Shown here piece after piece: positions 1-64,000 of a DNA stretch of 64,000 nt; position 1 is the stretch's first letter, and every line of letters begins with the position of its first letter. The translations under genes and the position numbers were made by a program. Source of the stretch: an uncultured Sphingorhabdus sp. Lineage in GTDB: Bacteria; Pseudomonadota; Alphaproteobacteria; Sphingomonadales; Sphingomonadaceae. The notes beneath the pieces are model-generated. The model was given only the letters and a program-made list of their open reading frames with translations. It was not told the DNA's origin and made no database searches. The stretch is taken from contig CANLOL010000001.1 in assembly GCA_947492905.1 (NCBI GenBank), positions 1,094,578 to 1,158,577 of the forward strand, read 5' to 3'.

Positions 1-544
1 CTTTTTCATAAGTCTTCCCCCAGCAGCGCTGAAATGATTCAAGCACATGCAAATTTGGCGGCCAATCCATTTGTATTATCTTACCATCTGGGGCCTTGAA
101 ACTCACACGTTTTTCTGGCGTGGGAAGTGCTTTCAATCTTTGTATAGCTATATCAAATCTCTTACGGTCGTTGTTTAAAAAAGCAATGGTACCATCGACA
201 TAATGGTTCCAGCCAAAATCATCAAAGTCCTGTGGCTCATATGTTAAACTAAATAGATCAATGGCCTGCTGTGTTTGCCCAGCAAAAGCACGTAATTGCC
301 CCTCATGCCAATATAGAATATTTTCATGCGAACGTTTGTGGAAACGCCATTCGCGGATTAATTCAGCCGCTTCTAAGTCACACCCTTTGCTGGATAGTGC
401 GCGCCACCCGCCTTTTAGATCTTGATCAAATTTCTGCAGATCCAATGCCAACATAGCATCCAAATCATAGCTGCAATCAACAGCTTTTGGTTCTGCGGCC
501 TGCGCAGTGCTTAAAAGTAAAAGAGACGAGAATAATATAGACAT
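1..544 (-). CDS. Secreted protein of unknown function (3' end outside window)
   Basis: The minus strand is open from an ATG at 544-542 through the window edge, about 181 codons. The N-terminus is a clear signal peptide: a hydrophobic Leu-rich core after MSI, ending in STAQAAEP, with cleavage expected near residue 16-17. The mature part is rich in Trp, Tyr and charged residues (for example WRALSSKGCDLEAAELI and NILYWHEGQLRAFAGQ) and reads like helical, TPR-like packing, but I do not recognise the family. Export to the periplasm is inferred from the signal peptide only. It lies 46 bp downstream of the end of cysH, on the same strand, and may or may not be part of that transcript. The C-terminus lies outside the window. 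Confidence 0.8.
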   Translation of the reverse strand, partial: MSILFSSLLLLSTAQAAEPKAVDCSYDLDAMLALDLQKFDQDLKGGWRALSSKGCDLEAAELIREWRFHKRSHENILYWHEGQLRAFAGQTQQAIDLFSLTYEPQDFDDFGWNHYVDGTIAFLNNDRKRFDIAIQRLKALPTPEKRVSFKAPDGKIIQMDWPPNLHVLESFQRCWGKTYEK

Positions 545-589
545 TAGCAGTTAGGCTAATGCTAGTTGCAAGTCCTGTAAAGCCTGACC

Positions 590-1399
590 CTAGAAAATAG
601 GATCATTCGCTCCATCATCATCGGCATTTGGAATAGCACTTGCCGGTGCATGGATACCGCATTCAACCTTATCCCAGCCTTTCCAACGGCCAGAGCGCGG
701 GTCTTCGCCTTCGGCAACTTTGCTGGTGCAGGGCGAGCAACCGATGGAAGGATAGCCTTGTTCCACTAATGGATGCGGCGGCAGATCATGTTCGATGATA
801 TAGGCATCCAATTGCTCTTTGGTCCAATCGGCCAGCGGATTGATTTTGAGACGCCCTTGGGCATCACTAGTATCAATTTCAAAGCGCGGCAGAGCATTGC
901 GGGTTTTGGATTGGAAACCTTTACGCCCGCTGATGGAGGCATCATATTTTGCCATCTCTTTTTCGAGCGGCAGCACTTTACGAATATGGCAACAGCCATC
1001 GGGATCAAACGACCAGCGCAGCCCATTGCCATCCTTATCCTCTATATCACCAACTTCGGGGGTTAGGTTGATAAGGTTTAATCCAAAGCGCTCCACCAAC
1101 AAATCGCGATATGCTAATGTTTCGGGAAAATGCTTGCCCGTGTCTAAAAATATCACAGGAATGTCACGATTAACTTGCGAAACAAGATGAAGCAAAATCG
1201 CACTTTCCGCGCCAAATGACGACACAAGAGCAATATCCCCTGCGATGCCATCTTCGAACACAGAAGTCAGCATTTCATTGGTGCTACGCCCCCGAAACAT
1301 ATTGTTCAGGCGCACCGCGTCGGTGGGCTTGAAACGGGCGCCGCTATCTATTCTATCAATAGTGCGATCGTGAGATGCTATTGTGCTTTCCGCGTTCAT
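590..1399 (-). CDS. cysH: Adenylyl-sulfate / phosphoadenylyl-sulfate reductase (4Fe-4S type)
   Basis: Reduces activated sulfate (APS or PAPS) to sulfite with thioredoxin in cytoplasmic assimilatory sulfate reduction. The protein (269 aa from the chosen start) has the nucleotide-binding loop SSFGAES near residue 60, GRKGFQSKTR at 158-167, and the C-terminal catalytic motif ECGIH with the nucleophilic Cys247. The pairs Cys136-Cys137 and Cys221-x-x-Cys224 are the cluster ligands of the APS-reductase type, so APS is the likelier substrate than PAPS (family knowledge). A longer reading from 1468 exists, but the ATG at 1399 sits one base after the stop of the preceding DUF934 gene and gives the usual N-terminus. 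It is the last gene of the cobA-to-cysH operon. No sulfate-activating cysDN genes are in the window. Confidence 0.92.
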   Translation of the reverse strand: MNAESTIASHDRTIDRIDSGARFKPTDAVRLNNMFRGRSTNEMLTSVFEDGIAGDIALVSSFGAESAILLHLVSQVNRDIPVIFLDTGKHFPETLAYRDLLVERFGLNLINLTPEVGDIEDKDGNGLRWSFDPDGCCHIRKVLPLEKEMAKYDASISGRKGFQSKTRNALPRFEIDTSDAQGRLKINPLADWTKEQLDAYIIEHDLPPHPLVEQGYPSIGCSPCTSKVAEGEDPRSGRWKGWDKVECGIHAPASAIPNADDDGANDPIF

Positions 1400-1400
1400 A

Positions 1401-1829
1401 TCAATTTCCGTGGCGCAAATTCCAAACAGGATTTTGACCATCAACTGTGCCTTGATAAACAGCATCAAAACGCTTCAGAACCGCATCAACCTGATCGGCT
1501 TTTAGAGGTTTTTCAGGGGCAAAGCTGTCAAAACCGCAGCGGTGCATATAGCGGATTTGGTCAAGCAAGACATCGCCTTGCGCGCGCAATTCACCATCAT
1601 AGCCAGCTTCACGCAATACCCGTGCTGCGCTATAACCGCGGCCATCGGTAAAGGCAGGAAAGCTAATTTCTACCATCGCAATACGATCCAGATTAGGCAA
1701 TAATTGCCGTGCATCTTCGCCGACTTCGATACGCACAGCCGTCGCATTGCTATTGCCCAAAAATTCTTCGATAGAAACGGGCGCTTCACTTACGGGGCTA
1801 TCATCGCGCAGGGAAAATATATCAGTCAT
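1401..1829 (-). CDS. DUF934 family protein, sulfite-reductase partner
   Basis: A 142-residue DUF934 protein, a family found almost only between sulfite reductase and cysH genes in proteobacteria, presumed accessory to assimilatory sulfite reduction; its biochemistry is not settled. Typical features are GNSNATAVRIEVGEDAR near the N-terminus and the block FPAFTDGRGYSAARVLRE, followed by GELRAQGDVLLDQI. The start chosen (ATG at 1829) has a strong GGAGG at 1836-1840, six bases upstream, and overlaps the stop of the sulfite reductase gene. A longer frame from 1889 would run far into that gene and lacks support. The gene is translationally coupled to both neighbours in the operon. Confidence 0.9.
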   Translation of the reverse strand: MTDIFSLRDDSPVSEAPVSIEEFLGNSNATAVRIEVGEDARQLLPNLDRIAMVEISFPAFTDGRGYSAARVLREAGYDGELRAQGDVLLDQIRYMHRCGFDSFAPEKPLKADQVDAVLKRFDAVYQGTVDGQNPVWNLRHGN

Positions 1830-3456
1830 ATAAAGCCTCCTTAAACGGTGCCATGCCAACACGGCGATAGGTGTCAACGAAACGTTCATCGCCCTCGCGC
1901 TCTTTCAAATAGACATTGGTGGCTTTTTCAACAGCATCGACAATGCCGTCTTCGTCAAACCCTGGACCTGTGATTTTGGCAAGGCTCACATCTTCTGCGC
2001 CGCTGCCGCCCAATGACAATTGGTAATTTTCAACGCCTTTGCGATCGACACCCAAAATGCCGATATGGCCAGCATGGTGATGACCACAAGCATTGATACA
2101 GCCAGAGATTTTCAACTTTAATTCGCCAAGCTCTTTTTGTTTGCCAACATCGGAAAAACGCTGTGCAATTTTTTGGGCCACAGGAATGGAACGGGCATTG
2201 GCTAGGCTGCAATAATCAAGGCCGGGACAAGCAATCATATCGCTTATCAAATCAAGATTTGGTGTTGCAAGCCCTGCTTCGTCAAGCTTTTGCCAGAGCG
2301 TATAAAGGTCTGATTTTTTCACATGCGGCAGCACGATATTTTGTGCATGCGTCACGCGTAATTCATCAAAGCTATATTCTTTAGCAAGATCAGCCATCAC
2401 ATCAATTTGCGCGGATGTTGCATCGCCGGGAATGCCGCCAATGGGTTTGAGCGAAATATTGGCAATCGCATAACCAGATTGTTTATGCGTTTTGACATTT
2501 TGATCGACCCATATTGCGAAATCAGGATCGGATAGATCCAAATCATCGGATGCGGATTTATCATAGTCAGGGTCTTGGAAGAATGTTGTGATACGCTCTA
2601 GCTCGGCCTTTGGAGGATCAAGATTAAGCGTTTTAATATGCTTAAATTCTTCCTCAACTTGGCGGGTATATTCATCTTTGCCCAATTCATGGACCAAGAT
2701 TTTGATACGCGCTTTATATTTATTATCACGGCGACCATAGCGGTTATAAACGCGCAAGCAGGCCTCGGCATAGCTAACCAAATCATCGGCCGCGACAAAG
2801 TCACGCACCATAGGGCCAATCATCGGTGTGCGACCCATACCGCCGCCAACGAAAAATCTAGCACCCAATTCGCCAGCATCATTGCGCACCAATTGGATGC
2901 CAATATCATGCAGGCGCATAGCAGCGCGATCTTCTTCGGACGCGATAACTGCGAATTTAAATTTACGCGGCAAATGCGCAAATTCAGGGTGGAATGTTGA
3001 CCATTGGCGCAGCAATTCTGCCCAAGGACGCGGATCGGTCACTTCATCGGCGGCTGCTCCAGCATATTGGTCAGAGCTAATATTGCGGATACAATTGCCA
3101 GATGTTTGGATGGCGTGCATCTCAACGCTGGCCAAATCAGCTAATAAATCAGGTGTTTGATCGAGCTGTATCCAATTATATTGAATATTTTGGCGCGTGG
3201 TAAAATGACCATAATCGCGGTCATATTTGCGGGCAATATGCGCCAACATCTTCATTTGCTCGCTGTTCAATGTGCCATATGGAATGGCAACGCGCAGCAT
3301 ATAAGCATGCAATTGAAGATATAATCCATTTTGCAATCTCAGCGGCTTGAACTGATCTTCGGTAATTTCTCCCGCAAGACGGCGTTCTACTTGATCGCGA
3401 AATTCGGCAACGCGGGCATCGACAATGCTCTGGTCATATTGATCATATTTATACAT
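1822..3456 (-). CDS. Nitrite/sulfite reductase, siroheme-[4Fe-4S] hemoprotein
   Basis: Six-electron reductase of sulfite to sulfide (or nitrite to ammonia) in the cytoplasm; 544 aa, normal for the single-subunit ferredoxin-type family. Two ferredoxin-like half domains flank the siroheme domains: an early block with FTTRQNIQYNWIQL and GNCIRNISSDQYAG, and a second repeat with VTHAQNIVLPHV. The [4Fe-4S]-siroheme ligands are visible as CPGLDYC (Cys410, Cys416) and GCINACG (Cys453, Cys457). Position next to the siroheme methyltransferase, DUF934 and cysH points to sulfite rather than nitrite as substrate (inference). It starts one base after the DUF2849 stop and its stop overlaps the DUF934 start. 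Confidence 0.93.
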   Translation of the reverse strand: MYKYDQYDQSIVDARVAEFRDQVERRLAGEITEDQFKPLRLQNGLYLQLHAYMLRVAIPYGTLNSEQMKMLAHIARKYDRDYGHFTTRQNIQYNWIQLDQTPDLLADLASVEMHAIQTSGNCIRNISSDQYAGAAADEVTDPRPWAELLRQWSTFHPEFAHLPRKFKFAVIASEEDRAAMRLHDIGIQLVRNDAGELGARFFVGGGMGRTPMIGPMVRDFVAADDLVSYAEACLRVYNRYGRRDNKYKARIKILVHELGKDEYTRQVEEEFKHIKTLNLDPPKAELERITTFFQDPDYDKSASDDLDLSDPDFAIWVDQNVKTHKQSGYAIANISLKPIGGIPGDATSAQIDVMADLAKEYSFDELRVTHAQNIVLPHVKKSDLYTLWQKLDEAGLATPNLDLISDMIACPGLDYCSLANARSIPVAQKIAQRFSDVGKQKELGELKLKISGCINACGHHHAGHIGILGVDRKGVENYQLSLGGSGAEDVSLAKITGPGFDEDGIVDAVEKATNVYLKEREGDERFVDTYRRVGMAPFKEALYD

Positions 3457-3457
3457 G

Positions 3458-3754
3458 TTAAACTACCTTATCTATGGCGCTAGCATCATTGGGTTTTAGG
3501 GTTAAATCTGGGCGCACCGTTGGGCCAAGCGCGCGAACGCGGTCTTTAATATGGCCGGGGCGCGGCGTGCCAGCATCTTCATCGCCATCAATAATATAGG
3601 CTGAATTAACGCGTTGCGCTTCTTGTTCGGCGGCTAAAATCGCTTCGCCTTCTTCGCCAACATCGACAGCATCCTCTATATTGATGGACCAATCTTTGCC
3701 AGTCCACCATGTGACTAGGCCGCTTTTTAAGTCATTGCCCGTGAGCAATTTCAT
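3458..3754 (-). CDS. DUF2849 family protein
   Basis: A 98-residue acidic protein of the DUF2849 family, recurrent between the siroheme methyltransferase and sulfite reductase genes in alphaproteobacteria. The conserved N-terminal block is visible: MKLLTGNDLKSGLVTWW, then a hydrophilic stretch ending in a Pro/Arg-rich segment (TPRPGHIKDRVRALGPT). No enzyme motif, signal peptide or membrane segment is seen. Function unknown; a role in sulfite reductase maturation or regulation is an inference from conserved context. Its ATG overlaps the cobA stop (ATGA), and its stop lies one base before the sulfite reductase ATG, so it is surely co-translated with them. Confidence 0.88.
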   Translation of the reverse strand: MKLLTGNDLKSGLVTWWTGKDWSINIEDAVDVGEEGEAILAAEQEAQRVNSAYIIDGDEDAGTPRPGHIKDRVRALGPTVRPDLTLKPNDASAIDKVV

Positions 3755-4575
3755 GACATTTTCTCCGTTTTTTCTAATGCGATATTGTCTGTTTCACCGA
3801 TAAGTTTTCTTATCCGTGATGCGCTAAAATCATGCGCTGCTAATGATGTTTGCACGACATCACCAACAATGATGAGAGCAGGGCTTTTGATATGATTGCG
3901 CTGCATCATATCCCCTAAATCGGTAAGCAGGCTCTGATAGGCGCGGCTGTCGCTGCGTGTGCCTTTTTCCAAAACAGCCACAGGCGTATCGGGCGATAAT
4001 CCATCGGCAATTAATTTTTCGGATATAGCATCGGCGGTTGCAACACCCATATAGATAACCAGCGTTCGGCCTTTACCGGCAAGGCCTGCCCAATTTTGAT
4101 CAGACAATCCTTTGCACTGTCCTGCTACAAATGTCACGGCGCTTGCATGATCGCGGTGGGTGAGGGGCATTAAATATTCAGCAGCTCCGCCAACGGCCGC
4201 GCTAATACCCGGCACGACTTCGACACTAATTCCAGCAGCACGGCAATCTTCGACTTCTTCGCCGCCGCGTCCGAAAATAAAAGGATCACCGCCTTTTAGG
4301 CGAATGACATCATGGCCCTGTAGTGCATATTGCACTAGCATGCTGTTGATTTGATCTTGGGGAACGCTATGGCGCGATCTTTTTTTGGCTACGGAAATTT
4401 TAATCGCATCCGCTGGGATTAAATTCATAATCGCTTGATCGACCAATCCATCATGAATCACTAATGCTGCATTGCTGAGCAATTTGGCGGCTTTCACGGT
4501 CAGCAGATCAGGATCACCAGGGCCTGCGCCAACCAAATAAACGGTGCCATAGGATATTTTCGATTGTTCTTCCAT
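3751..4575 (-). CDS. cobA: Uroporphyrinogen-III C-methyltransferase
   Basis: Transfers two methyl groups from SAM to uroporphyrinogen III to give precorrin-2, here presumably for the siroheme of the downstream sulfite reductase. The 274-residue protein has the family motifs VYLVGAGPGDPDLLTVKA at residues 12-29, VIRLKGGDPFIFGRGGEE around 100-117, and PGISAAVGGAAEY with the LTHRDHA segment after it. It is the stand-alone SUMT form, lacking the dehydrogenase/ferrochelatase part of enterobacterial CysG, so that step must be encoded elsewhere. First gene of the five-gene minus-strand operon (cobA, DUF2849, sulfite reductase, DUF934, cysH). Start ATG at 4575. Confidence 0.94.
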   Translation of the reverse strand: MEEQSKISYGTVYLVGAGPGDPDLLTVKAAKLLSNAALVIHDGLVDQAIMNLIPADAIKISVAKKRSRHSVPQDQINSMLVQYALQGHDVIRLKGGDPFIFGRGGEEVEDCRAAGISVEVVPGISAAVGGAAEYLMPLTHRDHASAVTFVAGQCKGLSDQNWAGLAGKGRTLVIYMGVATADAISEKLIADGLSPDTPVAVLEKGTRSDSRAYQSLLTDLGDMMQRNHIKSPALIIVGDVVQTSLAAHDFSASRIRKLIGETDNIALEKTEKMS

Positions 4576-4606
4576 TATGCCTATATGATATATCTATGCC
4601 ATATTT

Positions 4607-4626
4607 GCAAAACAGGATAATTTTGC
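4607..4626 (-). promoter_or_regulatory. Inverted repeat upstream of the cobA-cysH operon
   Basis: GCAAAA and TTTTGC half sites separated by eight bases lie about 30 bp before the cobA ATG, in the only upstream gap of the sulfur operon. This position suits an operator or part of a 5' leader. No known consensus is matched with confidence; the short AT-rich arms could also occur by chance. Confidence 0.3.
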
Positions 4627-4717
4627 AGCGCGATAGAAGGGCTTTATTGTCTATCTTAAGTCAGATAAATATATGATAAGGTGATATTATATTGTGAAAA
4701 AATATTATGATATTTAT

Positions 4718-6172
4718 TTAGGCTGCGGCGTTTTGATCGCCTTGTTCATTTTCTGAACCATAATTATCATCTTTCAATCCAATGCCAATCATGGCTTTTG
4801 GCGTATCATGTTCTTCTGATGCTACTGGGTAGGCGCAATGATCGGCGCTATAAAATGCACCGGGGCGGCCATTTCCAGATAGACCCTTTCCGCCGATAGG
4901 GGCAGAGCTGGAAACTTTATGCGTTTCAGCATTCCAATTGACAATGCCTGCACGGCTATTGGCCCAAAATTGATCATATTGCGTGGCATCTCCGCCCAAT
5001 AAAGATGCGCTTAATCCAAATCTGGTATTATTGGCTTCGATAATGGCTTCTTCAAACGTAGATACTCTGATGATTTGCAACAATGGCCCGAACAATTCTA
5101 TATCGGGGCGCTCTGGCATATCGGTAACATCAATCAAACCGGGTGATACAAATGGGCGATCTTTTATGGGACGCTTCATGTGGAGAATGGGTTTGCCGCC
5201 ATGACTCATGAGCGCCAGAAAGCTCTCGGTTAAGCCATCGGCTGCATCATTATCAATCAATGGTCCCATGAATGGAGGGGGGTCTCCATGGGGATCATTA
5301 ATGATTAGACGGTCTGCTAATCTCTTTATCTCTGGTATAACCGTGTCATAAAGGCTATCTTTGATGATAAGACGCCGCGCTGAGGTGCATTTTTGCCCTG
5401 CGGATGCAAAGGCAGATTTAATAACGAGCACCGCTGCGCTGTAAACATCGGCAGTATCCCAAAAAATAATAGGATTATTGCCGCCCATTTCTAAGCTTAA
5501 TATTTTGCCTGGGCGGTTCAAAAATTGGCGATTCACTTGAATGCCATTGTGTGCAGAGCCTGTGAAAAACACCCCATCAATTTCTGGATGTGCTGCAATT
5601 TTAGCGCCTACATCTGGCCCGCCATGTAGAACGCGAATAATTTCTTTTGGAATACCAGCGCGGTGCAAACAATCAGTGATGAATTGCCCAACAGCAGGGG
5701 TAAATTGGCTAGGCTTAAATATAATAGCATTACCCGCCAATAGCGCAGGAATGATATGGCCACATGGAATTGCGGCTGGTTCATTAAAAGATGTAATGAC
5801 AGCAAATAGGCCATGCGGTTTATGACGCAGTGCTGCCTTTGAACCAGCAGCGCCATTCAATCTTCTTTGAGAGCTACGTTCGGCATAGGCTTTGATAGAA
5901 ATATCGACTTTACCGATAATATCTTCAACCTCGGCGCGCGATTCCCAAATCGGCTTTCCTGTCTCTCTTGAGATTAGTTCAATCAGAGGTTCTGAATCTG
6001 TTTTCAGTCTGGTGGAGAATTTACGCACGGTTTCGATACGATCAGACAGTCCAAAAGAAGCCCATTTGCCCCAAGCTTCTCTGGCAATTGCGATTTCGCT
6101 ATCAACATCGCCTTTATTGCCTGTCCATAGTTCGGCACCCGTCGCAGGTTCATATGATTTTATTGTGCTCAA
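4718..6172 (-). CDS. astD: NAD(P)-dependent aldehyde dehydrogenase, succinylglutamate-semialdehyde dehydrogenase type
   Basis: Aldehyde dehydrogenase superfamily, 484 aa, closest in motif pattern to AstD, which oxidises N-succinylglutamate 5-semialdehyde in the AST arginine-degradation pathway. Seen: NAD-binding FKPSQFTP at 152-159, FFTGSAHNG at 202-210, general base Glu228 in LSLEMGGNNP, nucleophile Cys262 in AGQKCTSARR. The usual PFNFPGHLPNGH segment reads SFNEPAAIPCGH here, a variation of the substrate-side loop. No other ast gene is in the window, so specificity is by resemblance only. The start is a TTG at 6172; no in-frame ATG lies upstream before a stop, and the next Met is too far in. 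Confidence 0.82.
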   Translation of the reverse strand: MSTIKSYEPATGAELWTGNKGDVDSEIAIAREAWGKWASFGLSDRIETVRKFSTRLKTDSEPLIELISRETGKPIWESRAEVEDIIGKVDISIKAYAERSSQRRLNGAAGSKAALRHKPHGLFAVITSFNEPAAIPCGHIIPALLAGNAIIFKPSQFTPAVGQFITDCLHRAGIPKEIIRVLHGGPDVGAKIAAHPEIDGVFFTGSAHNGIQVNRQFLNRPGKILSLEMGGNNPIIFWDTADVYSAAVLVIKSAFASAGQKCTSARRLIIKDSLYDTVIPEIKRLADRLIINDPHGDPPPFMGPLIDNDAADGLTESFLALMSHGGKPILHMKRPIKDRPFVSPGLIDVTDMPERPDIELFGPLLQIIRVSTFEEAIIEANNTRFGLSASLLGGDATQYDQFWANSRAGIVNWNAETHKVSSSAPIGGKGLSGNGRPGAFYSADHCAYPVASEEHDTPKAMIGIGLKDDNYGSENEQGDQNAAA

Positions 6173-6305
6173 AACTATGCCTAACCGTAAAAATCTGAAA
6201 TGCTATTATGTAAAAACAGCTTTCATTTATAATATACAGTAACTGCACTAATCATATATGCTTACTATTTTATTAACGATGCAGGCTCTTGTAACGATAA
6301 TATAT

Positions 6306-7712
6306 TCATTCTTGATGCGCTGCGCCCATATGGCGAATATCTTCTATTTTTTGATATAAAATTTCCCAGTCATCATGCTGCGCAATATGCATCCAAATAT
6401 GCTCCACCTCATCGATATGCATAGAGCAAGGCGCGGCACCAGACCAATATTCATGGCCATTTTCTGGGGCCTCATAGTCATTATATAGCATAATGAAAGC
6501 TTCATAATCTGAGCTTTTATATGAGATAGTATCAGATGAATTTGCGCTACGATGATGAAAGAAGAAATCATCAATCTTAATCTGCTCTTTCATCATAGCT
6601 TTTTCAGCAGCGCTGACGAGAGCGATGTCTTTTTCTGAACCTTGGGATTTAAGCCCCATTCGATTTAAAAATTTAGTGACAAAGGCGGAGCGGAATCGAT
6701 CTGCAAATTTATCTAGCAGCGCGATTAGGGGTTCAGAATCGCATATCATGCGCAGCGCGATGGCAAGCTGTGCCAAATTCCAATGCATTGCCTCGGCTTG
6801 ACGACCAAAAGCATAGAGTCGATTCTCATCAAAATAGGCTGCGGTAAACATCGGGTCCCAATGCGGGGTAAATCGCCAAGGACCATAATCAAAACTCTCG
6901 CCAGTAATATTCATATTATCGGTGTTGAGAACACCATGCACAAACCCTGCGACCATATAGCTTGCGGCTTGATCTGCTATGGCAAGGCTGACCAAATCAA
7001 ATAATTGCGCGGCTGGATTATCACTGGGTGTTTCTCCATATAATTCGACCAAGCAATATTGCACCAAATTATTCATTAATGCTCTATTATCCTCAGCGGC
7101 AATGCGCTGAAAAGTACCAAATCTGATATGGCTATGGTTTAGCCGCACCATCACGGCGCTGCGGGTTGGCGATGGTTCATCACCACGCTCTAATTGCTCG
7201 CCCGTTTCAATGAGCGACAATGTTTTGGATGTATTGACGCCAAGGGCCTCTAGCATTTCAGTGGCCAAGATTTCACGGACACCACCTTTGAGAGTAAGGC
7301 GTCCATCGCCTTGGCGGCTATAGGGTGTCGTCCCGCTGCCCTTTGTGCCCAAATCCATCAACCTATTCAGATGATCGCGTAATTGGGCGAATAAAAAACC
7401 GCGCCCATCGCCAATATCAGGATTATAATAGCGAAATTGATGGCCATGATAGCGCATCGCAAGCGGCTGGGGTAAATTATCGGGCAAAACATTAAAGCGG
7501 CCAAAATGCTCTATCCATTTTTCATCGGACAGAGAATCGAGTCCAATGCTTTGCGCCCAATGATCGTTACGAAATCTCAATTTTGTCTCGGGGAATTGCG
7601 ATGCTGCAACGGGATCAGCAATTTTATCGCCAAGGCTGGTGATTTTTGGATCAGCCCTGTAAGGGGATGGAGAGCAAGAAGATGCAGAGGTTTTAATTTT
7701 CATGAACATCAT
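6306..7712 (-). CDS. selO: SelO/YdiU family protein adenylyltransferase (pseudokinase fold)
   Basis: SelO-type pseudokinases transfer AMP from ATP to Ser/Thr/Tyr of target proteins (established for the E. coli and mitochondrial members). This protein is 468 aa, near the family length. Motifs: AMRYHGHQF, GDGRGFLFAQLRD, GSGTTPYSRQGDGRLTLKGG (phosphate loop region), ATEMLEALGV, RLNHSHIRFGTFQ, and the metal-binding stretch NTDNMNITGESFDYGPWRF. Two ATG codons follow close to the first (7709 and 7703), so the exact start is uncertain by a few residues; none has a good ribosome site. It is divergent from the hydrolase gene with only 19 bp between start codons. Confidence 0.94.
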   Translation of the reverse strand: MMFMKIKTSASSCSPSPYRADPKITSLGDKIADPVAASQFPETKLRFRNDHWAQSIGLDSLSDEKWIEHFGRFNVLPDNLPQPLAMRYHGHQFRYYNPDIGDGRGFLFAQLRDHLNRLMDLGTKGSGTTPYSRQGDGRLTLKGGVREILATEMLEALGVNTSKTLSLIETGEQLERGDEPSPTRSAVMVRLNHSHIRFGTFQRIAAEDNRALMNNLVQYCLVELYGETPSDNPAAQLFDLVSLAIADQAASYMVAGFVHGVLNTDNMNITGESFDYGPWRFTPHWDPMFTAAYFDENRLYAFGRQAEAMHWNLAQLAIALRMICDSEPLIALLDKFADRFRSAFVTKFLNRMGLKSQGSEKDIALVSAAEKAMMKEQIKIDDFFFHHRSANSSDTISYKSSDYEAFIMLYNDYEAPENGHEYWSGAAPCSMHIDEVEHIWMHIAQHDDWEILYQKIEDIRHMGAAHQE

Positions 7713-7731
7713 TTGGAGCGAGATCAGATAA

Positions 7732-8610
7732 ATGGCAAGTGCAGCTGATTATAAAGATGGGTATTGGTGGTCCAATGATGGATTGCGTTTGCATTATAGA
7801 GATTATGCGCAAGGGACACATCAGAGCGATGAGAGGCCGCCGATCATTTGTTTGCCGGGGCTTACCCGCAATTGCCGTGATTTTGCGCCCGTGGCCGATG
7901 CCTTTGCCGATGAGTGGCGCGTAATAACCGTTGATTTTAGGGGACGCGGGGAGAGCGCTTACGCTAAAGATCCGATGAGCTATGTTCCGCTAACCTATGT
8001 TCAGGATTTAGAAGCCTTATTAGCAGAATTAAATTTGGAACATTATATTGCGCTAGGAACATCGCTTGGCGGTATTGTTACGATGCTCTCTTCGGCGACT
8101 ATACAACGCAAAATGGTGGGAGCGATTATCAATGATATTGGCCCCGATATTGACCCGCGCGGATTAGAGCGTATCAAAAATTATGTGGGTCAAGGGCGCA
8201 GCTATGAAACTTGGGCGCATGCTGCGCGCGGCCTATCAGAAGGCGGGGACATTATGTTCCCAGATTATACGCTGAATGATTGGATTGGCTTTGCGAAAAA
8301 ATGCTGCAAATTATCATCGAGTGGCCGTATAATCCTTGATTATGACAATCGTATATCTGAACCTTTCAAGGTGCAGGGCGGCGAAGCAGGTGTTGATCTT
8401 TGGCCAGCATTTAAGGGGCTTTCGGATATTCCTACATTAATATTACGCGGCGAAATATCGGATATTTTGAGCGCAGAAACAGCTGAGAAAATGGTCAAAC
8501 AATTGCGCAAAGCTACATTATCGACGATTAAAAATGTGGGGCATTGCCCCGCGCTAGATGAAAAAGATTCTGTTGCTGCTATTGCGCAATTTTTATCGGT
8601 TATAAAATAA
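7732..8610 (+). CDS. Alpha/beta hydrolase
   Basis: A 292-residue alpha/beta hydrolase fold protein. Visible: ICLPGLTRN (oxyanion region), the nucleophile elbow GTSLGG with Ser111, LRGEISDIL supplying the likely acidic residue, and NVGHCPALDE supplying the catalytic histidine near the C-terminus. No signal peptide, so cytoplasmic. Substrate unknown; the pattern resembles the broad epoxide-hydrolase/haloperoxidase/lactonase-like group. It is followed 17 bp later by a co-directional glycosyltransferase gene, which may be in the same transcript. Start at the ATG at 7732, which leaves almost no room for a promoter between it and the divergent selO. Confidence 0.87.
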   Translation: MASAADYKDGYWWSNDGLRLHYRDYAQGTHQSDERPPIICLPGLTRNCRDFAPVADAFADEWRVITVDFRGRGESAYAKDPMSYVPLTYVQDLEALLAELNLEHYIALGTSLGGIVTMLSSATIQRKMVGAIINDIGPDIDPRGLERIKNYVGQGRSYETWAHAARGLSEGGDIMFPDYTLNDWIGFAKKCCKLSSSGRIILDYDNRISEPFKVQGGEAGVDLWPAFKGLSDIPTLILRGEISDILSAETAEKMVKQLRKATLSTIKNVGHCPALDEKDSVAAIAQFLSVIK

Positions 8611-8627
8611 ATAGAAATAATTGGATT

Positions 8628-9791
8628 ATGGGGTCTATCGTGAAACCAGCAAAAATATTACATCTTCACAGCAGTTTTGATCTGGGCGGCAAAGAAGCGC
8701 GCGCGGTGCAATTGATGAATAAATTTGGCAAAGCGGCGCACCATACTATTATATCCGCTGTGCCCGATGCTATGTCAGCAGCCAAAGCTATTGATAGCAA
8801 AATAGCAGTGGAATTTCCCAATGAAGATTATGGTGAATGCCCTGCGCTGCATGGTAAACCATCGCTTAGCCGCTACCGCGAAATTAGCGATTATATGAAA
8901 CAATTTGATCTCATATTATCCTATAATTGGGGATCAATGGATGGCGTTATGGCGCATACAATTTATGGAAAGAAAAAAGGGTTAGCGCCGCTTATCCATC
9001 ATGAAGATGGTTTTAATCATGATGAGATTGAAAAATTAAATTGGAAACGTAATGTTTTCCGCTCGATCGCATTACAGCGCGTCCATAGCGTGATAGTCCC
9101 ATCGACGATTTTAGAAAATATCGCCATAAAAACATGGAAACAGCCTAGCGGACGGGTGATAAGAATTGCCAATGGCATAGCCCTTAAAAACTATGCAAAG
9201 AAAGCGCAATTCGGGTCATTTCCCGGTCTCAAAAAACGCGATGGTGAGGTTATCGTTGGCACAGTAGCGGGATTGCGCCCAGTTAAAAATCTTACCAAAA
9301 TGGTGCGCGCTGTTGCTGCGGCTGGCGATCATGTTAAATTGGCTGTAGCTGGCGAAGGCCCTGATAGAGAGGCTATTGAAGCAGAGGCCAAGCGCCTTGG
9401 TATCGAAGATAATATTATCATGCCGGGCTTTTTGCGCGACCCATCGCGCTTTATCGGTTTGTTTGATATTTTTGCTTTATCCTCATTGAGCGAGCAATTT
9501 CCGATTTCATTGGCCGAGGCAATGGCGGCGGGGGTTCCCGCTTTATCAACTGATGTTGGCGATGTGCGCAATATGGTCAGCGATGCCAATGCGGATTATA
9601 TTATCGATCGCAATGATGATGATGCTTATAATGCGGCGTTACAGGCTCTGGCTAATGATGAACAATTGCGCCAAAAAATTGGTCAGGATAATCAAGTTAA
9701 GGCGCAAATAGAGTTTGACGAAAAGACTATGATTGCCAGATATATAAAGATATATGGCATGGCCATGGGACGTCCTAATTTTGCGAAGTAA
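8628..9791 (+). CDS. Glycosyltransferase, GT4-like (GT-B fold)
   Basis: A 387-residue family 4-type glycosyltransferase. The N-terminal domain opens with KILHLHSSFDLGGKEARA, the acceptor-side glycine-rich loop of this family; the C-terminal nucleotide-sugar domain shows VGTVAGLRPVKNL, VAGEGPDREAIEAEA, MPGFLRDP and the EX7E-like segment SEQFPISLAEAMAAGVP. Donor and acceptor are unknown; a role in a surface polysaccharide or lipid head group is an inference. Start: the ATG at 8628 is taken; a GTG at 8640 is nearly as good because GGGG lies six bases before it. No signal peptide or membrane segments. Confidence 0.87.
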   Translation: MGSIVKPAKILHLHSSFDLGGKEARAVQLMNKFGKAAHHTIISAVPDAMSAAKAIDSKIAVEFPNEDYGECPALHGKPSLSRYREISDYMKQFDLILSYNWGSMDGVMAHTIYGKKKGLAPLIHHEDGFNHDEIEKLNWKRNVFRSIALQRVHSVIVPSTILENIAIKTWKQPSGRVIRIANGIALKNYAKKAQFGSFPGLKKRDGEVIVGTVAGLRPVKNLTKMVRAVAAAGDHVKLAVAGEGPDREAIEAEAKRLGIEDNIIMPGFLRDPSRFIGLFDIFALSSLSEQFPISLAEAMAAGVPALSTDVGDVRNMVSDANADYIIDRNDDDAYNAALQALANDEQLRQKIGQDNQVKAQIEFDEKTMIARYIKIYGMAMGRPNFAK

Positions 9792-9842
9792 AGTCATATA
9801 TAGCCATAATTTATAATTCTTAATGCCATCTCAATTAAAGCA

Positions 9843-11300
9843 TTGCTTTCCTATAGAGGACAGGCAATAAGCTTGACGAAACTACGGGGGAAGTGTGTGT
9901 TCAAAGGTTTAAAACCGATCCTATATGCCGGCAAAGAAGTATGGCCGCTTATCGAAGGTGGTAAAGGTGTTTCTGCGACCAATCATGCTAGCGCGGGTGC
10001 TTGGGCTGCTGCTGGTGGAATTGGTACTGTTTCTGCGGTTAATGCTGATAGCTATGATGAAAATGGCGATGTAATCCCTCAAATTTATCACGGCAAAACA
10101 CGCGGTGAACGGCATCGCGAACTTATCCAATATGGTATCGATGGAGCTGTGACTCAGGTCAAAAAAGCTTTTGAATTATCGGGTGGTAAGGGCGCCATAA
10201 ATATCAATGTATTGTGGGAAATGGGCGGCGCAGAAGAAATTTTGCATGGCGTATTAGAGCGCACAAAAGGCATGGTTGCTGGCGTAACATGCGGGGCAGG
10301 GATGCCCTATAAATTATCTGAAATCGCCAAACAATATGGCGTGCATTATCTGCCTATTATCAGCAGCGCACGGGCATTTCGCGCGCTTTGGAAACGTTCC
10401 TATAAAAAAGTTCCTGAATATTTAGCAGCCGTTGTTTATGAAGATCCTTGGCTCGCCGGTGGGCATAATGGCCTATCGAATGCCGAAGACCCAAGACAGC
10501 CGCAAGACCCGAAACCGCGCGTAAAAGATTTACGCGATGTCATGCGCAAAGAGGGTATATCGGATGATGTGCCGATCATTATGGCGGGCGGTGTCTGGTT
10601 CTTGCGCGATTGGGCGGATTGGATTGACAATGAAGAATTAGGGCAAATAGCTTTCCAATATGGCACGCGACCATTATTGACCAAAGAAAGCCCTATCCCC
10701 GACCGTTGGAAAGACAAATTAACCGACATTAAAGAGGGTGATGTTTTACTGCATAAATTCTCACCCACTGGATTTTATTCTAGCGCCGTTAAAACGGAAT
10801 TTTTGATGGATTTAGATGCTCGGTCTAAGCGTCAGATTCTCTATGGCAAAGAGCGATGCGAGACCTATGCATCACAATTGGATGTTGGCGTTAAAGGCAA
10901 AAATTTTTGGGTGAGCGGTGAAGATTTGGGACGCGCGCGCCAATGGGTGGCTGCTGGTTTTACCAAGGCCTTAAAGACACCAGACAATAGTTTGGTATTT
11001 GTCACCGAAGAAGATTCCGAAATCATTCGCAAAGATCAAAAAGATTGTATGGGCTGCTTATCGCATTGCGCTTTTTCATCATGGAAAGATCATGATAATT
11101 TCACCACAGGCCGCCTTGCTGATCCGCGCAGTTTTTGTATTCAAAAATCCTTACAAGATATTGCCCATGGCGGCGATCCAGAACAAAATCTAATGTTTGC
11201 TGGGCATGCGGCCTATAATTTTAGCACCGACCCATTTTATTCAAATGGATTTGTTCCAACGGTGAAGCAATTGGTGGATCGCATTTTAACGGGCGACTAA
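9843..11300 (+). CDS. Nitronate monooxygenase / 2-nitropropane dioxygenase-like FMN protein
   Basis: A TIM-barrel flavoprotein of the NMO/2NPD superfamily. The core reads KPILYAGKEVWPLIEGGKGVSATNH (split as the substrate loop), AGGIGTVSAVNADS, AGVTCGAGMPY and IMAGGVWFLRDW, the last close to the FMN phosphate site. The C-terminal part carries CMGCLSHC, a Cys cluster characteristic of this longer subgroup and of unknown role. Oxidation of nitronates is the family reaction; the true substrate of this clade is not known. The longest frame starts with TTG at 9843; a GTG at 9897 preceded by GGGGGA is the likelier start, giving about 467 aa with VFKGLKPIL at its front. A GNAT gene begins immediately after the stop. 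Confidence 0.85.
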   Translation: MLSYRGQAISLTKLRGKCVFKGLKPILYAGKEVWPLIEGGKGVSATNHASAGAWAAAGGIGTVSAVNADSYDENGDVIPQIYHGKTRGERHRELIQYGIDGAVTQVKKAFELSGGKGAININVLWEMGGAEEILHGVLERTKGMVAGVTCGAGMPYKLSEIAKQYGVHYLPIISSARAFRALWKRSYKKVPEYLAAVVYEDPWLAGGHNGLSNAEDPRQPQDPKPRVKDLRDVMRKEGISDDVPIIMAGGVWFLRDWADWIDNEELGQIAFQYGTRPLLTKESPIPDRWKDKLTDIKEGDVLLHKFSPTGFYSSAVKTEFLMDLDARSKRQILYGKERCETYASQLDVGVKGKNFWVSGEDLGRARQWVAAGFTKALKTPDNSLVFVTEEDSEIIRKDQKDCMGCLSHCAFSSWKDHDNFTTGRLADPRSFCIQKSLQDIAHGGDPEQNLMFAGHAAYNFSTDPFYSNGFVPTVKQLVDRILTGD

Positions 11301-11765
11301 ATGTCTTCTTATAGCATCATATTAGATGATCTGAGCCGTGAAGATGTACGGGCTTTGATTAGCTCTCATGTGTCTAATATGCATAATACAACTCCCACAG
11401 AATTTGCATTTGCTATGGATGTTGATGCCCTAAAAGCTGATGATATTGATGTATGGACATTGTGGGATAGAGATATTCTGATGGGATGCGGTGCGCTGCA
11501 TCAATTGAATAGCTCTCATGGTGAGATTAAATCTATGCGCACCCATGTGGATTTTTTGCGGCGCGGCGTTGCGGCTCTATTATTGGATCATATTATATCC
11601 GAAGCGCGCGCAAGAGATTATAATATAATATCCCTAGAAACCGGCACTGCGGCAGAATTTGAACCTGCTGTTCAACTCTATAAAAAATATGGTTTCCAAA
11701 AAGGAGGGGCCTTCGCCGATTATGGTGAAAGCCCCTACAATCAATTTTATCATTTAACGCTCTAA
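11301..11765 (+). CDS. GNAT family N-acetyltransferase
   Basis: A 154-residue acetyltransferase with the GNAT fold: WTLWDRDILMGCGAL (beta strands 2-4), GEIKSMRTHVDFLRRGVAALLLDHII (the acetyl-CoA binding motif A, in which the pyrophosphate loop is RRGVAA) and the C-terminal YKKYGFQKGGAFADY motif. The start codon abuts the stop of the nitronate monooxygenase-like gene, so the two are co-transcribed and probably translationally coupled. Substrate unknown; small-molecule amine or protein N-terminus are both possible. Confidence 0.87.
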   Translation: MSSYSIILDDLSREDVRALISSHVSNMHNTTPTEFAFAMDVDALKADDIDVWTLWDRDILMGCGALHQLNSSHGEIKSMRTHVDFLRRGVAALLLDHIISEARARDYNIISLETGTAAEFEPAVQLYKKYGFQKGGAFADYGESPYNQFYHLTL

Positions 11766-11766
11766 G

Positions 11767-11838
11767 GCGGTATTTAGCTGTCAAGATTCCCTATGCTTTT
11801 GCTGTCAAGATCCCCTAAGCTTTAGCTATCGAGATCCC
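11767..11838 (-). repeat. Three tandem 24-bp copies of the ammonium transporter gene 3' end
   Basis: Read on the minus strand, 11838-11815, 11814-11791 and 11790-11767 are diverged copies of one 24-bp unit. Shared core: GGGATCTTGACAGC-like sequence followed by A-rich bases and AGCTTAG/AGCATAG. The first unit holds the last codons (Asp-Leu-Asp-Ser) and stop of the transporter gene; the other two lie downstream of the stop. Copies differ at a few positions, so the expansion is not very recent. Confidence 0.8.
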
Positions 11839-13138
11839 ACGCGCGCTCACCATGGTTTGCAATGTCTAATCCATCGCGCTCATCATCTTCGCTAACGCGC
11901 ATTGGGATGACCATGGAAATCGCCAGAGCCAGAAGCACGCTGCCGAAAGCTGACCAAAGCGCGACTGAACCGATGCCGATAATTTGGATAACGAATTGAC
12001 CCATCATAGAGCCGTCATCGCCATAACCAACGCCGCCAAATGATTCGCTCATTAAGAAAGCGACGAGCAAAGAACCCAGCATACCGCCAACGCCGTGAAC
12101 AGCGAAAACATCAAGTGAATCATCAATCTTCATTTTGTTTTTGACCAAGCCAATGGCAAAATAACAGATGATCGCTGCCAACAGACCGATTACGATAGCA
12201 CCGCCTGCGGATACGTTTAGCGCCGCCGGTGTGATGGTAGCAAGGCCCGCAATCGCGCCCGTTGCCCAACCCACAGTTGTTGGTTTGCCAATCTTAATTT
12301 TCTCAATCAAAATCCAAACCAGCGAAGCCACTGATGCTGCTAAATGTGTGTTCAAAATGGCCGATGAAGCATCATCATTAGCCGCTACCGCGCTGCCGCC
12401 ATTAAAGCCGAACCAACCAACCCATAGCAAGGCTGCGCCAACAAATGTAAGCGCAGGGCTATGCGGTAACATCATTGATTTGGGCCAACCCGTGCGCTTG
12501 CCAACCAGCATAGCAGCAACCAATGCAGAGACACCCGCTGTGGTATGCACAACGATACCGCCAGCGAAATCAACAACGCCAATTTCTGCAAGCCAGCCGC
12601 CGCCCCATACCCAATGGGCTACAGGAGCATAAACAATTAAGCCCCATAGTGCACAGAATGCCACGACCCAACCAAACCGTGCGCGCTCTACCCATGCACC
12701 AACCATCAAGGCGGGCGTAATAACCGCAAAGGCCATTTGGAAGATTGCAAAGGTGCTTTCTGGAATTAATAATCCATCGCGTACATTGCCCAAAACGATA
12801 AGCATCCAAGCATTACCGCCACCAATGATACCATTGCTGACATCACCAAAGGCCAATGTATATCCGACAATCACCCACAAAATAGAAGCTATAGCCGCCA
12901 CTGCGCCGCATTGGATCAGTACCGATAGAAAGTTTTTTGATCGCACAAGGCCACCATAAAATAAGGCAAGGCCTGGTAAAGTCATCAGCAATACCAAAGC
13001 AGTAGAGGATAATATCCAAGCAGTATCGCCGCTATCGGCTGCATCAATTTGTGCCAAATCAACAGCTTCTTGCGCAAATGATGGCATATTGGCGAATATT
13101 GTAGACAGCGTGATAGCTGCAAATATTTTGCGTAACAT
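11822..13138 (-). CDS. amtB: Ammonium transporter, Amt/Rh family
   Basis: Inner-membrane ammonium channel, 438 aa. A signal peptide (MLRKIFAAITLSTIFANMPSFA) precedes about eleven transmembrane helices, as usual for AmtB precursors. Typical segments: TALVLLMTLPGLALFYGGLVRSKN, AWVERARFGWVVAF, PVAHWVWGGGWLAE, FAGGIVVHTTAGVSAL with the pore histidine, LLWVGWFGFNGGSA, and FAVHGVGGMLGSLL with the second pore histidine (given here in parts). Ammonium uptake for glutamine synthetase is the known role. No glnK/PII gene is adjacent, unlike many bacteria. The gene's 3' end is duplicated in tandem just downstream. Confidence 0.96.
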   Translation of the reverse strand: MLRKIFAAITLSTIFANMPSFAQEAVDLAQIDAADSGDTAWILSSTALVLLMTLPGLALFYGGLVRSKNFLSVLIQCGAVAAIASILWVIVGYTLAFGDVSNGIIGGGNAWMLIVLGNVRDGLLIPESTFAIFQMAFAVITPALMVGAWVERARFGWVVAFCALWGLIVYAPVAHWVWGGGWLAEIGVVDFAGGIVVHTTAGVSALVAAMLVGKRTGWPKSMMLPHSPALTFVGAALLWVGWFGFNGGSAVAANDDASSAILNTHLAASVASLVWILIEKIKIGKPTTVGWATGAIAGLATITPAALNVSAGGAIVIGLLAAIICYFAIGLVKNKMKIDDSLDVFAVHGVGGMLGSLLVAFLMSESFGGVGYGDDGSMMGQFVIQIIGIGSVALWSAFGSVLLALAISMVIPMRVSEDDERDGLDIANHGERAWDLDS

Positions 13139-13372
13139 GAACTAAAATTCCCCTACTAAACATAATGCTAACGCATGATTATCAGATACTGATTTCAAGG
13201 TTATGCTTATAAATAATTTATTGTTATAAATTCACTTAAACATATAGAATCAAATTATAAAGCTATTTTATAGCCGCCAGTGAAAATAATTGTTGAAAAA
13301 TATGGGGCATGAGACCCGACAATTGCTTAAACTCTAGTCTTTAAACTCAAGACCTTAAACTCTGGCTATTTC

Positions 13373-14371
13373 CTAGGAAAGGCCATCCAATATCTGATCG
13401 GGCGGTCGATGCCCATCGGCCCAAACGCGAATATTGGCGATAACTCGCTCTCCTGATGCTGTGCGTCCTTCAAATGTTGCGCTGCCCATATGCGGCAGTA
13501 ATACGACATTGGCCAGAGCAAGCAGACGTTTATCCACCGCTGGTTCATGGGTATAAACATCTAGGCCAGCGCCAGCAATTTGCTCTTTCTCTAAAGCCTC
13601 GATTAGAGCATTTTCATCAATAATCTCGCCGCGCGATGTGTTGATAATATAGGCATTGCTGCGCATTAATGCTATTCTGTCCGCATTAATCAGATTATCG
13701 GTTTCGCGCGTTAAGGGGCAATGTATCGAAATAATATCGCTGCGCGCTATCAGGCGATCAATATCTTCTTCATAGCTAATGCCCAATTCATCTTCGCTCG
13801 AAGCTGGCAGCCTTTTGCGCTTATTATAGAGTATCGATAATCCCAATGCTTTGGCGCGGCGAGAAACGGCTTCTCCGATACGGCCAAAACCAATGATGCC
13901 AAGTGTTTTGCCGCTTATCCTATGGCCAAGCATAGAAGATGGGTCCCATCCTTGCCAATCGCCAGAGCGCATTAATTTTTCGCCCTCTGCTAGGCGGCGC
14001 GGGACAGACAATATTAATGCCATCGTCAAATCTGCTGTATCATCTGTGAATACGCCGGGCGTGTTGGTAACGATAATATTGCGTTTTTTCGCAGCTGCTA
14101 AATCAATATGATTTACACCAGAGCCGAAATTGGCGATTAATTTAACGCTATCGGGCAAACATTCTATGAAATCTGCGTCAATTGTATCGGTGACCGTAGG
14201 AACCAACACTTCTTTATTGGCCAAACCATCGATGATTTCTTTTTGTGTCATCGCATGATCATCTGTGTTAAAATCACAATTAAATAATTGCGCCATTCTC
14301 TCTTCGACGGCGGGCAATAGCTTGCGCGTAACGAGGACATTTGGTTTTACTGATCTTTTGCCTTGATTCAT
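13373..14371 (-). CDS. D-isomer specific 2-hydroxyacid dehydrogenase (glyoxylate/hydroxypyruvate reductase-like)
   Basis: A 332-residue NAD(P)-dependent 2-hydroxyacid dehydrogenase. The Rossmann motif is GIIGFGRIGEAVSRRAKALG; the substrate side shows FGSGVNHIDLAAAK; catalytic Arg in NTSRGEIIDENAL, acidic residue in the GLDVYTHEPAV segment, and catalytic His in LLPHMGSAT. The overall pattern fits the GyaR/glyoxylate reductase group, but substrate cannot be fixed from sequence. Cytoplasmic. It is divergent from the SH3-domain gene across a 105-bp gap that must carry both promoters. Confidence 0.9.
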   Translation of the reverse strand: MNQGKRSVKPNVLVTRKLLPAVEERMAQLFNCDFNTDDHAMTQKEIIDGLANKEVLVPTVTDTIDADFIECLPDSVKLIANFGSGVNHIDLAAAKKRNIIVTNTPGVFTDDTADLTMALILSVPRRLAEGEKLMRSGDWQGWDPSSMLGHRISGKTLGIIGFGRIGEAVSRRAKALGLSILYNKRKRLPASSEDELGISYEEDIDRLIARSDIISIHCPLTRETDNLINADRIALMRSNAYIINTSRGEIIDENALIEALEKEQIAGAGLDVYTHEPAVDKRLLALANVVLLPHMGSATFEGRTASGERVIANIRVWADGHRPPDQILDGLS

Positions 14372-14476
14372 TTACCCTAATTTACTTTCTTTTACGCAAA
14401 CCTATATTTCTCTATCTTGTGCAATGTTATATTTTTATTTTATAGAGAATAAAATCTCAGAGGAATAGCAATTAAT

Positions 14477-14989
14477 ATGACTATCAAATCCCTTAGCATA
14501 TCAGCGTCAACGATACGCTATGTAATATTATTGTCCGTGGCAATTTTATTTGGATTATCCATGAGCGTTTCCGTGGATGCTCAAAATAAGCGCAAGACAC
14601 CTTATTGGGCATCTATTGATGAACCAGAAGCACGGATGCGCACTGGCCCTAGCACTGAATATCCGGTGAAATGGGTCTATAAGCGCGAAAAGCTTCCCAT
14701 TAAAGTCATTGATATTCATCAAGACTGGCGCAAGATAGAAGACCCTGATGGCGATCAAGGTTGGATGCATGTGCGCTTGCTTAGCCCTGTGCGCACCGCC
14801 ATGGTGATTGGCAAATCTAATGCCGAATTATTAGATGAGCCGTCTCCTAACGCCAGAGTAGCATGGCGTGCAGAGCCCGGCGTAGTGGGCCGTATCGAAG
14901 ATTGCAAAGATGGATATTGCCGCATGGATGTAGCGGGCCGCGCAGGATATATTGATGTTCGCAAAATTATGGGCGAAGAAAAAATCTAA
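14477..14989 (+). CDS. Exported SH3-like domain protein
   Basis: A 170-residue protein with an N-terminal signal/anchor segment (residues about 15-36, hydrophobic, ending SVDAQNKRK) and two bacterial SH3-like modules: YWASIDEPEARMRTGPSTEY with VIDIHQDWRKIEDPDGDQGW, then AELLDEPSPNARVAW with GYCRMDVAGRAGYID. This is the SH3_4 (DUF1058) pattern common in alphaproteobacteria. Such domains bind cell wall peptides or act as periplasmic structural modules; no catalytic domain is present. A GAGGAA ribosome site lies just upstream of the ATG. The stop codon lies inside the terminator hairpin. Confidence 0.87.
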   Translation: MTIKSLSISASTIRYVILLSVAILFGLSMSVSVDAQNKRKTPYWASIDEPEARMRTGPSTEYPVKWVYKREKLPIKVIDIHQDWRKIEDPDGDQGWMHVRLLSPVRTAMVIGKSNAELLDEPSPNARVAWRAEPGVVGRIEDCKDGYCRMDVAGRAGYIDVRKIMGEEKI

Positions 14990-14998
14990 CGCCCATAA
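14967..14998. terminator. Bidirectional terminator between SH3 and thiolase genes
   Basis: A 9-bp perfect stem (TTATGGGCG with CGCCCATAA) encloses a 14-base loop. It overlaps the last codons of the SH3 gene and lies between two convergent genes; A/T-rich flanks on both sides fit bidirectional use. Confidence 0.5.
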
Positions 14999-15036
14999 AT
15001 ATTATATAAGACCAAATAAAATCAGGCCAAAACCTA

Positions 15037-16224
15037 TTACATAATCTCTATGGCTATGGCCGTAGCTTCCCCGCCGCCAATACAGAGGCTGGCAACGCCT
15101 TTGGTTTTGCCTTGTGTTTTTAACGCATTGATAAGCGTCACCAATATACGTGTGCCCGATGCACCAATGGGGTGACCCAATGCTGTCGCACCGCCATTGA
15201 CGTTAATCTTATCGTGCGAAATACCCAAATCATGCATGGCAAACATAGCAACGCAAGCAAAGGCTTCGTTCACTTCGAACAATTCCACATCATTGATTGA
15301 CCAACCTGCACGCTCCAAACATTTTTGAATAGCGCCTACCGGTGCAGTGGTGAATGCGGATGGTTCATGCGCATGCGCTGCATGGGATACGATACGGGCG
15401 ATAGGTTTCGCGCCTTTTTCTTTTGCGGCGCTTTCGCGGCTTAATACAATTGCTGCTGCACCATCAGAAATTGAAGAGCTGGTAGCGGCTGTAATTGTGC
15501 CATCTTTGGCAAAGGCTGGGCGTAGCGACGGTATTTTATCGGGGCGACCACGGCTAGGAGCTTCGTCAGTATCGACAACCACATCGCCTTTGCGACCTGA
15601 TATTGTAACGGGTACAACTTCATCGGCAAATGCACCGCTCTCAATAGCTGCTTTAGCGCGTTCCAATGATGTTATAGAATATTGATCCATACTCTCGCGG
15701 GTTAATTGATATTCATTCGCTGTATCTTGGGCAAATGTTCCCATAGCGCGGCCCTCTTCATAGGCATCTTCCAGACCATCTAGGAACATATGGTCATAGG
15801 CCGTATCATGGCCGATGCGCGCACCGCTGCGATGTTTTTTGAGCAAATAAGGAGCATTGGTCATGCTTTCCATACCGCCAGCAATCATAAAATCTACCGA
15901 GCCAGCCGCCAGAGCTTCTGCACTCATAATGACGGTTTGCATGCCTGATCCGCATACTTTGTTGACGGTGGTTGCTTGGACGGATTTGGGCAGCCCTGCG
16001 TTTAATGCTGCTTGGCGAGCAGGCGCTTGGCCCAAGCCTGCGGGCAGAACGCAGCCCATATAGATGCGGTCAAAATCTGCGCCATCAATGCCTGATCTCT
16101 CTACGGCTGCTTTAACGGCAGTAGACCCCAAATGCGTTGCGCTGGCATCTGATAATGCGCCTTGCATAGCGCCCATTGGAGTGCGGGCATAAGATAGTAT
16201 TACAACGGAATCAGATTGGCTCAT
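15037..16224 (-). CDS. Acetyl-CoA acetyltransferase / thiolase
   Basis: Condensing or degradative thiolase, 395 aa, the usual length. Nucleophile Cys91 in NKVCGSGMQ; His351 in GHPIGASG; second catalytic Cys381 in CIGGGEA; the family tag NVNGGATALGHPIG precedes it. Converts two acetyl-CoA to acetoacetyl-CoA or the reverse (PhaA/AtoB type by motif pattern). No phaB or phaC gene is nearby, so link to polyhydroxyalkanoate synthesis is not shown. Start ATG at 16224, divergent from the aldehyde dehydrogenase gene. Confidence 0.92.
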   Translation of the reverse strand: MSQSDSVVILSYARTPMGAMQGALSDASATHLGSTAVKAAVERSGIDGADFDRIYMGCVLPAGLGQAPARQAALNAGLPKSVQATTVNKVCGSGMQTVIMSAEALAAGSVDFMIAGGMESMTNAPYLLKKHRSGARIGHDTAYDHMFLDGLEDAYEEGRAMGTFAQDTANEYQLTRESMDQYSITSLERAKAAIESGAFADEVVPVTISGRKGDVVVDTDEAPSRGRPDKIPSLRPAFAKDGTITAATSSSISDGAAAIVLSRESAAKEKGAKPIARIVSHAAHAHEPSAFTTAPVGAIQKCLERAGWSINDVELFEVNEAFACVAMFAMHDLGISHDKINVNGGATALGHPIGASGTRILVTLINALKTQGKTKGVASLCIGGGEATAIAIEIM

Positions 16225-16399
16225 TGGGAATCCTTTTCAATGGGGGTGATGGTAATTCTATAATGTTGCAGATGGTTGTTTGCAATTCATCATTCATATT
16301 TATTTGATCGGCGCTAATTTTTTTCAATCCCATAAAGAAAGTTTCTTTTTGCAATCTTATTAAACTGCTCTATAAATTCATTAAAGTAGGAGAGATATT

Positions 16400-17833
16400 A
16401 TGAGTGATACCATTAAAGCAGATATGCAAAACATATTGGAAAAGCAGCGTAAATCCTTTACCGCAGCTTTGCCTGAGCCCCTATCTATGCGCCAGGATAG
16501 GCTGGATCGCGCTATTGCGATGGTGCTCGATCATAAGGATGAATTTGCTAGCGCAGTCTCTGAAGATTTTGGCCATAGAAGCGTCGAGCAAACCTTGCTT
16601 ACGGATATTATGCCATCGGTTAGCGCGCTTAAACATGCGAAAAAGCATTTGAATAGCTGGTCGCGCAATGAAAAACGCAAGCCTACTTTCCCATTGGGCA
16701 TGATAGGATCAAAGGCCGAAGTGGTCTATCAACCTAAGGGCGTGGTCGGGGTGATTGCCCCTTGGAATTTCCCCGTTGGCATGGTGATGGTGCCGATGGC
16801 GGGTATATTAGCCGCTGGCAATCGCGCTATGATAAAGCCATCCGAATTTACGCCGCGCGTTTCAGAATTATTTGAGCAAATTGTTCCCAAATATTTTGCC
16901 GAAGAAGAAATGGCCGTCTTTACGGGGGAAGCTGATGTCGGACAGGCCTTTTCTGCGCTTGCTTTCGATCATATGATATTCACGGGTGCGACGTCGGTTG
17001 GCCGCCATATCATGCGGGCGGCTGCGGATAATTTGGTGCCTGTCACTTTGGAACTTGGCGGGAAATCGCCCACCATCATCGGGCGCAGTGCTGATACTAA
17101 AAAAGTGAGCGAGCGCGTTGCATTGGGCAAGATGATGAATGCTGGACAGATTTGCCTAGCGCCAGATTATCTAATGGTGGCTAAGGATCAAGAGAGCGAT
17201 GTTATTGATGGATTAAAAGAGAGCGTGGCTTCTCAATATCCCACATTGCTGCACAATGATGATTATACATCGGTGGTCAATGGCCGCAATTATGAACGCC
17301 TGCAAAGCTATTTGGAAGATGCCAAAGAGAAAGGCGCGGAGCTTATCGAAGTCAATCCTGCCAATGAGGATTTTGAAAGCTCGAACGGTAATAAAATGCC
17401 GCTTACCATAGTGCGCAATGTCAATGATGATATGAAGGTCATGCAAGAAGAAATTTTTGGCCCCATATTGCCTATCATGACCTATGAAAGCATGGATGAG
17501 GTGGTAGATTATGTGAACGATCATGATCGCCCGCTGGGTCTATATTATTTCGGCAAAGATAAGGATGAAGAAAATCAAGTGCTCGATAAAACAATATCTG
17601 GCGGCGTGACGATTAATGATGTTATTTTCCATAATGCAATGGAAGACCTGCCCTTTGGGGGTGTTGGGCCATCGGGTATGGGCAATTATCATGGCTTTGA
17701 TGGATTTAAGACATTCAGCCATACCAAAGCTGTGTATCGCCAAACGGGCGTTGATGTGGCTGCAATGGGCGGGTTTAAAGCGCCTTATGGCAAATCAACG
17801 CAATCCACATTGAATCGTGAATTGAAAAAATAA
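16400..17833 (+). CDS. Coniferyl-aldehyde dehydrogenase-type aldehyde dehydrogenase
   Basis: NAD(P)-dependent aldehyde dehydrogenase of the short class-3-like subgroup (477 aa) annotated as coniferyl aldehyde dehydrogenase (CalB). Motifs: GVIAPWNFPVGMV at about 117-129, IKPSEFTPR, FTGATSVGRHIM, general base Glu218 in LELGGKSPT, nucleophile Cys252 in NAGQICLAPDY, and FGGVGPSGMGNYHG near the C-terminus, diagnostic for this subgroup. The true substrate may be a long-chain or aromatic aldehyde. An AGGAGAG ribosome site lies upstream. A strong terminator follows the gene. Confidence 0.88.
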   Translation: MSDTIKADMQNILEKQRKSFTAALPEPLSMRQDRLDRAIAMVLDHKDEFASAVSEDFGHRSVEQTLLTDIMPSVSALKHAKKHLNSWSRNEKRKPTFPLGMIGSKAEVVYQPKGVVGVIAPWNFPVGMVMVPMAGILAAGNRAMIKPSEFTPRVSELFEQIVPKYFAEEEMAVFTGEADVGQAFSALAFDHMIFTGATSVGRHIMRAAADNLVPVTLELGGKSPTIIGRSADTKKVSERVALGKMMNAGQICLAPDYLMVAKDQESDVIDGLKESVASQYPTLLHNDDYTSVVNGRNYERLQSYLEDAKEKGAELIEVNPANEDFESSNGNKMPLTIVRNVNDDMKVMQEEIFGPILPIMTYESMDEVVDYVNDHDRPLGLYYFGKDKDEENQVLDKTISGGVTINDVIFHNAMEDLPFGGVGPSGMGNYHGFDGFKTFSHTKAVYRQTGVDVAAMGGFKAPYGKSTQSTLNRELKK

Positions 17834-17852
17834 GGCGGCATAAATACGATAT

Positions 17853-17884
17853 ATGAGCCTCTTAAAACTAAGAGGCTCATTTTT
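17853..17884 (+). terminator. Rho-independent terminator after the aldehyde dehydrogenase gene
   Basis: Perfect 12-bp stem (ATGAGCCTCTTA with TAAGAGGCTCAT), four-base loop, then a T run. It separates the dehydrogenase gene from tRNA-Leu. Confidence 0.88.
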
Positions 17885-17964
17885 GCATTGCATCCTATGC
17901 TGTGTCCCGCTAGTGAGACGCTCTATTTCGGATATTGGCGCCACCGCTAATATCTGCAAAAGGC

Positions 17965-18049
17965 GCCCCTGTGGTGGAATTGGTAGACGCGCCGCACTCA
18001 AAATGCGGTTCTTAACGGAGTGCCCGTTCGAGTCGGGCCAGGGGCACCA
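17965..18049 (+). tRNA. tRNA-Leu(CAA)
   Basis: 85-nt class II tRNA. Acceptor GCCCCTG pairs with CAGGGGC, then A and an encoded CCA. D-loop GTGGAATTGGTAGAC; anticodon stem CCGCA/TGCGG with loop CTCAAAA, anticodon CAA (reads UUG); a long variable arm of about 13 nt; T arm GCCCG-TTCGAGT-CGGGC. Confidence 0.97.
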
Positions 18050-18092
18050 TTTTCCAGATTTTATTGAACATGGACCTGTTTTATCCCTAATA

Positions 18093-18599
18093 TTAAACGG
18101 ATTCTGATTCAAATGGCAGTCGAATATAATCAAGAAATTGTTCTGTTGGAATTTCATTATCACCATAATATTTTATAAAGAGTGATTTAATATCCTCAAA
18201 CCAGCGAGCCTCTCTCTCGGTTTGTGGTGGTAGTTTATGTTTATCCCCTAGAAATGCAGATTGCGCAAATATTGTAGCATTTACAATGCCTGCCTTTGGG
18301 ATAAAGTCCATGATATGATCACCTGACCAGCCACAGAACCCCATTATAACGCAAAGTTCATAGAGCAATAAGTCCGTCTTACTAGGCGGAACGATATCAA
18401 TTTCATAATTCACTGAATTACACCAAAATTCTATTTCGCCATCACCCATAATTGTCATTGTTTGATCTTTTTCACCAGTTTCTAGGTTGTAGCGAATACC
18501 AACCTGACCTCTTGAAGGAATTTCATACTGACTCTCATCATAACTAACCACAAACCTCAGTGGTTTTTCTGAATTATTTTCAAATATAGCTGTTGGCAT
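18093..18599 (-). CDS. Hypothetical protein, unrecognised
   Basis: An open frame of 168 codons with ATG start at 18599 and no shadowing gene on the other strand. The first third (PTAIFENNSEKPLRFVV, SRGQVGIRYNLETGEKDQ, GDGEIEFWCNS) looks beta-rich; the rest (LLLYELCVIMGFCGW, EREARWFEDIKSLFIKYY) is helical. No signal peptide, membrane segment or catalytic motif stands out, and I cannot assign a family. Base composition is lower in GC than the flanking housekeeping genes. It sits 43 bp beyond tRNA-Leu in opposite orientation, a frequent place for acquired genes, but I found no attachment repeat. Confidence 0.7.
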   Translation of the reverse strand: MPTAIFENNSEKPLRFVVSYDESQYEIPSRGQVGIRYNLETGEKDQTMTIMGDGEIEFWCNSVNYEIDIVPPSKTDLLLYELCVIMGFCGWSGDHIMDFIPKAGIVNATIFAQSAFLGDKHKLPPQTEREARWFEDIKSLFIKYYGDNEIPTEQFLDYIRLPFESESV

Positions 18600-18838
18600 A
18601 TTCTGAAATATACTAGCTTATAAAAGAGTCGCAAGATATTATTATATCTGTGAACCTATAGAGTAGTTCTTAGGCTTAAAATAATTGGGGATATTGCTCT
18701 ACTATGAACCTAGGATGCCAATTATTACATTTTGCGACAATTTTGGGTTTGCATTGACATAAGATTGCGACAATCATTGTCCATAAGGTTCATACGGTCA
18801 ACGATAGATTGATTGCTTAATAGCCAAAGGATGAAGAT

Positions 18839-19432
18839 ATGAAATTTTTGAAACCCACTATAGCCACAATCGCTATTTTGCTCAGCGGAACAGCCTTGCA
18901 TGCGATGCAAAATAAAGCCGATACGAACGGCGATAACATCTTAACCAAAGCAGAAGCAACTACCGCAGCCCAAGCTAGATTTGCGAAAATGGATGTAAAT
19001 AGCGATGGCGTTATAAATTCGGCTGATGCGGATGCAAAAGCCGCTGAGCGATTTGCTAAGATGGATACGAATGGCGATGGCAGCGTTAGCGAGAACGAAT
19101 TTATTGCGGCGCGCGAAGCCCGCAAAGCAGAGCGCCAAGCCAAAAAAGAAGCCAGACAGGCTGAGCGTAAAACTGCGCGTAAAGGCAAAAAAGGCAAAGG
19201 CAAGAAAGCGCGCCGCGGCAATCGCGGGGCACTGGCAATGTTGAAAAGAGCCGATACCAATGGTGATAATGCGGTAACGCAGGCAGAATTTATGGCGCAT
19301 AGCGATGCTCGCTTTGCCAAGGTTGATGCCAATGGTGATGGTCAAATTACCAGAGAAGAACGCAAGGCAGCCCGTCAAGCGCGCAATGAAAAGCGCAAAG
19401 AACGCCGCGCGCAAAGACGTCAAAATGGATAA
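18839..19432 (+). CDS. Exported EF-hand calcium-binding protein
   Basis: A 197-residue protein with a signal peptide (MKFLKPTIATIAILLSGTALHA) and five EF-hand-type loops: DTNGDNILTKAE, DVNSDGVINSAD, DTNGDGSVSENE, DTNGDNAVTQAE and DANGDGQITREE. The loops sit in two groups separated by a very basic Lys/Arg/Ala helix (about residues 88-130), and the C-terminus is again basic. Periplasmic Ca2+ binding is inferred from the canonical D-x-N/D-x-D-G loops. An AGGA ribosome site precedes the ATG. It lies directly upstream of an OmpR-type regulator and its kinase, with a terminator between, so it may be a target or partner of that system. Confidence 0.88.
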   Translation: MKFLKPTIATIAILLSGTALHAMQNKADTNGDNILTKAEATTAAQARFAKMDVNSDGVINSADADAKAAERFAKMDTNGDGSVSENEFIAAREARKAERQAKKEARQAERKTARKGKKGKGKKARRGNRGALAMLKRADTNGDNAVTQAEFMAHSDARFAKVDANGDGQITREERKAARQARNEKRKERRAQRRQNG

Positions 19433-19493
19433 ACCCTATCATTGTTGAAAAGCAATTCTCCCATATTGGCCAATTAAATAATATGGTCAAATA

Positions 19494-19537
19494 GGCTGAA
19501 GTGTGCCAATTTAACCCTTGGCGCCTTCAGCTTTTTT
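19494..19537 (+). terminator. Terminator between the EF-hand gene and the two-component genes
   Basis: GCTGAAG pairs with CTTCAGC, extended by GCCAA/TTGGC with small mismatches, followed by TTTTTT. The T run ends 14 bases before the regulator ATG, so the regulator needs read-through or a promoter close by. Confidence 0.72.
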
Positions 19538-19550
19538 ATCGAGATATTAT

Positions 19551-20264
19551 ATGGCACGCCCCCACATTTTATTAGTTGATGATGAACCCTCTATAAGAGA
19601 GCCGCTGGCTCAATATCTTGAGAAACAGGGTTTTCGGATTACCTCTTGCGAGAATGCCGCTTTGGCGCGTAGCGCATTGCTATCCTATCAGATAGAATTG
19701 GTGATTTTGGATATAATGATGCCTGGCGAAGATGGGCTAAGTCTATGCCGCAGCATAGCCTCTAACGATGGCCCGCCGGTCATATTATTATCAGCAAAAG
19801 ACGAAGAAATGGACCGTATCATTGGCTTGGAAATTGGGGCTGATGATTATATCGCCAAACCATTTTCTCCGCGTGAATTGGTAGCGCGCATCAAAACCGT
19901 TTTACGCCGCGTTGGTGGTAATAAGATTAATGTTGATACAGAGCAAAAAGCCTATAGTTTTGATGGTTGGACGCTAAAAATCAGGGAGCAAAAATTGTTC
20001 AATCCTGAAGGTGTTTTAATAACGCTATCAACAGGAGAATACAATCTGCTTAAGATTTTTTTGGAACGCGCAGGCCAAGTTTTAGAGCGCGATCAATTGC
20101 TGGATTTAACCCAAGGTCGCGAGGCAGGGCCTTTTGATCGGGCTATAGATAATGCGATTAGCCGTCTGCGCCGCAAGATTGAAAAAGACCCTAAAAAGCC
20201 AGAGATTATCAAAACAATCTGGGGCGGCGGATATACATTTGCTGCTAAAGTGGACGCACTATGA
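19551..20264 (+). CDS. OmpR/PhoB-family response regulator
   Basis: 237-residue two-component regulator. Receiver domain: HILLVDDEPS with the acidic pair, phosphoacceptor Asp54 in VILDIMMPGEDG, LSAKDEEMD and the conserved Lys in DYIAKPFSPRELVARI. Winged-helix output domain: TLSTGEYNLLKIFLERAG, LSRDQLL-like ERDQLLDL, AIDNAISRLRRKIE and IKTIWGGGYTF. Acts in the cytoplasm as a transcription factor. A longer frame from a TTG at 19518 would start inside the terminator hairpin, so the ATG at 19551 (GAGA upstream) is chosen. Its stop overlaps the kinase start (ATGA). Confidence 0.94.
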   Translation: MARPHILLVDDEPSIREPLAQYLEKQGFRITSCENAALARSALLSYQIELVILDIMMPGEDGLSLCRSIASNDGPPVILLSAKDEEMDRIIGLEIGADDYIAKPFSPRELVARIKTVLRRVGGNKINVDTEQKAYSFDGWTLKIREQKLFNPEGVLITLSTGEYNLLKIFLERAGQVLERDQLLDLTQGREAGPFDRAIDNAISRLRRKIEKDPKKPEIIKTIWGGGYTFAAKVDAL

Positions 20265-21685
20265 TGCGCTTTTTGAAAATCTTTTGGCCCAAAAGCTTAT
20301 ATAGTCAGATATTGATGGCAGCCGCGATCGCGCTGTTAATTGCGCAAATCATCAATGCTATATTTTTATTGGGGAGTTTGCGCGAAAGAGGGGTGAATGA
20401 GGCTGGTAATATTTTGATGAATAGCGCGGCTATCCGTTTGCAGGCGGATGGTTTTGAAGAGGCTGAAAGACCAGAAAATCGCGAAGACCGCCGCGCGCTT
20501 CGGCGTCAACGCCGTGAACAACGCCGCAACCTTAATGCTATAGGTGCGCGTAATTTGGATTATTACCAGACGAAAGAGCCGCTGATATTAAGCGGATTTG
20601 CCCAAGATGATGCGCTATCGGAGCGTGCTTCCTCTATCATGTCAACGCAAGTCATCATCGGTAAAGGGCCGATTGCAATGCTGCCGCAAACCTTGAAAGG
20701 CCGCGCATTTAAACGACAAAATCAGAGATATTTGCGCAGTCCTAATGCGAATTTACCGCAAGAAGCGATGATTATATCTTTTCAAAATAAGGGACAATGG
20801 ATTTATGCAGCGCGTCCCATTCGCCCGCTGAGCAATCGTGCAATATGGGCGCTTATTGCACAGACATTATTATTATATGTCATTTTGCTGAGCGTTTTGG
20901 CCATTATTGCACGGCAAATATCGCGGCCCTTGGATCGTTTGAAAGAGGCAATGGAGCAATTCGGCCCCAATAATTTAGGGCAAGAGATAGATTCTAAAGG
21001 GCCACATGATGTGCGCGAATTAATCGATAATTATAACGATATGCGCGCTCGTATTTCTGCATTATTATCGGAAAAAGACGTCATGCTTGGCGCGATTGGC
21101 CATGATCTGAAAACGCCTCTGGCATCGCTGCGCGTCAGAGTTGAATCGATTGAAAATGATGAAGAACGCGCAAAGATGATCCATAGTATTGATGATATGA
21201 ATGTCATGCTGAATGATATCTTGATGCTCGCGCGCCTCGGCAAAAGCAATGAGGAGATGCAGAAAACCGATATTGCTTCGCTTATCGAAACTGTGATTGA
21301 TGACTTTTCAGAACAAGATGAGAATATTCAATTCACTCCATCTGCGCCTATCACAGCATCGGTGAAGCCCGTTTTGTTACGCAGAGCGCTGCGTAATATC
21401 ATCAGCAATGCACTGCGCTATGGCGGTAATGCTGATATTGAAACGGCTGCTAATGATGATGGTTATTCGATTATCATTAGCGATAATGGTCCTGGGATTG
21501 ACCCGCAAAAATTAGAGAGTGTGTTTGAACCATTTGAGAGATTAGAGCGATCGCGCAATAAGATAAGCGGCGGTAGCGGTCTGGGTCTCACAATTTCGCG
21601 GGCTATAATCCGTGCGCATGGCGGAGAAATTATCTTGCAGAGCGATAATGGGTTAAGGGTCATTATCACTCTGCCTTTGCGCTAA
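20261..21685 (+). CDS. Sensor histidine kinase
   Basis: 474-residue membrane kinase of the EnvZ/CpxA type, partner of the overlapping regulator gene. TM1 about residues 18-40, periplasmic sensor about 41-195, TM2 about 197-218, HAMP (ARQISRPLDRLKEAME) after it, then the H-box GAIGHDLKTPLASL with His281, N-box NIISNALRYGG, G1 SDNGPGIDP, F-box FEPFERL and G2 GGSGLGLTISR. The sensor has an unusual run of arginines and glutamates (about residues 68-92), which could bind polyanions or metal-linked ligands (inference). Neighbouring EF-hand protein suggests a divalent-cation or envelope signal. Confidence 0.94.
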   Translation: MMRFLKIFWPKSLYSQILMAAAIALLIAQIINAIFLLGSLRERGVNEAGNILMNSAAIRLQADGFEEAERPENREDRRALRRQRREQRRNLNAIGARNLDYYQTKEPLILSGFAQDDALSERASSIMSTQVIIGKGPIAMLPQTLKGRAFKRQNQRYLRSPNANLPQEAMIISFQNKGQWIYAARPIRPLSNRAIWALIAQTLLLYVILLSVLAIIARQISRPLDRLKEAMEQFGPNNLGQEIDSKGPHDVRELIDNYNDMRARISALLSEKDVMLGAIGHDLKTPLASLRVRVESIENDEERAKMIHSIDDMNVMLNDILMLARLGKSNEEMQKTDIASLIETVIDDFSEQDENIQFTPSAPITASVKPVLLRRALRNIISNALRYGGNADIETAANDDGYSIIISDNGPGIDPQKLESVFEPFERLERSRNKISGGSGLGLTISRAIIRAHGGEIILQSDNGLRVIITLPLR

Positions 21686-21695
21686 TGGGGTATAT

Positions 21696-22478
21696 TTAAT
21701 TCTCCCAGACAGTCATATTCAATTGACCAGAACTATAGCCAATGCCTTCTGGTCCCATGACTTGATAGCCCATATTATTGCTCAATGTTAAATCACTTTT
21801 ATTCCATGCATCAACATGTTTAGAAAAGGATATTATATTATTGTCTCCAATCGGTGCCTTGGTGCGGCGGATGGACCAATATTGTTTGAAATCTGCATTG
21901 CCCGGCCCGCAAGCATTGGGTTGTTGAATTTGTGTGGTTTCATAAATATCATAGACAGAGCCATCGATTTCTTCTGTAGTTTGCAATTTAATAGCAGGAG
22001 CTTGTTTGCTATTATCATAGGGCCTAAATTCATCACCATGCCAATTTTCGACAATATAATATTCGACCATATTTGAACCTGCTTCGGTGCAATCCCATCC
22101 ATAGACGGAGATATAAATACTGCCGAATTTACCATCGTCATGATTTTCATATAGATTGCTAAAATCGCCAACATTATAGCCAATATCACGCGTTTTGCTG
22201 CCGACTTCCCAGCCCATACCGCCAACCACATCTGCACCATCGCGGCTGCCATTCCATTTATAAGAGAAATGCTTTGATTCAGAATCAAATATTGTCATGC
22301 ACGTATCATCAGACATTGAAACAGAATAAAATGTAAAGAATTTACCATCATGCGTTCCAGCGGCGCCATCACAGATTTTTTTCTCGCTCTGCGTGTCCGA
22401 TGCGCTAACGCTGCACCCTGTTATTGCTGCACAGCATAATAAAATAGCGCTTGAGGATAATGTGAATATTTTGCTCAT
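21696..22478 (-). CDS. Lipoprotein of unknown function
   Basis: 260-residue predicted lipoprotein: MSKIFTLSSSAILLCCAAITGC with a lipobox ending at the Cys, followed by SVSASDTQSEKK. The mature domain contains KICDGAAGTHDGKFFTF, a Gly-rich strand region (GGMGWEVGSKTRDIGYNVG), EYYIVENWHGDEFRPY and QIQQPNACGPGNADFKQYWSIR. The stretch WCQxxGxxYxxYxVE-like order of EYYIVE followed by QYWSIRRTK and ISFSKHVDAWNKSDL strongly resembles the glycoside hydrolase family 11 xylanase fold (EYYIVENWG, YWSVR), so a secreted xylanase-like or carbohydrate-binding role is likely, but catalytic residues were not confirmed. Start at 22478 has AGAGAA upstream; the longer frame to 22583 is unlikely. Convergent with the kinase gene. 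Confidence 0.72.
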   Translation of the reverse strand: MSKIFTLSSSAILLCCAAITGCSVSASDTQSEKKICDGAAGTHDGKFFTFYSVSMSDDTCMTIFDSESKHFSYKWNGSRDGADVVGGMGWEVGSKTRDIGYNVGDFSNLYENHDDGKFGSIYISVYGWDCTEAGSNMVEYYIVENWHGDEFRPYDNSKQAPAIKLQTTEEIDGSVYDIYETTQIQQPNACGPGNADFKQYWSIRRTKAPIGDNNIISFSKHVDAWNKSDLTLSNNMGYQVMGPEGIGYSSGQLNMTVWEN

Positions 22479-23049
22479 GAAATTCTCTTCTTTATAGGTT
22501 TGATAATTAATGTGAGCGTTAACATAATGCATTTCTATGTCAATATTGTTGATCGTTATTTTCTGATATTCATTAAAAATCAAATCTTCTTAAGATGCCA
22601 TATCGTGCTTAGTTCTGACGAATATGGGCTATTGCGTAATATTTGCTATGGGCGTTGTAATGGCCCAAACTGGCGACCTGTAAACAATTATCTGTGAGAG
22701 CCCATAAAGCGCTTTATGAAGCAAATCAAAGGTTAGAGACAGGGTTATTTTCTGCTGGTTTTATCCAAAGATATTGAAACATAATTGTCGGTGCGGTGAT
22801 TCGAGTTTTTATTTTTTAAAATTAAAAATTCATAAATATCTTCAATAATTCTCTTGCTCAATTCGATAAATTTTGGATTTATGATAGCATTAACAAATGA
22901 GATAAACCCTATGTTTGAGGACTTTACCTACAGATGGATAATAATTTGCCATTACAATTATATATACTTGTAAATTGAACTTGCAATTGATTAAAAAATT
23001 GTAAATATTAAATCTATCAAAATAAAAATTACAATTTAAGGGGTTTGTA
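22479..23049. other. AT-rich intergenic region upstream of the giant autotransporter
   Basis: 571 bp without a convincing gene. One 65-codon frame (22500-22697) has no ribosome site and an unlikely composition. The region should hold the lipoprotein promoter (left) and the autotransporter promoter (right); no clear consensus boxes are seen. The notable element is the inverted repeat at 22996-23037. Confidence 0.6.
22996..23037 (+). promoter_or_regulatory. Leader inverted repeat before the autotransporter gene
   Basis: AAATTGTAA (22996-23004) and TTACAATTT (23029-23037) form a perfect 9-bp inverted repeat with a 24-base loop. It ends right next to the ribosome site AAGGGG that serves the ATG at 23050. 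It could be an operator or an mRNA hairpin that tunes translation; both are inference. Confidence 0.4.
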
Positions 23050-26000
23050 ATGGGGGTAATTAGTGGGGGTGCGCCTTTGGGTGCAATTAGTCGTACGCGT
23101 TCGGAAACTAAGTCAAAGGTATCGCAAGCCAATCTCTCCTTAGCTTTACTCAGTACGGTGTCGGCAACTGTTTTGTCGGTATCTATTGCAAGCGACGCTA
23201 GAGCGCAAAGCATTCCGGCTGAATGTACAGTAGATCCAAGTCCCCTAGCATCTGGCAGCACTATTACTTGTGTTTCTCCTACCCCGATTAATGACGGTAT
23301 TAATACTAATGTCGATGATTTAACCATTATCGTGGGCGATGACGCGACCCCAACCACCTTAAATAATCCCGCTGGCACTGGCATAGAGGTAAGAGTCAAT
23401 GGCGGCGGCGTAACAGTTGATAGCAGCAATGGAACGGTCATTGGTTCATCGGGTGGTTTATTTTTATTCGACAACGGTGCGGGGGCAGTTAATGTTACCA
23501 CGGCTGATGTTATAGCTAACAGAGGGTCTGCTATATTTGCTCAATCTACCAACGGTGGTATCGCAGTGGATACCAGTGCTGGCATGATAACGGCTACGAG
23601 TACTGGTATTAATGCTTTCGATTTTGGCGTTGGAGCTGTAAATGTTGAAAGCGCTGGTGTTCTTGGAGGCGGACTAGGTATCAGGACATTTGCAAATGGA
23701 GGCGATACCAGCATCACGCTTACTTCTGGCACTCTTGTCAGAGGTTCTAGTGGGGAAGGCATCTTTGCTAATTCCTCTAGTTCAGGCGCAGATATTACTC
23801 TTCAAGGCATGAATGCGGATCTTTTTGGTGGCGCGGAGGGGCTTGAAATTGCTACTTTTGGCGCGGATATCCTTGTGCAGAATTTGAATAGCGTTATCGG
23901 CAATCTCAGCGATGGCATTAATACGCGCGCTAACGGCGGTGACATTACGATCACGGGTGCCAATGGAATCAGAGGCAGGGGTGGCCATGGTATAATAGCT
24001 GATACTGATGGCGGTAATATCTCTATTCAGGGGGTAGGCCTAGTTGGAGGTATCATAGGCGCAGGTCCGTCTGGTGATGGTATTTATGCTAATTCTAGCG
24101 GCGGTGATATCAATATCGGTGGTGTTGAGGCGATTGGCAATGTCACTGGAATGCGTAATGGTATATTCGCACTTTCCGACGGTGATATTACCATCGATAG
24201 CAGTGCTGGAACGGTTACGGGCGTAAGCGGCGGTATTGATGCACGTGTATCTGGTAATGGCGAGCTTAGCGTTACCACGGCCAATGTGAATGCTACAAGC
24301 TTTGATGGCGTTGCAGCGATTAGCTATTCTACTAGCAATACTGGTGGTGTATCTGTTGACACTAGTGCTGGAACTGTTTCGGGCGGCGGGCGTTTTGGTA
24401 TTTTTACACGCAATAATGGTAGCGGCGATACAGTCATCACGGCAGCGGATGTTAGCAGTAATGGTAATGATGCTATTTATGCGAATGCAGGCTTTTCTGC
24501 ATCTGGTGATATCATAATTGATAGCAGTGCTGGCAGCGTTATGGGAATTAGTAACGGTATTGACGTCGATCAAAATGGTAGCGGCGCTGTTTCTATCGTC
24601 GCGGCTGATGTGACGTCTGATAATAATATTGCTATAGATGTGCAGTCCAATGGCGGAGGTATATCCGTGGATAGCAGCGCGGGTACAGTTTCGGCTAGCT
24701 TTGACGGTATCAGGGCGATTGATACTGGAACTGGTGCGGTAAATATTACCACTGCGGATATTACGACTAGCGGTTTTACAGCCATAAATGCTCAGAGCAG
24801 AGGCGGCGGTGTGGCAATTGATACCAGTGCGGGTGCGATATTGGGCGAAATATTTGCGATTGATAATGTTACGGGTGCGGTAAATGTTACAAGCGGTGAT
24901 GTTACGAGCAGAAGTAGAGGTATTAACGCTAGTAACAATGGTGGCGATATAACAATAGACAGCAGCGCTGGCACAGTTTCGGGTCTCTATGGCGGTATCA
25001 GTGCGTTAACTAGCGCTATGGGTGCGATCAGCGTTACCACTGCTGATGTTTCTGGAGGTTATTTAGTGGGTATATCTGTTGCATCTAATGGCGGCGATAT
25101 TGATATCACATCTACAGGTACTATTTCAGCGTTCTCGGGTGCTATAAATTCAATAAATTATAGTAGGAGTAATGGTGCTCATGTTATCGATGTTGCAGAT
25201 GTGACTGCAACCAATGGAACGGCTATTACAGTCACTAACGGTAATGGCGAGCATAGTGTTACCGCTACAGGCGATATAAGCGGCACTAATGGTATATTAA
25301 CACGATCAATCCGTGGTAGCATTGATGTCAATGTTAACAATGTGACGGGCACTAATGGCAGAGCTATAAGCGTTGGTAGTTTGAATGATGATATAGAGGT
25401 GGACATTGTCGTGAATGGCGATGTGCGTGGTACAACTGATGGCATTTATGCTGCCTCATCGCTTTCTGATTTGATGATAGATACTTCATTGGGTACAGTA
25501 TATGGCGAAAGCAATGGTATCGTAGCGCTAAATAATTATAGTGGTTCTATTAATATCATAACTGCCGATGTCGAAGCCAGTAATTGTGCTGCATATAGCA
25601 GATATACCGGCAATGCTATTCGTGCTGTGAATAATGGTGATAACCTTACCATTGATACAACAGCCGGAACTATAACAGCCGATTCAATAGGTATTAATGC
25701 TACCAATAATGAAAGTGGTGATCTTTCCATTACGACAGCCGATGTCGAAGTGAATAACGGTCAAGTGGCCGATGGTGGCGGTTATTATGGAGGTTATAGA
25801 GGGCGTGGTTATTACACTGGTGGTGATGCTATACGCGCAGTGAATAATGGTGATAACCTTACCATTGACACAACCGCTGGAACTATAACAGCCGATTCAA
25901 TAGGCATTAATGCTACCAATAATGGAAGTGGTGATCTTTCGATAAGCGTCAATGATGTTACAGGCAGTACATCTGGAATTATCTCTAGATCGAGCAGCGG

Positions 26001-29000
26001 CAATACCATTATCACATTGGACTCCGATGCACTCGTTACTGGTCAAGATGGCGAAGGTATTAATGCATCTTCAGTTGGTGTTATGGCCAATATTACGGTT
26101 CAAGGCATGTCTGGCGCTATTGTTGGCGGCACTGATGGCCTAGATATCGACACAATGGGCGCAGATATCCTGGTACAGAATCTCGATAGTGTCACCGGAA
26201 ACAATGGCAATGGTATTGATGCTGTTTCTAATGGTGGTGATATTACCATTACGGACGTTGGTACTATATTGGGTAACGGCAGTGCCTTATCAAACAACAA
26301 TGATAGCGGCTTTATTATTCAGGGCAACAGCGTTTCAGTTGGAACTAATAATAACGGTGTAATTTTAACGTCTTCATTGAATGGCTTTGTATTGAGTGTC
26401 GAAGGCAATGGTATCCATGCTAACAGCAATGATGGTGATGTTTCTATTCAGGGCAGCGGCCTTGTAGGCGGCATTACTGGTACAAATGGCGATGGCATTT
26501 TCGTGTCTTCAGGTGCAGGCGCAGTTAATATTGGCGGTATTTCTGCTATTGGTAATGTAACAGGTTCGGACGACGGTATTGATATCATTAATGGCTTTGC
26601 TGCTGTGGGTGATATTATTGTTAATTCAAGCGCAGGCGTGGTTAGCGGTGGTTCTAATGGTATCGATATTTCAAATAATGGCACTGGTGCAATATCTGTC
26701 ACAACAGCCACAGTTACTGGCGGAGATAATGTTGGTATAAATATTGATAATAGAGGTTCAGATATTGTCATAGACAGTACAGCTGGAACAGCATCAGCTT
26801 TATATTCTGGTATTGTTGTTGATAATAATGGCACTGGATCGGTGACTATTAATACGGCTGATACTATGGGCACTTATGGTGCTGGCGTCTATGTCGCTAA
26901 TGCTTATTATGGCACTGATGTCACTATCGATACTACTGCTGGATCAGCCAATGGCGGATTAGCTGGCATCGGTGTACGCAGCTATGGCAGCGGCGCAATC
27001 ACAATTACATCCGCAGACGCAAGCGCTAATAATATGAGCGCTGGCAGAGGTAGCTATGTCAGCGGTATTGGTGTTTTGAACGCTTTTGGCACAGATATTA
27101 ATATTGATAGCAGTGCCGGTAGCGTAAGCAGCGGCTCTGGATATGGCATATTGGCTATAAACACTGGCACGGGTGATACCAACATTACCGCATCTGATGT
27201 TACAGGCGGGCTCGATGGTATAAGAACCATAAATAGTAGTATTGGTGATATTAATATAACTATTAATGAAATGGCTGAGATCAGAGGCGGTGATATTGGA
27301 ATTAACGCCTTTGCATCAGGCGATGCAGCCGATATTAATATAGATGGCTTATCTGGCTCAACCGTTACAGGCGGCTTAAATGCTATTGATACAAGAAGCG
27401 ATAGCGCAGCTATTAACATTACCAATATAGATACTATTAATAGTAGCGGCGGCTCTGGTATTTTGGCAATTTCCAATTCAGGTGATATTTCTATCCAAGG
27501 TAACGGGCTTATAGGTGGAATCACTGGCGATGGAACGGGCAGTTTCAATATTGGCCGCCAACAATTTAGCAATGGTTTTGGAATATTGGCTACTACTAGT
27601 GGTGACATCAATATTGGCGGAATTGCTAGCAATGGCGATATAGCAGGCAATTATGGAAACGGTATTGGTGCTTATTCAGGATCTGGTAGTATAATAATTG
27701 ACACACAAGAGGGTTCTGTAAGCGGCAATAGTGCGATTTTTGCTCAAGCGCTGAACGGTGCTATATCTGTCACTACAGCTGATGTAACGGGCAATGATGG
27801 TAGCGGTATTATTGCACAAGCCGGTGGGAATGTGACGGTAGACAGTAGCGCGGGAAGCGTTGACGCTGTATTCACTGGTATTTCAGCAAACAGCATTAAT
27901 TTTGGTGATGTGACGGTGAGAGTAGCCGATGTTACGACTGATCGTTTCAATGCTATCAATGTATCCGCCAATGATGGAGCAATTGATATTACATCATTGG
28001 GTACAATTAGTGCTGGAAATAATGGTATTGTTGCTACTGCTAGAAATGGCGATGTCACAATCGACAGCAGCGGCAGCATATCAGCGACCGATGGCAATGG
28101 TATAGCAGTCAATGCTGATAATGGCGGTATTGATATTGTCGCGGCAGATGTATCGGGTGGGCTCAATGCTATTTTGGCAACGATGGGTTCACAATCGCTT
28201 GCTGACTTGATGATTGATACGCGCTTAGGCAGTGTATCTGGCGGTGTAAATGGTATCGTAGCAGTTAATGATGGAGCCGGTTCTATCACTATCACAGCAG
28301 CTGATGTAGAAGTTAATTGCTCTGCTGTTGACTATGGTCCTTCAGGCAATGCTATTTATGCAGTTGCTGGGCAAGGAGGTATCACAATTGATACTTTAGC
28401 GGGCAATGTAGCCGGCGATACTAATGGCATTGTTGCGATTAGCTCTGGTGCTGGCGCAATCAACATTACCAGCAGCGATGTTACAAGCAGCAATGGTACG
28501 GCTATATCAGCCTCTACCAATGGCGGGGGCATCACAGTTGATACCAGCGCAGGTACTGTAACGGGCGACCTGAATGGTATTGTCGTAATAGAGAATGGCA
28601 CTGGTGATAATAGTATAACCATGGGTGAAGCAACAGAAACCAGCAACTCTGCTATTTCTAATTCTACTAATGATGGCGGTATAGCAGTTGATAATAGCAA
28701 CGGCTCTGCAATAGACGGTTTGATTAATATTGCAGCATCTGAGAATAGTACTGGCGATAATAGTATAACCATGGCTGATATCACAGGAACCACCAAAACT
28801 GCTATTTATGCTTCTACCGCAGAGAGCTATGTCACAAGTGTTACTTCGGACGGCAATCTAATTAATGATGATAATTCTGATGTTAGTACTGGCGCAATCA
28901 ATGTTACCAGCGCTGATGTTACGAGCACCAACGGCACGGGTATATCTGCTTCTGCCAATGGCGGCGGTATAACCATAGATACAAGCGCAGGCACAGTAAC

Positions 29001-31221
29001 GGGCGCCGTGAATGGTATTGTGGCAACGGATAATGGCACCGGTGATATTACGATAACCACAGGCAATGTAACAGGAATCAGCAACACAGCCATATACGCT
29101 TCTGCTGCTTCTGGTACTGTTACTCTCAACATAGGCGGCGATGTTACTGGTGGTCAAAATGGCATCGTCACTGTCACTCAAAATGGTACCGATTTTACTG
29201 TTGCAGAAGGTCAAACTATCAGTGGCGGCGTAATTGGCATAGCGACTATGGCATATGATGCCAGCGCTACTTCTAATGATACGTTGAACATTTTGGGAAC
29301 TGTTAATGGTGCAATCATGACCTTTGAAGGTGATGATAGGGTCATCTTGGCTGATGGCAGCACCGTTAATGGCGCAATCATGTTGGGTGATGGTTCTGAT
29401 ACTGTGGTATTGAATGGCGGAACAGTGGGCGCATTACGCGGCGGTGATGGCATTGATACAATTGACTTTAATCTGGAAAATACTGTCATTAACAATAGCG
29501 GTGATACTTCTGCCGATGGTATTGCAGAGTTTGAGATTTATAACTTCAATTCTGATGGCGCAGCGCTAATTGGAACCAATACAGGTTTAACTAGCACCAA
29601 TTTTAATGCAACCAATGCCATATTGATGGGAACACTTGGTTCGAGCAATGTTACTGTTGCATCGGGCGGAAGTCTGCAAGTTGCTGATGGTACATCCATC
29701 ATTGGAAATTTTGTGAATAATGGCAGCCTTGGTATCAATGCTGGTGCTACGGGAACGCTAAATATCGACGGCGGTTTCGCGCAAGGGGCAGATGGCGATG
29801 TCACTTTCAATATCGTATCCGCGTCTGATAATGATCTGATAAATGTTAGCGGGGACATTAGCCTTTCTGGAGCCTTAAATTTGATACAAGGCGATATGTT
29901 TGCTCAAGAGATTAGATTGATAGACGGTGATGCTGGATTGAGCGGTAATTTCACCACTGTTAATGGATTGCTCAGCGGATTATTGCTCGGTCAAGAAATC
30001 GTTACTGATACTGTTAATGCTGATGTCAATCTTGTTACAACTATTGTTGATGCAGCATCGATAGATGGTTTATCGACCAATCAATCATCAATAGCCAATG
30101 CTTTAACGAGCGATTTTGCAAATAATAATCAAACTGGTGGGCTTTCCGATCTCACCATTGGGTTGGGGCTATTACAAGATAGCAGTGTATTATCGGCGGC
30201 ATTGGATGAAATTACGCCAGAGATTGTAAATAGTAATATTGAAGTAACACGATCCAATCAAAATCGTTTCCGTCAGCAATTGCTAAACCAATATATAGCA
30301 CCGCAATATCAAAATGATGGTGCAGCTACGGCATCTCTATTCGCTACTCCAGCGCCAAGCGAAGCTGAAAAAGGCCCAATTATTTGGGGTAATATTGGCT
30401 ATAGCGCTCAACGTAATGACACGACAGCCAATAATATTGGCTATAGGGCAGATGGTATTAACTTAGCTGTTGGTATTTCAAATATTGATGCTGGTGGTTG
30501 GCAGTTTGGTTTTGGCGCAGGTTATTCTGACTTTGATACTGATGATCTAACCGGTGTTCGTGATACAATCAGCAGTGAATTATTCTTCCTAGGTGCTCAT
30601 GTCAGCAAAGGCTTTAACAGCAAAGGCCTCGGCCTTAGCGGCCATATAGATTTAGCAGTTGATTATGGCACGGGTGATAATGATATATCAATTAACTCTG
30701 CTGGCGGATTATTTGGTTTTGGCGGGGTACAAACGGGCAATGCTAATACCGATATTTTTGGGGCATCGCTGCGCTTCACATTAGATGGTAGCGATACTAA
30801 AAAATTCCCTGTTCAACCCTTTGTCAGCATTTCATATGATAGTTTTTCCCAAGATGCTGTTTCATTAACAGGGTCAACAGTAACGGATATATCTATTGAT
30901 GCATTAGACCTTGATCGTGTTAGCTTTGGATATGGTATCCGCGCTGATCAGAAATTGGGTGCGACATCGCTGAAATTAGGCTTCACAGGCTTCTATCATA
31001 CGGGCGATACCCAATCGAACCTAACGACACGTTTCTTATCTGCGGCACCAAATGGCGCAACCTTCCTGTCATCTGGATTTGACATCGAAACGCAATATAT
31101 TGCCGATATAGGAGTTGAACATGAATTTGGTAAAGGATGGCGCGTTTCGCTAGATGGATATGCTGAATTTGGTGACCTAGAGGGTTACGGCGGATTATTT
31201 ACCCTAGGCAAACGCTTTTGA
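23050..31221 (+). CDS. Giant autotransporter (type V secretion) with beta-helical repeat passenger
   Basis: 2723 residues. An extended signal peptide ends near DARAQS (residue 54). The passenger (about 55-2400) is made of degenerate short repeats rich in Gly, Asn, Thr, Asp, Ser with recurring units like ITTADVT, DTSAGTVTG and NGGDITI, typical of a right-handed parallel beta-helix. Cysteines are nearly absent. The C-terminal part from about residue 2440 (GPIIWGNIGYSAQ) to the terminal Phe (LFTLGKRF) is a 12-strand autotransporter barrel by pattern. A near-identical internal duplication lies at 25627-25735 and 25840-25948, separated by a Gly/Tyr-rich insert. The product should be exposed on the cell surface as an adhesin or biofilm factor; no protease or lipase motif is seen. 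AAGGGG ribosome site seven bases before ATG. Confidence 0.93.
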   Translation: MGVISGGAPLGAISRTRSETKSKVSQANLSLALLSTVSATVLSVSIASDARAQSIPAECTVDPSPLASGSTITCVSPTPINDGINTNVDDLTIIVGDDATPTTLNNPAGTGIEVRVNGGGVTVDSSNGTVIGSSGGLFLFDNGAGAVNVTTADVIANRGSAIFAQSTNGGIAVDTSAGMITATSTGINAFDFGVGAVNVESAGVLGGGLGIRTFANGGDTSITLTSGTLVRGSSGEGIFANSSSSGADITLQGMNADLFGGAEGLEIATFGADILVQNLNSVIGNLSDGINTRANGGDITITGANGIRGRGGHGIIADTDGGNISIQGVGLVGGIIGAGPSGDGIYANSSGGDINIGGVEAIGNVTGMRNGIFALSDGDITIDSSAGTVTGVSGGIDARVSGNGELSVTTANVNATSFDGVAAISYSTSNTGGVSVDTSAGTVSGGGRFGIFTRNNGSGDTVITAADVSSNGNDAIYANAGFSASGDIIIDSSAGSVMGISNGIDVDQNGSGAVSIVAADVTSDNNIAIDVQSNGGGISVDSSAGTVSASFDGIRAIDTGTGAVNITTADITTSGFTAINAQSRGGGVAIDTSAGAILGEIFAIDNVTGAVNVTSGDVTSRSRGINASNNGGDITIDSSAGTVSGLYGGISALTSAMGAISVTTADVSGGYLVGISVASNGGDIDITSTGTISAFSGAINSINYSRSNGAHVIDVADVTATNGTAITVTNGNGEHSVTATGDISGTNGILTRSIRGSIDVNVNNVTGTNGRAISVGSLNDDIEVDIVVNGDVRGTTDGIYAASSLSDLMIDTSLGTVYGESNGIVALNNYSGSINIITADVEASNCAAYSRYTGNAIRAVNNGDNLTIDTTAGTITADSIGINATNNESGDLSITTADVEVNNGQVADGGGYYGGYRGRGYYTGGDAIRAVNNGDNLTIDTTAGTITADSIGINATNNGSGDLSISVNDVTGSTSGIISRSSSGNTIITLDSDALVTGQDGEGINASSVGVMANITVQGMSGAIVGGTDGLDIDTMGADILVQNLDSVTGNNGNGIDAVSNGGDITITDVGTILGNGSALSNNNDSGFIIQGNSVSVGTNNNGVILTSSLNGFVLSVEGNGIHANSNDGDVSIQGSGLVGGITGTNGDGIFVSSGAGAVNIGGISAIGNVTGSDDGIDIINGFAAVGDIIVNSSAGVVSGGSNGIDISNNGTGAISVTTATVTGGDNVGINIDNRGSDIVIDSTAGTASALYSGIVVDNNGTGSVTINTADTMGTYGAGVYVANAYYGTDVTIDTTAGSANGGLAGIGVRSYGSGAITITSADASANNMSAGRGSYVSGIGVLNAFGTDINIDSSAGSVSSGSGYGILAINTGTGDTNITASDVTGGLDGIRTINSSIGDINITINEMAEIRGGDIGINAFASGDAADINIDGLSGSTVTGGLNAIDTRSDSAAINITNIDTINSSGGSGILAISNSGDISIQGNGLIGGITGDGTGSFNIGRQQFSNGFGILATTSGDINIGGIASNGDIAGNYGNGIGAYSGSGSIIIDTQEGSVSGNSAIFAQALNGAISVTTADVTGNDGSGIIAQAGGNVTVDSSAGSVDAVFTGISANSINFGDVTVRVADVTTDRFNAINVSANDGAIDITSLGTISAGNNGIVATARNGDVTIDSSGSISATDGNGIAVNADNGGIDIVAADVSGGLNAILATMGSQSLADLMIDTRLGSVSGGVNGIVAVNDGAGSITITAADVEVNCSAVDYGPSGNAIYAVAGQGGITIDTLAGNVAGDTNGIVAISSGAGAINITSSDVTSSNGTAISASTNGGGITVDTSAGTVTGDLNGIVVIENGTGDNSITMGEATETSNSAISNSTNDGGIAVDNSNGSAIDGLINIAASENSTGDNSITMADITGTTKTAIYASTAESYVTSVTSDGNLINDDNSDVSTGAINVTSADVTSTNGTGISASANGGGITIDTSAGTVTGAVNGIVATDNGTGDITITTGNVTGISNTAIYASAASGTVTLNIGGDVTGGQNGIVTVTQNGTDFTVAEGQTISGGVIGIATMAYDASATSNDTLNILGTVNGAIMTFEGDDRVILADGSTVNGAIMLGDGSDTVVLNGGTVGALRGGDGIDTIDFNLENTVINNSGDTSADGIAEFEIYNFNSDGAALIGTNTGLTSTNFNATNAILMGTLGSSNVTVASGGSLQVADGTSIIGNFVNNGSLGINAGATGTLNIDGGFAQGADGDVTFNIVSASDNDLINVSGDISLSGALNLIQGDMFAQEIRLIDGDAGLSGNFTTVNGLLSGLLLGQEIVTDTVNADVNLVTTIVDAASIDGLSTNQSSIANALTSDFANNNQTGGLSDLTIGLGLLQDSSVLSAALDEITPEIVNSNIEVTRSNQNRFRQQLLNQYIAPQYQNDGAATASLFATPAPSEAEKGPIIWGNIGYSAQRNDTTANNIGYRADGINLAVGISNIDAGGWQFGFGAGYSDFDTDDLTGVRDTISSELFFLGAHVSKGFNSKGLGLSGHIDLAVDYGTGDNDISINSAGGLFGFGGVQTGNANTDIFGASLRFTLDGSDTKKFPVQPFVSISYDSFSQDAVSLTGSTVTDISIDALDLDRVSFGYGIRADQKLGATSLKLGFTGFYHTGDTQSNLTTRFLSAAPNGATFLSSGFDIETQYIADIGVEHEFGKGWRVSLDGYAEFGDLEGYGGLFTLGKRF
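25627..25948 (+). repeat. Direct repeat inside the autotransporter gene (213-bp period)
   Basis: About 109 bp at 25627 recur at 25840 with roughly seven mismatches by eye, in frame. Between them lies a segment coding for a Gly/Tyr/Arg-rich stretch (GGYYGGYRGRGYYTGG) that is unlike the rest of the passenger. Confidence 0.8.
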
Positions 31222-31244
31222 TCAAATCTAATATTTATATATAG

Positions 31245-31282
31245 GATGGCCGCTTTCACCATGATGCGGCCATCATGCTTTT
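31245..31282 (+). terminator. Terminator after the autotransporter gene
   Basis: Perfect 9-bp stem GATGGCCGC / GCGGCCATC with a 12-base loop, followed by ATGCTTTT. It separates the autotransporter from the next co-directional gene. Confidence 0.68.
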
Positions 31283-31398
31283 ATAATCATATCATTGCAA
31301 AGATTTATGTTTTCTAATGAAAACATGCTCAATGAGGTTATAGTTGCGAAAGATTATTTTGTTTGCGATGTAATATAAAGATTGAGGAATATATTGTG

Positions 31399-32586
31399 AT
31401 GGCTAAAAAAAATACTGGCAGCAAAAATACTGGCAGCAGTGACACCAAAAAGCCTGTTAAAAAAGAAGCAAAAAAGGCTGATAATAAATCATCTTCAAAA
31501 GCTGCTACTGAGACAGAAAAACCTCAAAAAGACGAACCTAATAAGGCTCAAACAGAAGCGAGTAAAACTGAAATTAATTTTTCAGCTGGCCTCGCCAATT
31601 TCCTGCATAGCAATAATATCTCCCTTGGTTTTACCTCTTACCAAACGGGCAGGCTCTATCTCATTGGTTCTAGCGCCGATGGGAAATTAGCATTGCATGA
31701 AGTGCAATATCCGCAAGCAATGGGTGTTCAAGGCGATAATGAACGTATCTATCTTGGTACGTTGACCCAAGTCATACGTTTAGAAAATGTACTCACTACT
31801 GGGCAATTGGCCAATAAAGCGCATGATAAAGTCTATGTCCCGCGCAACATGCAAACCACTGGTAATATTGATATTCATGAACTTGGTGTCCGTAAAAATG
31901 GCCGCTTGGTTTTTATCAACACACGCTATAGCTGTTTGTGCGAACCTGATATTAAACATAGCTTCAAACCGATTTGGAAACCTAAATTCATATCCAAACT
32001 CGCACCCGAAGATCGTTGTCATTTGAATGGGCTAGCTATGGTTAATGGTGAACCCAAATATGTCACAGCTATATGCCGCAGCGATGTCATTGATGGGTGG
32101 CGTGATCGGCGCGATGATGGGGGCGTCATTATTGATATTGATACCGATGAGATTATGGCCGAAGGGCTTTCTATGCCCCATAGCCCGCGTTGGTTTAATG
32201 GCAAATTATGGGTGTTAAATTCTGGGACTGGTGAATTGGGATGGATTAATCCTGATGACAAAAGTTTTAACGCGGCTGCATTCTTTCCTGGATTTTTAAG
32301 AGGCTTAGCTTTTCATGATAATTACGCCATTACGACATTATCAAAACCGCGCTATAAACGTTTTGATGGCTTAAAATTAGCCGATACATTGGCCGAGAAA
32401 GATGCGGATGCTTGGTGCGGTGTGCAAATCATCAACCTGCAAAGTGGTGATGTCGCGCATTGGATAAGATTTGATGGTGCTATCTCAGAATTGTTCGATG
32501 TATGTGTCTTACCCGGCGTTAAAAATCCTATCACATTGGGACTAAACTCACCAGAAATCCGAGACTTTATCACTTTCCCATCATAA
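31399..32586 (+). CDS. TIGR03032 family protein
   Basis: About 396 residues. The first 55 residues are Lys/Ser/Thr-rich and probably disordered (KKNTGSKNTGSSDTKK and following). The rest matches the TIGR03032 (DUF4915) family, a beta-propeller-like protein of unknown function: TGRLYLIGSSADGKL, YVPRNMQTTGNIDIHEL, INTRYSCLC, DRCHLNGLAM, SDVIDGWRDRRDDGGV, MPHSPRWFNGKLWVLNSG, PGFLRGLAFHDNYA, WCGVQIINL and the ending SPEIRDF are conserved there. No signal peptide. Start: ATG at 31399 with GAGGAA nine bases upstream; a GTG at 31396 is equally possible, while a TTG at 31363 is not favoured. It follows the autotransporter but has its own terminator-bounded unit. Confidence 0.87.
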   Translation: MAKKNTGSKNTGSSDTKKPVKKEAKKADNKSSSKAATETEKPQKDEPNKAQTEASKTEINFSAGLANFLHSNNISLGFTSYQTGRLYLIGSSADGKLALHEVQYPQAMGVQGDNERIYLGTLTQVIRLENVLTTGQLANKAHDKVYVPRNMQTTGNIDIHELGVRKNGRLVFINTRYSCLCEPDIKHSFKPIWKPKFISKLAPEDRCHLNGLAMVNGEPKYVTAICRSDVIDGWRDRRDDGGVIIDIDTDEIMAEGLSMPHSPRWFNGKLWVLNSGTGELGWINPDDKSFNAAAFFPGFLRGLAFHDNYAITTLSKPRYKRFDGLKLADTLAEKDADAWCGVQIINLQSGDVAHWIRFDGAISELFDVCVLPGVKNPITLGLNSPEIRDFITFPS

Positions 32587-32736
32587 TATTATTATAGTTT
32601 CAAATATGCTGACCCGCTTGCATTTCTATTTTAGAGGGCCTGTGAATTTATGATTTATTTGCTGCCTAAGATGCAAATGAAACTTTCATATATTTAGTGC
32701 ATAAGAATAATATATTCATCATTATCATGTGCAGGT

Positions 32737-32753
32737 AAATGGTGGACAGGATA
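32737..32753 (-). repeat. Probable attachment-site remnant: copy of the tRNA-Tyr 3' end
   Basis: The 17-base sequence AAATGGTGGACAGGATA occurs here and at 42672-42688, where it is the 3' end of tRNA-Tyr (last T-arm bases, acceptor strand, A, CCA) plus three flanking bases. Same orientation, about 9.9 kb apart, on the 3' side of the tRNA. Further residues toward the T-loop match partly (GTT..AA). This is the arrangement left by integration at a tRNA 3' end. Confidence 0.65.
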
Positions 32754-32855
32754 TCCTTATAACTTATTAAATAAAGCATTGATAATTATAGATAAATATT
32801 TCTATAAATATTTATTTACCACAGTATTTACCACATAGAGGCAAGATAACTGCTA

Positions 32856-33071
32856 TCATTGGTGCTTTGCTTTAATCACCTTTTTTGTTTTACCGCAATT
32901 ATAGCAATTGCCTTTTTCACGCATAAAATTGTTTTGCTCGGCCAATTGACGGGTTTTGTGATTGGCATGTTGGCGAACCGTTAAATTCAGCTTTTCAGCT
33001 ATGCAATCATCGCAAATGGCATGGGGCGATAAACGTTTTATCAATTGGTCAACATCATCAAGCACAGTCAT
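32856..33071 (-). CDS. Small zinc-ribbon protein coupled to the restriction-modification gene
   Basis: 71 residues with two CxxC pairs (CDDC at about 20-23 and CYNC at about 56-59), which would form one four-Cys zinc site. The middle is basic and helical (NLTVRQHANHKTRQLAEQ) and resembles a DNA-binding helix pair; the C-terminus is Lys-rich. The ATG at 33071 overlaps the stop of the upstream restriction-modification gene as ATGA, so the two are translationally coupled. I do not know a named family. A regulatory or accessory role to the enzyme is an inference from the coupling. Confidence 0.75.
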   Translation of the reverse strand: MTVLDDVDQLIKRLSPHAICDDCIAEKLNLTVRQHANHKTRQLAEQNNFMREKGNCYNCGKTKKVIKAKHQ

Positions 33072-36000
33072 ATATTGGCCTCTAGCAGCGTGATTTCATC
33101 GGGGGTTAGGTCAAACAGGGCATAGACCGCAGCGTTAATATCATCCTCGGCGGATTGGATTTGTGCGCTTAAGGCGTTGATTTGGCTGCGGGTTTCGGAA
33201 ATCCAGCTTTCCCATTCATTGCGTTCTTTTAGAGGAATATCAGCTTTTAATGTCTTTTTGACCTCTTTTTGAAAGGCCGCAAAATCGGGCAGCTCCCACC
33301 ATGATTTGAGCCTATTGCTAAGCTTTGCGGTGGCGGGATTAGCCGATAGATCGGGGATGCGCCGCGTAATGCTTTGTTGCAGCGTATAGCGCTCTTCGGC
33401 GCAGCTTTGTGCTTTTTCCGCCAATGCGCCAAGCGCTGCTTTTTGTTCATCGGTAGCGGCTGGGATTGGCAGTGAATTTATATACGGTGTTCGCAATTCG
33501 TAAAATTTACCACGAACAATAGGCGCTAGTCCGGTCAAGATTAGCCACAATACATTTGAATGTAGCAACCCTAATAAAGTATTGCATTCAGTTGGGATAA
33601 TATAGGTTTTATCGTTGGATAAAGCTTCTAAATTTGCACTGGAGAATAGTGGTCGTGGCGAAAAGTGACCATATACTATTCTACGCTGTGAAAATTTTTC
33701 ATGATAATCTATACTGTCTTGAATTTCATACCATTTATAACTTCCAGATTTCCTTCCTTGCCATTTCTCGCTGGGTTCACTTGATTTCCAACCTTTGGGT
33801 TTTGGCTCAAGACTCTCCCGATGCTCTGCTAAGTGAGCTTTAATTGCGGGGTAACTATCAATATCAATACCTCGACGCGTAAATATAAGATATTTATCTT
33901 CACTCATTATAAACCAAGGTTTTGTATCATCCCCTACCCACCAAGGTTTTAATATTTCGGCTGATTTTGGGTCTTGCGCAATCAATCGGTCGCGGGTGGC
34001 GCGGTCAATGACAAAGGCATCATTACGCCCTGTTAATATACCACGATAAGGCGAACCATACACCTCTTTCAATGTATTTTTGCCGCTCACAATCTTGGCG
34101 CGTAAGGCTTGCAGGGCTGGGCTTTCCAATTCCCATGATCCATCGGTAAGCGCCTTTTGCGGATAGGGCTGGGCATGCTCATGATAGGCATCGGCAAAAT
34201 TATCTTTGGGCAGATTCTCAATCGTCCAAAATTGCAGCATATGACCATTATCGGGTTTTTCGGCGCGCATGGTCAATATAGCGGGATAGGTGGTGACGCC
34301 CTCAAATATTTGATGATCGCCAAAATCGACGATGCTTTCCATCGCCGCATTTTTGCGCAAATAATCGCGTAAGGGCTTGCCCGACCCTGTTTTAAAAAAT
34401 GTGCTGCTGCTGATATAGCCCATACGACCGCCCGTTTTGAGCAGGCGCAATCCCCGCTCAAAGAAATAGGCATAAAGATCAACCACGCCATGATAAACAT
34501 CAAAGCGTTTTTGCAAATAGGGCTTTAATTCTTTCAGCAATTCTTGACGCACATAGGGCGGATTGCCCAGCACAATGTCAAAACCGCCGCCCGCGCCATC
34601 GTGATCGGCAAAAATCTCTGGAAAAGCCTCTTTCCAGACAAAGCCATGTTCACGATATGCAAAGCTTGAATCCTCTATCAAGCTATCGCCCACGCGCAAA
34701 TTTTTGTCCAAACTGTCCAGCACCTTGCCGCGCCGTGCGGTTTTTATCCATAAGCTTAATTTGGCAATCTCCACGCTCTCGCTATTCACATCAACGCCAA
34801 ATAGATTATGGGTCAAAATTTCGCTATCGGGGTCAAGCAAATCACCCGCCATTCCGCTGCCCGATAATTCAGCTATTATGCTATTCACTTGGCCAAGCTT
34901 TATTTTCAGATAATCAAAGGCCATGATTAAAAATACACCCGAACCGCAAGCGGGATCAACAATGCGCAATGATGTTAGGCGTTTGCGATATTCCGCCCAT
35001 GCTTCCCGTTCTGCCTTGGCTGATTTCCATTTGATTGGATCATCATCGGCCTTTGCGCCCTTGGTGGCATATTGCGCCAATATATCGTTGAATATTTCAT
35101 CGCAATGCACACCCAATGTTTGATCGACAATGAAACGCGCCACATAATCGGGGGTATAAACCACGCCATCACGCTTGCGCCGTCCGCTTGTGCCAGTGCT
35201 TTTCTTTTCGGGGGCAATTTCGCCCAATGCCTCGGCCTGTAATATTTCAACATCGGCAATGGATTGCTCAAATATATGTCCCAAAACGGTGACGGATATT
35301 TCCGATGCAAAATCATATTCTGCCAGCCGCTTAAAGCCTTCACAAATATGATCGGGGATTATTATTTCGCGTATGATAGGATTGCGTTTGAACAGGCCGC
35401 CATTATATTTGGGAATATTTAGCGCTTCATTGCCTTTGTCTATGGCGGTGAATAGGCCAATGAAATTTTGCCAAACATCAACGGTGGCAAAGGCATTTTG
35501 CGATTCATAGGCGCTGGCAATAATATCATCGGGCAATAGCCCATTATCCTCGGCAAAGGCGATGAACAAAATACGGTCTAATATGGTTTGACCAATGCCA
35601 ATGGCTTCCAGCCCGTCCATATCGGGTTTTGCCGCCTGCACCGCGCCGATAAGATCAGAGCGTAATATTTTATAATCGCTATAGAGCGCCGCCGATATAT
35701 CTTTATCCTCTTTGCGGCTTTCGGACAGTAAATCTAGTGTTGCACCGCCCAATATATTATCGGCGGATAGCAATAACATAAAGCGATGATATTCATCGGC
35801 TTCATGCAATTTGGATAGGTCAAAACTCTCATAAAATTGTTTGCCATCGGCATAGCTATAAAGGCGTATTTCCAAATAATTGGATAATAGCACCCATTTG
35901 CTGCCCACATTGTTGCTGGCATATTCCCATGCTTGATCGGCGGGGCTTTTGGCGCGCCCTGCCATGATAGCGTCTAGGTCTTTGGTATCTGCACCCTTTA

Positions 36001-36370
36001 GTTCGAACGGGGCAATGATATTGGCTTCATTGGCTGTAAAATGCCCAATGGCCAAATCAACGCGCCCGCCGCCAATTTGCGTTTCAACGTCAATAGTCCA
36101 TGCGCCCGATTGCGATGATGGGGCATAGCCCAAAACCTCAACCATGATTTTTTGCTTAAATTCACCTGCTAACGCGGTTTCTTTTTGGCTATGGATTTGT
36201 TTGGATACAATATTGGCGGCCCATTCGCGCAATTTTTGCACCTTAGCATCATCGGGTGGTGGTGCATGGGCGATGTGACGCGCTATTGTTTTCTTATTAA
36301 ATAGTTGCACGAACCCCGTCCCGATTAAACCTCTATCATCTATCCCTAACAAAGCATGACAATTGCGCAA
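33068..36370 (-). CDS. Type IIG-like single-chain restriction-modification enzyme (Eco57I-like)
   Basis: Up to 1100 residues combining nuclease, adenine methyltransferase and target recognition. N-terminal PD-(D/E)xK-type site: GGGRVDLAIG near residue 104 and FELKGAD near 122. Methyltransferase: SAM motif I DPACGSGVFLIMAFD about 470, motif IV GNPPYVRQE about 602 (N6-adenine type). C-terminal TaqI-like specificity region with YKWYEIQD, FSQRRIVYGHFSPRPLF and RTPYINSLPIP. Such enzymes cut DNA lacking their own methylation and act in phage defence. The longest frame starts with TTG at 36370; the GTG at 36310 (VQLFNKKTIARHI) is the likelier start. The frame is intact. Confidence 0.9.
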   Translation of the reverse strand: MRNCHALLGIDDRGLIGTGFVQLFNKKTIARHIAHAPPPDDAKVQKLREWAANIVSKQIHSQKETALAGEFKQKIMVEVLGYAPSSQSGAWTIDVETQIGGGRVDLAIGHFTANEANIIAPFELKGADTKDLDAIMAGRAKSPADQAWEYASNNVGSKWVLLSNYLEIRLYSYADGKQFYESFDLSKLHEADEYHRFMLLLSADNILGGATLDLLSESRKEDKDISAALYSDYKILRSDLIGAVQAAKPDMDGLEAIGIGQTILDRILFIAFAEDNGLLPDDIIASAYESQNAFATVDVWQNFIGLFTAIDKGNEALNIPKYNGGLFKRNPIIREIIIPDHICEGFKRLAEYDFASEISVTVLGHIFEQSIADVEILQAEALGEIAPEKKSTGTSGRRKRDGVVYTPDYVARFIVDQTLGVHCDEIFNDILAQYATKGAKADDDPIKWKSAKAEREAWAEYRKRLTSLRIVDPACGSGVFLIMAFDYLKIKLGQVNSIIAELSGSGMAGDLLDPDSEILTHNLFGVDVNSESVEIAKLSLWIKTARRGKVLDSLDKNLRVGDSLIEDSSFAYREHGFVWKEAFPEIFADHDGAGGGFDIVLGNPPYVRQELLKELKPYLQKRFDVYHGVVDLYAYFFERGLRLLKTGGRMGYISSSTFFKTGSGKPLRDYLRKNAAMESIVDFGDHQIFEGVTTYPAILTMRAEKPDNGHMLQFWTIENLPKDNFADAYHEHAQPYPQKALTDGSWELESPALQALRAKIVSGKNTLKEVYGSPYRGILTGRNDAFVIDRATRDRLIAQDPKSAEILKPWWVGDDTKPWFIMSEDKYLIFTRRGIDIDSYPAIKAHLAEHRESLEPKPKGWKSSEPSEKWQGRKSGSYKWYEIQDSIDYHEKFSQRRIVYGHFSPRPLFSSANLEALSNDKTYIIPTECNTLLGLLHSNVLWLILTGLAPIVRGKFYELRTPYINSLPIPAATDEQKAALGALAEKAQSCAEERYTLQQSITRRIPDLSANPATAKLSNRLKSWWELPDFAAFQKEVKKTLKADIPLKERNEWESWISETRSQINALSAQIQSAEDDINAAVYALFDLTPDEITLLEANI

Positions 36371-36714
36371 ACTATTTCATGAATGGTTAGGCAGTTTTAT
36401 TAATAGCAATGCGTTTTTATGGGCGTAATAGCTTTGCATTGAAAAATATTTCATACGTTAAAATTATAGACAAGCTTTTGTTCAGTCTATTCACAGAATA
36501 TACTTAATTATCCGCATTGCTGTTTAGTTCGCAGCTTTTGGATTAAAAGCAGATATGATTTGTATCATAATATTGGCTAGTGTCACTGAGAATAAAATAA
36601 AAATATTATATAAAAACCGTCATATATAGCGACGATGTTATCAAGGCATATTCTCTATATTAATCCATTAAATCTAACTTTATTTTTATCATCTGATGTG
36701 AGATAATATGTTTA
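36371..36714. other. AT-rich divergent intergenic region inside the island
   Basis: 344 bp between the restriction-modification gene and the LuxR-type gene, clearly richer in A+T than flanking genes. It must hold both promoters. I see no clear operator, repeat or RNA structure. Confidence 0.5.
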
Positions 36715-37176
36715 ATGAACATAAGTCGGAGCTATATATTGAATGATTTCTTAAGCGATAAATTGTCAAAAAGACAAAGAGAATGCTTGGAATTGGTTGC
36801 AGATGGATACACATCAAAGCAAATTGCTCGTATTCTTAATCTATCTCCTTCGACTGTGGATAATCATATCAATACAGCTGTATCCGTTACTGGAGCTCAA
36901 GGGCGGGCTGATGCGGCTCGAAAATTAGCACAAAATAGCATTAGGCAGAATTCACCTAGTCAATCTAAAGCTATTGCAACTCCGTACAATTTTGAGAATT
37001 TGGATAAGCCTCCAAAATGGAGGGAATTTTTTATTTTACCAACTTTGTGGGGAATAACAGCTGAATTAACTTGGAAGACTAAACTGCTTCATATTTTACA
37101 AATTAGCATTGTGGTAAGTATGGCGATTGTTGCCATAACATTAATTATGACAGGGTTTATGGAAATTTTGAGTTAG
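36715..37176 (+). CDS. LuxR-type HTH protein with C-terminal membrane anchor
   Basis: 153 residues. The GerE/LuxR DNA-binding domain lies at 17-72: LSKRQRECLELVADGYTSKQ, IARILNLSPSTVDNHI and GRADAARKLA. A linker of about 45 residues follows, then a single transmembrane helix (about 124-147, HILQISIVVSMAIVAITLIM). There is no receiver or autoinducer domain, so this is a membrane-tethered regulator of the kind seen scattered in sphingomonads (recollection, not checked). First of three co-directional genes with gaps of 26 and 25 bp. Low GC compared with neighbours suggests transfer. Confidence 0.82.
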   Translation: MNISRSYILNDFLSDKLSKRQRECLELVADGYTSKQIARILNLSPSTVDNHINTAVSVTGAQGRADAARKLAQNSIRQNSPSQSKAIATPYNFENLDKPPKWREFFILPTLWGITAELTWKTKLLHILQISIVVSMAIVAITLIMTGFMEILS

Positions 37177-37202
37177 CCCCACATCGTAATTGTAAGGAGA
37201 TT

Positions 37203-37550
37203 ATGATGAATATTGAAGAGAGATACGGAGATATCCTAGCTAACAGCACACGCAATTCCATTAAAAGTACAAATAAAGCACTTAGTGACAATCTGTCATT
37301 GATGAATACTCTCTTGGAAGTTTCAGAAGTATCAAATGCACCATTAACCCTTGATCAACCTCTGATCGAACAATGCAGCACTATGATTGCAGATACAGTG
37401 GCAGCCAGAAGGAATGTAACCCGTTTTGTTGATAAGATTACGCGCGCTAAAAATGCAAGTAACCTTGAAGCACGTACTTTTGGGTGCCCACGTGGTAAAG
37501 ACGAGAATATTACAAAGGCAGATCATTCAAAGGAAGCTATTATAGGCTAA
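37203..37550 (+). CDS. Small soluble protein of the LuxR/membrane cassette, unrecognised
   Basis: 115 residues (or 114 from the second ATG at 37206, which has better spacing to AAGGAG). Mostly helical by composition: RNSIKSTNKALSDNLSLMNT and CSTMIADTVAARRNVTRFVD, then a polar tail. One Cys in each half (CSTM, FGCPRG). No signal peptide or membrane segment. The family is unknown to me. Its place between a membrane-anchored HTH protein and a polytopic membrane protein suggests that all three work together. Confidence 0.72.
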   Translation: MMNIEERYGDILANSTRNSIKSTNKALSDNLSLMNTLLEVSEVSNAPLTLDQPLIEQCSTMIADTVAARRNVTRFVDKITRAKNASNLEARTFGCPRGKDENITKADHSKEAIIG

Positions 37551-37575
37551 GTTCGTATGAACTTGTTGGTTGGAA

Positions 37576-38028
37576 ATGGAATTAATAGACCAAACAAATG
37601 CTATTCTATATTGGTTGCTATGCCTAGTTTCATGCGGGTATGTAGCTTATGCTGGTAAAAAAGAAGGGCTACTAGTGAGTGTGTTTATACTTGTAGCCTC
37701 GCTTCTTACGTTCCTTGTATATGAATTAGACCAATGGACTACGACTAATCTAATTGTTTTATCGATAGATATTTCATTATTGATTGGACTATTAATTATC
37801 GCAATACAAAGTGATAAAAATTGGTTGCTGTGGATATGTAGTTTTCAGCTTATTGGTACAATGACGCATATTTCAGCTGATATTGTTTCTTCCGTGGCGC
37901 CAAGAGTATATCAACTGGTAAATGGGTTTTGGTCAATACCATTGATTTTAACAATGGTATTGGGCGTGTTTACATCAAAGGCATTTAATGATGATGGGCA
38001 TGATTTGAAACCTCCAAAAGCGCCGTAA
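37576..38028 (+). CDS. Small polytopic membrane protein of the same cassette, unrecognised
   Basis: 150 residues, with about five hydrophobic helices: roughly 9-26, 30-50, 58-77, 82-100 and 115-134. Short polar ends, no signal peptide, no known transporter motif. A TTG six bases upstream (37570) is in frame, but the ATG at 37576 is preferred. Inner-membrane location is inferred. Third gene of the cassette; nothing in the sequence tells the substrate or signal. Confidence 0.75.
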   Translation: MELIDQTNAILYWLLCLVSCGYVAYAGKKEGLLVSVFILVASLLTFLVYELDQWTTTNLIVLSIDISLLIGLLIIAIQSDKNWLLWICSFQLIGTMTHISADIVSSVAPRVYQLVNGFWSIPLILTMVLGVFTSKAFNDDGHDLKPPKAP

Positions 38029-38218
38029 TCAAGTTTATACGGTTCCAAGTGATAATGCACCAATTCAATATTAATCTGTTGAATTGATGATTATAAAACC
38101 AACACTCCTTGGATGCTGATGCCCTGTTCTTACCTATCCTATGATGGCTATTTTAGCCCATAAAACAAATCCAAATAATAAAATAATATAAATATTTTAG
38201 CTTGGGGGAGACTATAAT

Positions 38219-41200
38219 ATGATTATACAAAAGAGTGACCTGCTAAGTGATTTTAAGTTTGATGCGGGAATACACGCGCGCACATCTCTTTATACCAAGC
38301 TTTTGATTAATGCATCTGCATTGGCAGTCATCTTAGCTACCCCAGCGCAATCACAAACCATAATCTCTGCAGAGGGTATTGATGGGACAGGTGACGGAAT
38401 AAGTTTTCCCGAAACCGGTGATCAATTTGGAACTTTGTCTGGAACATTCGACGGAACAATCCCAACACAAACTGATACCACAGCCACAGCACCACAATAT
38501 GGCGTTCTATTTGGAGGAACCAATCAGCCGACTATTGGTGACAGAATACGTTACACGCTGGATGCTAGCTATGACATAACGCGTTTTGAACTGGCGAATG
38601 ATACGAATTTACTAAATGGTGAACTTGACGGGATCCTCAATTTCACACTGGTTTTCTATGATGTAAATGACAATGAAGTTTACCAACAATCCTTCACTGG
38701 TGCGGCTAGCAGAATAGGTACCGCGCAAGCAGTACAACAATTTGTTTTGGCATCACCTGCACTGAATGCAAGGTCGTTTGACCTAGTAATCGATGCCGCC
38801 CACTCTCGAGCGCCTCTGCAATGGCGCGAAGTAGCAGTTGTTGGGTTTACCGGCCCAAGCGGTCTCGCAACTCCCTACCCTGTAACCCCTCAACCCATTA
38901 CCTTTTGCACCGTAGACAGCATGTTGTTTGAGCAAACCTTTAACGACAGCTCAAACGGTGGATGGCTAGCTCGCGTCAATGCGCAGAACCGTGAAAACCC
39001 TCCTTTTCCATTTAGCGCAGCTACAAATAATGTCGATAATGACAATGGTACTTCTACCGACGCTACTATAGATGCAGCCCTTAATGGCGGTAATGGCGCA
39101 GCCAGTCCATCTGGTGGTGCTTTTGTCAGTGCCTTTGACCATACGGGCAATTCGGCTCATTGGCTTAGAGAAGGTATAGGAAATATGTCAGCTGCGGTTG
39201 GCGGCGTCATTTATCTGGAAAAATGGAACTGGCGTCGAAACGTTCCAGCTGGCGGCATCGGGAATGTTGGACAAGATTATATGATATTAGGCGCAAATGG
39301 ACAGCGTCTATTCTACAGTGCACCGGATCAAACGGACGCATTGGAAGCGGGGCAATGGGAAATCATTCAAGCTCGATTGCAACCTGGGCCGGGCTGGTTT
39401 CTTATGACTGATGGCGGCGGCAACACAAACCGCCGCATTCGTAATGGAGGAGCAATTAGAACTGCAACCGCCGCAGACTTCACCAATGTATTGGCGAATG
39501 TCGTTGCTATAGGTAGCCAAGTCGAAGGCATCGCTTCCTTTGACTACCCTGATTCTTCAACTCAAGATTCTTCAGGCTTGCCCAATGCAACATTAGCAGA
39601 GCGCTATGCTCTTGATACTGTAAGAATGGCTTCCTGCGTTTCTGAAGCACAGATCGGCGTTTCCAAATCCTTTGGAACACCAATTGAAAATGGTGATGGT
39701 ACAGTCGATCTTCCATATACTGTCAATATCCGCAATACTGGCAACAGTACGCTCGATAATCTTCAATTAGTGGATAATATTGCCGCGCAATTTGGTTCAG
39801 CTTTTCTTGCATCAAATGCAGCGGACACTTCGGGTGGTGTATTAGCAGGGCCAATTGTGTCAACTGCAAATGGCAACCCAACTTTGCCAACAGCTCTAAC
39901 CAATAGTTATAACGGTACAGGCAATCTTTTCGACGGCGCAACTGGTTCGCTCGCTCCGCTGGATGAAATATCAATTACCTTCACTGTACGAATTAACCCA
40001 CGTGCTTCTGGCGCTCCAACGCAATTTGCCAATACTGCAACCGCATCAGCCGACGATCCAACTGATAATCGTGTTAGCGACTTATCAAATACAGGTCTTG
40101 ACCCAACGATCAATCCTGGTGGACCGGGTATTGCGACAATCTATACACCGCCACCTCCTCCACCAGATGCTGATTTAGTGACAATCAAAACTCTAACATC
40201 TGGCGACGATACACCAGCAGCAGGTGATACCGTCACCTTTCAAATCGCTGTGCGTAATGATGGACCGGCTGATGCCACTAATGTCAGTCTAACCGATCTA
40301 TTGCCTAATGGTCTGACAGCAACTACCAATAACGGCACGACCGATGATGGCACGGGCAATCCCGTTGGTATTTATGATGATACGAGCGGAATCTGGAACA
40401 TCGGTAATCTGGCCAATGGTGATAGCGCTACGCTTACATTGGAAGGCGAAGTCGATGCGGGTGAAGGCGGCAATACAATTGAGAATATCACTACTGCTGC
40501 TACAGGCGACCAACCTGATCCAACGACAACGGGTGATGATCTCACCGAGGGCTTTACGGTTGTTGTGCCATCTTCAGCGTTTCTGCCTCCCAATCCTGTA
40601 GCTCGTTGTCGAGCCAATTGGTATCGTTGGACTACTCGGAGACGTTTGCTTATAGATAGTCAAAACGCTCTCAATCCAAGATTCCATGAATTTAGCTTTA
40701 GAACAACAGAGTTGGGCGCAAACCGCTGGTATGTACCGCAAGGTGCCCGAAACGCACAGCAATTGAATTTGAGTTCACGTGTCGAGCCAAATATTTTGAA
40801 CAATAATGCAGGTGAAGCTCATTATGGGGTCATCAATTATGAGCTTGAGCCGGGCACTAACACAATCATTCCACTTAACGATCCAGGTCTATTCGAAGGA
40901 CATGCTTTTGCCGCCTTTGATAGTGTGGGACGACAAATAGCTAGATATCCTACTTCAGCCCAAGTTGGCAGCGGCGTGCAGTATATAGCAAGTTTCAATT
41001 TTGGCGGTGGACAGCGAGGCCAGCAAAATGATCTGCGTTTAGGCGCGTCATGGACAAGTAATGCATTTGTTGTACCAGTTCCGGATGATGGTCAAGTTTT
41101 TGTGCATTACATTATCACTGATGAAGCATCAGATGGTCGGGGAGCAATCCGTTATTGCCCAGAAGATCGTTCGGATGCTCCAACCTCTTATGGTGCAGTC

Positions 41201-42394
41201 TCCCATGAATATGAAAATGACTTGCTGCTTGGATCTCGCAAAGATGTTGATCGCGCAGCGTTTACCGCCGGAGGTGCAATCGGTGACGATAATGATGGCG
41301 TGAATGGTTCAGATGAAGACGGTGTTGCTTCATTCGATCCGATTGACGATCAAACAGACAGTTATTCAGTTGTATCTTCGGTTACGAATAAAGGCACAAC
41401 AGATGCTACTCTTTATGGATGGATCGACTTTGACCAGAGTAATACATTTGAACCAGATGAATTCGCATCCATTGCTGTTCCAGCAGGCACAGATTCTGGT
41501 TCTGTGACATTGGAATGGAATGATACAACTAATATTGCGGCTGGTGATACTTTCGTTCGACTTCGTTTGACGACAACCCCACTTACTAATGCCCAAGCGG
41601 GATCTGTTCTTGCTTTGGACGGAGAGGTTGAGGACCATGCGTTGACGATAACGGCTGCACCACTAGATGCTGATTTAGTGACAATCAAAACTCTAACATC
41701 TGGCGATGACACACCAGCAGCAGGTGATACCGTCACCTTTCAAATCGCTGTGCGTAATGATGGACCGGCTGATGCCACTAATGTCAGTCTAACCGATCTA
41801 TTGCCTAATGGTCTGACAGCAACTACCAATAACGGCACGACCGATGATGGCACGGGCAATCCCGTTGGTATTTATGATGATACGAGCGGAATCTGGAACA
41901 TCGGTAATCTGGCCAATGGTGATAGCGCTACGCTTACATTGGAAGGCGAAGTCGATGCTGGTGAAGGCGGCAATACAATTGAGAATATCACTACTGCGGC
42001 TATAGGCGACCAACCTGATCCGACTGATGATGGTAATGATCTTACAGAAAGTGTGACGGTTCTATCACGAGCAGATTTATCGATTACGAAGACTAATACT
42101 CCTGGTGAAAATAGTGAGGTTGATCAAACAGACGATACCGTAACCAGTGGTAGTACTAGCACATATACTATTAGGGTTACCAATAATGGTCCTGATTCCA
42201 TTACGGGAGCCGTTGTTAGAGATGCACCTGGGGCGGGGTTAACTTGTAATGCGAGTGATCCAGTTACGCTCTCAGGCGATGGGGTTCCTGCTGGAACTTT
42301 CTCAATCGCAGATCTTACTGGTTCGGGTATTACACTTGGTAATCTTGATGATGGGCAAACCGCAATTATTTCCTATTCATGTGAAGTCAATTAG
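38219..42394 (+). CDS. Large exported DUF11/GEVED repeat protein
   Basis: 1391 residues. An extended signal peptide ends near ATPAQSQ (residue 46). Then a globular N-terminal region (about 47-470), a first DUF11-like module (about 475-640), DUF11 copy A (about 650-768), a 380-residue middle region ending in a GEVED domain (DDNDGVNGSDEDGVASF to about 1145), DUF11 copy B (about 1149-1268) and a last DUF11 module up to the end (ISYSCEVN). Copies A and B are nearly identical in DNA. The bacterial Ig-like DUF11 and GEVED domains point to a surface or secreted structural protein. No anchor, sorting signal or barrel is present at the C-terminus, so it may be secreted or truncated. GGGGGAG ribosome site. 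Last gene of the putative island. Confidence 0.9.
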   Translation: MIIQKSDLLSDFKFDAGIHARTSLYTKLLINASALAVILATPAQSQTIISAEGIDGTGDGISFPETGDQFGTLSGTFDGTIPTQTDTTATAPQYGVLFGGTNQPTIGDRIRYTLDASYDITRFELANDTNLLNGELDGILNFTLVFYDVNDNEVYQQSFTGAASRIGTAQAVQQFVLASPALNARSFDLVIDAAHSRAPLQWREVAVVGFTGPSGLATPYPVTPQPITFCTVDSMLFEQTFNDSSNGGWLARVNAQNRENPPFPFSAATNNVDNDNGTSTDATIDAALNGGNGAASPSGGAFVSAFDHTGNSAHWLREGIGNMSAAVGGVIYLEKWNWRRNVPAGGIGNVGQDYMILGANGQRLFYSAPDQTDALEAGQWEIIQARLQPGPGWFLMTDGGGNTNRRIRNGGAIRTATAADFTNVLANVVAIGSQVEGIASFDYPDSSTQDSSGLPNATLAERYALDTVRMASCVSEAQIGVSKSFGTPIENGDGTVDLPYTVNIRNTGNSTLDNLQLVDNIAAQFGSAFLASNAADTSGGVLAGPIVSTANGNPTLPTALTNSYNGTGNLFDGATGSLAPLDEISITFTVRINPRASGAPTQFANTATASADDPTDNRVSDLSNTGLDPTINPGGPGIATIYTPPPPPPDADLVTIKTLTSGDDTPAAGDTVTFQIAVRNDGPADATNVSLTDLLPNGLTATTNNGTTDDGTGNPVGIYDDTSGIWNIGNLANGDSATLTLEGEVDAGEGGNTIENITTAATGDQPDPTTTGDDLTEGFTVVVPSSAFLPPNPVARCRANWYRWTTRRRLLIDSQNALNPRFHEFSFRTTELGANRWYVPQGARNAQQLNLSSRVEPNILNNNAGEAHYGVINYELEPGTNTIIPLNDPGLFEGHAFAAFDSVGRQIARYPTSAQVGSGVQYIASFNFGGGQRGQQNDLRLGASWTSNAFVVPVPDDGQVFVHYIITDEASDGRGAIRYCPEDRSDAPTSYGAVSHEYENDLLLGSRKDVDRAAFTAGGAIGDDNDGVNGSDEDGVASFDPIDDQTDSYSVVSSVTNKGTTDATLYGWIDFDQSNTFEPDEFASIAVPAGTDSGSVTLEWNDTTNIAAGDTFVRLRLTTTPLTNAQAGSVLALDGEVEDHALTITAAPLDADLVTIKTLTSGDDTPAAGDTVTFQIAVRNDGPADATNVSLTDLLPNGLTATTNNGTTDDGTGNPVGIYDDTSGIWNIGNLANGDSATLTLEGEVDAGEGGNTIENITTAAIGDQPDPTDDGNDLTESVTVLSRADLSITKTNTPGENSEVDQTDDTVTSGSTSTYTIRVTNNGPDSITGAVVRDAPGAGLTCNASDPVTLSGDGVPAGTFSIADLTGSGITLGNLDDGQTAIISYSCEVN
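40165..40521 (+). repeat. Direct repeat copy A (DUF11 module)
   Basis: 357 bp repeated at 41665-42021, offset exactly 1500 bp (500 codons). Only five mismatches are seen by eye; 40211-40458 is identical over 248 bases. Confidence 0.93.
41665..42021 (+). repeat. Direct repeat copy B (DUF11 module)
   Basis: Second copy of the 357-bp unit at 40165-40521. Same frame, so recombination between the copies would delete 500 codons without a frameshift. Confidence 0.93.
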
Positions 42395-42456
42395 ATGAAG
42401 AATATGGAAAAACTCCCATAGATTTAGAAATGCTTGTATCTATAATTTATGACCTA

Positions 42457-42660
42457 CTATGCTGCATCTTTGCTAGATGCATTGCACGTGTTAAGGATAT
42501 CGCAAACTCTTATAATTGGATTGCCAGTACTGTTTCTTTTGAACCTAGCGTCTGATATTTTGTTTTGTGCCGCATCGCCTGCCAATAATGTTGCTGCCAC
42601 ATTTGCCGCATTGTCTCTGTAATGCGTTCCTATGGGCTTATACGTGGTGTTTGAGAATAT
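42457..42660 (-). pseudogene. Possible remnant reading frame next to tRNA-Tyr
   Basis: A 68-codon open frame without an ATG, ending in TAG at 42459-42457. Its translation (for example THYRDNAANVAATLLAG and NPIIRVCDILNTC) has protein-like composition but no family I recognise. It lies between the DUF11 gene and tRNA-Tyr, where an integrase gene would be expected for a tRNA-targeted element; the residues do not show integrase motifs. May be the 3' remnant of a lost gene or chance. Confidence 0.2.
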
Positions 42661-42674
42661 TCAAAAATAGGAAA

Positions 42675-42760
42675 TGGTGGACAGGATAGGATTCGAACCT
42701 ATGTACTCTAACGAGGGCAGATTTACAGTCTGCTGCCTTTAACCACTCGGCCACCTGTCC
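42675..42760 (-). tRNA. tRNA-Tyr(GTA)
   Basis: 86-nt class II tRNA including an encoded CCA. Acceptor GGACAGG pairs with CCTGTCC, D-arm GGCCGAGTGGTTAAAGGC, anticodon stem-loop CAGACTGTAAATCTG with anticodon GTA, long variable arm, T-arm with GGTTCGAATCC. Its 3' end is duplicated at 32737-32753. Confidence 0.97.
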
Positions 42761-42924
42761 ATTATCATGTCATTTCTCTTATCAGAAAAGACCGTTGATA
42801 AGCGCATAAAAAACATGCGAAACGGGTCAATGGCGAAACGAAGCTTGCCTGTCAATGCTTGACGTGGAAAAGAAGCAAAAACCATGTTAAAAATCGCAAC
42901 AATTAATGATTTTAGGAAGATTTT

Positions 42925-43689
42925 ATGAACAGAAGACGCCGCAAAGGTTCTGCAAAAGACGGTGCAGGAAAAGGGCCACCCAAATTTTGGGGCCGTCATG
43001 CCGTGGAAGCCGCGATTGCGAACCCGAATCGGCGTATCCATAAAATCTGGGCAACGCGCGAAGCTTTGGCGCAATTTGATGTTCCAGCGGACATTCCCAT
43101 TGCCTTTTGCGAGGTTACCGATTTGGCGCGGCTAGTATCGCGTGATGCACCGCACCAAGGGATAGTGGCCGAGGTTGCGCCGCTAGAAGATATTTGGTTG
43201 CAAGAGGTGATTGACAGCCAAGAGGGCGGAGACAGGCCGCTATTGGTGCTCGATCAGATAACCGATCCGCATAATGTCGGGGCGCTTTTTCGCAGTGCAG
43301 CGGCGTTTAACGCAGCCGCGATTATCACCCAAGACCGCCATGCACCGCCGGAATCGGGCACGTTAGCGAAGGCCGCATCGGGCGCTTTAGAGATTATCCC
43401 CTGGGTAAGGGTGGTGAATTTGGCGCGCACATTAGAAGAGATTGCCGAGCATGGATATTGGCGCATCGGCCTTACGGGGCATAGCGATATTGTGCTAGAT
43501 GAGGCGCTAACTGGCGGGCGTAATGCATTGGTGTTGGGCGCTGAGGGCGAGGGTATGCGCCATAATATTGAGGAGCATTGCGATCAATTGGCCAAGCTTC
43601 CCATTCATAGCAATATGGAAAGTCTGAATGTTTCTAACGCTGGTGCTATCGCGCTTTATGCCGAAGCGATGAAGAAGAAAGCATCATGA
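42925..43689 (+). CDS. rlmB: 23S rRNA 2'-O-methyltransferase, SpoU/TrmH family (RlmB-like)
   Basis: 254-residue SPOUT methyltransferase. The N-terminal substrate-binding domain reads FWGRHAVEAAIANPNRRIHKI; the catalytic knot domain has LVLDQITDPHNVGALFRSA (motif 1), LVLGAEGEGM (motif 2) and IHSNMESLNVSNAGAIALYA (motif 3). This combination fits RlmB, which methylates G2251 of 23S rRNA; other TrmH-family targets are possible. Basic N-terminal tail (MNRRRRKGSAKD). Ribosome site AGGA before ATG. Followed after 13 bp by the glycosylase gene in the same direction. Confidence 0.9.
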   Translation: MNRRRRKGSAKDGAGKGPPKFWGRHAVEAAIANPNRRIHKIWATREALAQFDVPADIPIAFCEVTDLARLVSRDAPHQGIVAEVAPLEDIWLQEVIDSQEGGDRPLLVLDQITDPHNVGALFRSAAAFNAAAIITQDRHAPPESGTLAKAASGALEIIPWVRVVNLARTLEEIAEHGYWRIGLTGHSDIVLDEALTGGRNALVLGAEGEGMRHNIEEHCDQLAKLPIHSNMESLNVSNAGAIALYAEAMKKKAS

Positions 43690-43702
43690 TAGAAGCCATT
43701 AT

Positions 43703-44326
43703 ATGTCTATGAGCGCAGAGCATATCAAAGCGGATTTGGATGCTTTGGCGGCGCAATTTGATTATTTCAAAGAGGCGATAAATCTGGCGGGCTATCCCAA
43801 ACCCCGTATCAGAGATAGAGGCTATACGACATTGCTCCGCACTATTGTTGGGCAGCAAGTTAGCGTGGCTGCTGCATCGTCTATTTGGAATAAGATGGAG
43901 GCTTTTTTGGGCGAGGGATGCCCAGCCGATGTCCTATTATCCAAAGATTTTGATGAATTGCGTAGCTGCGGATTAAGCCGACAAAAGCAAGGCTATGCGC
44001 GCTCTTTGGCTGAATTGGTGGTCAGCGGAGAGCTTAAATTTGATAGTTTTCCAGCCGATGATGAAGACGCAATAAAGCTTCTTACAAAGGTTAAAGGTAT
44101 AGGGCGATGGTCTGCTGAAATCTATTTCCTATTTGCCGAAGGACGCAGCGACATATGGCCGGCGGGGGACTTGGCGATACAAGAATCGGTGGGCAAAATG
44201 CTGCGCTTGGGTGCGCGCCCTAGCGAGAAAGAGATTAGGGTGATTGCCGAGGATTGGCGCCCGTATCGCGGGGCTGCGGCGATAATGGCATGGCATATTT
44301 ATGACGTAGAATTTGATGCTATTTAA
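43703..44326 (+). CDS. alkA: DNA-3-methyladenine glycosylase, AlkA-type HhH-GPD
   Basis: 207-residue base-excision repair glycosylase lacking the N-terminal domain of E. coli AlkA, as usual in alphaproteobacteria. Seen: TLLRTIVGQQVSVAAASSIW, LRSCGLSRQKQGYARSLA, helix-hairpin-helix LTKVKGIGRWSAEIYF at 127-142 and catalytic Asp156 in WPAGDLAIQ. Removes alkylated purines such as 3-methyladenine. No iron-sulfur Cys cluster. Its last eight bases overlap the convergent gene on the other strand. Start at 43703 or at the second Met, 43709. Confidence 0.88.
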   Translation: MSMSAEHIKADLDALAAQFDYFKEAINLAGYPKPRIRDRGYTTLLRTIVGQQVSVAAASSIWNKMEAFLGEGCPADVLLSKDFDELRSCGLSRQKQGYARSLAELVVSGELKFDSFPADDEDAIKLLTKVKGIGRWSAEIYFLFAEGRSDIWPAGDLAIQESVGKMLRLGARPSEKEIRVIAEDWRPYRGAAAIMAWHIYDVEFDAI

Positions 44327-45017
44327 CGGCCCGTAATGGCGCGGCGGTGCTTTCCTCTTCATTATCTTGCGCCGCTTCATCTGTTGAAATTGTGTCTGCA
44401 TCTGTAGAGCTTATGTCCCCATCGGGTGACAATTTATCATCATCGCGTGACATTTTGTCCTGTTTTTCTTTTTCTTTGTTCGCGGCCTTAATGTCTTCTT
44501 TCACTTTTTTATAATCAATAGCGACCAAAGTTGGATTTAGGTCCAAAACTTCCAACAAAAAGCTTTTTGGTTTGCGCCAAAATTTGGTTTTGGGATTAAA
44601 TTCATATCCAAGCGCCGCAATCGCTTCGCTGGCAAAATGAACACAATTTCGTTTTTTCAGGCTATAGCTTTTTTGTTCTATATCTTCCCATTTTTTTACG
44701 ACAGCCATTAATTTGGCATAATCATCATCATTAATCGTGACGGTGAAATGCGGGTTGCTTTTGTCGATATATTTATCTTTGGGTGTTTGCACCGCCCCAG
44801 TGACAGATTTCCATAAAATCGCAGGCGATACTTTCACAGCCGTAAAACCATAGCTTGTGTCGATGACATCACCGTCCTTCAATGTGCCTTTCATAGTGAA
44901 AAAAGCATGGGGGAAACTGTCGCCAAAATCATGGCTGTAAAATGTGACATCAACATCAGCACGCGCAGGAGTTACGCATAAAATACTCGCCAATAAAAAT
45001 ATTAAAATAGAACGCAT
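44319..45017 (-). CDS. Secreted papain-like (permuted NlpC/P60-type) protein with acidic tail
   Basis: 232 residues with signal peptide MRSILIFLLASILCVTPARA. The mature domain has a His in SFPHAFF (His37) and a Cys in KKRNCVHFASEAIAALGY (Cys125). The order His before Cys, with the NCxHFA pattern, is that of circularly permuted papain-like folds such as the LRAT/NlpC-related group, so a periplasmic hydrolase or binding role is likely but unproved. The last 60 residues are Lys/Asp/Ser/Thr-rich and probably disordered (DDKLSPDGDISSTDADTIST). Ribosome site AGAGGA. Ends inside alkA. Confidence 0.7.
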   Translation of the reverse strand: MRSILIFLLASILCVTPARADVDVTFYSHDFGDSFPHAFFTMKGTLKDGDVIDTSYGFTAVKVSPAILWKSVTGAVQTPKDKYIDKSNPHFTVTINDDDYAKLMAVVKKWEDIEQKSYSLKKRNCVHFASEAIAALGYEFNPKTKFWRKPKSFLLEVLDLNPTLVAIDYKKVKEDIKAANKEKEKQDKMSRDDDKLSPDGDISSTDADTISTDEAAQDNEEESTAAPLRAVK

Positions 45018-45161
45018 CTTAATCCTCTGAATAACCTAATGAAGAATTTTGAATATGGCGCATACTCTAACGCGAATGAATACCAAAGCAAAATTAAACT
45101 GCTTGACGCAAACGTAAAACACTGTGCAAATAGCGAAAGAGGATTTCACAGGAGCAGAGCA

Positions 45162-45968
45162 ATGGATCGTAAAACTATTTTTGTCACAGGCGCAGCATCG
45201 GGTTTAGGCCGTGAAGTGTCGCGCTATTTTGCAGAAAAAGGCTATTTCGTTGGCTTAACCGATGTGAATATGGACGGCGTTGCGGAAACAGCCTCTATGA
45301 TCGCCGATGGTCAAACATCGCAACATGCTCTGGATGTTACGAACCGTGCGCAATGGGCCGAGGCCGTTGCCGAATTTGGCAAAGCTACCGATGGCCGTAT
45401 GGATGTGCTGTTTAACAATGCGGGGATTGGCGCAGGCGGCCCTATTCAAGAGATGGATGATAAAGATATTGATCTGATGATTGCGATTAATTTCACGGGC
45501 GTTATTACGGGCGTTAGAGCGTGTTTTGATATGCTGAAAGGGACCCCTGATAGCTGCGTTCTCAATACAGCATCGGCGGCGGGCATATATGGCGCTGCGG
45601 GATTAAGCGTCTATAGCGCGACAAAATTTGCAGTACGCGGCCTTACCGAAGCGCATGATATAGAATTTCAAGAACATGATATTAAATCCCGTTCTTTAAT
45701 GCCCGGTTTCATTGATACCAATATATTGTCCAATGTTACCGAAGGCAGCAATATGACGGGCAAGGAAGTATTGCAATCGGTTGGCCAAGAGGTCAGCCCA
45801 GTAGAAATTATCGGCCCTGCGGCATGGGAAGCTGTGCATGGGAATAAAGTGCATACGACGGTTAATAAAACGGCCAAAGAATTGGCCTTTGCCGCGCGTT
45901 GGTTCCCAGGGCGTTTGCGCAAACAAATGCATGGCCTAACCGCTGGTATTGATAAAAGCTTAGGCTAA
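45162..45968 (+). CDS. Short-chain dehydrogenase/reductase
   Basis: 268-residue classical SDR from the chosen start. Motifs: TIFVTGAASGLGREV (cofactor loop TGxxxGxG), LFNNAGIGAGG, catalytic Ser in LNTASAAG, and the YSATK catalytic Tyr/Lys, followed by PGFIDTNIL. NAD(P)-dependent oxidoreductase of unknown substrate. A longer frame from 45039 exists, but the ATG at 45162 has GGAG eleven bases upstream and gives the normal N-terminus. Convergent with the pterin dehydratase gene. Confidence 0.9.
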   Translation: MDRKTIFVTGAASGLGREVSRYFAEKGYFVGLTDVNMDGVAETASMIADGQTSQHALDVTNRAQWAEAVAEFGKATDGRMDVLFNNAGIGAGGPIQEMDDKDIDLMIAINFTGVITGVRACFDMLKGTPDSCVLNTASAAGIYGAAGLSVYSATKFAVRGLTEAHDIEFQEHDIKSRSLMPGFIDTNILSNVTEGSNMTGKEVLQSVGQEVSPVEIIGPAAWEAVHGNKVHTTVNKTAKELAFAARWFPGRLRKQMHGLTAGIDKSLG

Positions 45969-45995
45969 ACGTTTTTGCATTAGACCTTGTGCGCT

Positions 45996-46283
45996 TTAGA
46001 GCAGCGCATCAATTTGCGTTGCTAAATCAATATCGCGCTGGGACAATCCATCTGCATCATGGGTGGTGAGCAAAATATCAACCGTAGAATAGACATTAAA
46101 CCATTCGGGATGATGATCGGCTTTCTCGGCCAATATCGCGACTTTGCTCATAAAACCAAAAGCGCTGACGAAATTATCAAATTTGATAATGCGCCTTATG
46201 CCTTTTTTATCCTCCTCATAACTCCATTCGGTCAAATTGGAGAGCGCGATTTCGCGGCTTTTTACATCTAATTCGCTAATCAT
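45996..46283 (-). CDS. phhB: Pterin-4-alpha-carbinolamine dehydratase
   Basis: 95 residues from the ATG at 46283. The diagnostic motif [20 protein letters not shown] is present, followed by [19 protein letters not shown]. Dehydrates 4a-hydroxytetrahydropterin, normally for phenylalanine hydroxylase, though many bacteria keep it for folate or other pterin chemistry. No phhA gene is in the window. A TTG at 46304 extends the frame but is not favoured. It is divergent from the ccmA gene, 49 bp apart. Confidence 0.92.
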
Positions 46284-46332
46284 TATAGTTACTAACCTTG
46301 GCAAGAATGAAAAAACATGCCTATTAGGAACT

Positions 46333-46965
46333 ATGGGGCAAGGTCAATCAAATAAAACATCGATTATGATGGACAATTTGGCATGTATGCGCAGCAATAG
46401 GCTGATATATCAACATATATCGGTGCAGCTTAGCGCGCGTGAAATATTGTGGGTCAAGGGCCGCAATGGCTCTGGCAAATCGACATTGTTGCGGCAGATA
46501 GCCTCTCTGCTTCCAATTTTGGCTGGGCAATTAGAAGTTTCGGGCGATATTGCTCTCACCGATGAAAAATTGACCTTTGATCCTAATCTTCCGCTTGAAA
46601 AAGCCCTGCGCTTTTGGGCAGATTTAGATGATAGCAGCCTATCCAAATTGGATGATGCGATGCAGCTATTTGATCTTGTGATGCTCAGCACTATCCCCAT
46701 TCGATTATTGTCAACAGGCCAACGCAAACGCGCAAATTTGGCGCGTGTATTTGCATCAGAAGCCAAGATATATTTGCTCGATGAACCCTATAATGGCCTA
46801 GACCATGATAATATAAAAGCCCTTGATAAAGCTATGGGGCACCATCAAAAAACTGGCGGAATCACCATCATTGCATCGCATATTAAGCCTGAAATTGCGG
46901 TCGACCATATATTGGATTTGGATCAAGCGCATTTGCATAAACACAATAAAGGGGCCCAATCATGA
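46333..46965 (+). CDS. ccmA: Heme exporter ATP-binding protein CcmA
   Basis: ABC ATPase of the cytochrome c maturation system I, about 210 residues from ATG 46333. Walker [10 protein letters not shown] at 43-51, signature [14 protein letters not shown], Walker [13 protein letters not shown]. It powers CcmB/C with heme handover to CcmE at the inner membrane. The stop overlaps the ccmB start (ATGA), confirming identity by context. Starts at 46366 or 46369 are possible; the frame from 46237 is too long. No other ccm gene follows in the window. Confidence 0.9.
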
Positions 46966-47612
46966 GTAAGCCTCTATATCCGCTGATTGAGCGCGAAGTG
47001 CGCAATGCATGGAGCGGCGGTAATTTATGGATGCCGATAATTTTCTTTATCAGCATCTCTATTTTATTTCCCTTTGCGGTTGGCCCTGATGCTAAAATTT
47101 TGGCTATTACGGGCGGCGGCGTGCTGTGGATAGCGGCTTTGCTCGCATCGCTTTTGCCGATGGAGCGGCTGATATTACCCGATAGAGAGAATGGATTTTT
47201 GGATCAATTAATCGTGCGCGGTTATAGCGATGAATTAATTGCGATAGCCAAAATCATCGGCCATTGGTTCGCCTTTGGCCCGCCGCTCATCATCGCGAGC
47301 CTTTTTGCTGCTGCTTTAATCGGGCAGGGCGATGATCGCATGGGCCTTATCATATTGGGGCTTGCTATTGGCACGCCTGCGCTGGCTGGATTGGGCGTCA
47401 CTGTATCTGCACTAACGGCGGGATTAAGCGGCGCATCGGCGATAGGCGGATTGCTGCTTGTGCCGATTGCTATTCCGATTTTGATATTTGGCGCAGCATC
47501 TCTAAGCCCTGAACCGGGCAGTGCATTGCAATTATTGGCAGCGGCGAGCCTTGCTGTGACGATGGTGTCTCCCTTTGCAGCAGGCGCAGCTCTGCGCGCG
47601 CTTAGGGAATGA
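46962..47612 (+). CDS. ccmB: Heme exporter permease CcmB
   Basis: 216-residue integral membrane protein with about six helices, for example FFISISILFPFAVG, ILAITGGGVLWIAALLASL and LLLVPIAIPILIFGAASL. The N-terminal motif LIEREVRNAWSGG, the MERLILPDRENGFLDQLI segment and the LSPEPGSALQLL end match CcmB. Works with CcmA in cytochrome c maturation. The start overlaps the ccmA stop. Confidence 0.92.
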   Translation: MSKPLYPLIEREVRNAWSGGNLWMPIIFFISISILFPFAVGPDAKILAITGGGVLWIAALLASLLPMERLILPDRENGFLDQLIVRGYSDELIAIAKIIGHWFAFGPPLIIASLFAAALIGQGDDRMGLIILGLAIGTPALAGLGVTVSALTAGLSGASAIGGLLLVPIAIPILIFGAASLSPEPGSALQLLAAASLAVTMVSPFAAGAALRALRE

Positions 47613-47632
47613 TTGTGCCAAGATACTTGGCC

Positions 47633-48391
47633 CTATATGCCGCCATCGGTTACGTCATAACCCAAATCACTAAGTCCGCTAATTAAGGCCTCTGTACAGC
47701 TATCCAGCATGGCTTGCTCGGTTGATCGCACAACAAAATTTGCGCCGACTGTGCCTTCGCGGAAAAAAGGATAGCTGCCGATTTGACACCCTTCATGCGC
47801 TTTTTCTGTATCGCGCAACAATGCGGCGATTTCGCTCTCTGGGGCCCATGCGCCAATTTGCCGCGATAGCAATTGTGCGCCGCCCTCTAATGTGCCCGTT
47901 AGCGCATCGAGCATCCCAGCGGTAATATGCGGGACGCCAGCCATGATAAAAATATTCTCAATCTTAATTCCGGGCGCACCCGATTTTTCATTCGGAATTA
48001 AATCTGCGCCAGCAGGGGCTCTGGCCATGCGCAAACGCCCCTCATTTAATCCGCCGCGCGTTTCGTAATAACGTTCTAATATCGCCCTAGCATCGGGGTG
48101 GATTTCGACGGGAATCTCCAGCGCCTGTGCTATGGCATCGACGGTAATATCATCATGCGTTGGGCCAATGCCGCCCGTGGTAAACAGATAATCGTTGCGA
48201 TGGCGCAATATATTGACCGCCTCGACAATATTATCCATCACATCAGCCACCACCCGCACTTCGGCCAATCTTATCCCTTGGACATTGAGCCAAGATGCGA
48301 TTTGCGCGATATTTTTATCCTGTGTTCGGCCCGATAATATCTCATCACCGATGATGATTAAGGCTGCTGTATAAATACGATTTTTTTCCAT
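47633..48391 (-). CDS. CinA-like molybdopterin-binding domain protein
   Basis: 252 residues, corresponding to the N-terminal MoCF_biosynth domain of CinA without the nicotinamide-deamidase half. Seen: IIGDEILSGRTQDKN, LFTTGGIGPTHDDITVDA (split motif of the family), PGIKIENIFIMAGVPHI and IGSYPFFREGTVGANFVV. Annotated widely as competence/damage-inducible protein A-like; the activity may be nucleotide pyrophosphatase-like, but this is not certain. Cytoplasmic. Divergent from the methionine aminopeptidase gene. Confidence 0.87.
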   Translation of the reverse strand: MEKNRIYTAALIIIGDEILSGRTQDKNIAQIASWLNVQGIRLAEVRVVADVMDNIVEAVNILRHRNDYLFTTGGIGPTHDDITVDAIAQALEIPVEIHPDARAILERYYETRGGLNEGRLRMARAPAGADLIPNEKSGAPGIKIENIFIMAGVPHITAGMLDALTGTLEGGAQLLSRQIGAWAPESEIAALLRDTEKAHEGCQIGSYPFFREGTVGANFVVRSTEQAMLDSCTEALISGLSDLGYDVTDGGI

Positions 48392-48473
48392 ATAATAGCC
48401 ATAGAGACAAATAAGCCTCTCGCAAAGCCCAGAAATTTGTATTAATATATATAAATTATATTATGAGGAATTT

Positions 48474-49301
48474 ATGAATCAATATATGAAAGTCACCCCC
48501 GAAGAAGCCTATCGCGCGCGCGACGGCGTTATCAAAATTCATGGCGAAGAAGGCTATGCTGGTATGCGAAAAGCTGGCCGCATTGCTGCTGAGATATTGG
48601 ATGATTTGGTGCCGCATGTTGTGCCTGGTGTTACCACGGGTGAGCTTGATGATATGGTGCGCGAACAAGCATTGCGCAGCGGCAGCGTTCCCGCCACGCT
48701 AGGCTATCGCGGTTTTACCCATAGCTGCTGTACGTCCATCAACCAAGTTGTGTGCCACGGTATCCCCGGCGACACGGTGCTGCGCGATGGTGATATTGTG
48801 AATATTGATGTGACCGTGATTGTCGATGGGTGGCATGGCGATACCAGCCGCATGTATTTGGTGGGCGATGTTTCGATTAAGGCTAAGCGCTTGGTCGATG
48901 TGACTTATGAATGTCTGATGCTGGGTATTGAACAGGCAAAACCGGGCAATTTTTTGGGCGATATTTCGCACGCCATTCAAAGCCATGCCGAGAAAAACCG
49001 CTATGGCGTGGTGCGCGAATTTTGCGGACATGGGCTAGGGCGCTTGTTCCATGACAGTCCAGAGGTCGTCCATGTCGGCCATCCGGGCACAGGGCCAGAG
49101 CTGAAACCGGGGATGTTTTTCACCATCGAACCGATGATTAATGGCGGTAAAGCGGGGACTAAAATGCTGTCCGATGGTTGGACTGCTGTAACGCGCGATC
49201 GCAAATTATCGGCGCAATTTGAACATAGTATTGCGATTACGGAAACGGGCTGCGAGATTTTCACGCAAAGCCCCAAAGGTTTGAATAACCCGCCTTACTG
49301 A
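48474..49301 (+). CDS. map: Type I methionine aminopeptidase
   Basis: 275 residues. Removes N-terminal Met from new proteins; two-metal enzyme. Metal ligands are visible: Asp residues in NIDVTVIVDGWHGDTSRMY, His in FCGHGLGRLFHDSPEVVH, Glu in TIEPMIN and Glu in QFEHSIAITE. Family entry motifs GEEGYAGMRKAGRIAAEIL and GFTHSCCTSINQVVCHG are also present. GAGGAA ribosome site five bases before the ATG. A second Met at residue 4 is possible. A repeat-rich gap follows. Confidence 0.95.
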   Translation: MNQYMKVTPEEAYRARDGVIKIHGEEGYAGMRKAGRIAAEILDDLVPHVVPGVTTGELDDMVREQALRSGSVPATLGYRGFTHSCCTSINQVVCHGIPGDTVLRDGDIVNIDVTVIVDGWHGDTSRMYLVGDVSIKAKRLVDVTYECLMLGIEQAKPGNFLGDISHAIQSHAEKNRYGVVREFCGHGLGRLFHDSPEVVHVGHPGTGPELKPGMFFTIEPMINGGKAGTKMLSDGWTAVTRDRKLSAQFEHSIAITETGCEIFTQSPKGLNNPPY

Positions 49302-49685
49302 GCGCTATTATTCTGACTTTTGTCATCCCTATATTTATAGCGCCCGTCATCTAGGTTTTTTCTACCCTGCATTCTAATTTTCGTCATCCTGAATTTATTT
49401 CAGGATCTTGAGGAATATGTGCTGATACTGGCTGAGATGCTGAACCTAGTTCAGCATGACGAATGCGGTTCGATTTGATGCTCCATGATGGATTCCCGCC
49501 TTCGCGGGAATGACGATGATGTTGCTTATTAAATGCACAAAACAAAATTCTCATTCTCGCCAGTACGGAGCTTCTTTTTAGCTAGCTTGTATTTTTCGCC
49601 ACCCCATAAACTACACCACTAGATTTCATCGAAATTATGGTTTAGAGCGGATAAAGTAACAAATGAAATTAAATGAGGTACAATA
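49302..49685. other. Repeat-rich intergenic region after map
   Basis: 384 bp with no gene. It holds five GTCAT/ATGAC tags and three short hairpins listed separately. The right end carries the ribosome site GAGG of the VOC gene. Confidence 0.7.
49382..49516. repeat. Hairpin repeat array with GTCAT/ATGAC borders
   Basis: Three palindromes, each next to GTCAT or ATGAC: 49387-49405 (TCCTGAA...TTCAGGA), 49439-49455 (GCTGAACCTAGTTCAGC) and 49492-49511 (ATTCCCGCCTTCGCGGGAAT, which fits the ATTCCC-N8-GGGAAT pattern known as dRS3 in Neisseria). More GTCATC tags lie at 49322 and 49345. Likely REP/MITE-like intergenic repeats. Confidence 0.75.
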
Positions 49686-50105
49686 ATGTCTGCTATTTTG
49701 CATCTCGCTATTCCTGCTGGCGATCTTAAAAATACTGTGAAATTTTATACGGATGTGCTGGGGTGCAGCATTGGAAATGGCGAGGAAGGCCGCTGGGTTG
49801 ATGTGAATTTTTGGGGCAATGAATTGACCCTGCATCAGAGCGAGGAACAGCTTCCCAATGTGCGCCATGATGTCGATATGGGCGCGGTGCTGGTTCCGCA
49901 TTTTGGCATCCATCTGACCCAAGAAGATTTTGATGGCGTGAAAGAGCGCATTGCGGAGGCGGGCCTCACATATATTGATGAACCTTATCGCCGTTTCAAA
50001 GGCGATAAATATGAGCAAGAGACATTTTTTATCGCCGATCCCAATAATAATATATTGGAGATTAAAACGATGATGAACCCGCAAATTTTATTCGAAGTGG
50101 AATAA
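49686..50105 (+). CDS. VOC (glyoxalase/bleomycin-resistance fold) family protein
   Basis: 139 residues with the paired beta-alpha-beta-beta-beta VOC pattern: ILHLAIPAGDLKNTVKFYTD with the metal His near the N-terminus, VDVNFWGNELTLHQ, HFGIHLTQEDFDG with a second His, and FFIADPNNNILEIKT with the terminal Glu ligand. It resembles dioxygenase/lyase-like members of unknown substrate. Cytoplasmic. GAGG ribosome site. Convergent with argC after four bases. Confidence 0.88.
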   Translation: MSAILHLAIPAGDLKNTVKFYTDVLGCSIGNGEEGRWVDVNFWGNELTLHQSEEQLPNVRHDVDMGAVLVPHFGIHLTQEDFDGVKERIAEAGLTYIDEPYRRFKGDKYEQETFFIADPNNNILEIKTMMNPQILFEVE

Positions 50106-50109
50106 GCTG

Positions 50110-51030
50110 CTATATACGTAGGCCCAATGTTTCATCTAAGCCCGCAGCTATGTTAAGGTTCTGCACCGCAGCACCGCTCGCGCCTTTGCCCAAATTATCA
50201 AGCATCGCGATTAAGCGGATATGGCTGTCATCGCCCGCAACATAGAGCGTCAGAGCATCGCTGGCATCATCCTTATCGCGCAGCAATAATTCGCCGCTAT
50301 CGGGCAAAGCGGCTATGCGCACCATTTTTCCCTCCGCATAATGGGCGGCCAAACAATCGCGCATATCCTGTGCGCTGGCCATTTGAGCGGTTCTAATAAG
50401 CGGTATTTCAACAAACATGCCGCGAAACGCATCAATTACCGATGGCGCAAATAATGGCGCATTTTCAAGACCGCTATAGCGCGTCATTTCTGGGACATGT
50501 TTATGCCCCATCTGCAAACCATAAGCGCGAAAACCAATGTCGCCTTCATCTTGGAAACGATTAATCAGCGCTTTGCCGCCGCCCGAATATCCCGACACGG
50601 CATTGCAAGTGATAGGGGTATCGGCTGGGATTAACCCACCTGCAATTAAAGGCGCTATCAAGCCCAAAAACCCCGTTGGATAACAACCCGGATTGCTAAT
50701 GCGATTGGAGGCCGCGATAGAATTACGCTGACCTTTGCGAAATTCTGGAAAGCCATAGCTCCAACCCTCGGCGGTGCGATGGGCGCTTGATGCATCTATA
50801 ATTTTGGTGCGCGGATTTTCTACCATAGCAGCGGCCGATATAGCGGCATCATCGGGCAAACAAAGGATGACATAATCGGCATCATTTAATGCTGCGCGCC
50901 GTGCGCTTTCATCTTTGCGCTTATCCTCGGATAGAGTGATTTGCGTAAATTCGCTGCGCTCTTGCAGGCGCTGTGCGATTTCAAGGCCCGTGGTTCCCAC
51001 CGCGCCATCAATAAATAAGGTTGCCGTCAT
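50110..51030 (-). CDS. argC: N-acetyl-gamma-glutamyl-phosphate reductase (type 2)
   Basis: 306 residues, the shorter type 2 ArgC. Third step of arginine synthesis: NADPH reduction of N-acetylglutamyl phosphate. Motifs: IDGAVGTTGLEIAQRL (nucleotide loop), catalytic Cys116 in SNPGCYPTGF, VSGYSGGGKALI, and HKHVPEMTRY. No other arg gene is nearby. Start ATG at 51030, divergent from nothing; the next upstream gene on the strand is the NlpC protein 66 bp away. Confidence 0.93.
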   Translation of the reverse strand: MTATLFIDGAVGTTGLEIAQRLQERSEFTQITLSEDKRKDESARRAALNDADYVILCLPDDAAISAAAMVENPRTKIIDASSAHRTAEGWSYGFPEFRKGQRNSIAASNRISNPGCYPTGFLGLIAPLIAGGLIPADTPITCNAVSGYSGGGKALINRFQDEGDIGFRAYGLQMGHKHVPEMTRYSGLENAPLFAPSVIDAFRGMFVEIPLIRTAQMASAQDMRDCLAAHYAEGKMVRIAALPDSGELLLRDKDDASDALTLYVAGDDSHIRLIAMLDNLGKGASGAAVQNLNIAAGLDETLGLRI

Positions 51031-51096
51031 AATATGTCGTCCGAAACATGTGTATTTAATATAATATCTGAAGATTGGCCCTGTATGGCCCGCGCA

Positions 51097-51972
51097 TTAC
51101 AATCGTCGTCGTGCAGTAATGCCGCCCTCTTCTATGCGGCTTACTACATCGGCGAGAGGCTCTTCTTTGACTTGCATCCAATGCGCATTGGCATGAATGA
51201 TATTTGCCTCGTCGCTCATAATACCGACATGGCCGGGGAAGAATATAATATCCCCGCGTTGCAAGGGGGCATCTTGCGCTATTTCTTGGCCGATGGCTTG
51301 TTGCATATCGCTATCGCGCGGTGCTTTAATGCCTTGCAGACCCAATATCATTTGGACAAGGCCGCTGCAATCAAGGGCATTGCCGCTGCGGCCACCCCAT
51401 AGATAGGGCGCACCAATAAGCTCTCGGGCCAGATCAATGCTATCGCCAGAGGCTTTGCCAATTGGGCTTATGTGACGTTTGTGAATGAAACCATCAGCGG
51501 TTTGCATGAAATTTTCATCATGATTATCAGCGGACAGGCGCGCGCCCATTGGTAATTGTTTGACGACCATGGATTTTATCGAAGCTTCAGAAAATATCAA
51601 AGCGCTGCGGCTGCTGATTTGATGGTCAGCGCGCGCATTACCAAGCGCAAGATCATCCATAGCGACATAACCCACATAGCCATCATGCGCGCTATATCCC
51701 CACGCATATCCGCCCGATACATCCAATATAGCAAAATATTCGCCATATAATAATTGGCTTACCGCTGTGTCATGGGCCGCATTGGTCATCAATGATGATG
51801 CAGCTTTGCATGTCGCCATTTTTGCTTTGGCATAATGCGGGGCGAAATATTTGCCAGCAAGGGTGATGTCAGCCAAATCGCCTCTGATAGGAGTGATGCG
51901 GCTGTCATTAGACTCTTGCGGCCCGCGCAAACGAAATTGAGATCGCTTTACTGATGTCATCTCAGATTGCAC
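51097..51972 (-). CDS. NlpC/P60 family cysteine peptidase with SH3-like region
   Basis: 291 residues (GTG start at 51972 with AAGGAA eight bases upstream; ATG at 51960 is an alternative). N-terminal and middle regions hold SH3-like modules (QLLYGEYFAILDVSGGYAWG, DGYVGYVAMDDL, GARLSADNHDENFMQTADGF). The catalytic C-terminal domain has YLWGGRSGNALDCSGLVQ with Cys202, FFPGHVGIM with His248 and NIIHAN with His260. Such enzymes cut peptidoglycan stem peptides, often gamma-D-Glu-diamino acid bonds. No signal peptide is seen, which fits the cytoplasmic recycling-type (dipeptidyl-peptidase VI-like) members. Confidence 0.9.
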   Translation of the reverse strand: MQSEMTSVKRSQFRLRGPQESNDSRITPIRGDLADITLAGKYFAPHYAKAKMATCKAASSLMTNAAHDTAVSQLLYGEYFAILDVSGGYAWGYSAHDGYVGYVAMDDLALGNARADHQISSRSALIFSEASIKSMVVKQLPMGARLSADNHDENFMQTADGFIHKRHISPIGKASGDSIDLARELIGAPYLWGGRSGNALDCSGLVQMILGLQGIKAPRDSDMQQAIGQEIAQDAPLQRGDIIFFPGHVGIMSDEANIIHANAHWMQVKEEPLADVVSRIEEGGITARRRL

Positions 51973-52044
51973 CCTTGTGCTTCCTTAAAATTACTTAGAA
52001 TCAAAATTCCACTTATCATGGGAATGAGCATTGGCATAGCCCCA

Positions 52045-53445
52045 TTAACGCGCAGGATATTGTTTTGATAAATAATGATAAGCGGCTCTTAGCCCAAGGG
52101 CTTCTCCGCCTTTGGGGCGACCGGGTGCTGCGGCTGGCCGCCATGCAAATGTATCAAAATGACCCCATTTAATAGTGTCTTCGACAAAATTTTGCAGGAA
52201 AAGTGCCGCTGTAATAGATCCTGCAAAACTGCCCCCTGCATTAGAGATGTCGGCTATATCGCTGGCAAGCATATCATTATAACCTTTCCATAGAGGTAGC
52301 TGCCATAGGGGATCAAAACTATCCTGCCCTGCTGTGCTCATGGATTGTGCCATATCATCATCATTGCAGAAAAATGCTGGTAAATCTGGGCCAAGGGCGA
52401 CGCGCGCTGCACCCGTTAGTGTTGCGAAATCAATCATCAATTCTGGTTCGGATTCAGCAGCCTTAGTAAATGCATCGGCCAGAACCAAGCGTCCTTCGGC
52501 ATCTGTATTGTGGATTTCTACTTGAATGCCTTTGCGGCTTTTGATGACATCGCCGGGGCGCAATGCATTGCCGGATACGGAATTTTCAGCAGCAGGAATG
52601 AGCATGTGCAGGCGCACAGGAAGGCGTGATTTCATGATTAAATCGGCCAGCGCCAGCGCATGGGCAGCGCCGCCCATATCTTTTTTCATCAGGCGCATTC
52701 CAACCGCGCTTTTTATATCCAAACCGCCCGTATCAAAGCTGATGCCTTTGCCGATAATCGCTATACGGGGATGGTTTTTATCGCCCCATTCTAATTCTAT
52801 GAGGCGCGGTGCATGTTCGCGCATGGCGGCCATTCCAACGGCATGGATTAGAGGATAGCCTGTTTCCAAATCATCTCCGCGAATGACAGAAAAATCAGCC
52901 TTGTGGATTTTGGCAATTTTTTCAGCTTCTTTTTCAATATTATTGGGGCCCATATCAATGGGCGGTGTATTGACCATATCGCGCACCAATGCGGTTGCTT
53001 GGGCTTCTTTTACGACTTCATCAATCATCGCCACATCTTTGCTTAGCAAGACATGCTGATCTTTTGGGCTAGTTTTGCTGAGATATTGATCGAAACTATA
53101 ATGCGACAATAACCAACCGAGCGCGGTGTTTTTCAATTCTTGATCTTTTTGACCAAAAATAGAAATGCGATAATTTGCAGGCGGTAATTTGGCAGGGGCA
53201 GCCGCCAAACACCATGGCGATGGATTGTTAATATCGCTCATGCCATAGACAACGCTCCAACTATCTTCATCATTGATGATGGCAATTTCAAATGGGCCAG
53301 CCTTAAAAGATTGCGCTTCTAATAAATCGCGAATTTTCTGCGGCTGGGTTAATAGCCATTCGGGATAATGTGCTGGATCTAGCAATAAAATAGTGTGGGC
53401 ATCTTGGCCTTGGTCGGCAATTAATAGTTTTGAATAATCAGTCAT
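52045..53445 (-). CDS. Leucyl aminopeptidase family M17
   Basis: 466-residue dizinc aminopeptidase. Catalytic region: GKGISFDTGGLDIKSAVGM with metal Lys/Asp, MKKDMGGAAHALALADLI, and the M17 signature NTDAEGRLVLADAF. Cleaves N-terminal residues from peptides in the cytoplasm. The N-terminal macro-like domain is diverged, as in the PepB-like clade. The gene ends 72 bp before the NlpC gene on the same strand, so the two peptide-degrading enzymes may be transcribed together. Confidence 0.93.
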   Translation of the reverse strand: MTDYSKLLIADQGQDAHTILLLDPAHYPEWLLTQPQKIRDLLEAQSFKAGPFEIAIINDEDSWSVVYGMSDINNPSPWCLAAAPAKLPPANYRISIFGQKDQELKNTALGWLLSHYSFDQYLSKTSPKDQHVLLSKDVAMIDEVVKEAQATALVRDMVNTPPIDMGPNNIEKEAEKIAKIHKADFSVIRGDDLETGYPLIHAVGMAAMREHAPRLIELEWGDKNHPRIAIIGKGISFDTGGLDIKSAVGMRLMKKDMGGAAHALALADLIMKSRLPVRLHMLIPAAENSVSGNALRPGDVIKSRKGIQVEIHNTDAEGRLVLADAFTKAAESEPELMIDFATLTGAARVALGPDLPAFFCNDDDMAQSMSTAGQDSFDPLWQLPLWKGYNDMLASDIADISNAGGSFAGSITAALFLQNFVEDTIKWGHFDTFAWRPAAAPGRPKGGEALGLRAAYHYLSKQYPAR

Positions 53446-53493
53446 AAAACCGCATTATCCATTATTAATATAACTATCTAGTAAATTATGAAT

Positions 53494-54987
53494 TTATTCG
53501 GCTGCTTCTAATTTATGGTCTTCTTTCACACTATTTGGGCCGTAAAATTGAATTACATTATCATCAACATCATCTTTCATCAAAATAGTGCGATCTTGTA
53601 GATAATTTTGATTCAATTTCCATGGCAGATGCGTCGAATTTTTCGGTAATTCGTGCAAGGAACGTTCAATATAGCCCGATGAAAAATCGAATAATTCATC
53701 GTCCTTTATGCTGCCATCTTTGGGCAGTATAGGATTGGCGATAGAGCTGCTATTTTGATCCATATGGTTTAACAAACGGCATGTATATTCGCACACAATA
53801 TCCGTTTTTAATGTCCAAGATGCATTCAAATATCCAAATACGATCGTCATATTTGGAATATCAGAGAACATGCAGCCCTTATAATAATAATGGTCTGGAA
53901 AATTCACAGCCTTGCCATCGACAGAAAATTTGACTTTACCCGCAACGGCAAGCTTGAGCCCTGTGGCGGTGACTATGACATCGCTGTTAATTTTATTGCC
54001 CGATTTCAGCAAAATCCCATCGGATTGAACATGGTCGATATGATCGGTGACGATGGACGCTTTATCGGCCGTGATGGCATTGAATAAATCATCATCGGGT
54101 ATCAGGCATAATCTTTGTTCCCATGGGCCATAGGGCGGGGTGAAATGCACAGGATCATATTTATCACCCAATGCCTTTTTCATGGGTTTTTCTATTTTTT
54201 TGATAATGGCTTTTGGGCGATTGCGGGCCAGACGAAAAGTGAAATGCTGCATCACAATATTTTTGGCGCGCGTAATTTTATAGGCCCAATTCTCTGGTAA
54301 AATTTTGCGCAGGCTATTGGCGAAAAAATCGCGTGAAGGCGCAGAGAACATCCAAGTGGGCGTGCGCTGTAGCATCGTTACATGCTTTGCTTTTTCGGCC
54401 ATTACAGGAACAATCGTCACAGCGGTAGCGCCGCTGCCAATGATCGTTACTTCTTTGTCGCTATAATCCAAATCTTTGGGCCAAAATTGCGGATGAACCA
54501 CATCGCCAGAGAAATTTTCTAACCCATTAATTGGCGCTTTATAAGGTTCGTCATAATCATAATAGCCCGACCCCATGAATAAGAAATTGGCGCATATTAT
54601 CCTCTTGCTGCCATCGGATTGCTCAATCTCGACGCTCCATAATGCATCTGCGCTCGACCAGCTAGCGGATAGGACTTTATGGCCCATATGCATTTTATTT
54701 CTTAGTCCATTTTTATCGGTAATTTTATTCAAATATTTGATAATAGAAGGGCCATCGGCAATCGATTTTTCATCGGTCCATGGTTCAAAATTAAAACCAA
54801 GCGTATGCATGTCGCTGTCTGATCGCACGCCAGGATATTGAAATAAATTCCATGTCCCGCCAAGCTCTTCGCGCTGTTCGACAATCATATAGCTTTTGTT
54901 GGGGCATTTCTCAGTCAAATGCACGGCCATGCCAATCCCTGAGATTCCAGCACCAACTATTAATATATCGACATGACTCTCTTGCAT
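53494..54987 (-). CDS. Flavin-containing monooxygenase (Baeyer-Villiger type)
   Basis: 497 residues, FAD/NADPH class B monooxygenase. FAD motif ILIVGAGISGIGMA at 8-21, the FMO/BVMO fingerprint FSGDVVHPQFWP at 159-170 (fits FxGxxxHxxxWP), second Rossmann motif IIGSGATAV at 182-190, and the ATG-like segment VTATGL. Oxygenates ketones or heteroatoms; the substrate is unknown, steroids and terpenoids being common in this clade. Ribosome site GGAGAG just before the ATG. No clear operon partner. Confidence 0.92.
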   Translation of the reverse strand: MQESHVDILIVGAGISGIGMAVHLTEKCPNKSYMIVEQREELGGTWNLFQYPGVRSDSDMHTLGFNFEPWTDEKSIADGPSIIKYLNKITDKNGLRNKMHMGHKVLSASWSSADALWSVEIEQSDGSKRIICANFLFMGSGYYDYDEPYKAPINGLENFSGDVVHPQFWPKDLDYSDKEVTIIGSGATAVTIVPVMAEKAKHVTMLQRTPTWMFSAPSRDFFANSLRKILPENWAYKITRAKNIVMQHFTFRLARNRPKAIIKKIEKPMKKALGDKYDPVHFTPPYGPWEQRLCLIPDDDLFNAITADKASIVTDHIDHVQSDGILLKSGNKINSDVIVTATGLKLAVAGKVKFSVDGKAVNFPDHYYYKGCMFSDIPNMTIVFGYLNASWTLKTDIVCEYTCRLLNHMDQNSSSIANPILPKDGSIKDDELFDFSSGYIERSLHELPKNSTHLPWKLNQNYLQDRTILMKDDVDDNVIQFYGPNSVKEDHKLEAAE

Positions 54988-55102
54988 TTTTCTCTCCGCT
55001 TATAGCCTCTTATGCCATTGCTTTAGCAAGGTTGCAAATAGCAATTTAATCACTGGATTAAACCATGGTTAATTTTTTTTCGTTTCAGCCGTTATTATAA
55101 CC

Positions 55103-56596
55103 ATGTTGAATTTGGTGCTTAAGATAAGATATTTATTATGTGCTACTATAATGTTCGCCAGCAATGTGGCTATGGCGGCAGTGCCCTTCACATGTTCGGG
55201 CGATATTTACCAAGTCCAAAGCGGCCAATTAAGAATATTTGATCCTAATAGCTCCACCTATGTTGATGTTGGCAGCCAAGGGAATAGTTATAATGCTATT
55301 GGTTATAATCAAAATGATAATCTGATTTATGGCATAAGAAACCGAAAGCTCATCCAAATAGATGCAAATGGCGATGTGGTGGATATTTTTGATCCAGATA
55401 TTAATTCCTTTGCGGGCGATATGGATTTGAACAATCAATTGTGGATTAGGGATGGCAATAGCTTCACTGTGATTAATGTGGTGACGCGCGCTATAAATGT
55501 CATCCCTGTTGATTCAAGCTTCTTTCCCGCTGGTTCGGCTGATATTGCCTTTGTTAACACGCCGTTGGGCGATAGAATAGTCCAAGTCGGCCGCAATACT
55601 ATGGCAATTTATGATCCAGTGCTTGGCACTAATATTATAAGGAATGTCGATAATCTGCCTAACGAGGGCACGACTGGCGCAATATGGGCGGACAATAGCG
55701 GGCGGGTATTTTTCTTTAAAAACACAACCGGTAATGTCTATGAATTGTTTGATTATCTGACCCCTAATCCGCGCGCTGTGTTGGTGGCGGTGGGTGATGC
55801 TAGCGGCAGCAATGATGGTACGTCTTGCCGTGCTGCTAATTTCCCAAACTTTGCACCGCTTGCATTTGATGATGAATTTCGCACAGAAGCCAACACCCCT
55901 ATATCTGGGAATATATTGGCCGATAATGGGAATGGTGCGGATAATGATCCCGAAGGCTCTACATTGATCGTGAATATAACGCCAATTCAGCAACCTACTA
56001 ATGGCACAGTGGTTCTCAATGCCGATGGCAGCTTTACCTATACGCCCAATACCGGTTTTTTTGGATCGGATAGCTTTGTGTATGAAATTGCGGATTCATC
56101 AGGGATTACAGCAACCGCAACGGTAAATGTTATCGAAATTAGGGCAAAGTTAGAGGTTGAAAAAAAATCCCAAGTTTTTGAAGCGGCCAGCTTCACGCAA
56201 TTTGCTTTGCCCGAAAATGATGTAATCTACACAATCACTGTGCGTAATGTCGGCACTGGCCCAACAGATGCAGACACGATATTTCTGGTGGATAGAATGC
56301 CCTCTAATATCCGGTTTTTTAATGATGATATTGATAGCGGCGGCGGCAATAATTTCTCTGGCTCGCACGCAATTGGCTTTATAGATAATGGTAGCGGAAC
56401 CGATTTTGATGCGCAGCGCGATGTGAGATATTCCAATAATAGCAGCCCACCGCGTAATTTTTCGGACTGTGATTATAATCCGCAAGCGGGCTATGACCCT
56501 AATGTCAAATTTATTTGTATCAACCCCAAAGGGCAGATGGCGTTTGATGATGAACCGCCAAGCTTTTCCCTAAGCTTTCGGGCGCGCATAGATTGA
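55103..56596 (+). CDS. Exported protein with propeller-like, cadherin/Ig-like and DUF11 regions
   Basis: 497 residues. Signal peptide ends at AMA (about residue 27). Region 28-255 has repeated YxxIGYNQNDNLIYGI, AGDMDLNNQLWIRD and GAIWADNSGRVFFF strands, like a six-bladed propeller or DUF6923-type domain. Then a tandem Ig-like cadherin_5 domain (AFDDEFRTEANTPISGNIL, NADGSFTYTPNTGFFGSDSF) and a C-terminal DUF11-like module (EKKSQVFEAAS, VIYTITVRNVGTGPTD). No anchor follows. Surface or secreted structural role is inferred. Similar DUF11 modules occur in the island protein at 38219-42394. Confidence 0.85.
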   Translation: MLNLVLKIRYLLCATIMFASNVAMAAVPFTCSGDIYQVQSGQLRIFDPNSSTYVDVGSQGNSYNAIGYNQNDNLIYGIRNRKLIQIDANGDVVDIFDPDINSFAGDMDLNNQLWIRDGNSFTVINVVTRAINVIPVDSSFFPAGSADIAFVNTPLGDRIVQVGRNTMAIYDPVLGTNIIRNVDNLPNEGTTGAIWADNSGRVFFFKNTTGNVYELFDYLTPNPRAVLVAVGDASGSNDGTSCRAANFPNFAPLAFDDEFRTEANTPISGNILADNGNGADNDPEGSTLIVNITPIQQPTNGTVVLNADGSFTYTPNTGFFGSDSFVYEIADSSGITATATVNVIEIRAKLEVEKKSQVFEAASFTQFALPENDVIYTITVRNVGTGPTDADTIFLVDRMPSNIRFFNDDIDSGGGNNFSGSHAIGFIDNGSGTDFDAQRDVRYSNNSSPPRNFSDCDYNPQAGYDPNVKFICINPKGQMAFDDEPPSFSLSFRARID

Positions 56597-56635
56597 ATCT
56601 ATTGATTAAAGAATGTCTATAGCTATGCTGGGCCA

Positions 56636-57151
56636 ATGGATGAGATTAAAGATAGCGAACAACAATTATTACAGCAGCTCGATGAAGCCGCAATTTCTTA
56701 TAGTCTCTATGAACATGAAGCCGTTCACACGGTGCTTGAATCCGATCAAGTCAATGCAAATTTGACAGGCGCACATACAAAAAATCTATTCCTCAAAGAT
56801 ACGCATGGCAGTTTTTATCTGGTCACTGTTTTGTCCGATAAGCGCGTCGATTTAGGGCGGCTTTCCAATATATTAGGCGCAGGGCGTTTCAGCTTTGGCA
56901 GCGCAGAGGATATGAAGTTATATTTAGGAGTGTCGCCTGGTTCGGTCACGCCATTAGCGGCTATCAATGATGGCGCTATAAAAGTGAGTATAGTCTTGGA
57001 CGAGATATTAGCCGCATCACAGTGCGTGAATGTGCATCCACTGCGCAATACCGCAACGCTCAGCCTATCGGGGCTTAATCTGGTGCAGATGCTAGTCAAA
57101 TGGCGGCATGCCCCAACCATTTTAACTATTCCATCGAAACAAGTCTCATGA
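56636..57151 (+). CDS. YbaK/ProX-type prolyl-tRNA editing deacylase
   Basis: 171 residues. Trans-editing factor that hydrolyses mischarged aminoacyl-tRNAs, Ala-tRNAPro in the ProX group. Motifs: YSLYEHEAVHTVLES, HTKNLFLKDTHGSFYLV with the conserved Lys, LGRLSNILGAGRFSF, LGVSPGSVTPLAAIND and NVHPLRNTATLSLSG. Cytoplasmic. The stop overlaps the mobA start (ATGA), so the two are co-translated. Confidence 0.9.
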   Translation: MDEIKDSEQQLLQQLDEAAISYSLYEHEAVHTVLESDQVNANLTGAHTKNLFLKDTHGSFYLVTVLSDKRVDLGRLSNILGAGRFSFGSAEDMKLYLGVSPGSVTPLAAINDGAIKVSIVLDEILAASQCVNVHPLRNTATLSLSGLNLVQMLVKWRHAPTILTIPSKQVS

Positions 57152-57795
57152 AGGTCTTAGGGGCATTATTGGCCGGTGGAAAATCAGAACGTTTCGGCAG
57201 CGATAAAGCCTTTGCAATGTATCAGGGGCAATATTTGATTGACCATGCAATAGCTTTGTTGAAACCGCAATGCGATGCAATGGTGATATGCGGACGCCGC
57301 TATAAAGCGTATCAATCCATAAAGGATGATCCAGCAGATTATGGCCCAATAGGAGCAATTAATGCGGCCCTTAAATATGCCAAAGAACATGGATTTGATG
57401 CGATCATTAGCTTTCCCTGTGATACTATAATGGGCGATACAATATTGGGCGATACGATAATAGGAGATACCATCACGCCCGATACGCCTGATAATAGTGC
57501 TGAGAATTTACATTGGTTCAAAGGTGATAGCGTCGCTTATTACATAGACCAACCGGTGATTGGATATTGGCCCTGCATATTATCGGATGGTTTAGACGAT
57601 TGGCTGCAAAAGCAAAAGCGGCGCTCTATGAAAGCTTGGATCGAATATATTGAATCGGAAGGCAGTATTATAAAAGCCATCGACCCTAATGATAGAAGGG
57701 CAGTACGCTTTATAAATATTAATAGGCCGCAAGATCTGAAATTTGATGCAACAGATCGGCAGGATTTTGGACAAAAAAAGAGCCAGCACTTTTAG
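57148..57795 (+). CDS. mobA: Molybdenum cofactor guanylyltransferase with an internal tandem repeat
   Basis: 215 residues from ATG 57148, overlapping the deacylase stop. MobA attaches GMP to molybdopterin. The GTP loop LAGGKSERFGSDKA (8-21) and DYGPIGAINAAL (64-75) are normal. After AIISFPC (residue 91), where the family has an aspartate in a PCDTP-like loop, four 15-bp repeats code for DTIMG, DTILG, DTIIG and DTITP before DTPD resumes. This puts about 20 extra residues in the metal/nucleotide site. The frame is intact, so function may persist, but this is untested. Ends in a weak hairpin. Confidence 0.85.
   Translation: MKVLGALLAGGKSERFGSDKAFAMYQGQYLIDHAIALLKPQCDAMVICGRRYKAYQSIKDDPADYGPIGAINAALKYAKEHGFDAIISFPCDTIMGDTILGDTIIGDTITPDTPDNSAENLHWFKGDSVAYYIDQPVIGYWPCILSDGLDDWLQKQKRRSMKAWIEYIESEGSIIKAIDPNDRRAVRFININRPQDLKFDATDRQDFGQKKSQHF
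57421..57480 (+). repeat. Four 15-bp tandem repeats inside mobA
   Basis: Units start with GATAC at 57421, 57436, 57451 and 57466, then again at 57481 where normal sequence resumes. The unit reads GATACxATAxTxGGC-like; third-base differences show it is not brand new. It encodes Asp-Thr-Ile-x-Gly/Pro. Confidence 0.9.
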
Positions 57796-57802
57796 TGCTA
57801 GC
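57781..57802 (+). terminator. Weak hairpin at the end of mobA
   Basis: AGCACT and AGTGCT pair around TTT, extended by GC/GC across one mismatch. The stop codon lies in the loop side. Only a short pyrimidine tract follows, so termination strength is doubtful. Confidence 0.4.
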
Positions 57803-58147
57803 CCTTTCCATTCCTTATTTAAATCCCCCAATTCAAATAAAGTGTTACGTTCTTTCTATTTGCATAGATGAATCTATAACTCCCTCAACTTAACAAAAAA
57901 AATGATGCTGGCTATGGTTTAATTATATGATTAGAAATTTTTTTGATGATGTTGTATTTTTGCATCTCTTGGGTGAAAGCGTCAATTACCATGATAATTG
58001 TAGCATTGAGCCTAGGAAATTCGCAGATTTTTCTAATTTTAACCCTAGATAAATCATCATATTGGCCCTAAAAGCACCGTAATATTTTCACGGCATAATG
58101 TTTATAGTGAAATAAAATATCACTATTCCTATCAAGGATGAAACAAA
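57796..58147. other. Intergenic region between mobA and zwf
   Basis: 352 bp without a gene. The left end is the mobA hairpin; the right end carries the AAGGA ribosome site of zwf. AT-rich in between, with no clear promoter boxes or RNA structure recognised. Confidence 0.5.
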
Positions 58148-59590
58148 ATGAATCGCAATTCTACTTTATTACTCTTTGGCGCAACAGGTGATTTGGCCCG
58201 CAGAATGTTGTTGCCATCGCTCTATGCATTATATGCCGATAATCTGATTGAGGATGATTTGCGGATATTCGGCACAGCGCGCAGCGATCTTGATGATGCG
58301 GCTTATCGGGATATGGTGCGCGATGCATTGATGGAATTTCTGCCCGAAGATAGAATTGCCGAACAGCAGATTGATGGGTTTTTGCAGCGCATCTATTATC
58401 AAACATTAGATGCATCCACTATAGAGGGTTTTAGCGATCTTGCCGATAAAATAGGCGACATCTCTGGCGGACTATCAATATTCTTATCGACAGCTCCATT
58501 TTTGTTTGAACCCACAATATTGGGACTGAAATCCGCCGGATTAGCAGGCGACAATGTATTAATTGGCCTTGAAAAACCTCTGGGCAATGATTTGGCTTCC
58601 TCGAAAATCATCAATGATGCTGTGAACCAAGTATTTCCAGAAGAGCGCACATTTCGCATTGACCATTATTTGGGCAAAGAAACGGTGCAAAACCTTATGG
58701 CCTTGCGCTTTGCCAATATGATTTTTGAACCGCTCTGGAATGCGCAAGCTATTGAGCATATTCAAATCACAATCAGCGAAACGGTTGGGCTAGAAGGACG
58801 CGCAGGCTTTTATAATGATACAGGCGCTTTGCGTGATATGGTGCAAAACCATATGCTGCAATTGCTGGCATTGATTGCTATGGAACCGCCTGCAAATCTT
58901 GATGCAGCGTCAATTCGTGACGAGAAAGTGAAAGTATTACGATCGCTTCGTCCTGTATCTGAGAATGACATCGTTGTCGGACAATATGGAGCAGGGGCGG
59001 TCGCTGAAACATTGGTGAAAAGCTATGCGGATGATTTGGGAGATGTATCGGATACAGAGACATATGTTGCGATAAAAACTTTTGTTGATAATTGGCGCTG
59101 GCAGGGCGTTCCCTTTTATTTGAGAACGGGCAAGCGATTGTCGGAACGCCGCAGCGAGATTGTTATCCAATTTAGAGAAGTGCCGCATAATATTTTCAAA
59201 GATCGCGGTGCAAAATTAGAATCCAACACTTTGATTATCCGTTTGCAACCAGAGGAATATGTTCGATTATTGGTTATGTCGAAAGAACCTGGCCTTGATA
59301 GAGGGCAAATGGTGCTGCGCGAAGTGCCGCTTGATTTGTCGTTAACGCAAGCCTTTGCAGGGGCGCGCCGCAGAATCGCCTATGAGCGATTATTGCTCGA
59401 TCTTATCGATGGCGATCAAACATTATTTGTGCGCCGCGATGAAGTGGAAGCGCAATGGAAATGGATTGATGATATACGTGAGACGATTACCAAAAATGCA
59501 ATGTCTCCCAAAATATATAATAGCGGCGGTTGGGGGCCTAGCACCGCAATAGCGCTTACTGAGCGCGAAGGCGTTTCATGGCACGAATGA
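58148..59590 (+). CDS. zwf: Glucose-6-phosphate 1-dehydrogenase
   Basis: 480 residues. Oxidises glucose 6-phosphate to 6-phosphogluconolactone, entry to the Entner-Doudoroff and pentose phosphate routes. NADP-binding LFGATGDLARRMLLPSLY at 9-26; catalytic RIDHYLGKE at 170-178; GLEGRAGFYNDTGALRDMVQNH and PFYLRTGKRL are also conserved. AAGGA ribosome site. Followed 130 bp later by pgl in the same direction, the next enzyme in the route. Confidence 0.96.
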   Translation: MNRNSTLLLFGATGDLARRMLLPSLYALYADNLIEDDLRIFGTARSDLDDAAYRDMVRDALMEFLPEDRIAEQQIDGFLQRIYYQTLDASTIEGFSDLADKIGDISGGLSIFLSTAPFLFEPTILGLKSAGLAGDNVLIGLEKPLGNDLASSKIINDAVNQVFPEERTFRIDHYLGKETVQNLMALRFANMIFEPLWNAQAIEHIQITISETVGLEGRAGFYNDTGALRDMVQNHMLQLLALIAMEPPANLDAASIRDEKVKVLRSLRPVSENDIVVGQYGAGAVAETLVKSYADDLGDVSDTETYVAIKTFVDNWRWQGVPFYLRTGKRLSERRSEIVIQFREVPHNIFKDRGAKLESNTLIIRLQPEEYVRLLVMSKEPGLDRGQMVLREVPLDLSLTQAFAGARRRIAYERLLLDLIDGDQTLFVRRDEVEAQWKWIDDIRETITKNAMSPKIYNSGGWGPSTAIALTEREGVSWHE

Positions 59591-59720
59591 CGCATTGGGC
59601 GGATAGATTAAAATTTTGGATAATGATTTCAAAAAATAATGGTCTAAAACGCTTATTATGTTTACAGCCCAATATAGATATTTTCGGCTCTAATAGAGCA
59701 ATGACATTAAGGAGTATGAA

Positions 59721-60425
59721 GTGACAGAGATTGAATGGTGGGATTTCGATAATAGCGAAGAGATGGTAGATGCTGTCACTGGCGATATTCAGTTCATCAT
59801 TGAAAGTGCGCTTGATGCACGCGGTAGTGCTGTCATTGCATTTCCGGGTGGCAATACACCAATGCCTATATTTGATAAATTGGCCAGCGCGCCGATTAAA
59901 TGGAAATATGTCACCATCATTCCTACCGATGATCGTTTGGTTGCGGTGGATGATGCTTTGTCTAATATTGCAAAAATTGCCAAGATTTTCTTGCCGCTCG
60001 GTGCGCGCGTCGTTCCATTCACCAGCGAAGCCGCCGACTATAATCTGGCGGGCAGTGCAGCGGATGCGCGCCTCCAAGATATGGCATGGCCGCTAGATTT
60101 GGTTTGGCTCGGTATGGGGCTTGATGGTCATACTGCTTCTATATTTCCTGGCCCAGATATGGAATCGGCGTTGGATGTAAAAGATGAACGCCGCGCCATT
60201 GGTGTGCAGCCTGATCCTATGCCCGATAATGCGCCCGTCAACCGCGTGACTTTAACGGCCAATGCTATCGCATCCGCGAGAACAGTCATGGTAACGATTG
60301 AGGGAATGGACAAACGCGGCGTTTTGGAACGCGCTATTGAATTAGGATCAGCGAGCGATGTTCCCATTGGCCGGGTTTTTGGAGCTTTAAGCGTTCCCGT
60401 TGATATTTATTGCCTGGATAAATAA
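59721..60425 (+). CDS. pgl: 6-phosphogluconolactonase
   Basis: 234 residues with GTG start at 59721 and a strong AAGGAG six bases upstream, which decides the start; an earlier ATG is out of frame. Hydrolyses the zwf product. Motifs: VIAFPGGNTPMPIFDKL, TIIPTDDRLV and LVWLGMGLDGHTASIFPG, the family signature. Co-directional with zwf. No edd or eda gene is in the window. Confidence 0.94.
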   Translation: MTEIEWWDFDNSEEMVDAVTGDIQFIIESALDARGSAVIAFPGGNTPMPIFDKLASAPIKWKYVTIIPTDDRLVAVDDALSNIAKIAKIFLPLGARVVPFTSEAADYNLAGSAADARLQDMAWPLDLVWLGMGLDGHTASIFPGPDMESALDVKDERRAIGVQPDPMPDNAPVNRVTLTANAIASARTVMVTIEGMDKRGVLERAIELGSASDVPIGRVFGALSVPVDIYCLDK

Positions 60426-60496
60426 GGGTATTTGTAATTTTTGGCGTATAAATAGGGCGAGAAAATATAGAAGCAATATTATAGAACTGAAGTGAT

Positions 60497-60913
60497 TTAA
60501 TAAGTTCTGGGTTTGCCTTGACGCGCTAATTTTTTCAAATATTCTGGTATTTCTGATTTTTCAGATGTTGGCTTGCGCACCACTTTTGGGTCTATCGGAT
60601 GGTCAAAAGCAATACCGAGTTTTTTCTCAGCCACCCATGCGACTTTGCCGCCAATCCAACCAATATTTTTAAGCTCAATCTCTACACGCGATCCGCGCGG
60701 AGCTTGAACAGCAGCTTCTGCCATCAAACCACCTTCAGAGAGGTTGCGCACAATGACTTGCCCTTCTTCGCCGCCATTCTGAAATTTCAGATTCGCTTTT
60801 ACAAATAGGCTATCGCGGTCATTATCGCGCTTTACACTGCTATCACCATTAGCGCCATCATCAACATTTGTTGAATTATCTGGGCCAGAATAGTTTGATA
60901 GTTTCTCATTCAT
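60497..60913 (-). CDS. PilZ domain protein
   Basis: 138 residues. The N-terminal 35 residues are polar and probably disordered (NSTNVDDGANGDSSVKRDND). The PilZ barrel follows: LFVKANLKF, VRNLSEGGLMAEAAVQAPRG (the xNxSxxG part of the c-di-GMP site) and VEIELKNIGWIGGKVAWVAEKKLGIAF (given in parts). The arginine motif before the barrel is reduced, so c-di-GMP binding is uncertain. Likely a cytoplasmic single-domain effector. Confidence 0.86.
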   Translation of the reverse strand: MNEKLSNYSGPDNSTNVDDGANGDSSVKRDNDRDSLFVKANLKFQNGGEEGQVIVRNLSEGGLMAEAAVQAPRGSRVEIELKNIGWIGGKVAWVAEKKLGIAFDHPIDPKVVRKPTSEKSEIPEYLKKLARQGKPRTY

Positions 60914-61010
60914 TGCAATTAGATTCCCGATATGTAATTTTACATTCAGAAACTTATTACATCATAATCGTAGATAAAAGGTTAATCAAAAGCGCTTTTT
61001 TGTAAATAAA

Positions 61011-61469
61011 TCAATTGTCGCGAGAGATACGTTCTTTACGTTCATGCTTCTCTTGCGCTTCCAATGACATAGTCGCTATCGGCCTTGCTTGTAATCTTGG
61101 TAAAGAAATGGGCTCACCAGTGACCGTGCAATAGCCATATTCGCCTTCTGCTATTCGTTTTAATGCAGCGTCAATTTTGGAGATTAATTTTCTTTGCCTA
61201 TCGCGGGTGCGCAATTCGATTCCCCAATCAGTTTCGCTCGATGCGCGATCGTTGGGATCGGGTTCTTTTATCGGTCCATCTTGTAAATTGTTTAATGTTC
61301 CTTGTGATTCGTCTAGCAATTCTGCTTTCCAATTGAGCAATTGCAATTCAAAGAATCGTTGCTGCTTTGGGTTCATAAACTCCTCATCACTAGATGGGAC
61401 ATAATCTGATTCTAATTCTATAGCATTGTTATTGTTGCTATTATTTGATTTATTCAGTGATCCAGACAC
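61011..61469 (-). CDS. dksA: DksA-type RNA polymerase-binding transcription factor
   Basis: 152 residues from the GTG at 61469, preferred because GGAG lies six bases upstream; an ATG at 61496 would add nine residues. Coiled-coil domain: SDEEFMNPKQQRFFELQLLNW, followed by ETDWGIELRTRDRQRKLISKID. Zinc-finger region reads GEYGYCTVTGEPISLPRL, with ATMSLEAQEKHERKER after it: one Cys remains of the usual four, a form normal for alphaproteobacterial DksA. Acts with ppGpp on RNA polymerase in the stringent response. Confidence 0.9.
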   Translation of the reverse strand: MSGSLNKSNNSNNNNAIELESDYVPSSDEEFMNPKQQRFFELQLLNWKAELLDESQGTLNNLQDGPIKEPDPNDRASSETDWGIELRTRDRQRKLISKIDAALKRIAEGEYGYCTVTGEPISLPRLQARPIATMSLEAQEKHERKERISRDN

Positions 61470-61884
61470 GATGCTCTCCAAACAACATTTATGCATCAAG
61501 ATAATGATAATAAGAAAATTGATCGATTAAAGTGATACAATATTAGAGCGCCCTATATACGGCGCTTTTTTTCTATTCAAGCGCCAAATTAATGTTAAGG
61601 TGTGATTCTTAACTCCATTATCAAAATCACTGATTCTGGGTGGCGTTGTTGAAAAGTGGTAAATAATTAATCTGAAAACAGTCTCGCAATGGGACGTTTT
61701 TGTAAATGGGGGCCAAAAATCATCAAAAAAAGAGTCTCTATTCGAGAAATCAAGGTTAACACCGTTGAGGTTAACGTTATTTTTCGCTTTTCTGTTGTAG
61801 TCGCTAATTATCGAAAAAGGTTAGGGGCAGTGTAACAGTGATTGTCTCTAAATTATTTTGAGTAAGCAAAAGAAGGTTAATATT
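61470..61884. other. Long regulatory gap between dksA and the serine-rich protein gene
   Basis: 415 bp. Contents: hairpin with T run at 61547-61572, inverted repeat GTTAAG-N8-CTTAAC at 61594-61613, two GTTAAC palindromes at 61755 and 61770, and three GANTC sites (61604, 61632, 61732), the target of the alphaproteobacterial CcrM methylase. The promoters of both divergent genes must lie here. Confidence 0.55.
61547..61572 (+). terminator. Isolated terminator-like hairpin
   Basis: AGCGCC pairs with GGCGCT around an eight-base loop, then seven T. On the plus strand no gene ends before it; on the minus strand it lies in the dksA leader without a T run after it. Confidence 0.55.
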
Positions 61885-63612
61885 ATGTCGGTTAGAATGG
61901 CTTTAGCAAAATTATGCGCATGTACATGTGGTGGTGCGCTCATCGGTGGGGGAGCTGTTCAGCTCGCAGAACCAACCTCAAAACCTTATGTTCAAAAAGA
62001 ACGTAAAAAAATTAAAGCACGCCGTATTGCGCGTGGTACTCCAGTTCGTAAAGTAAAGCGTGTACGTAAAGTAACGCGAGCAAGAACAGCAAGTACAACA
62101 TCTTGTCAGCCAACTGTAGTAACAGTTGCTAGTCAAGCTGCTGCTCCTGTTCCATTGCCTCCTGTTCCTGTACCCTTTATTCCGCAACCACAACCAATTC
62201 CCGTTCAAGGCGGATTCACTGGTGGTAGCGTTCCTGTCGTAATTGGCGGCAGCGGCGGTTTTGGCGGTGGCTTCGGCGGCGGTTTCTTTGGCGGTTTCTT
62301 TGGCGGCGGCGGCAGCGGCGGCGGAAGCATTGTTATCTCATCTACCTCTAGCGGTGGTTCTACATCAACCTCTACCGGTGGTGCTGATCTATCATCATCA
62401 ACCTCAACAGGCGGTGTATCTAGCTCAACGGGCGGTGTTTCATCATCAACCTCAACAGGCGGTGTATCAACCTCAACGGGCGGTGTTTCATCATCAACCT
62501 CAACAGGCGGTGTATCTAGCTCAACAGGTGGTGTTTCTTCATCAACTGGCGGCGTATCTAGCTCAACCGGTGGTGTTTCTTCATCAACTGGCGGTGTATC
62601 CAGCTCAACCGGTGGTGTTTCTTCATCAACTGGCGGTGTTAGCAGTTCAACTGGTGGTGTATCATCATCAAGCAGCAGCAGCTCATCCAGCTCATCATCA
62701 AGCAGCTCTAGCTCTTCAAGCTCTTCATCTGGCGGCATTAGCACAAGCTCTGGCGGCATTAGCAGCACAGGTGGTGTTACAAGCACAGGTGGTGTCACAA
62801 GCACAGGCGGAGTAACCAGCACTGGCGGCATTAGCACCAGCACTGGTGGCATTAGCACAAGCACAGGTGGTTCTTCATCTTCTAGCGGTGGCTCTTCTTC
62901 ATCAAGCAGCAGCTCATCTAGCTCATCATCAAGTTCTTCTTCTGGTGGTCTTAGCAGCACTGGCGGAAACACGAGCACAGGCGGTAATACCAGCACTGGC
63001 GGTAATACGAGCACTGGCGGTAACACCAGCACAGGTGGAAACACTAGCTCTGGTGGTTCATCATCAAGCAGCTCATCATCAAGCAGCTCTAGCTCTTCAT
63101 CAAGTTCTGGTGGCAGCTCAGGCGGTGTGACATCTTCTACAGGTGGTATCAGCACAAGCACAGGTGGGGTCAACACAAGCACAGGTGGTGTCAACACAAG
63201 CACTGGTGGTGTCAACACAAGCACTGGTGGTATTAGCAGCACAGGTGGTTCATCATCTAGCAGCTCATCATCAAGCAGCTCTAGTTCTTCAACAAGCTCA
63301 GGCGCAACCAGCAGCGGTTCTTCTAGCTTTGGTGCAAGTAGCTCTAGCTCCTCTGGTGGATCATCTTCTAGCTCTTCAACCAGCTCAGGTGCAACCAGCA
63401 GCGGTTCTTCTAGCTTTGGTGCAAGCAGCTCATCATCAAGCAGCTCTAGCTCTTCAAGCTCTTCATCGAGCGGTGGTAGCAGCGGCGCTGTAGGTAATCC
63501 TGGCGGTGGAACCGATGTTCCAGCACCACCAATTGTTCTATTGTTTGGCGCAGCGGCAGCAGCATTATTTGCACGTCGTCGCAAAACAAAGAAAATATTA
63601 GAACAAGCATAA
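61885..63612 (+). CDS. Serine-rich repeat protein with VPAPP-type C-terminal sorting signal
   Basis: 575 residues from ATG 61885 (AGAAGG eight bases upstream; a TTG at 61858 also in frame). N-terminal hydrophobic segment (LCACTCGGALIGGGAV), then a basic Lys/Arg region (YVQKERKKIKARRIARG), a Pro/Val-rich region, a Gly/Phe-rich stretch, and about 400 residues of low-complexity SSTGGV, NTSTGG and poly-Ser repeats. The C-terminus has PEP-CTERM-like order: VPAPP motif, hydrophobic helix (IVLLFGAAAAALFA) and RRRKTKK. This predicts export and processing by an exosortase/rhombosortase-like enzyme, probably with glycosylation of Ser/Thr (inference). Repeat length is likely variable by strand slippage. 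Confidence 0.88.
   Translation: MSVRMALAKLCACTCGGALIGGGAVQLAEPTSKPYVQKERKKIKARRIARGTPVRKVKRVRKVTRARTASTTSCQPTVVTVASQAAAPVPLPPVPVPFIPQPQPIPVQGGFTGGSVPVVIGGSGGFGGGFGGGFFGGFFGGGGSGGGSIVISSTSSGGSTSTSTGGADLSSSTSTGGVSSSTGGVSSSTSTGGVSTSTGGVSSSTSTGGVSSSTGGVSSSTGGVSSSTGGVSSSTGGVSSSTGGVSSSTGGVSSSTGGVSSSSSSSSSSSSSSSSSSSSSSSGGISTSSGGISSTGGVTSTGGVTSTGGVTSTGGISTSTGGISTSTGGSSSSSGGSSSSSSSSSSSSSSSSSGGLSSTGGNTSTGGNTSTGGNTSTGGNTSTGGNTSSGGSSSSSSSSSSSSSSSSSGGSSGGVTSSTGGISTSTGGVNTSTGGVNTSTGGVNTSTGGISSTGGSSSSSSSSSSSSSSTSSGATSSGSSSFGASSSSSSGGSSSSSSTSSGATSSGSSSFGASSSSSSSSSSSSSSSSGGSSGAVGNPGGGTDVPAPPIVLLFGAAAAALFARRRKTKKILEQA
62365..63480 (+). repeat. Low-complexity coding repeats (Ser-Thr-Gly-Gly and poly-Ser)
   Basis: Repeated 12-30 bp units such as TCATCAACTGGCGGTGTA and runs of AGC/TCA/TCT serine codons. 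Two copies of a longer unit coding for SSGATSSGSSSFGASS lie near 63295 and 63385. Mixed serine codons keep mononucleotide runs short. Confidence 0.9.
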
Positions 63613-63636
63613 TCATATACCGATGATTAAGATTTA

Positions 63637-63675
63637 CGGCGGGCAAGGGCTTAGGCTTTTTCCCGCCGTTTTTTT
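63637..63675 (+). terminator. Terminator after the serine-rich gene
   Basis: CGGCGGG pairs with CCCGCCG, 18-base loop, followed by seven T. It ends 72 bases before serS. Confidence 0.88.
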
Positions 63676-63747
63676 ATGCCTAAGGCATCTTCCAATGCTT
63701 ATCGTAAAGTCTTGCAATAATTTGCGTTGCTCGGCATAGATGCGCAC

Positions 63748-64000
63748 ATGCATGATATTAAGATAATACGCGAAAACCCCGAAGCTTTTGATGCTGGCCT
63801 AATACGCCGCGGTGCAGAGGCACTATCTTCTGAATTATTAGCTTTGGATGAGAAAAGCCGCAAAATACAAACCGATTTACAAGCCCTGCAAGCGCGCCGT
63901 AATGAGGCTTCGAAAGCCATTGGCGCAGCCAAAGGCAAAGGCGATGAAGAAGGCGCAGCTGCATTGATGGCCGAAGTTGCCGAAATCAAAGAAAAAATGC
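63748..64000 (+). CDS. serS: Seryl-tRNA synthetase (5' part only)
   Basis: 84 codons up to the window edge. The start HDIKIIRENPEAFDAGLIRRG and the long coiled-coil arm (LDEKSRKIQTDLQALQARRN, then EASKAIGAAKG) are characteristic of the tRNA-binding N-domain of SerRS. It charges tRNASer with serine. The catalytic domain lies outside the window. Coincidentally it follows a serine-rich protein gene, but a terminator separates them. Confidence 0.93.
   Translation, partial: MHDIKIIRENPEAFDAGLIRRGAEALSSELLALDEKSRKIQTDLQALQARRNEASKAIGAAKGKGDEEGAAALMAEVAEIKEKM

Follow-up and report, generated by a model that had tools for sequence, protein, structure and literature searches.

The tRNA-Tyr(gta) gene of the window, by which we mean the whole 64,000-nucleotide stretch of DNA analysed, was located by ARAGORN at 42675..42760 on the minus strand, with its CCA encoded. 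A 17-bp core repeat, AAATGGTGGACAGGATA, covered the 3' end of this gene (42672..42688, plus strand) and recurred as an exact copy on the same strand at 32737..32753. These two copies, taken as the tRNA-side and distal att sites, enclosed a segment of 9.9 kb. Beginning 3 nt outside the tRNA, the 17 bp ran through the CCA, the discriminator and the 7 nt of the acceptor strand and took in 3 nt of the T stem. The left copy lay on the 3' side of tRNA-Tyr, was oriented as a displaced tRNA 3' fragment and overlapped no listed ORF of 80 aa or more, the neighbouring ORFs ending at 32586 and 33068. Allowing up to two mismatches, no third copy was found in the window, where shuffled sequences gave a mean of 0.02 matches, or in the whole genome of 2,592,622 bases. 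The original prediction had reported this repeat in the same orientation and had judged a 17-base match improbable by chance; both points were borne out. It had also read partial similarity continuing toward the T-loop, which we considered as a possible tRNA remnant. Only 8 of 15 bases agreed with the tRNA there. The same stretch was identical at 13 of 15 positions to the left end of an island in the related genome G038, which itself agreed with the tRNA at 7 of 15 positions over the corresponding stretch. It is therefore the island's own sequence, and a decayed tRNA beyond the 17 bp was ruled out.

As background, 70 tRNA-Tyr rows were scanned for another occurrence of the tRNA-Tyr 3' end in flanks no longer than about 10 kb; row L043 was left out as a self-match artefact. 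Scores ranged from 5 to 13 in 68 of the 69 rows and reached 21 in L061. The window repeat corresponds to 17 on this scale, made up of 14 bases inside the tRNA and 3 outside, the outside part being counted by hand. Row L004, from the relative G043, was among the 68 low-scoring rows, since the real distal copy of that genome is 16.3 kb away and so fell beyond the scanned flank.

Several other loci displayed features of their own around tRNA-Tyr. L061 is a likely tRNA-Tyr island, with a second tRNA-end copy (17 bases inside the tRNA plus outer flank) about 5.9 kb away on the 3' side and an integrase match within 4 kb. In G005, two copies of the tRNA-Tyr 3' end, both with the flank downstream of it, lay 83 bp apart (L120 reverse complement, 13843 and 13926), which may mark the place from which an island was excised. 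G031 had a second, nearly identical tRNA-Tyr 3' end 14 kb off (L122:2384 and 16440), its downstream flank matching as well; this is a candidate island end. G043 carried a degraded copy of the tRNA-Tyr 3' end (L115 reverse complement, 8964; net score 13 over 25 bases), 5.6 kb outside its distal repeat and perhaps the scar of an older island.

The main cargo gene of the segment encodes a predicted type IIG restriction-modification enzyme of 1100 aa in an open frame (33068..36370, minus strand). It matched Pfam Eco57I, a methylase domain (E 1.1e-42), and the PADLOC model REase_MTase_IIG (PDLC03609) over residues 53-1096 (E 9.3e-140). The type IIG class is assigned by this methylase domain and the near full-length model match, the nuclease activity being a prediction. 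Like type IIG enzymes, it is a single long protein; what sets it apart is a region diverging strongly from the copy in G038. The two proteins were 83-85% identical, with the lowest identity at about aa 800-950, and the 2.5-kb main block of the gene was 91% identical at the DNA level. When window 33068-36370 was compared with L189:11663-14920, most 50-residue blocks were more than 85% identical, as against only 9-23 of 50 residues per block at about aa 800-950. This divergent part probably determines which sequence is recognised, as the specificity region of type IIG enzymes does. The comparison suggests that the recognition sequence changed between the window and G038 enzymes.

Next to the restriction gene, a 6.1-kb cargo block (36431..42503) contained a LuxR-type (GerE) HTH regulator of 153 aa (36715..37176, plus strand), two small ORFs and a 1391-aa protein with DUF11 and GEVED repeats (38219..42394, plus strand). 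G038 has about 540 bp at this place. Since 6.1 of the 9.9 kb lacks a counterpart here in G038, the window island is not simply the G038 island minus its integrase. The first 627 aa of the DUF11 protein had no match in the 44 other genomes of the genus sample at E 0.001, and a 115-aa ORF had just weak matches, none better than E 2.9e-8, in nine of these 44; both were unmatched in G037 and G038. The LuxR-type regulator and a 152-aa ORF had no match at E 1e-8 in the 92 loci searched.

The original prediction had found no integrase visible in the segment and had proposed a profile search for integrase fragments. PF00589, searched at E values up to 10, identified five places in the genome, none of them inside the segment, and tblastn with the integrases of two relatives gave a best E of 0.60 across 19400-42675, in agreement with that reading. 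Using the integrase-bearing ends of G037 and G038 as blastn queries, we detected no integrase sequence, only short end matches and chance-level hits. No integrase with Arm-DNA-bind_3 and Phage_integrase domains was found in the segment, which is therefore classed as an integrase-less derivative and not as an active island. An integrase at G000:C1:1298388 was set aside: it lies outside the window and is 32% identical to the G037 integrase.

The genus sample searched comprised 45 genomes, our own included. Of the named relatives of the neighbouring TrmH-type gene, the nearest two bear the label uncultured Sphingorhabdus. By this gene the nearest genomes were G038 (96%), G037 (94%) and G043 (86%), and in all three an integrase adjoins tRNA-Tyr. 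G037 (L003) and G038 (L113, contig C6) encode an intact 392-aa tyrosine integrase, 98% identical between the two, with its start 141 bp away from the 3' end of the tRNA. The G037 protein contains Arm-DNA-bind_3, Phage_int_M and Phage_integrase domains (arm-binding, central and catalytic), and integrases of this kind are presumably P4-type. G043 has a different integrase of 532 aa. A survey covered 80 named loci, 75 of them with a tRNA-Tyr and 69 with 1 kb or more of sequence 3' of it. In 11 of these 69, a match to one of the two integrases, in some cases weak or partial, lay no more than 4 kb from the tRNA-Tyr 3' end. tRNA-Tyr is a recurrent integration target.

The G038 island lies on two contigs, C17 and C6, both of which break inside it; an ORF on the same strand is open at both breaks. 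Because of this split, we infer that the left end on C17 and the integrase end on C6 belong to one island. C17 carries the identical 17-bp repeat, and the first 102 bp of the island left end (window 32737-32838, of which 32754..32838, plus strand, lies beyond the core) are 89% identical. Between this left end and the restriction gene G038 has about 1.4 kb, with an addiction-module-antidote-like gene and one further ORF, compared with 230 bp in the window. Past the restriction gene, the stretch of about 540 bp is followed by sequence matching window 42504-42641, and C17 ends 179 bp beyond that match. Besides the integrase, the C6 part encodes a PC4-domain protein, a small HTH protein that matched excisionases weakly, one further protein and the contig-cut ORF. 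G037, a genome 86% complete, had no strong match to the restriction gene, but its integrase is 98% identical to that of G038. The window shares its core and left end with G038, and its right end with both G037 and G038.

The right end of the segment joins two parts of such an island. The stretch at 42504..42641 (minus strand) is homologous to interior sequence of the G038 island, in ORF L189:15455-15904, at 82% and 90% identity in two pieces with an internal gap of about 70 bp. This ORF had no Pfam or NCBIfam match and a single PHROG hit (E 0.049). Immediately beyond, from about 42645 to 42672, the window matches the tRNA-side end of the G037 and G038 islands, leaving 42645..42671 (plus strand) as the last ~27 bp of the island's integrase-side terminus. 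The blastn matches to the two junction sides overlap at 42633-42641, and the probable deletion junction was placed by eye at 42642..42645. Because homology to the island interior meets these ~27 bp of the integrase side, at least 3.3 kb including the integrase is missing relative to G038, namely 179 bp of C17, about 3.1 kb of C6 and a gap of undefined size. This looks like the loss of one module rather than general decay.

Paired CCACA-type sites occur in the window and beside integrases of its relatives. Two direct repeats of TTTACCACA, 12 bp apart, lie at 32815..32835 (plus strand) in the conserved left end. This pair is perfect and is the sole such pair in the window at up to three mismatches; none of 60 simulated windows contained one. 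The G038 left end also carries the pair, and G037 and G038 both have it between the integrase and the tRNA. It was absent from the 200 bp at the window right end. CCACA pairs 11-13 bp apart and within 300 bp of tRNA-Tyr, a motif chosen after viewing the six loci with a full-length L003-like integrase, were found in five of those six (L003, L025, L007, L033 and L064); in the sixth, L006, one site reads CCACT. The pair occurred in none of the five loci with other or partial integrase matches (L077, L011, L004, L061 and L038) and in none of the 61 remaining tRNA-Tyr loci, 58 of which were integrase-tested and three of which had too little flank. By blastn, the L003 arm region matched the window left end at E 0.001, hardly stronger than an unexplained match at E 0.004 in the same scan. 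In G043, TTTTGTAACA-like repeats were seen by eye at the integrase-side end, with similar ones at the far end. We read the CCACA pairs as probable arm-type binding sites of the integrase.

Substitution rates in the restriction gene bear on the age of the island. Leaving out the divergent part between the two blocks, comparison with G038 gave dN 0.037 and dS 0.236 over the first 740 aligned codons and dN 0.065 and dS 0.373 over the last 137 codons. The dS of nine neighbouring core ORFs between the same genomes was 0.32-0.87. The 740-codon block fell below all nine, and the 137-codon C-terminal block exceeded one of them. Since the long block of the restriction gene has a lower dS than the core genes, the island probably arrived after the species of the window and G038 split. 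The comparison suggests such a transfer, although a low dS could also come from codon bias or recombination. That the left flanks of the two islands differ agrees with separate insertions. The original prediction, of an old island whose integrase was lost, therefore stands in part: the comparison with G038 and the junction point to a tRNA-Tyr island with a lost integrase, while the open cargo gene, the low dS and the differing left flanks speak against 'old' and 'decayed'.

An empty tRNA-Tyr site was not found in G037, G038 or G043, all three having an integrase beside tRNA-Tyr. Outside the left repeat, 13.3 kb of the window (19433-32736) had no match in the compared stretches of G038 and G043. 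Given the lack of homology to G038 there, the target region already differed between the two genomes or has changed since. The G038 left flank, searched in G037, G038, G043 and G000, had no match in G037. Among proteins encoded outside the left repeat, the DUF4915 gene product had no match in G037, G038 or G043, and the histidine kinase had only distant partial matches (about 24-44%) in these genomes. Of the 92 loci searched with left-flank proteins, L115 (G043) alone matched the aldehyde dehydrogenase and thiolase strongly, and EF-hand matches came from L115 and L189 only; DUF4915 had none. All of the DNA between the EF-hand gene and tRNA-Tyr appears to be a variable zone.

The genes at 19433-32736 also include a two-component pair, a 2723-aa autotransporter-like protein and the DUF4915/TIGR03032 protein. 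On the G038 side, L188 and L189:1-9003 of contig C17 hold an apparent conjugative element with type IV secretion, relaxase-like and efflux genes, as judged from ORF listings. The last 58 bp of this element are identical to the 3' part of the window tRNA-Leu, so integration may also take place at that neighbouring gene.

Collectively, we consider it very probable that an island carrying the type IIG enzyme integrated at the tRNA-Tyr 3' end by means of a tyrosine integrase of the G037/G038 kind, and that its integrase module was later lost. Against this reading stand the failure to find an empty site, the non-homologous left flanks of the window and G038, the split of the G038 island over two contigs, the 6.1 kb that has no counterpart there, the lack of a strong restriction-gene match in G037, the missing pair in L006 together with the choice of the pair motif after inspection, and the modest blastn match of the L003 arm region. 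Insertion by such an integrase would have rebuilt the 3' end of the target tRNA and displaced the old end to 32737. A deletion at about 42642-42645 would then have removed the integrase, its arm-site pair and accessory genes. What it spared would be the left end, core and arm-like pair included, and ~27 bp at the right. With only these ends remaining, the island can probably no longer move, whereas its restriction gene is still intact.

The segment could instead be a satellite-like, non-autonomous passenger that never had its own integrase and moved with the trans-acting integrase of another tRNA-Tyr island. Such a passenger would be expected to resemble the window in keeping the core and arm-like pair at its left end; integrases of the same type at tRNA-Tyr in several relatives could have served it, and the dS of the restriction gene, lower than that of core genes, would allow recent movement. 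However, the right end joins the interior of a G038-type island to the outermost ~27 bp of its integrase side, as a deletion leaves, and with the integrase-side arm pair missing, excision in trans would probably be impaired. We regard this origin as improbable. To much the same degree we doubt tandem accretion, in which the left repeat would mark the far end of one island within an array and the integrase would have disappeared when a neighbouring island excised or recombined. The 13.3 kb without a match in the compared G038 and G043 stretches would fit an array, and the degraded tRNA-Tyr copy outside the G043 distal repeat indicates that arrays may occur. Against it, window positions 18001-43000 held no third copy of the tRNA-Tyr 3' end (the next best scored 8 of 25), and the junction does not fall at a core. 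Least credible by far is a coincidental 17-bp match within ordinary accessory chromosome. The G+C content of the segment, 43.7% against 45.4% and 45.7% in its surroundings, might be cited in its favour, but the copy is exact and genome-unique where 0.02 matches at two mismatches were expected, an identical repeat bounds the corresponding left end in G038, and the window exceeds the background of 68 of the 69 loci. A chance repeat was accordingly rejected, and integration followed by loss of the integrase module remains the reading we prefer.

Several known systems resemble the window island in part. Islander defines an island by an intact tRNA gene and a displaced 3' fragment on its 3' side in the same orientation, 2-200 kb in length, and applies an integrase filter that rejects islands without an integrase (PMC4383910). 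The window island agrees with this definition in its tRNA and fragment geometry, its non-coding fragment position and its 9.9-kb length, and its repeat identity stops within the T stem, close to the class of T-stem region crossovers tabulated there. It is unlike Islander islands in that no integrase was found inside, so it would be filtered out. The E. coli GI-pheV islands are reported to keep intP4 as the conserved gene, deletions having taken cargo modules or the distal repeat; the islands were selected for having an integrase (PMC11537424). Common to both systems are the integrase beside the tRNA 3' end (here in the relatives), variable cargo, short direct repeats and module deletions. Unlike GI-pheV as described there, the window island keeps both repeats and its integrase is gone. 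Further close counterparts are the draft islands of G037 and G038, both of which have the target and a similar right end in common with the window, G038 also the left end, arm-like pair and restriction gene; they differ in keeping an intact integrase and accessory genes. Among the titles and abstract openings of the literature matches listed, none concerned tRNA-Tyr islands of this genus. Remnants of this kind are known and the event behind them is an ordinary one; the example in the window is well resolved and unusually fully documented.

Finders that rely on an integrase, Islander among them (PMC4383910), reject integrase-less islands. Here the repeat, the conserved ends and a relative together show what was lost and where, making this island a useful worked case of one fixed in place with its restriction gene intact; judged from the ends that remain, this island is probably immobile. 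More tentatively, the paired CCACA-type end sites might form a code that tracks the integrase clade at tRNA-Tyr, and integrase-less islands could possibly be assigned through them to an integrase able to recognise, and perhaps move, them in trans. The leftover paired sites suggest a way to spot such remnants and the class of their recombinase.
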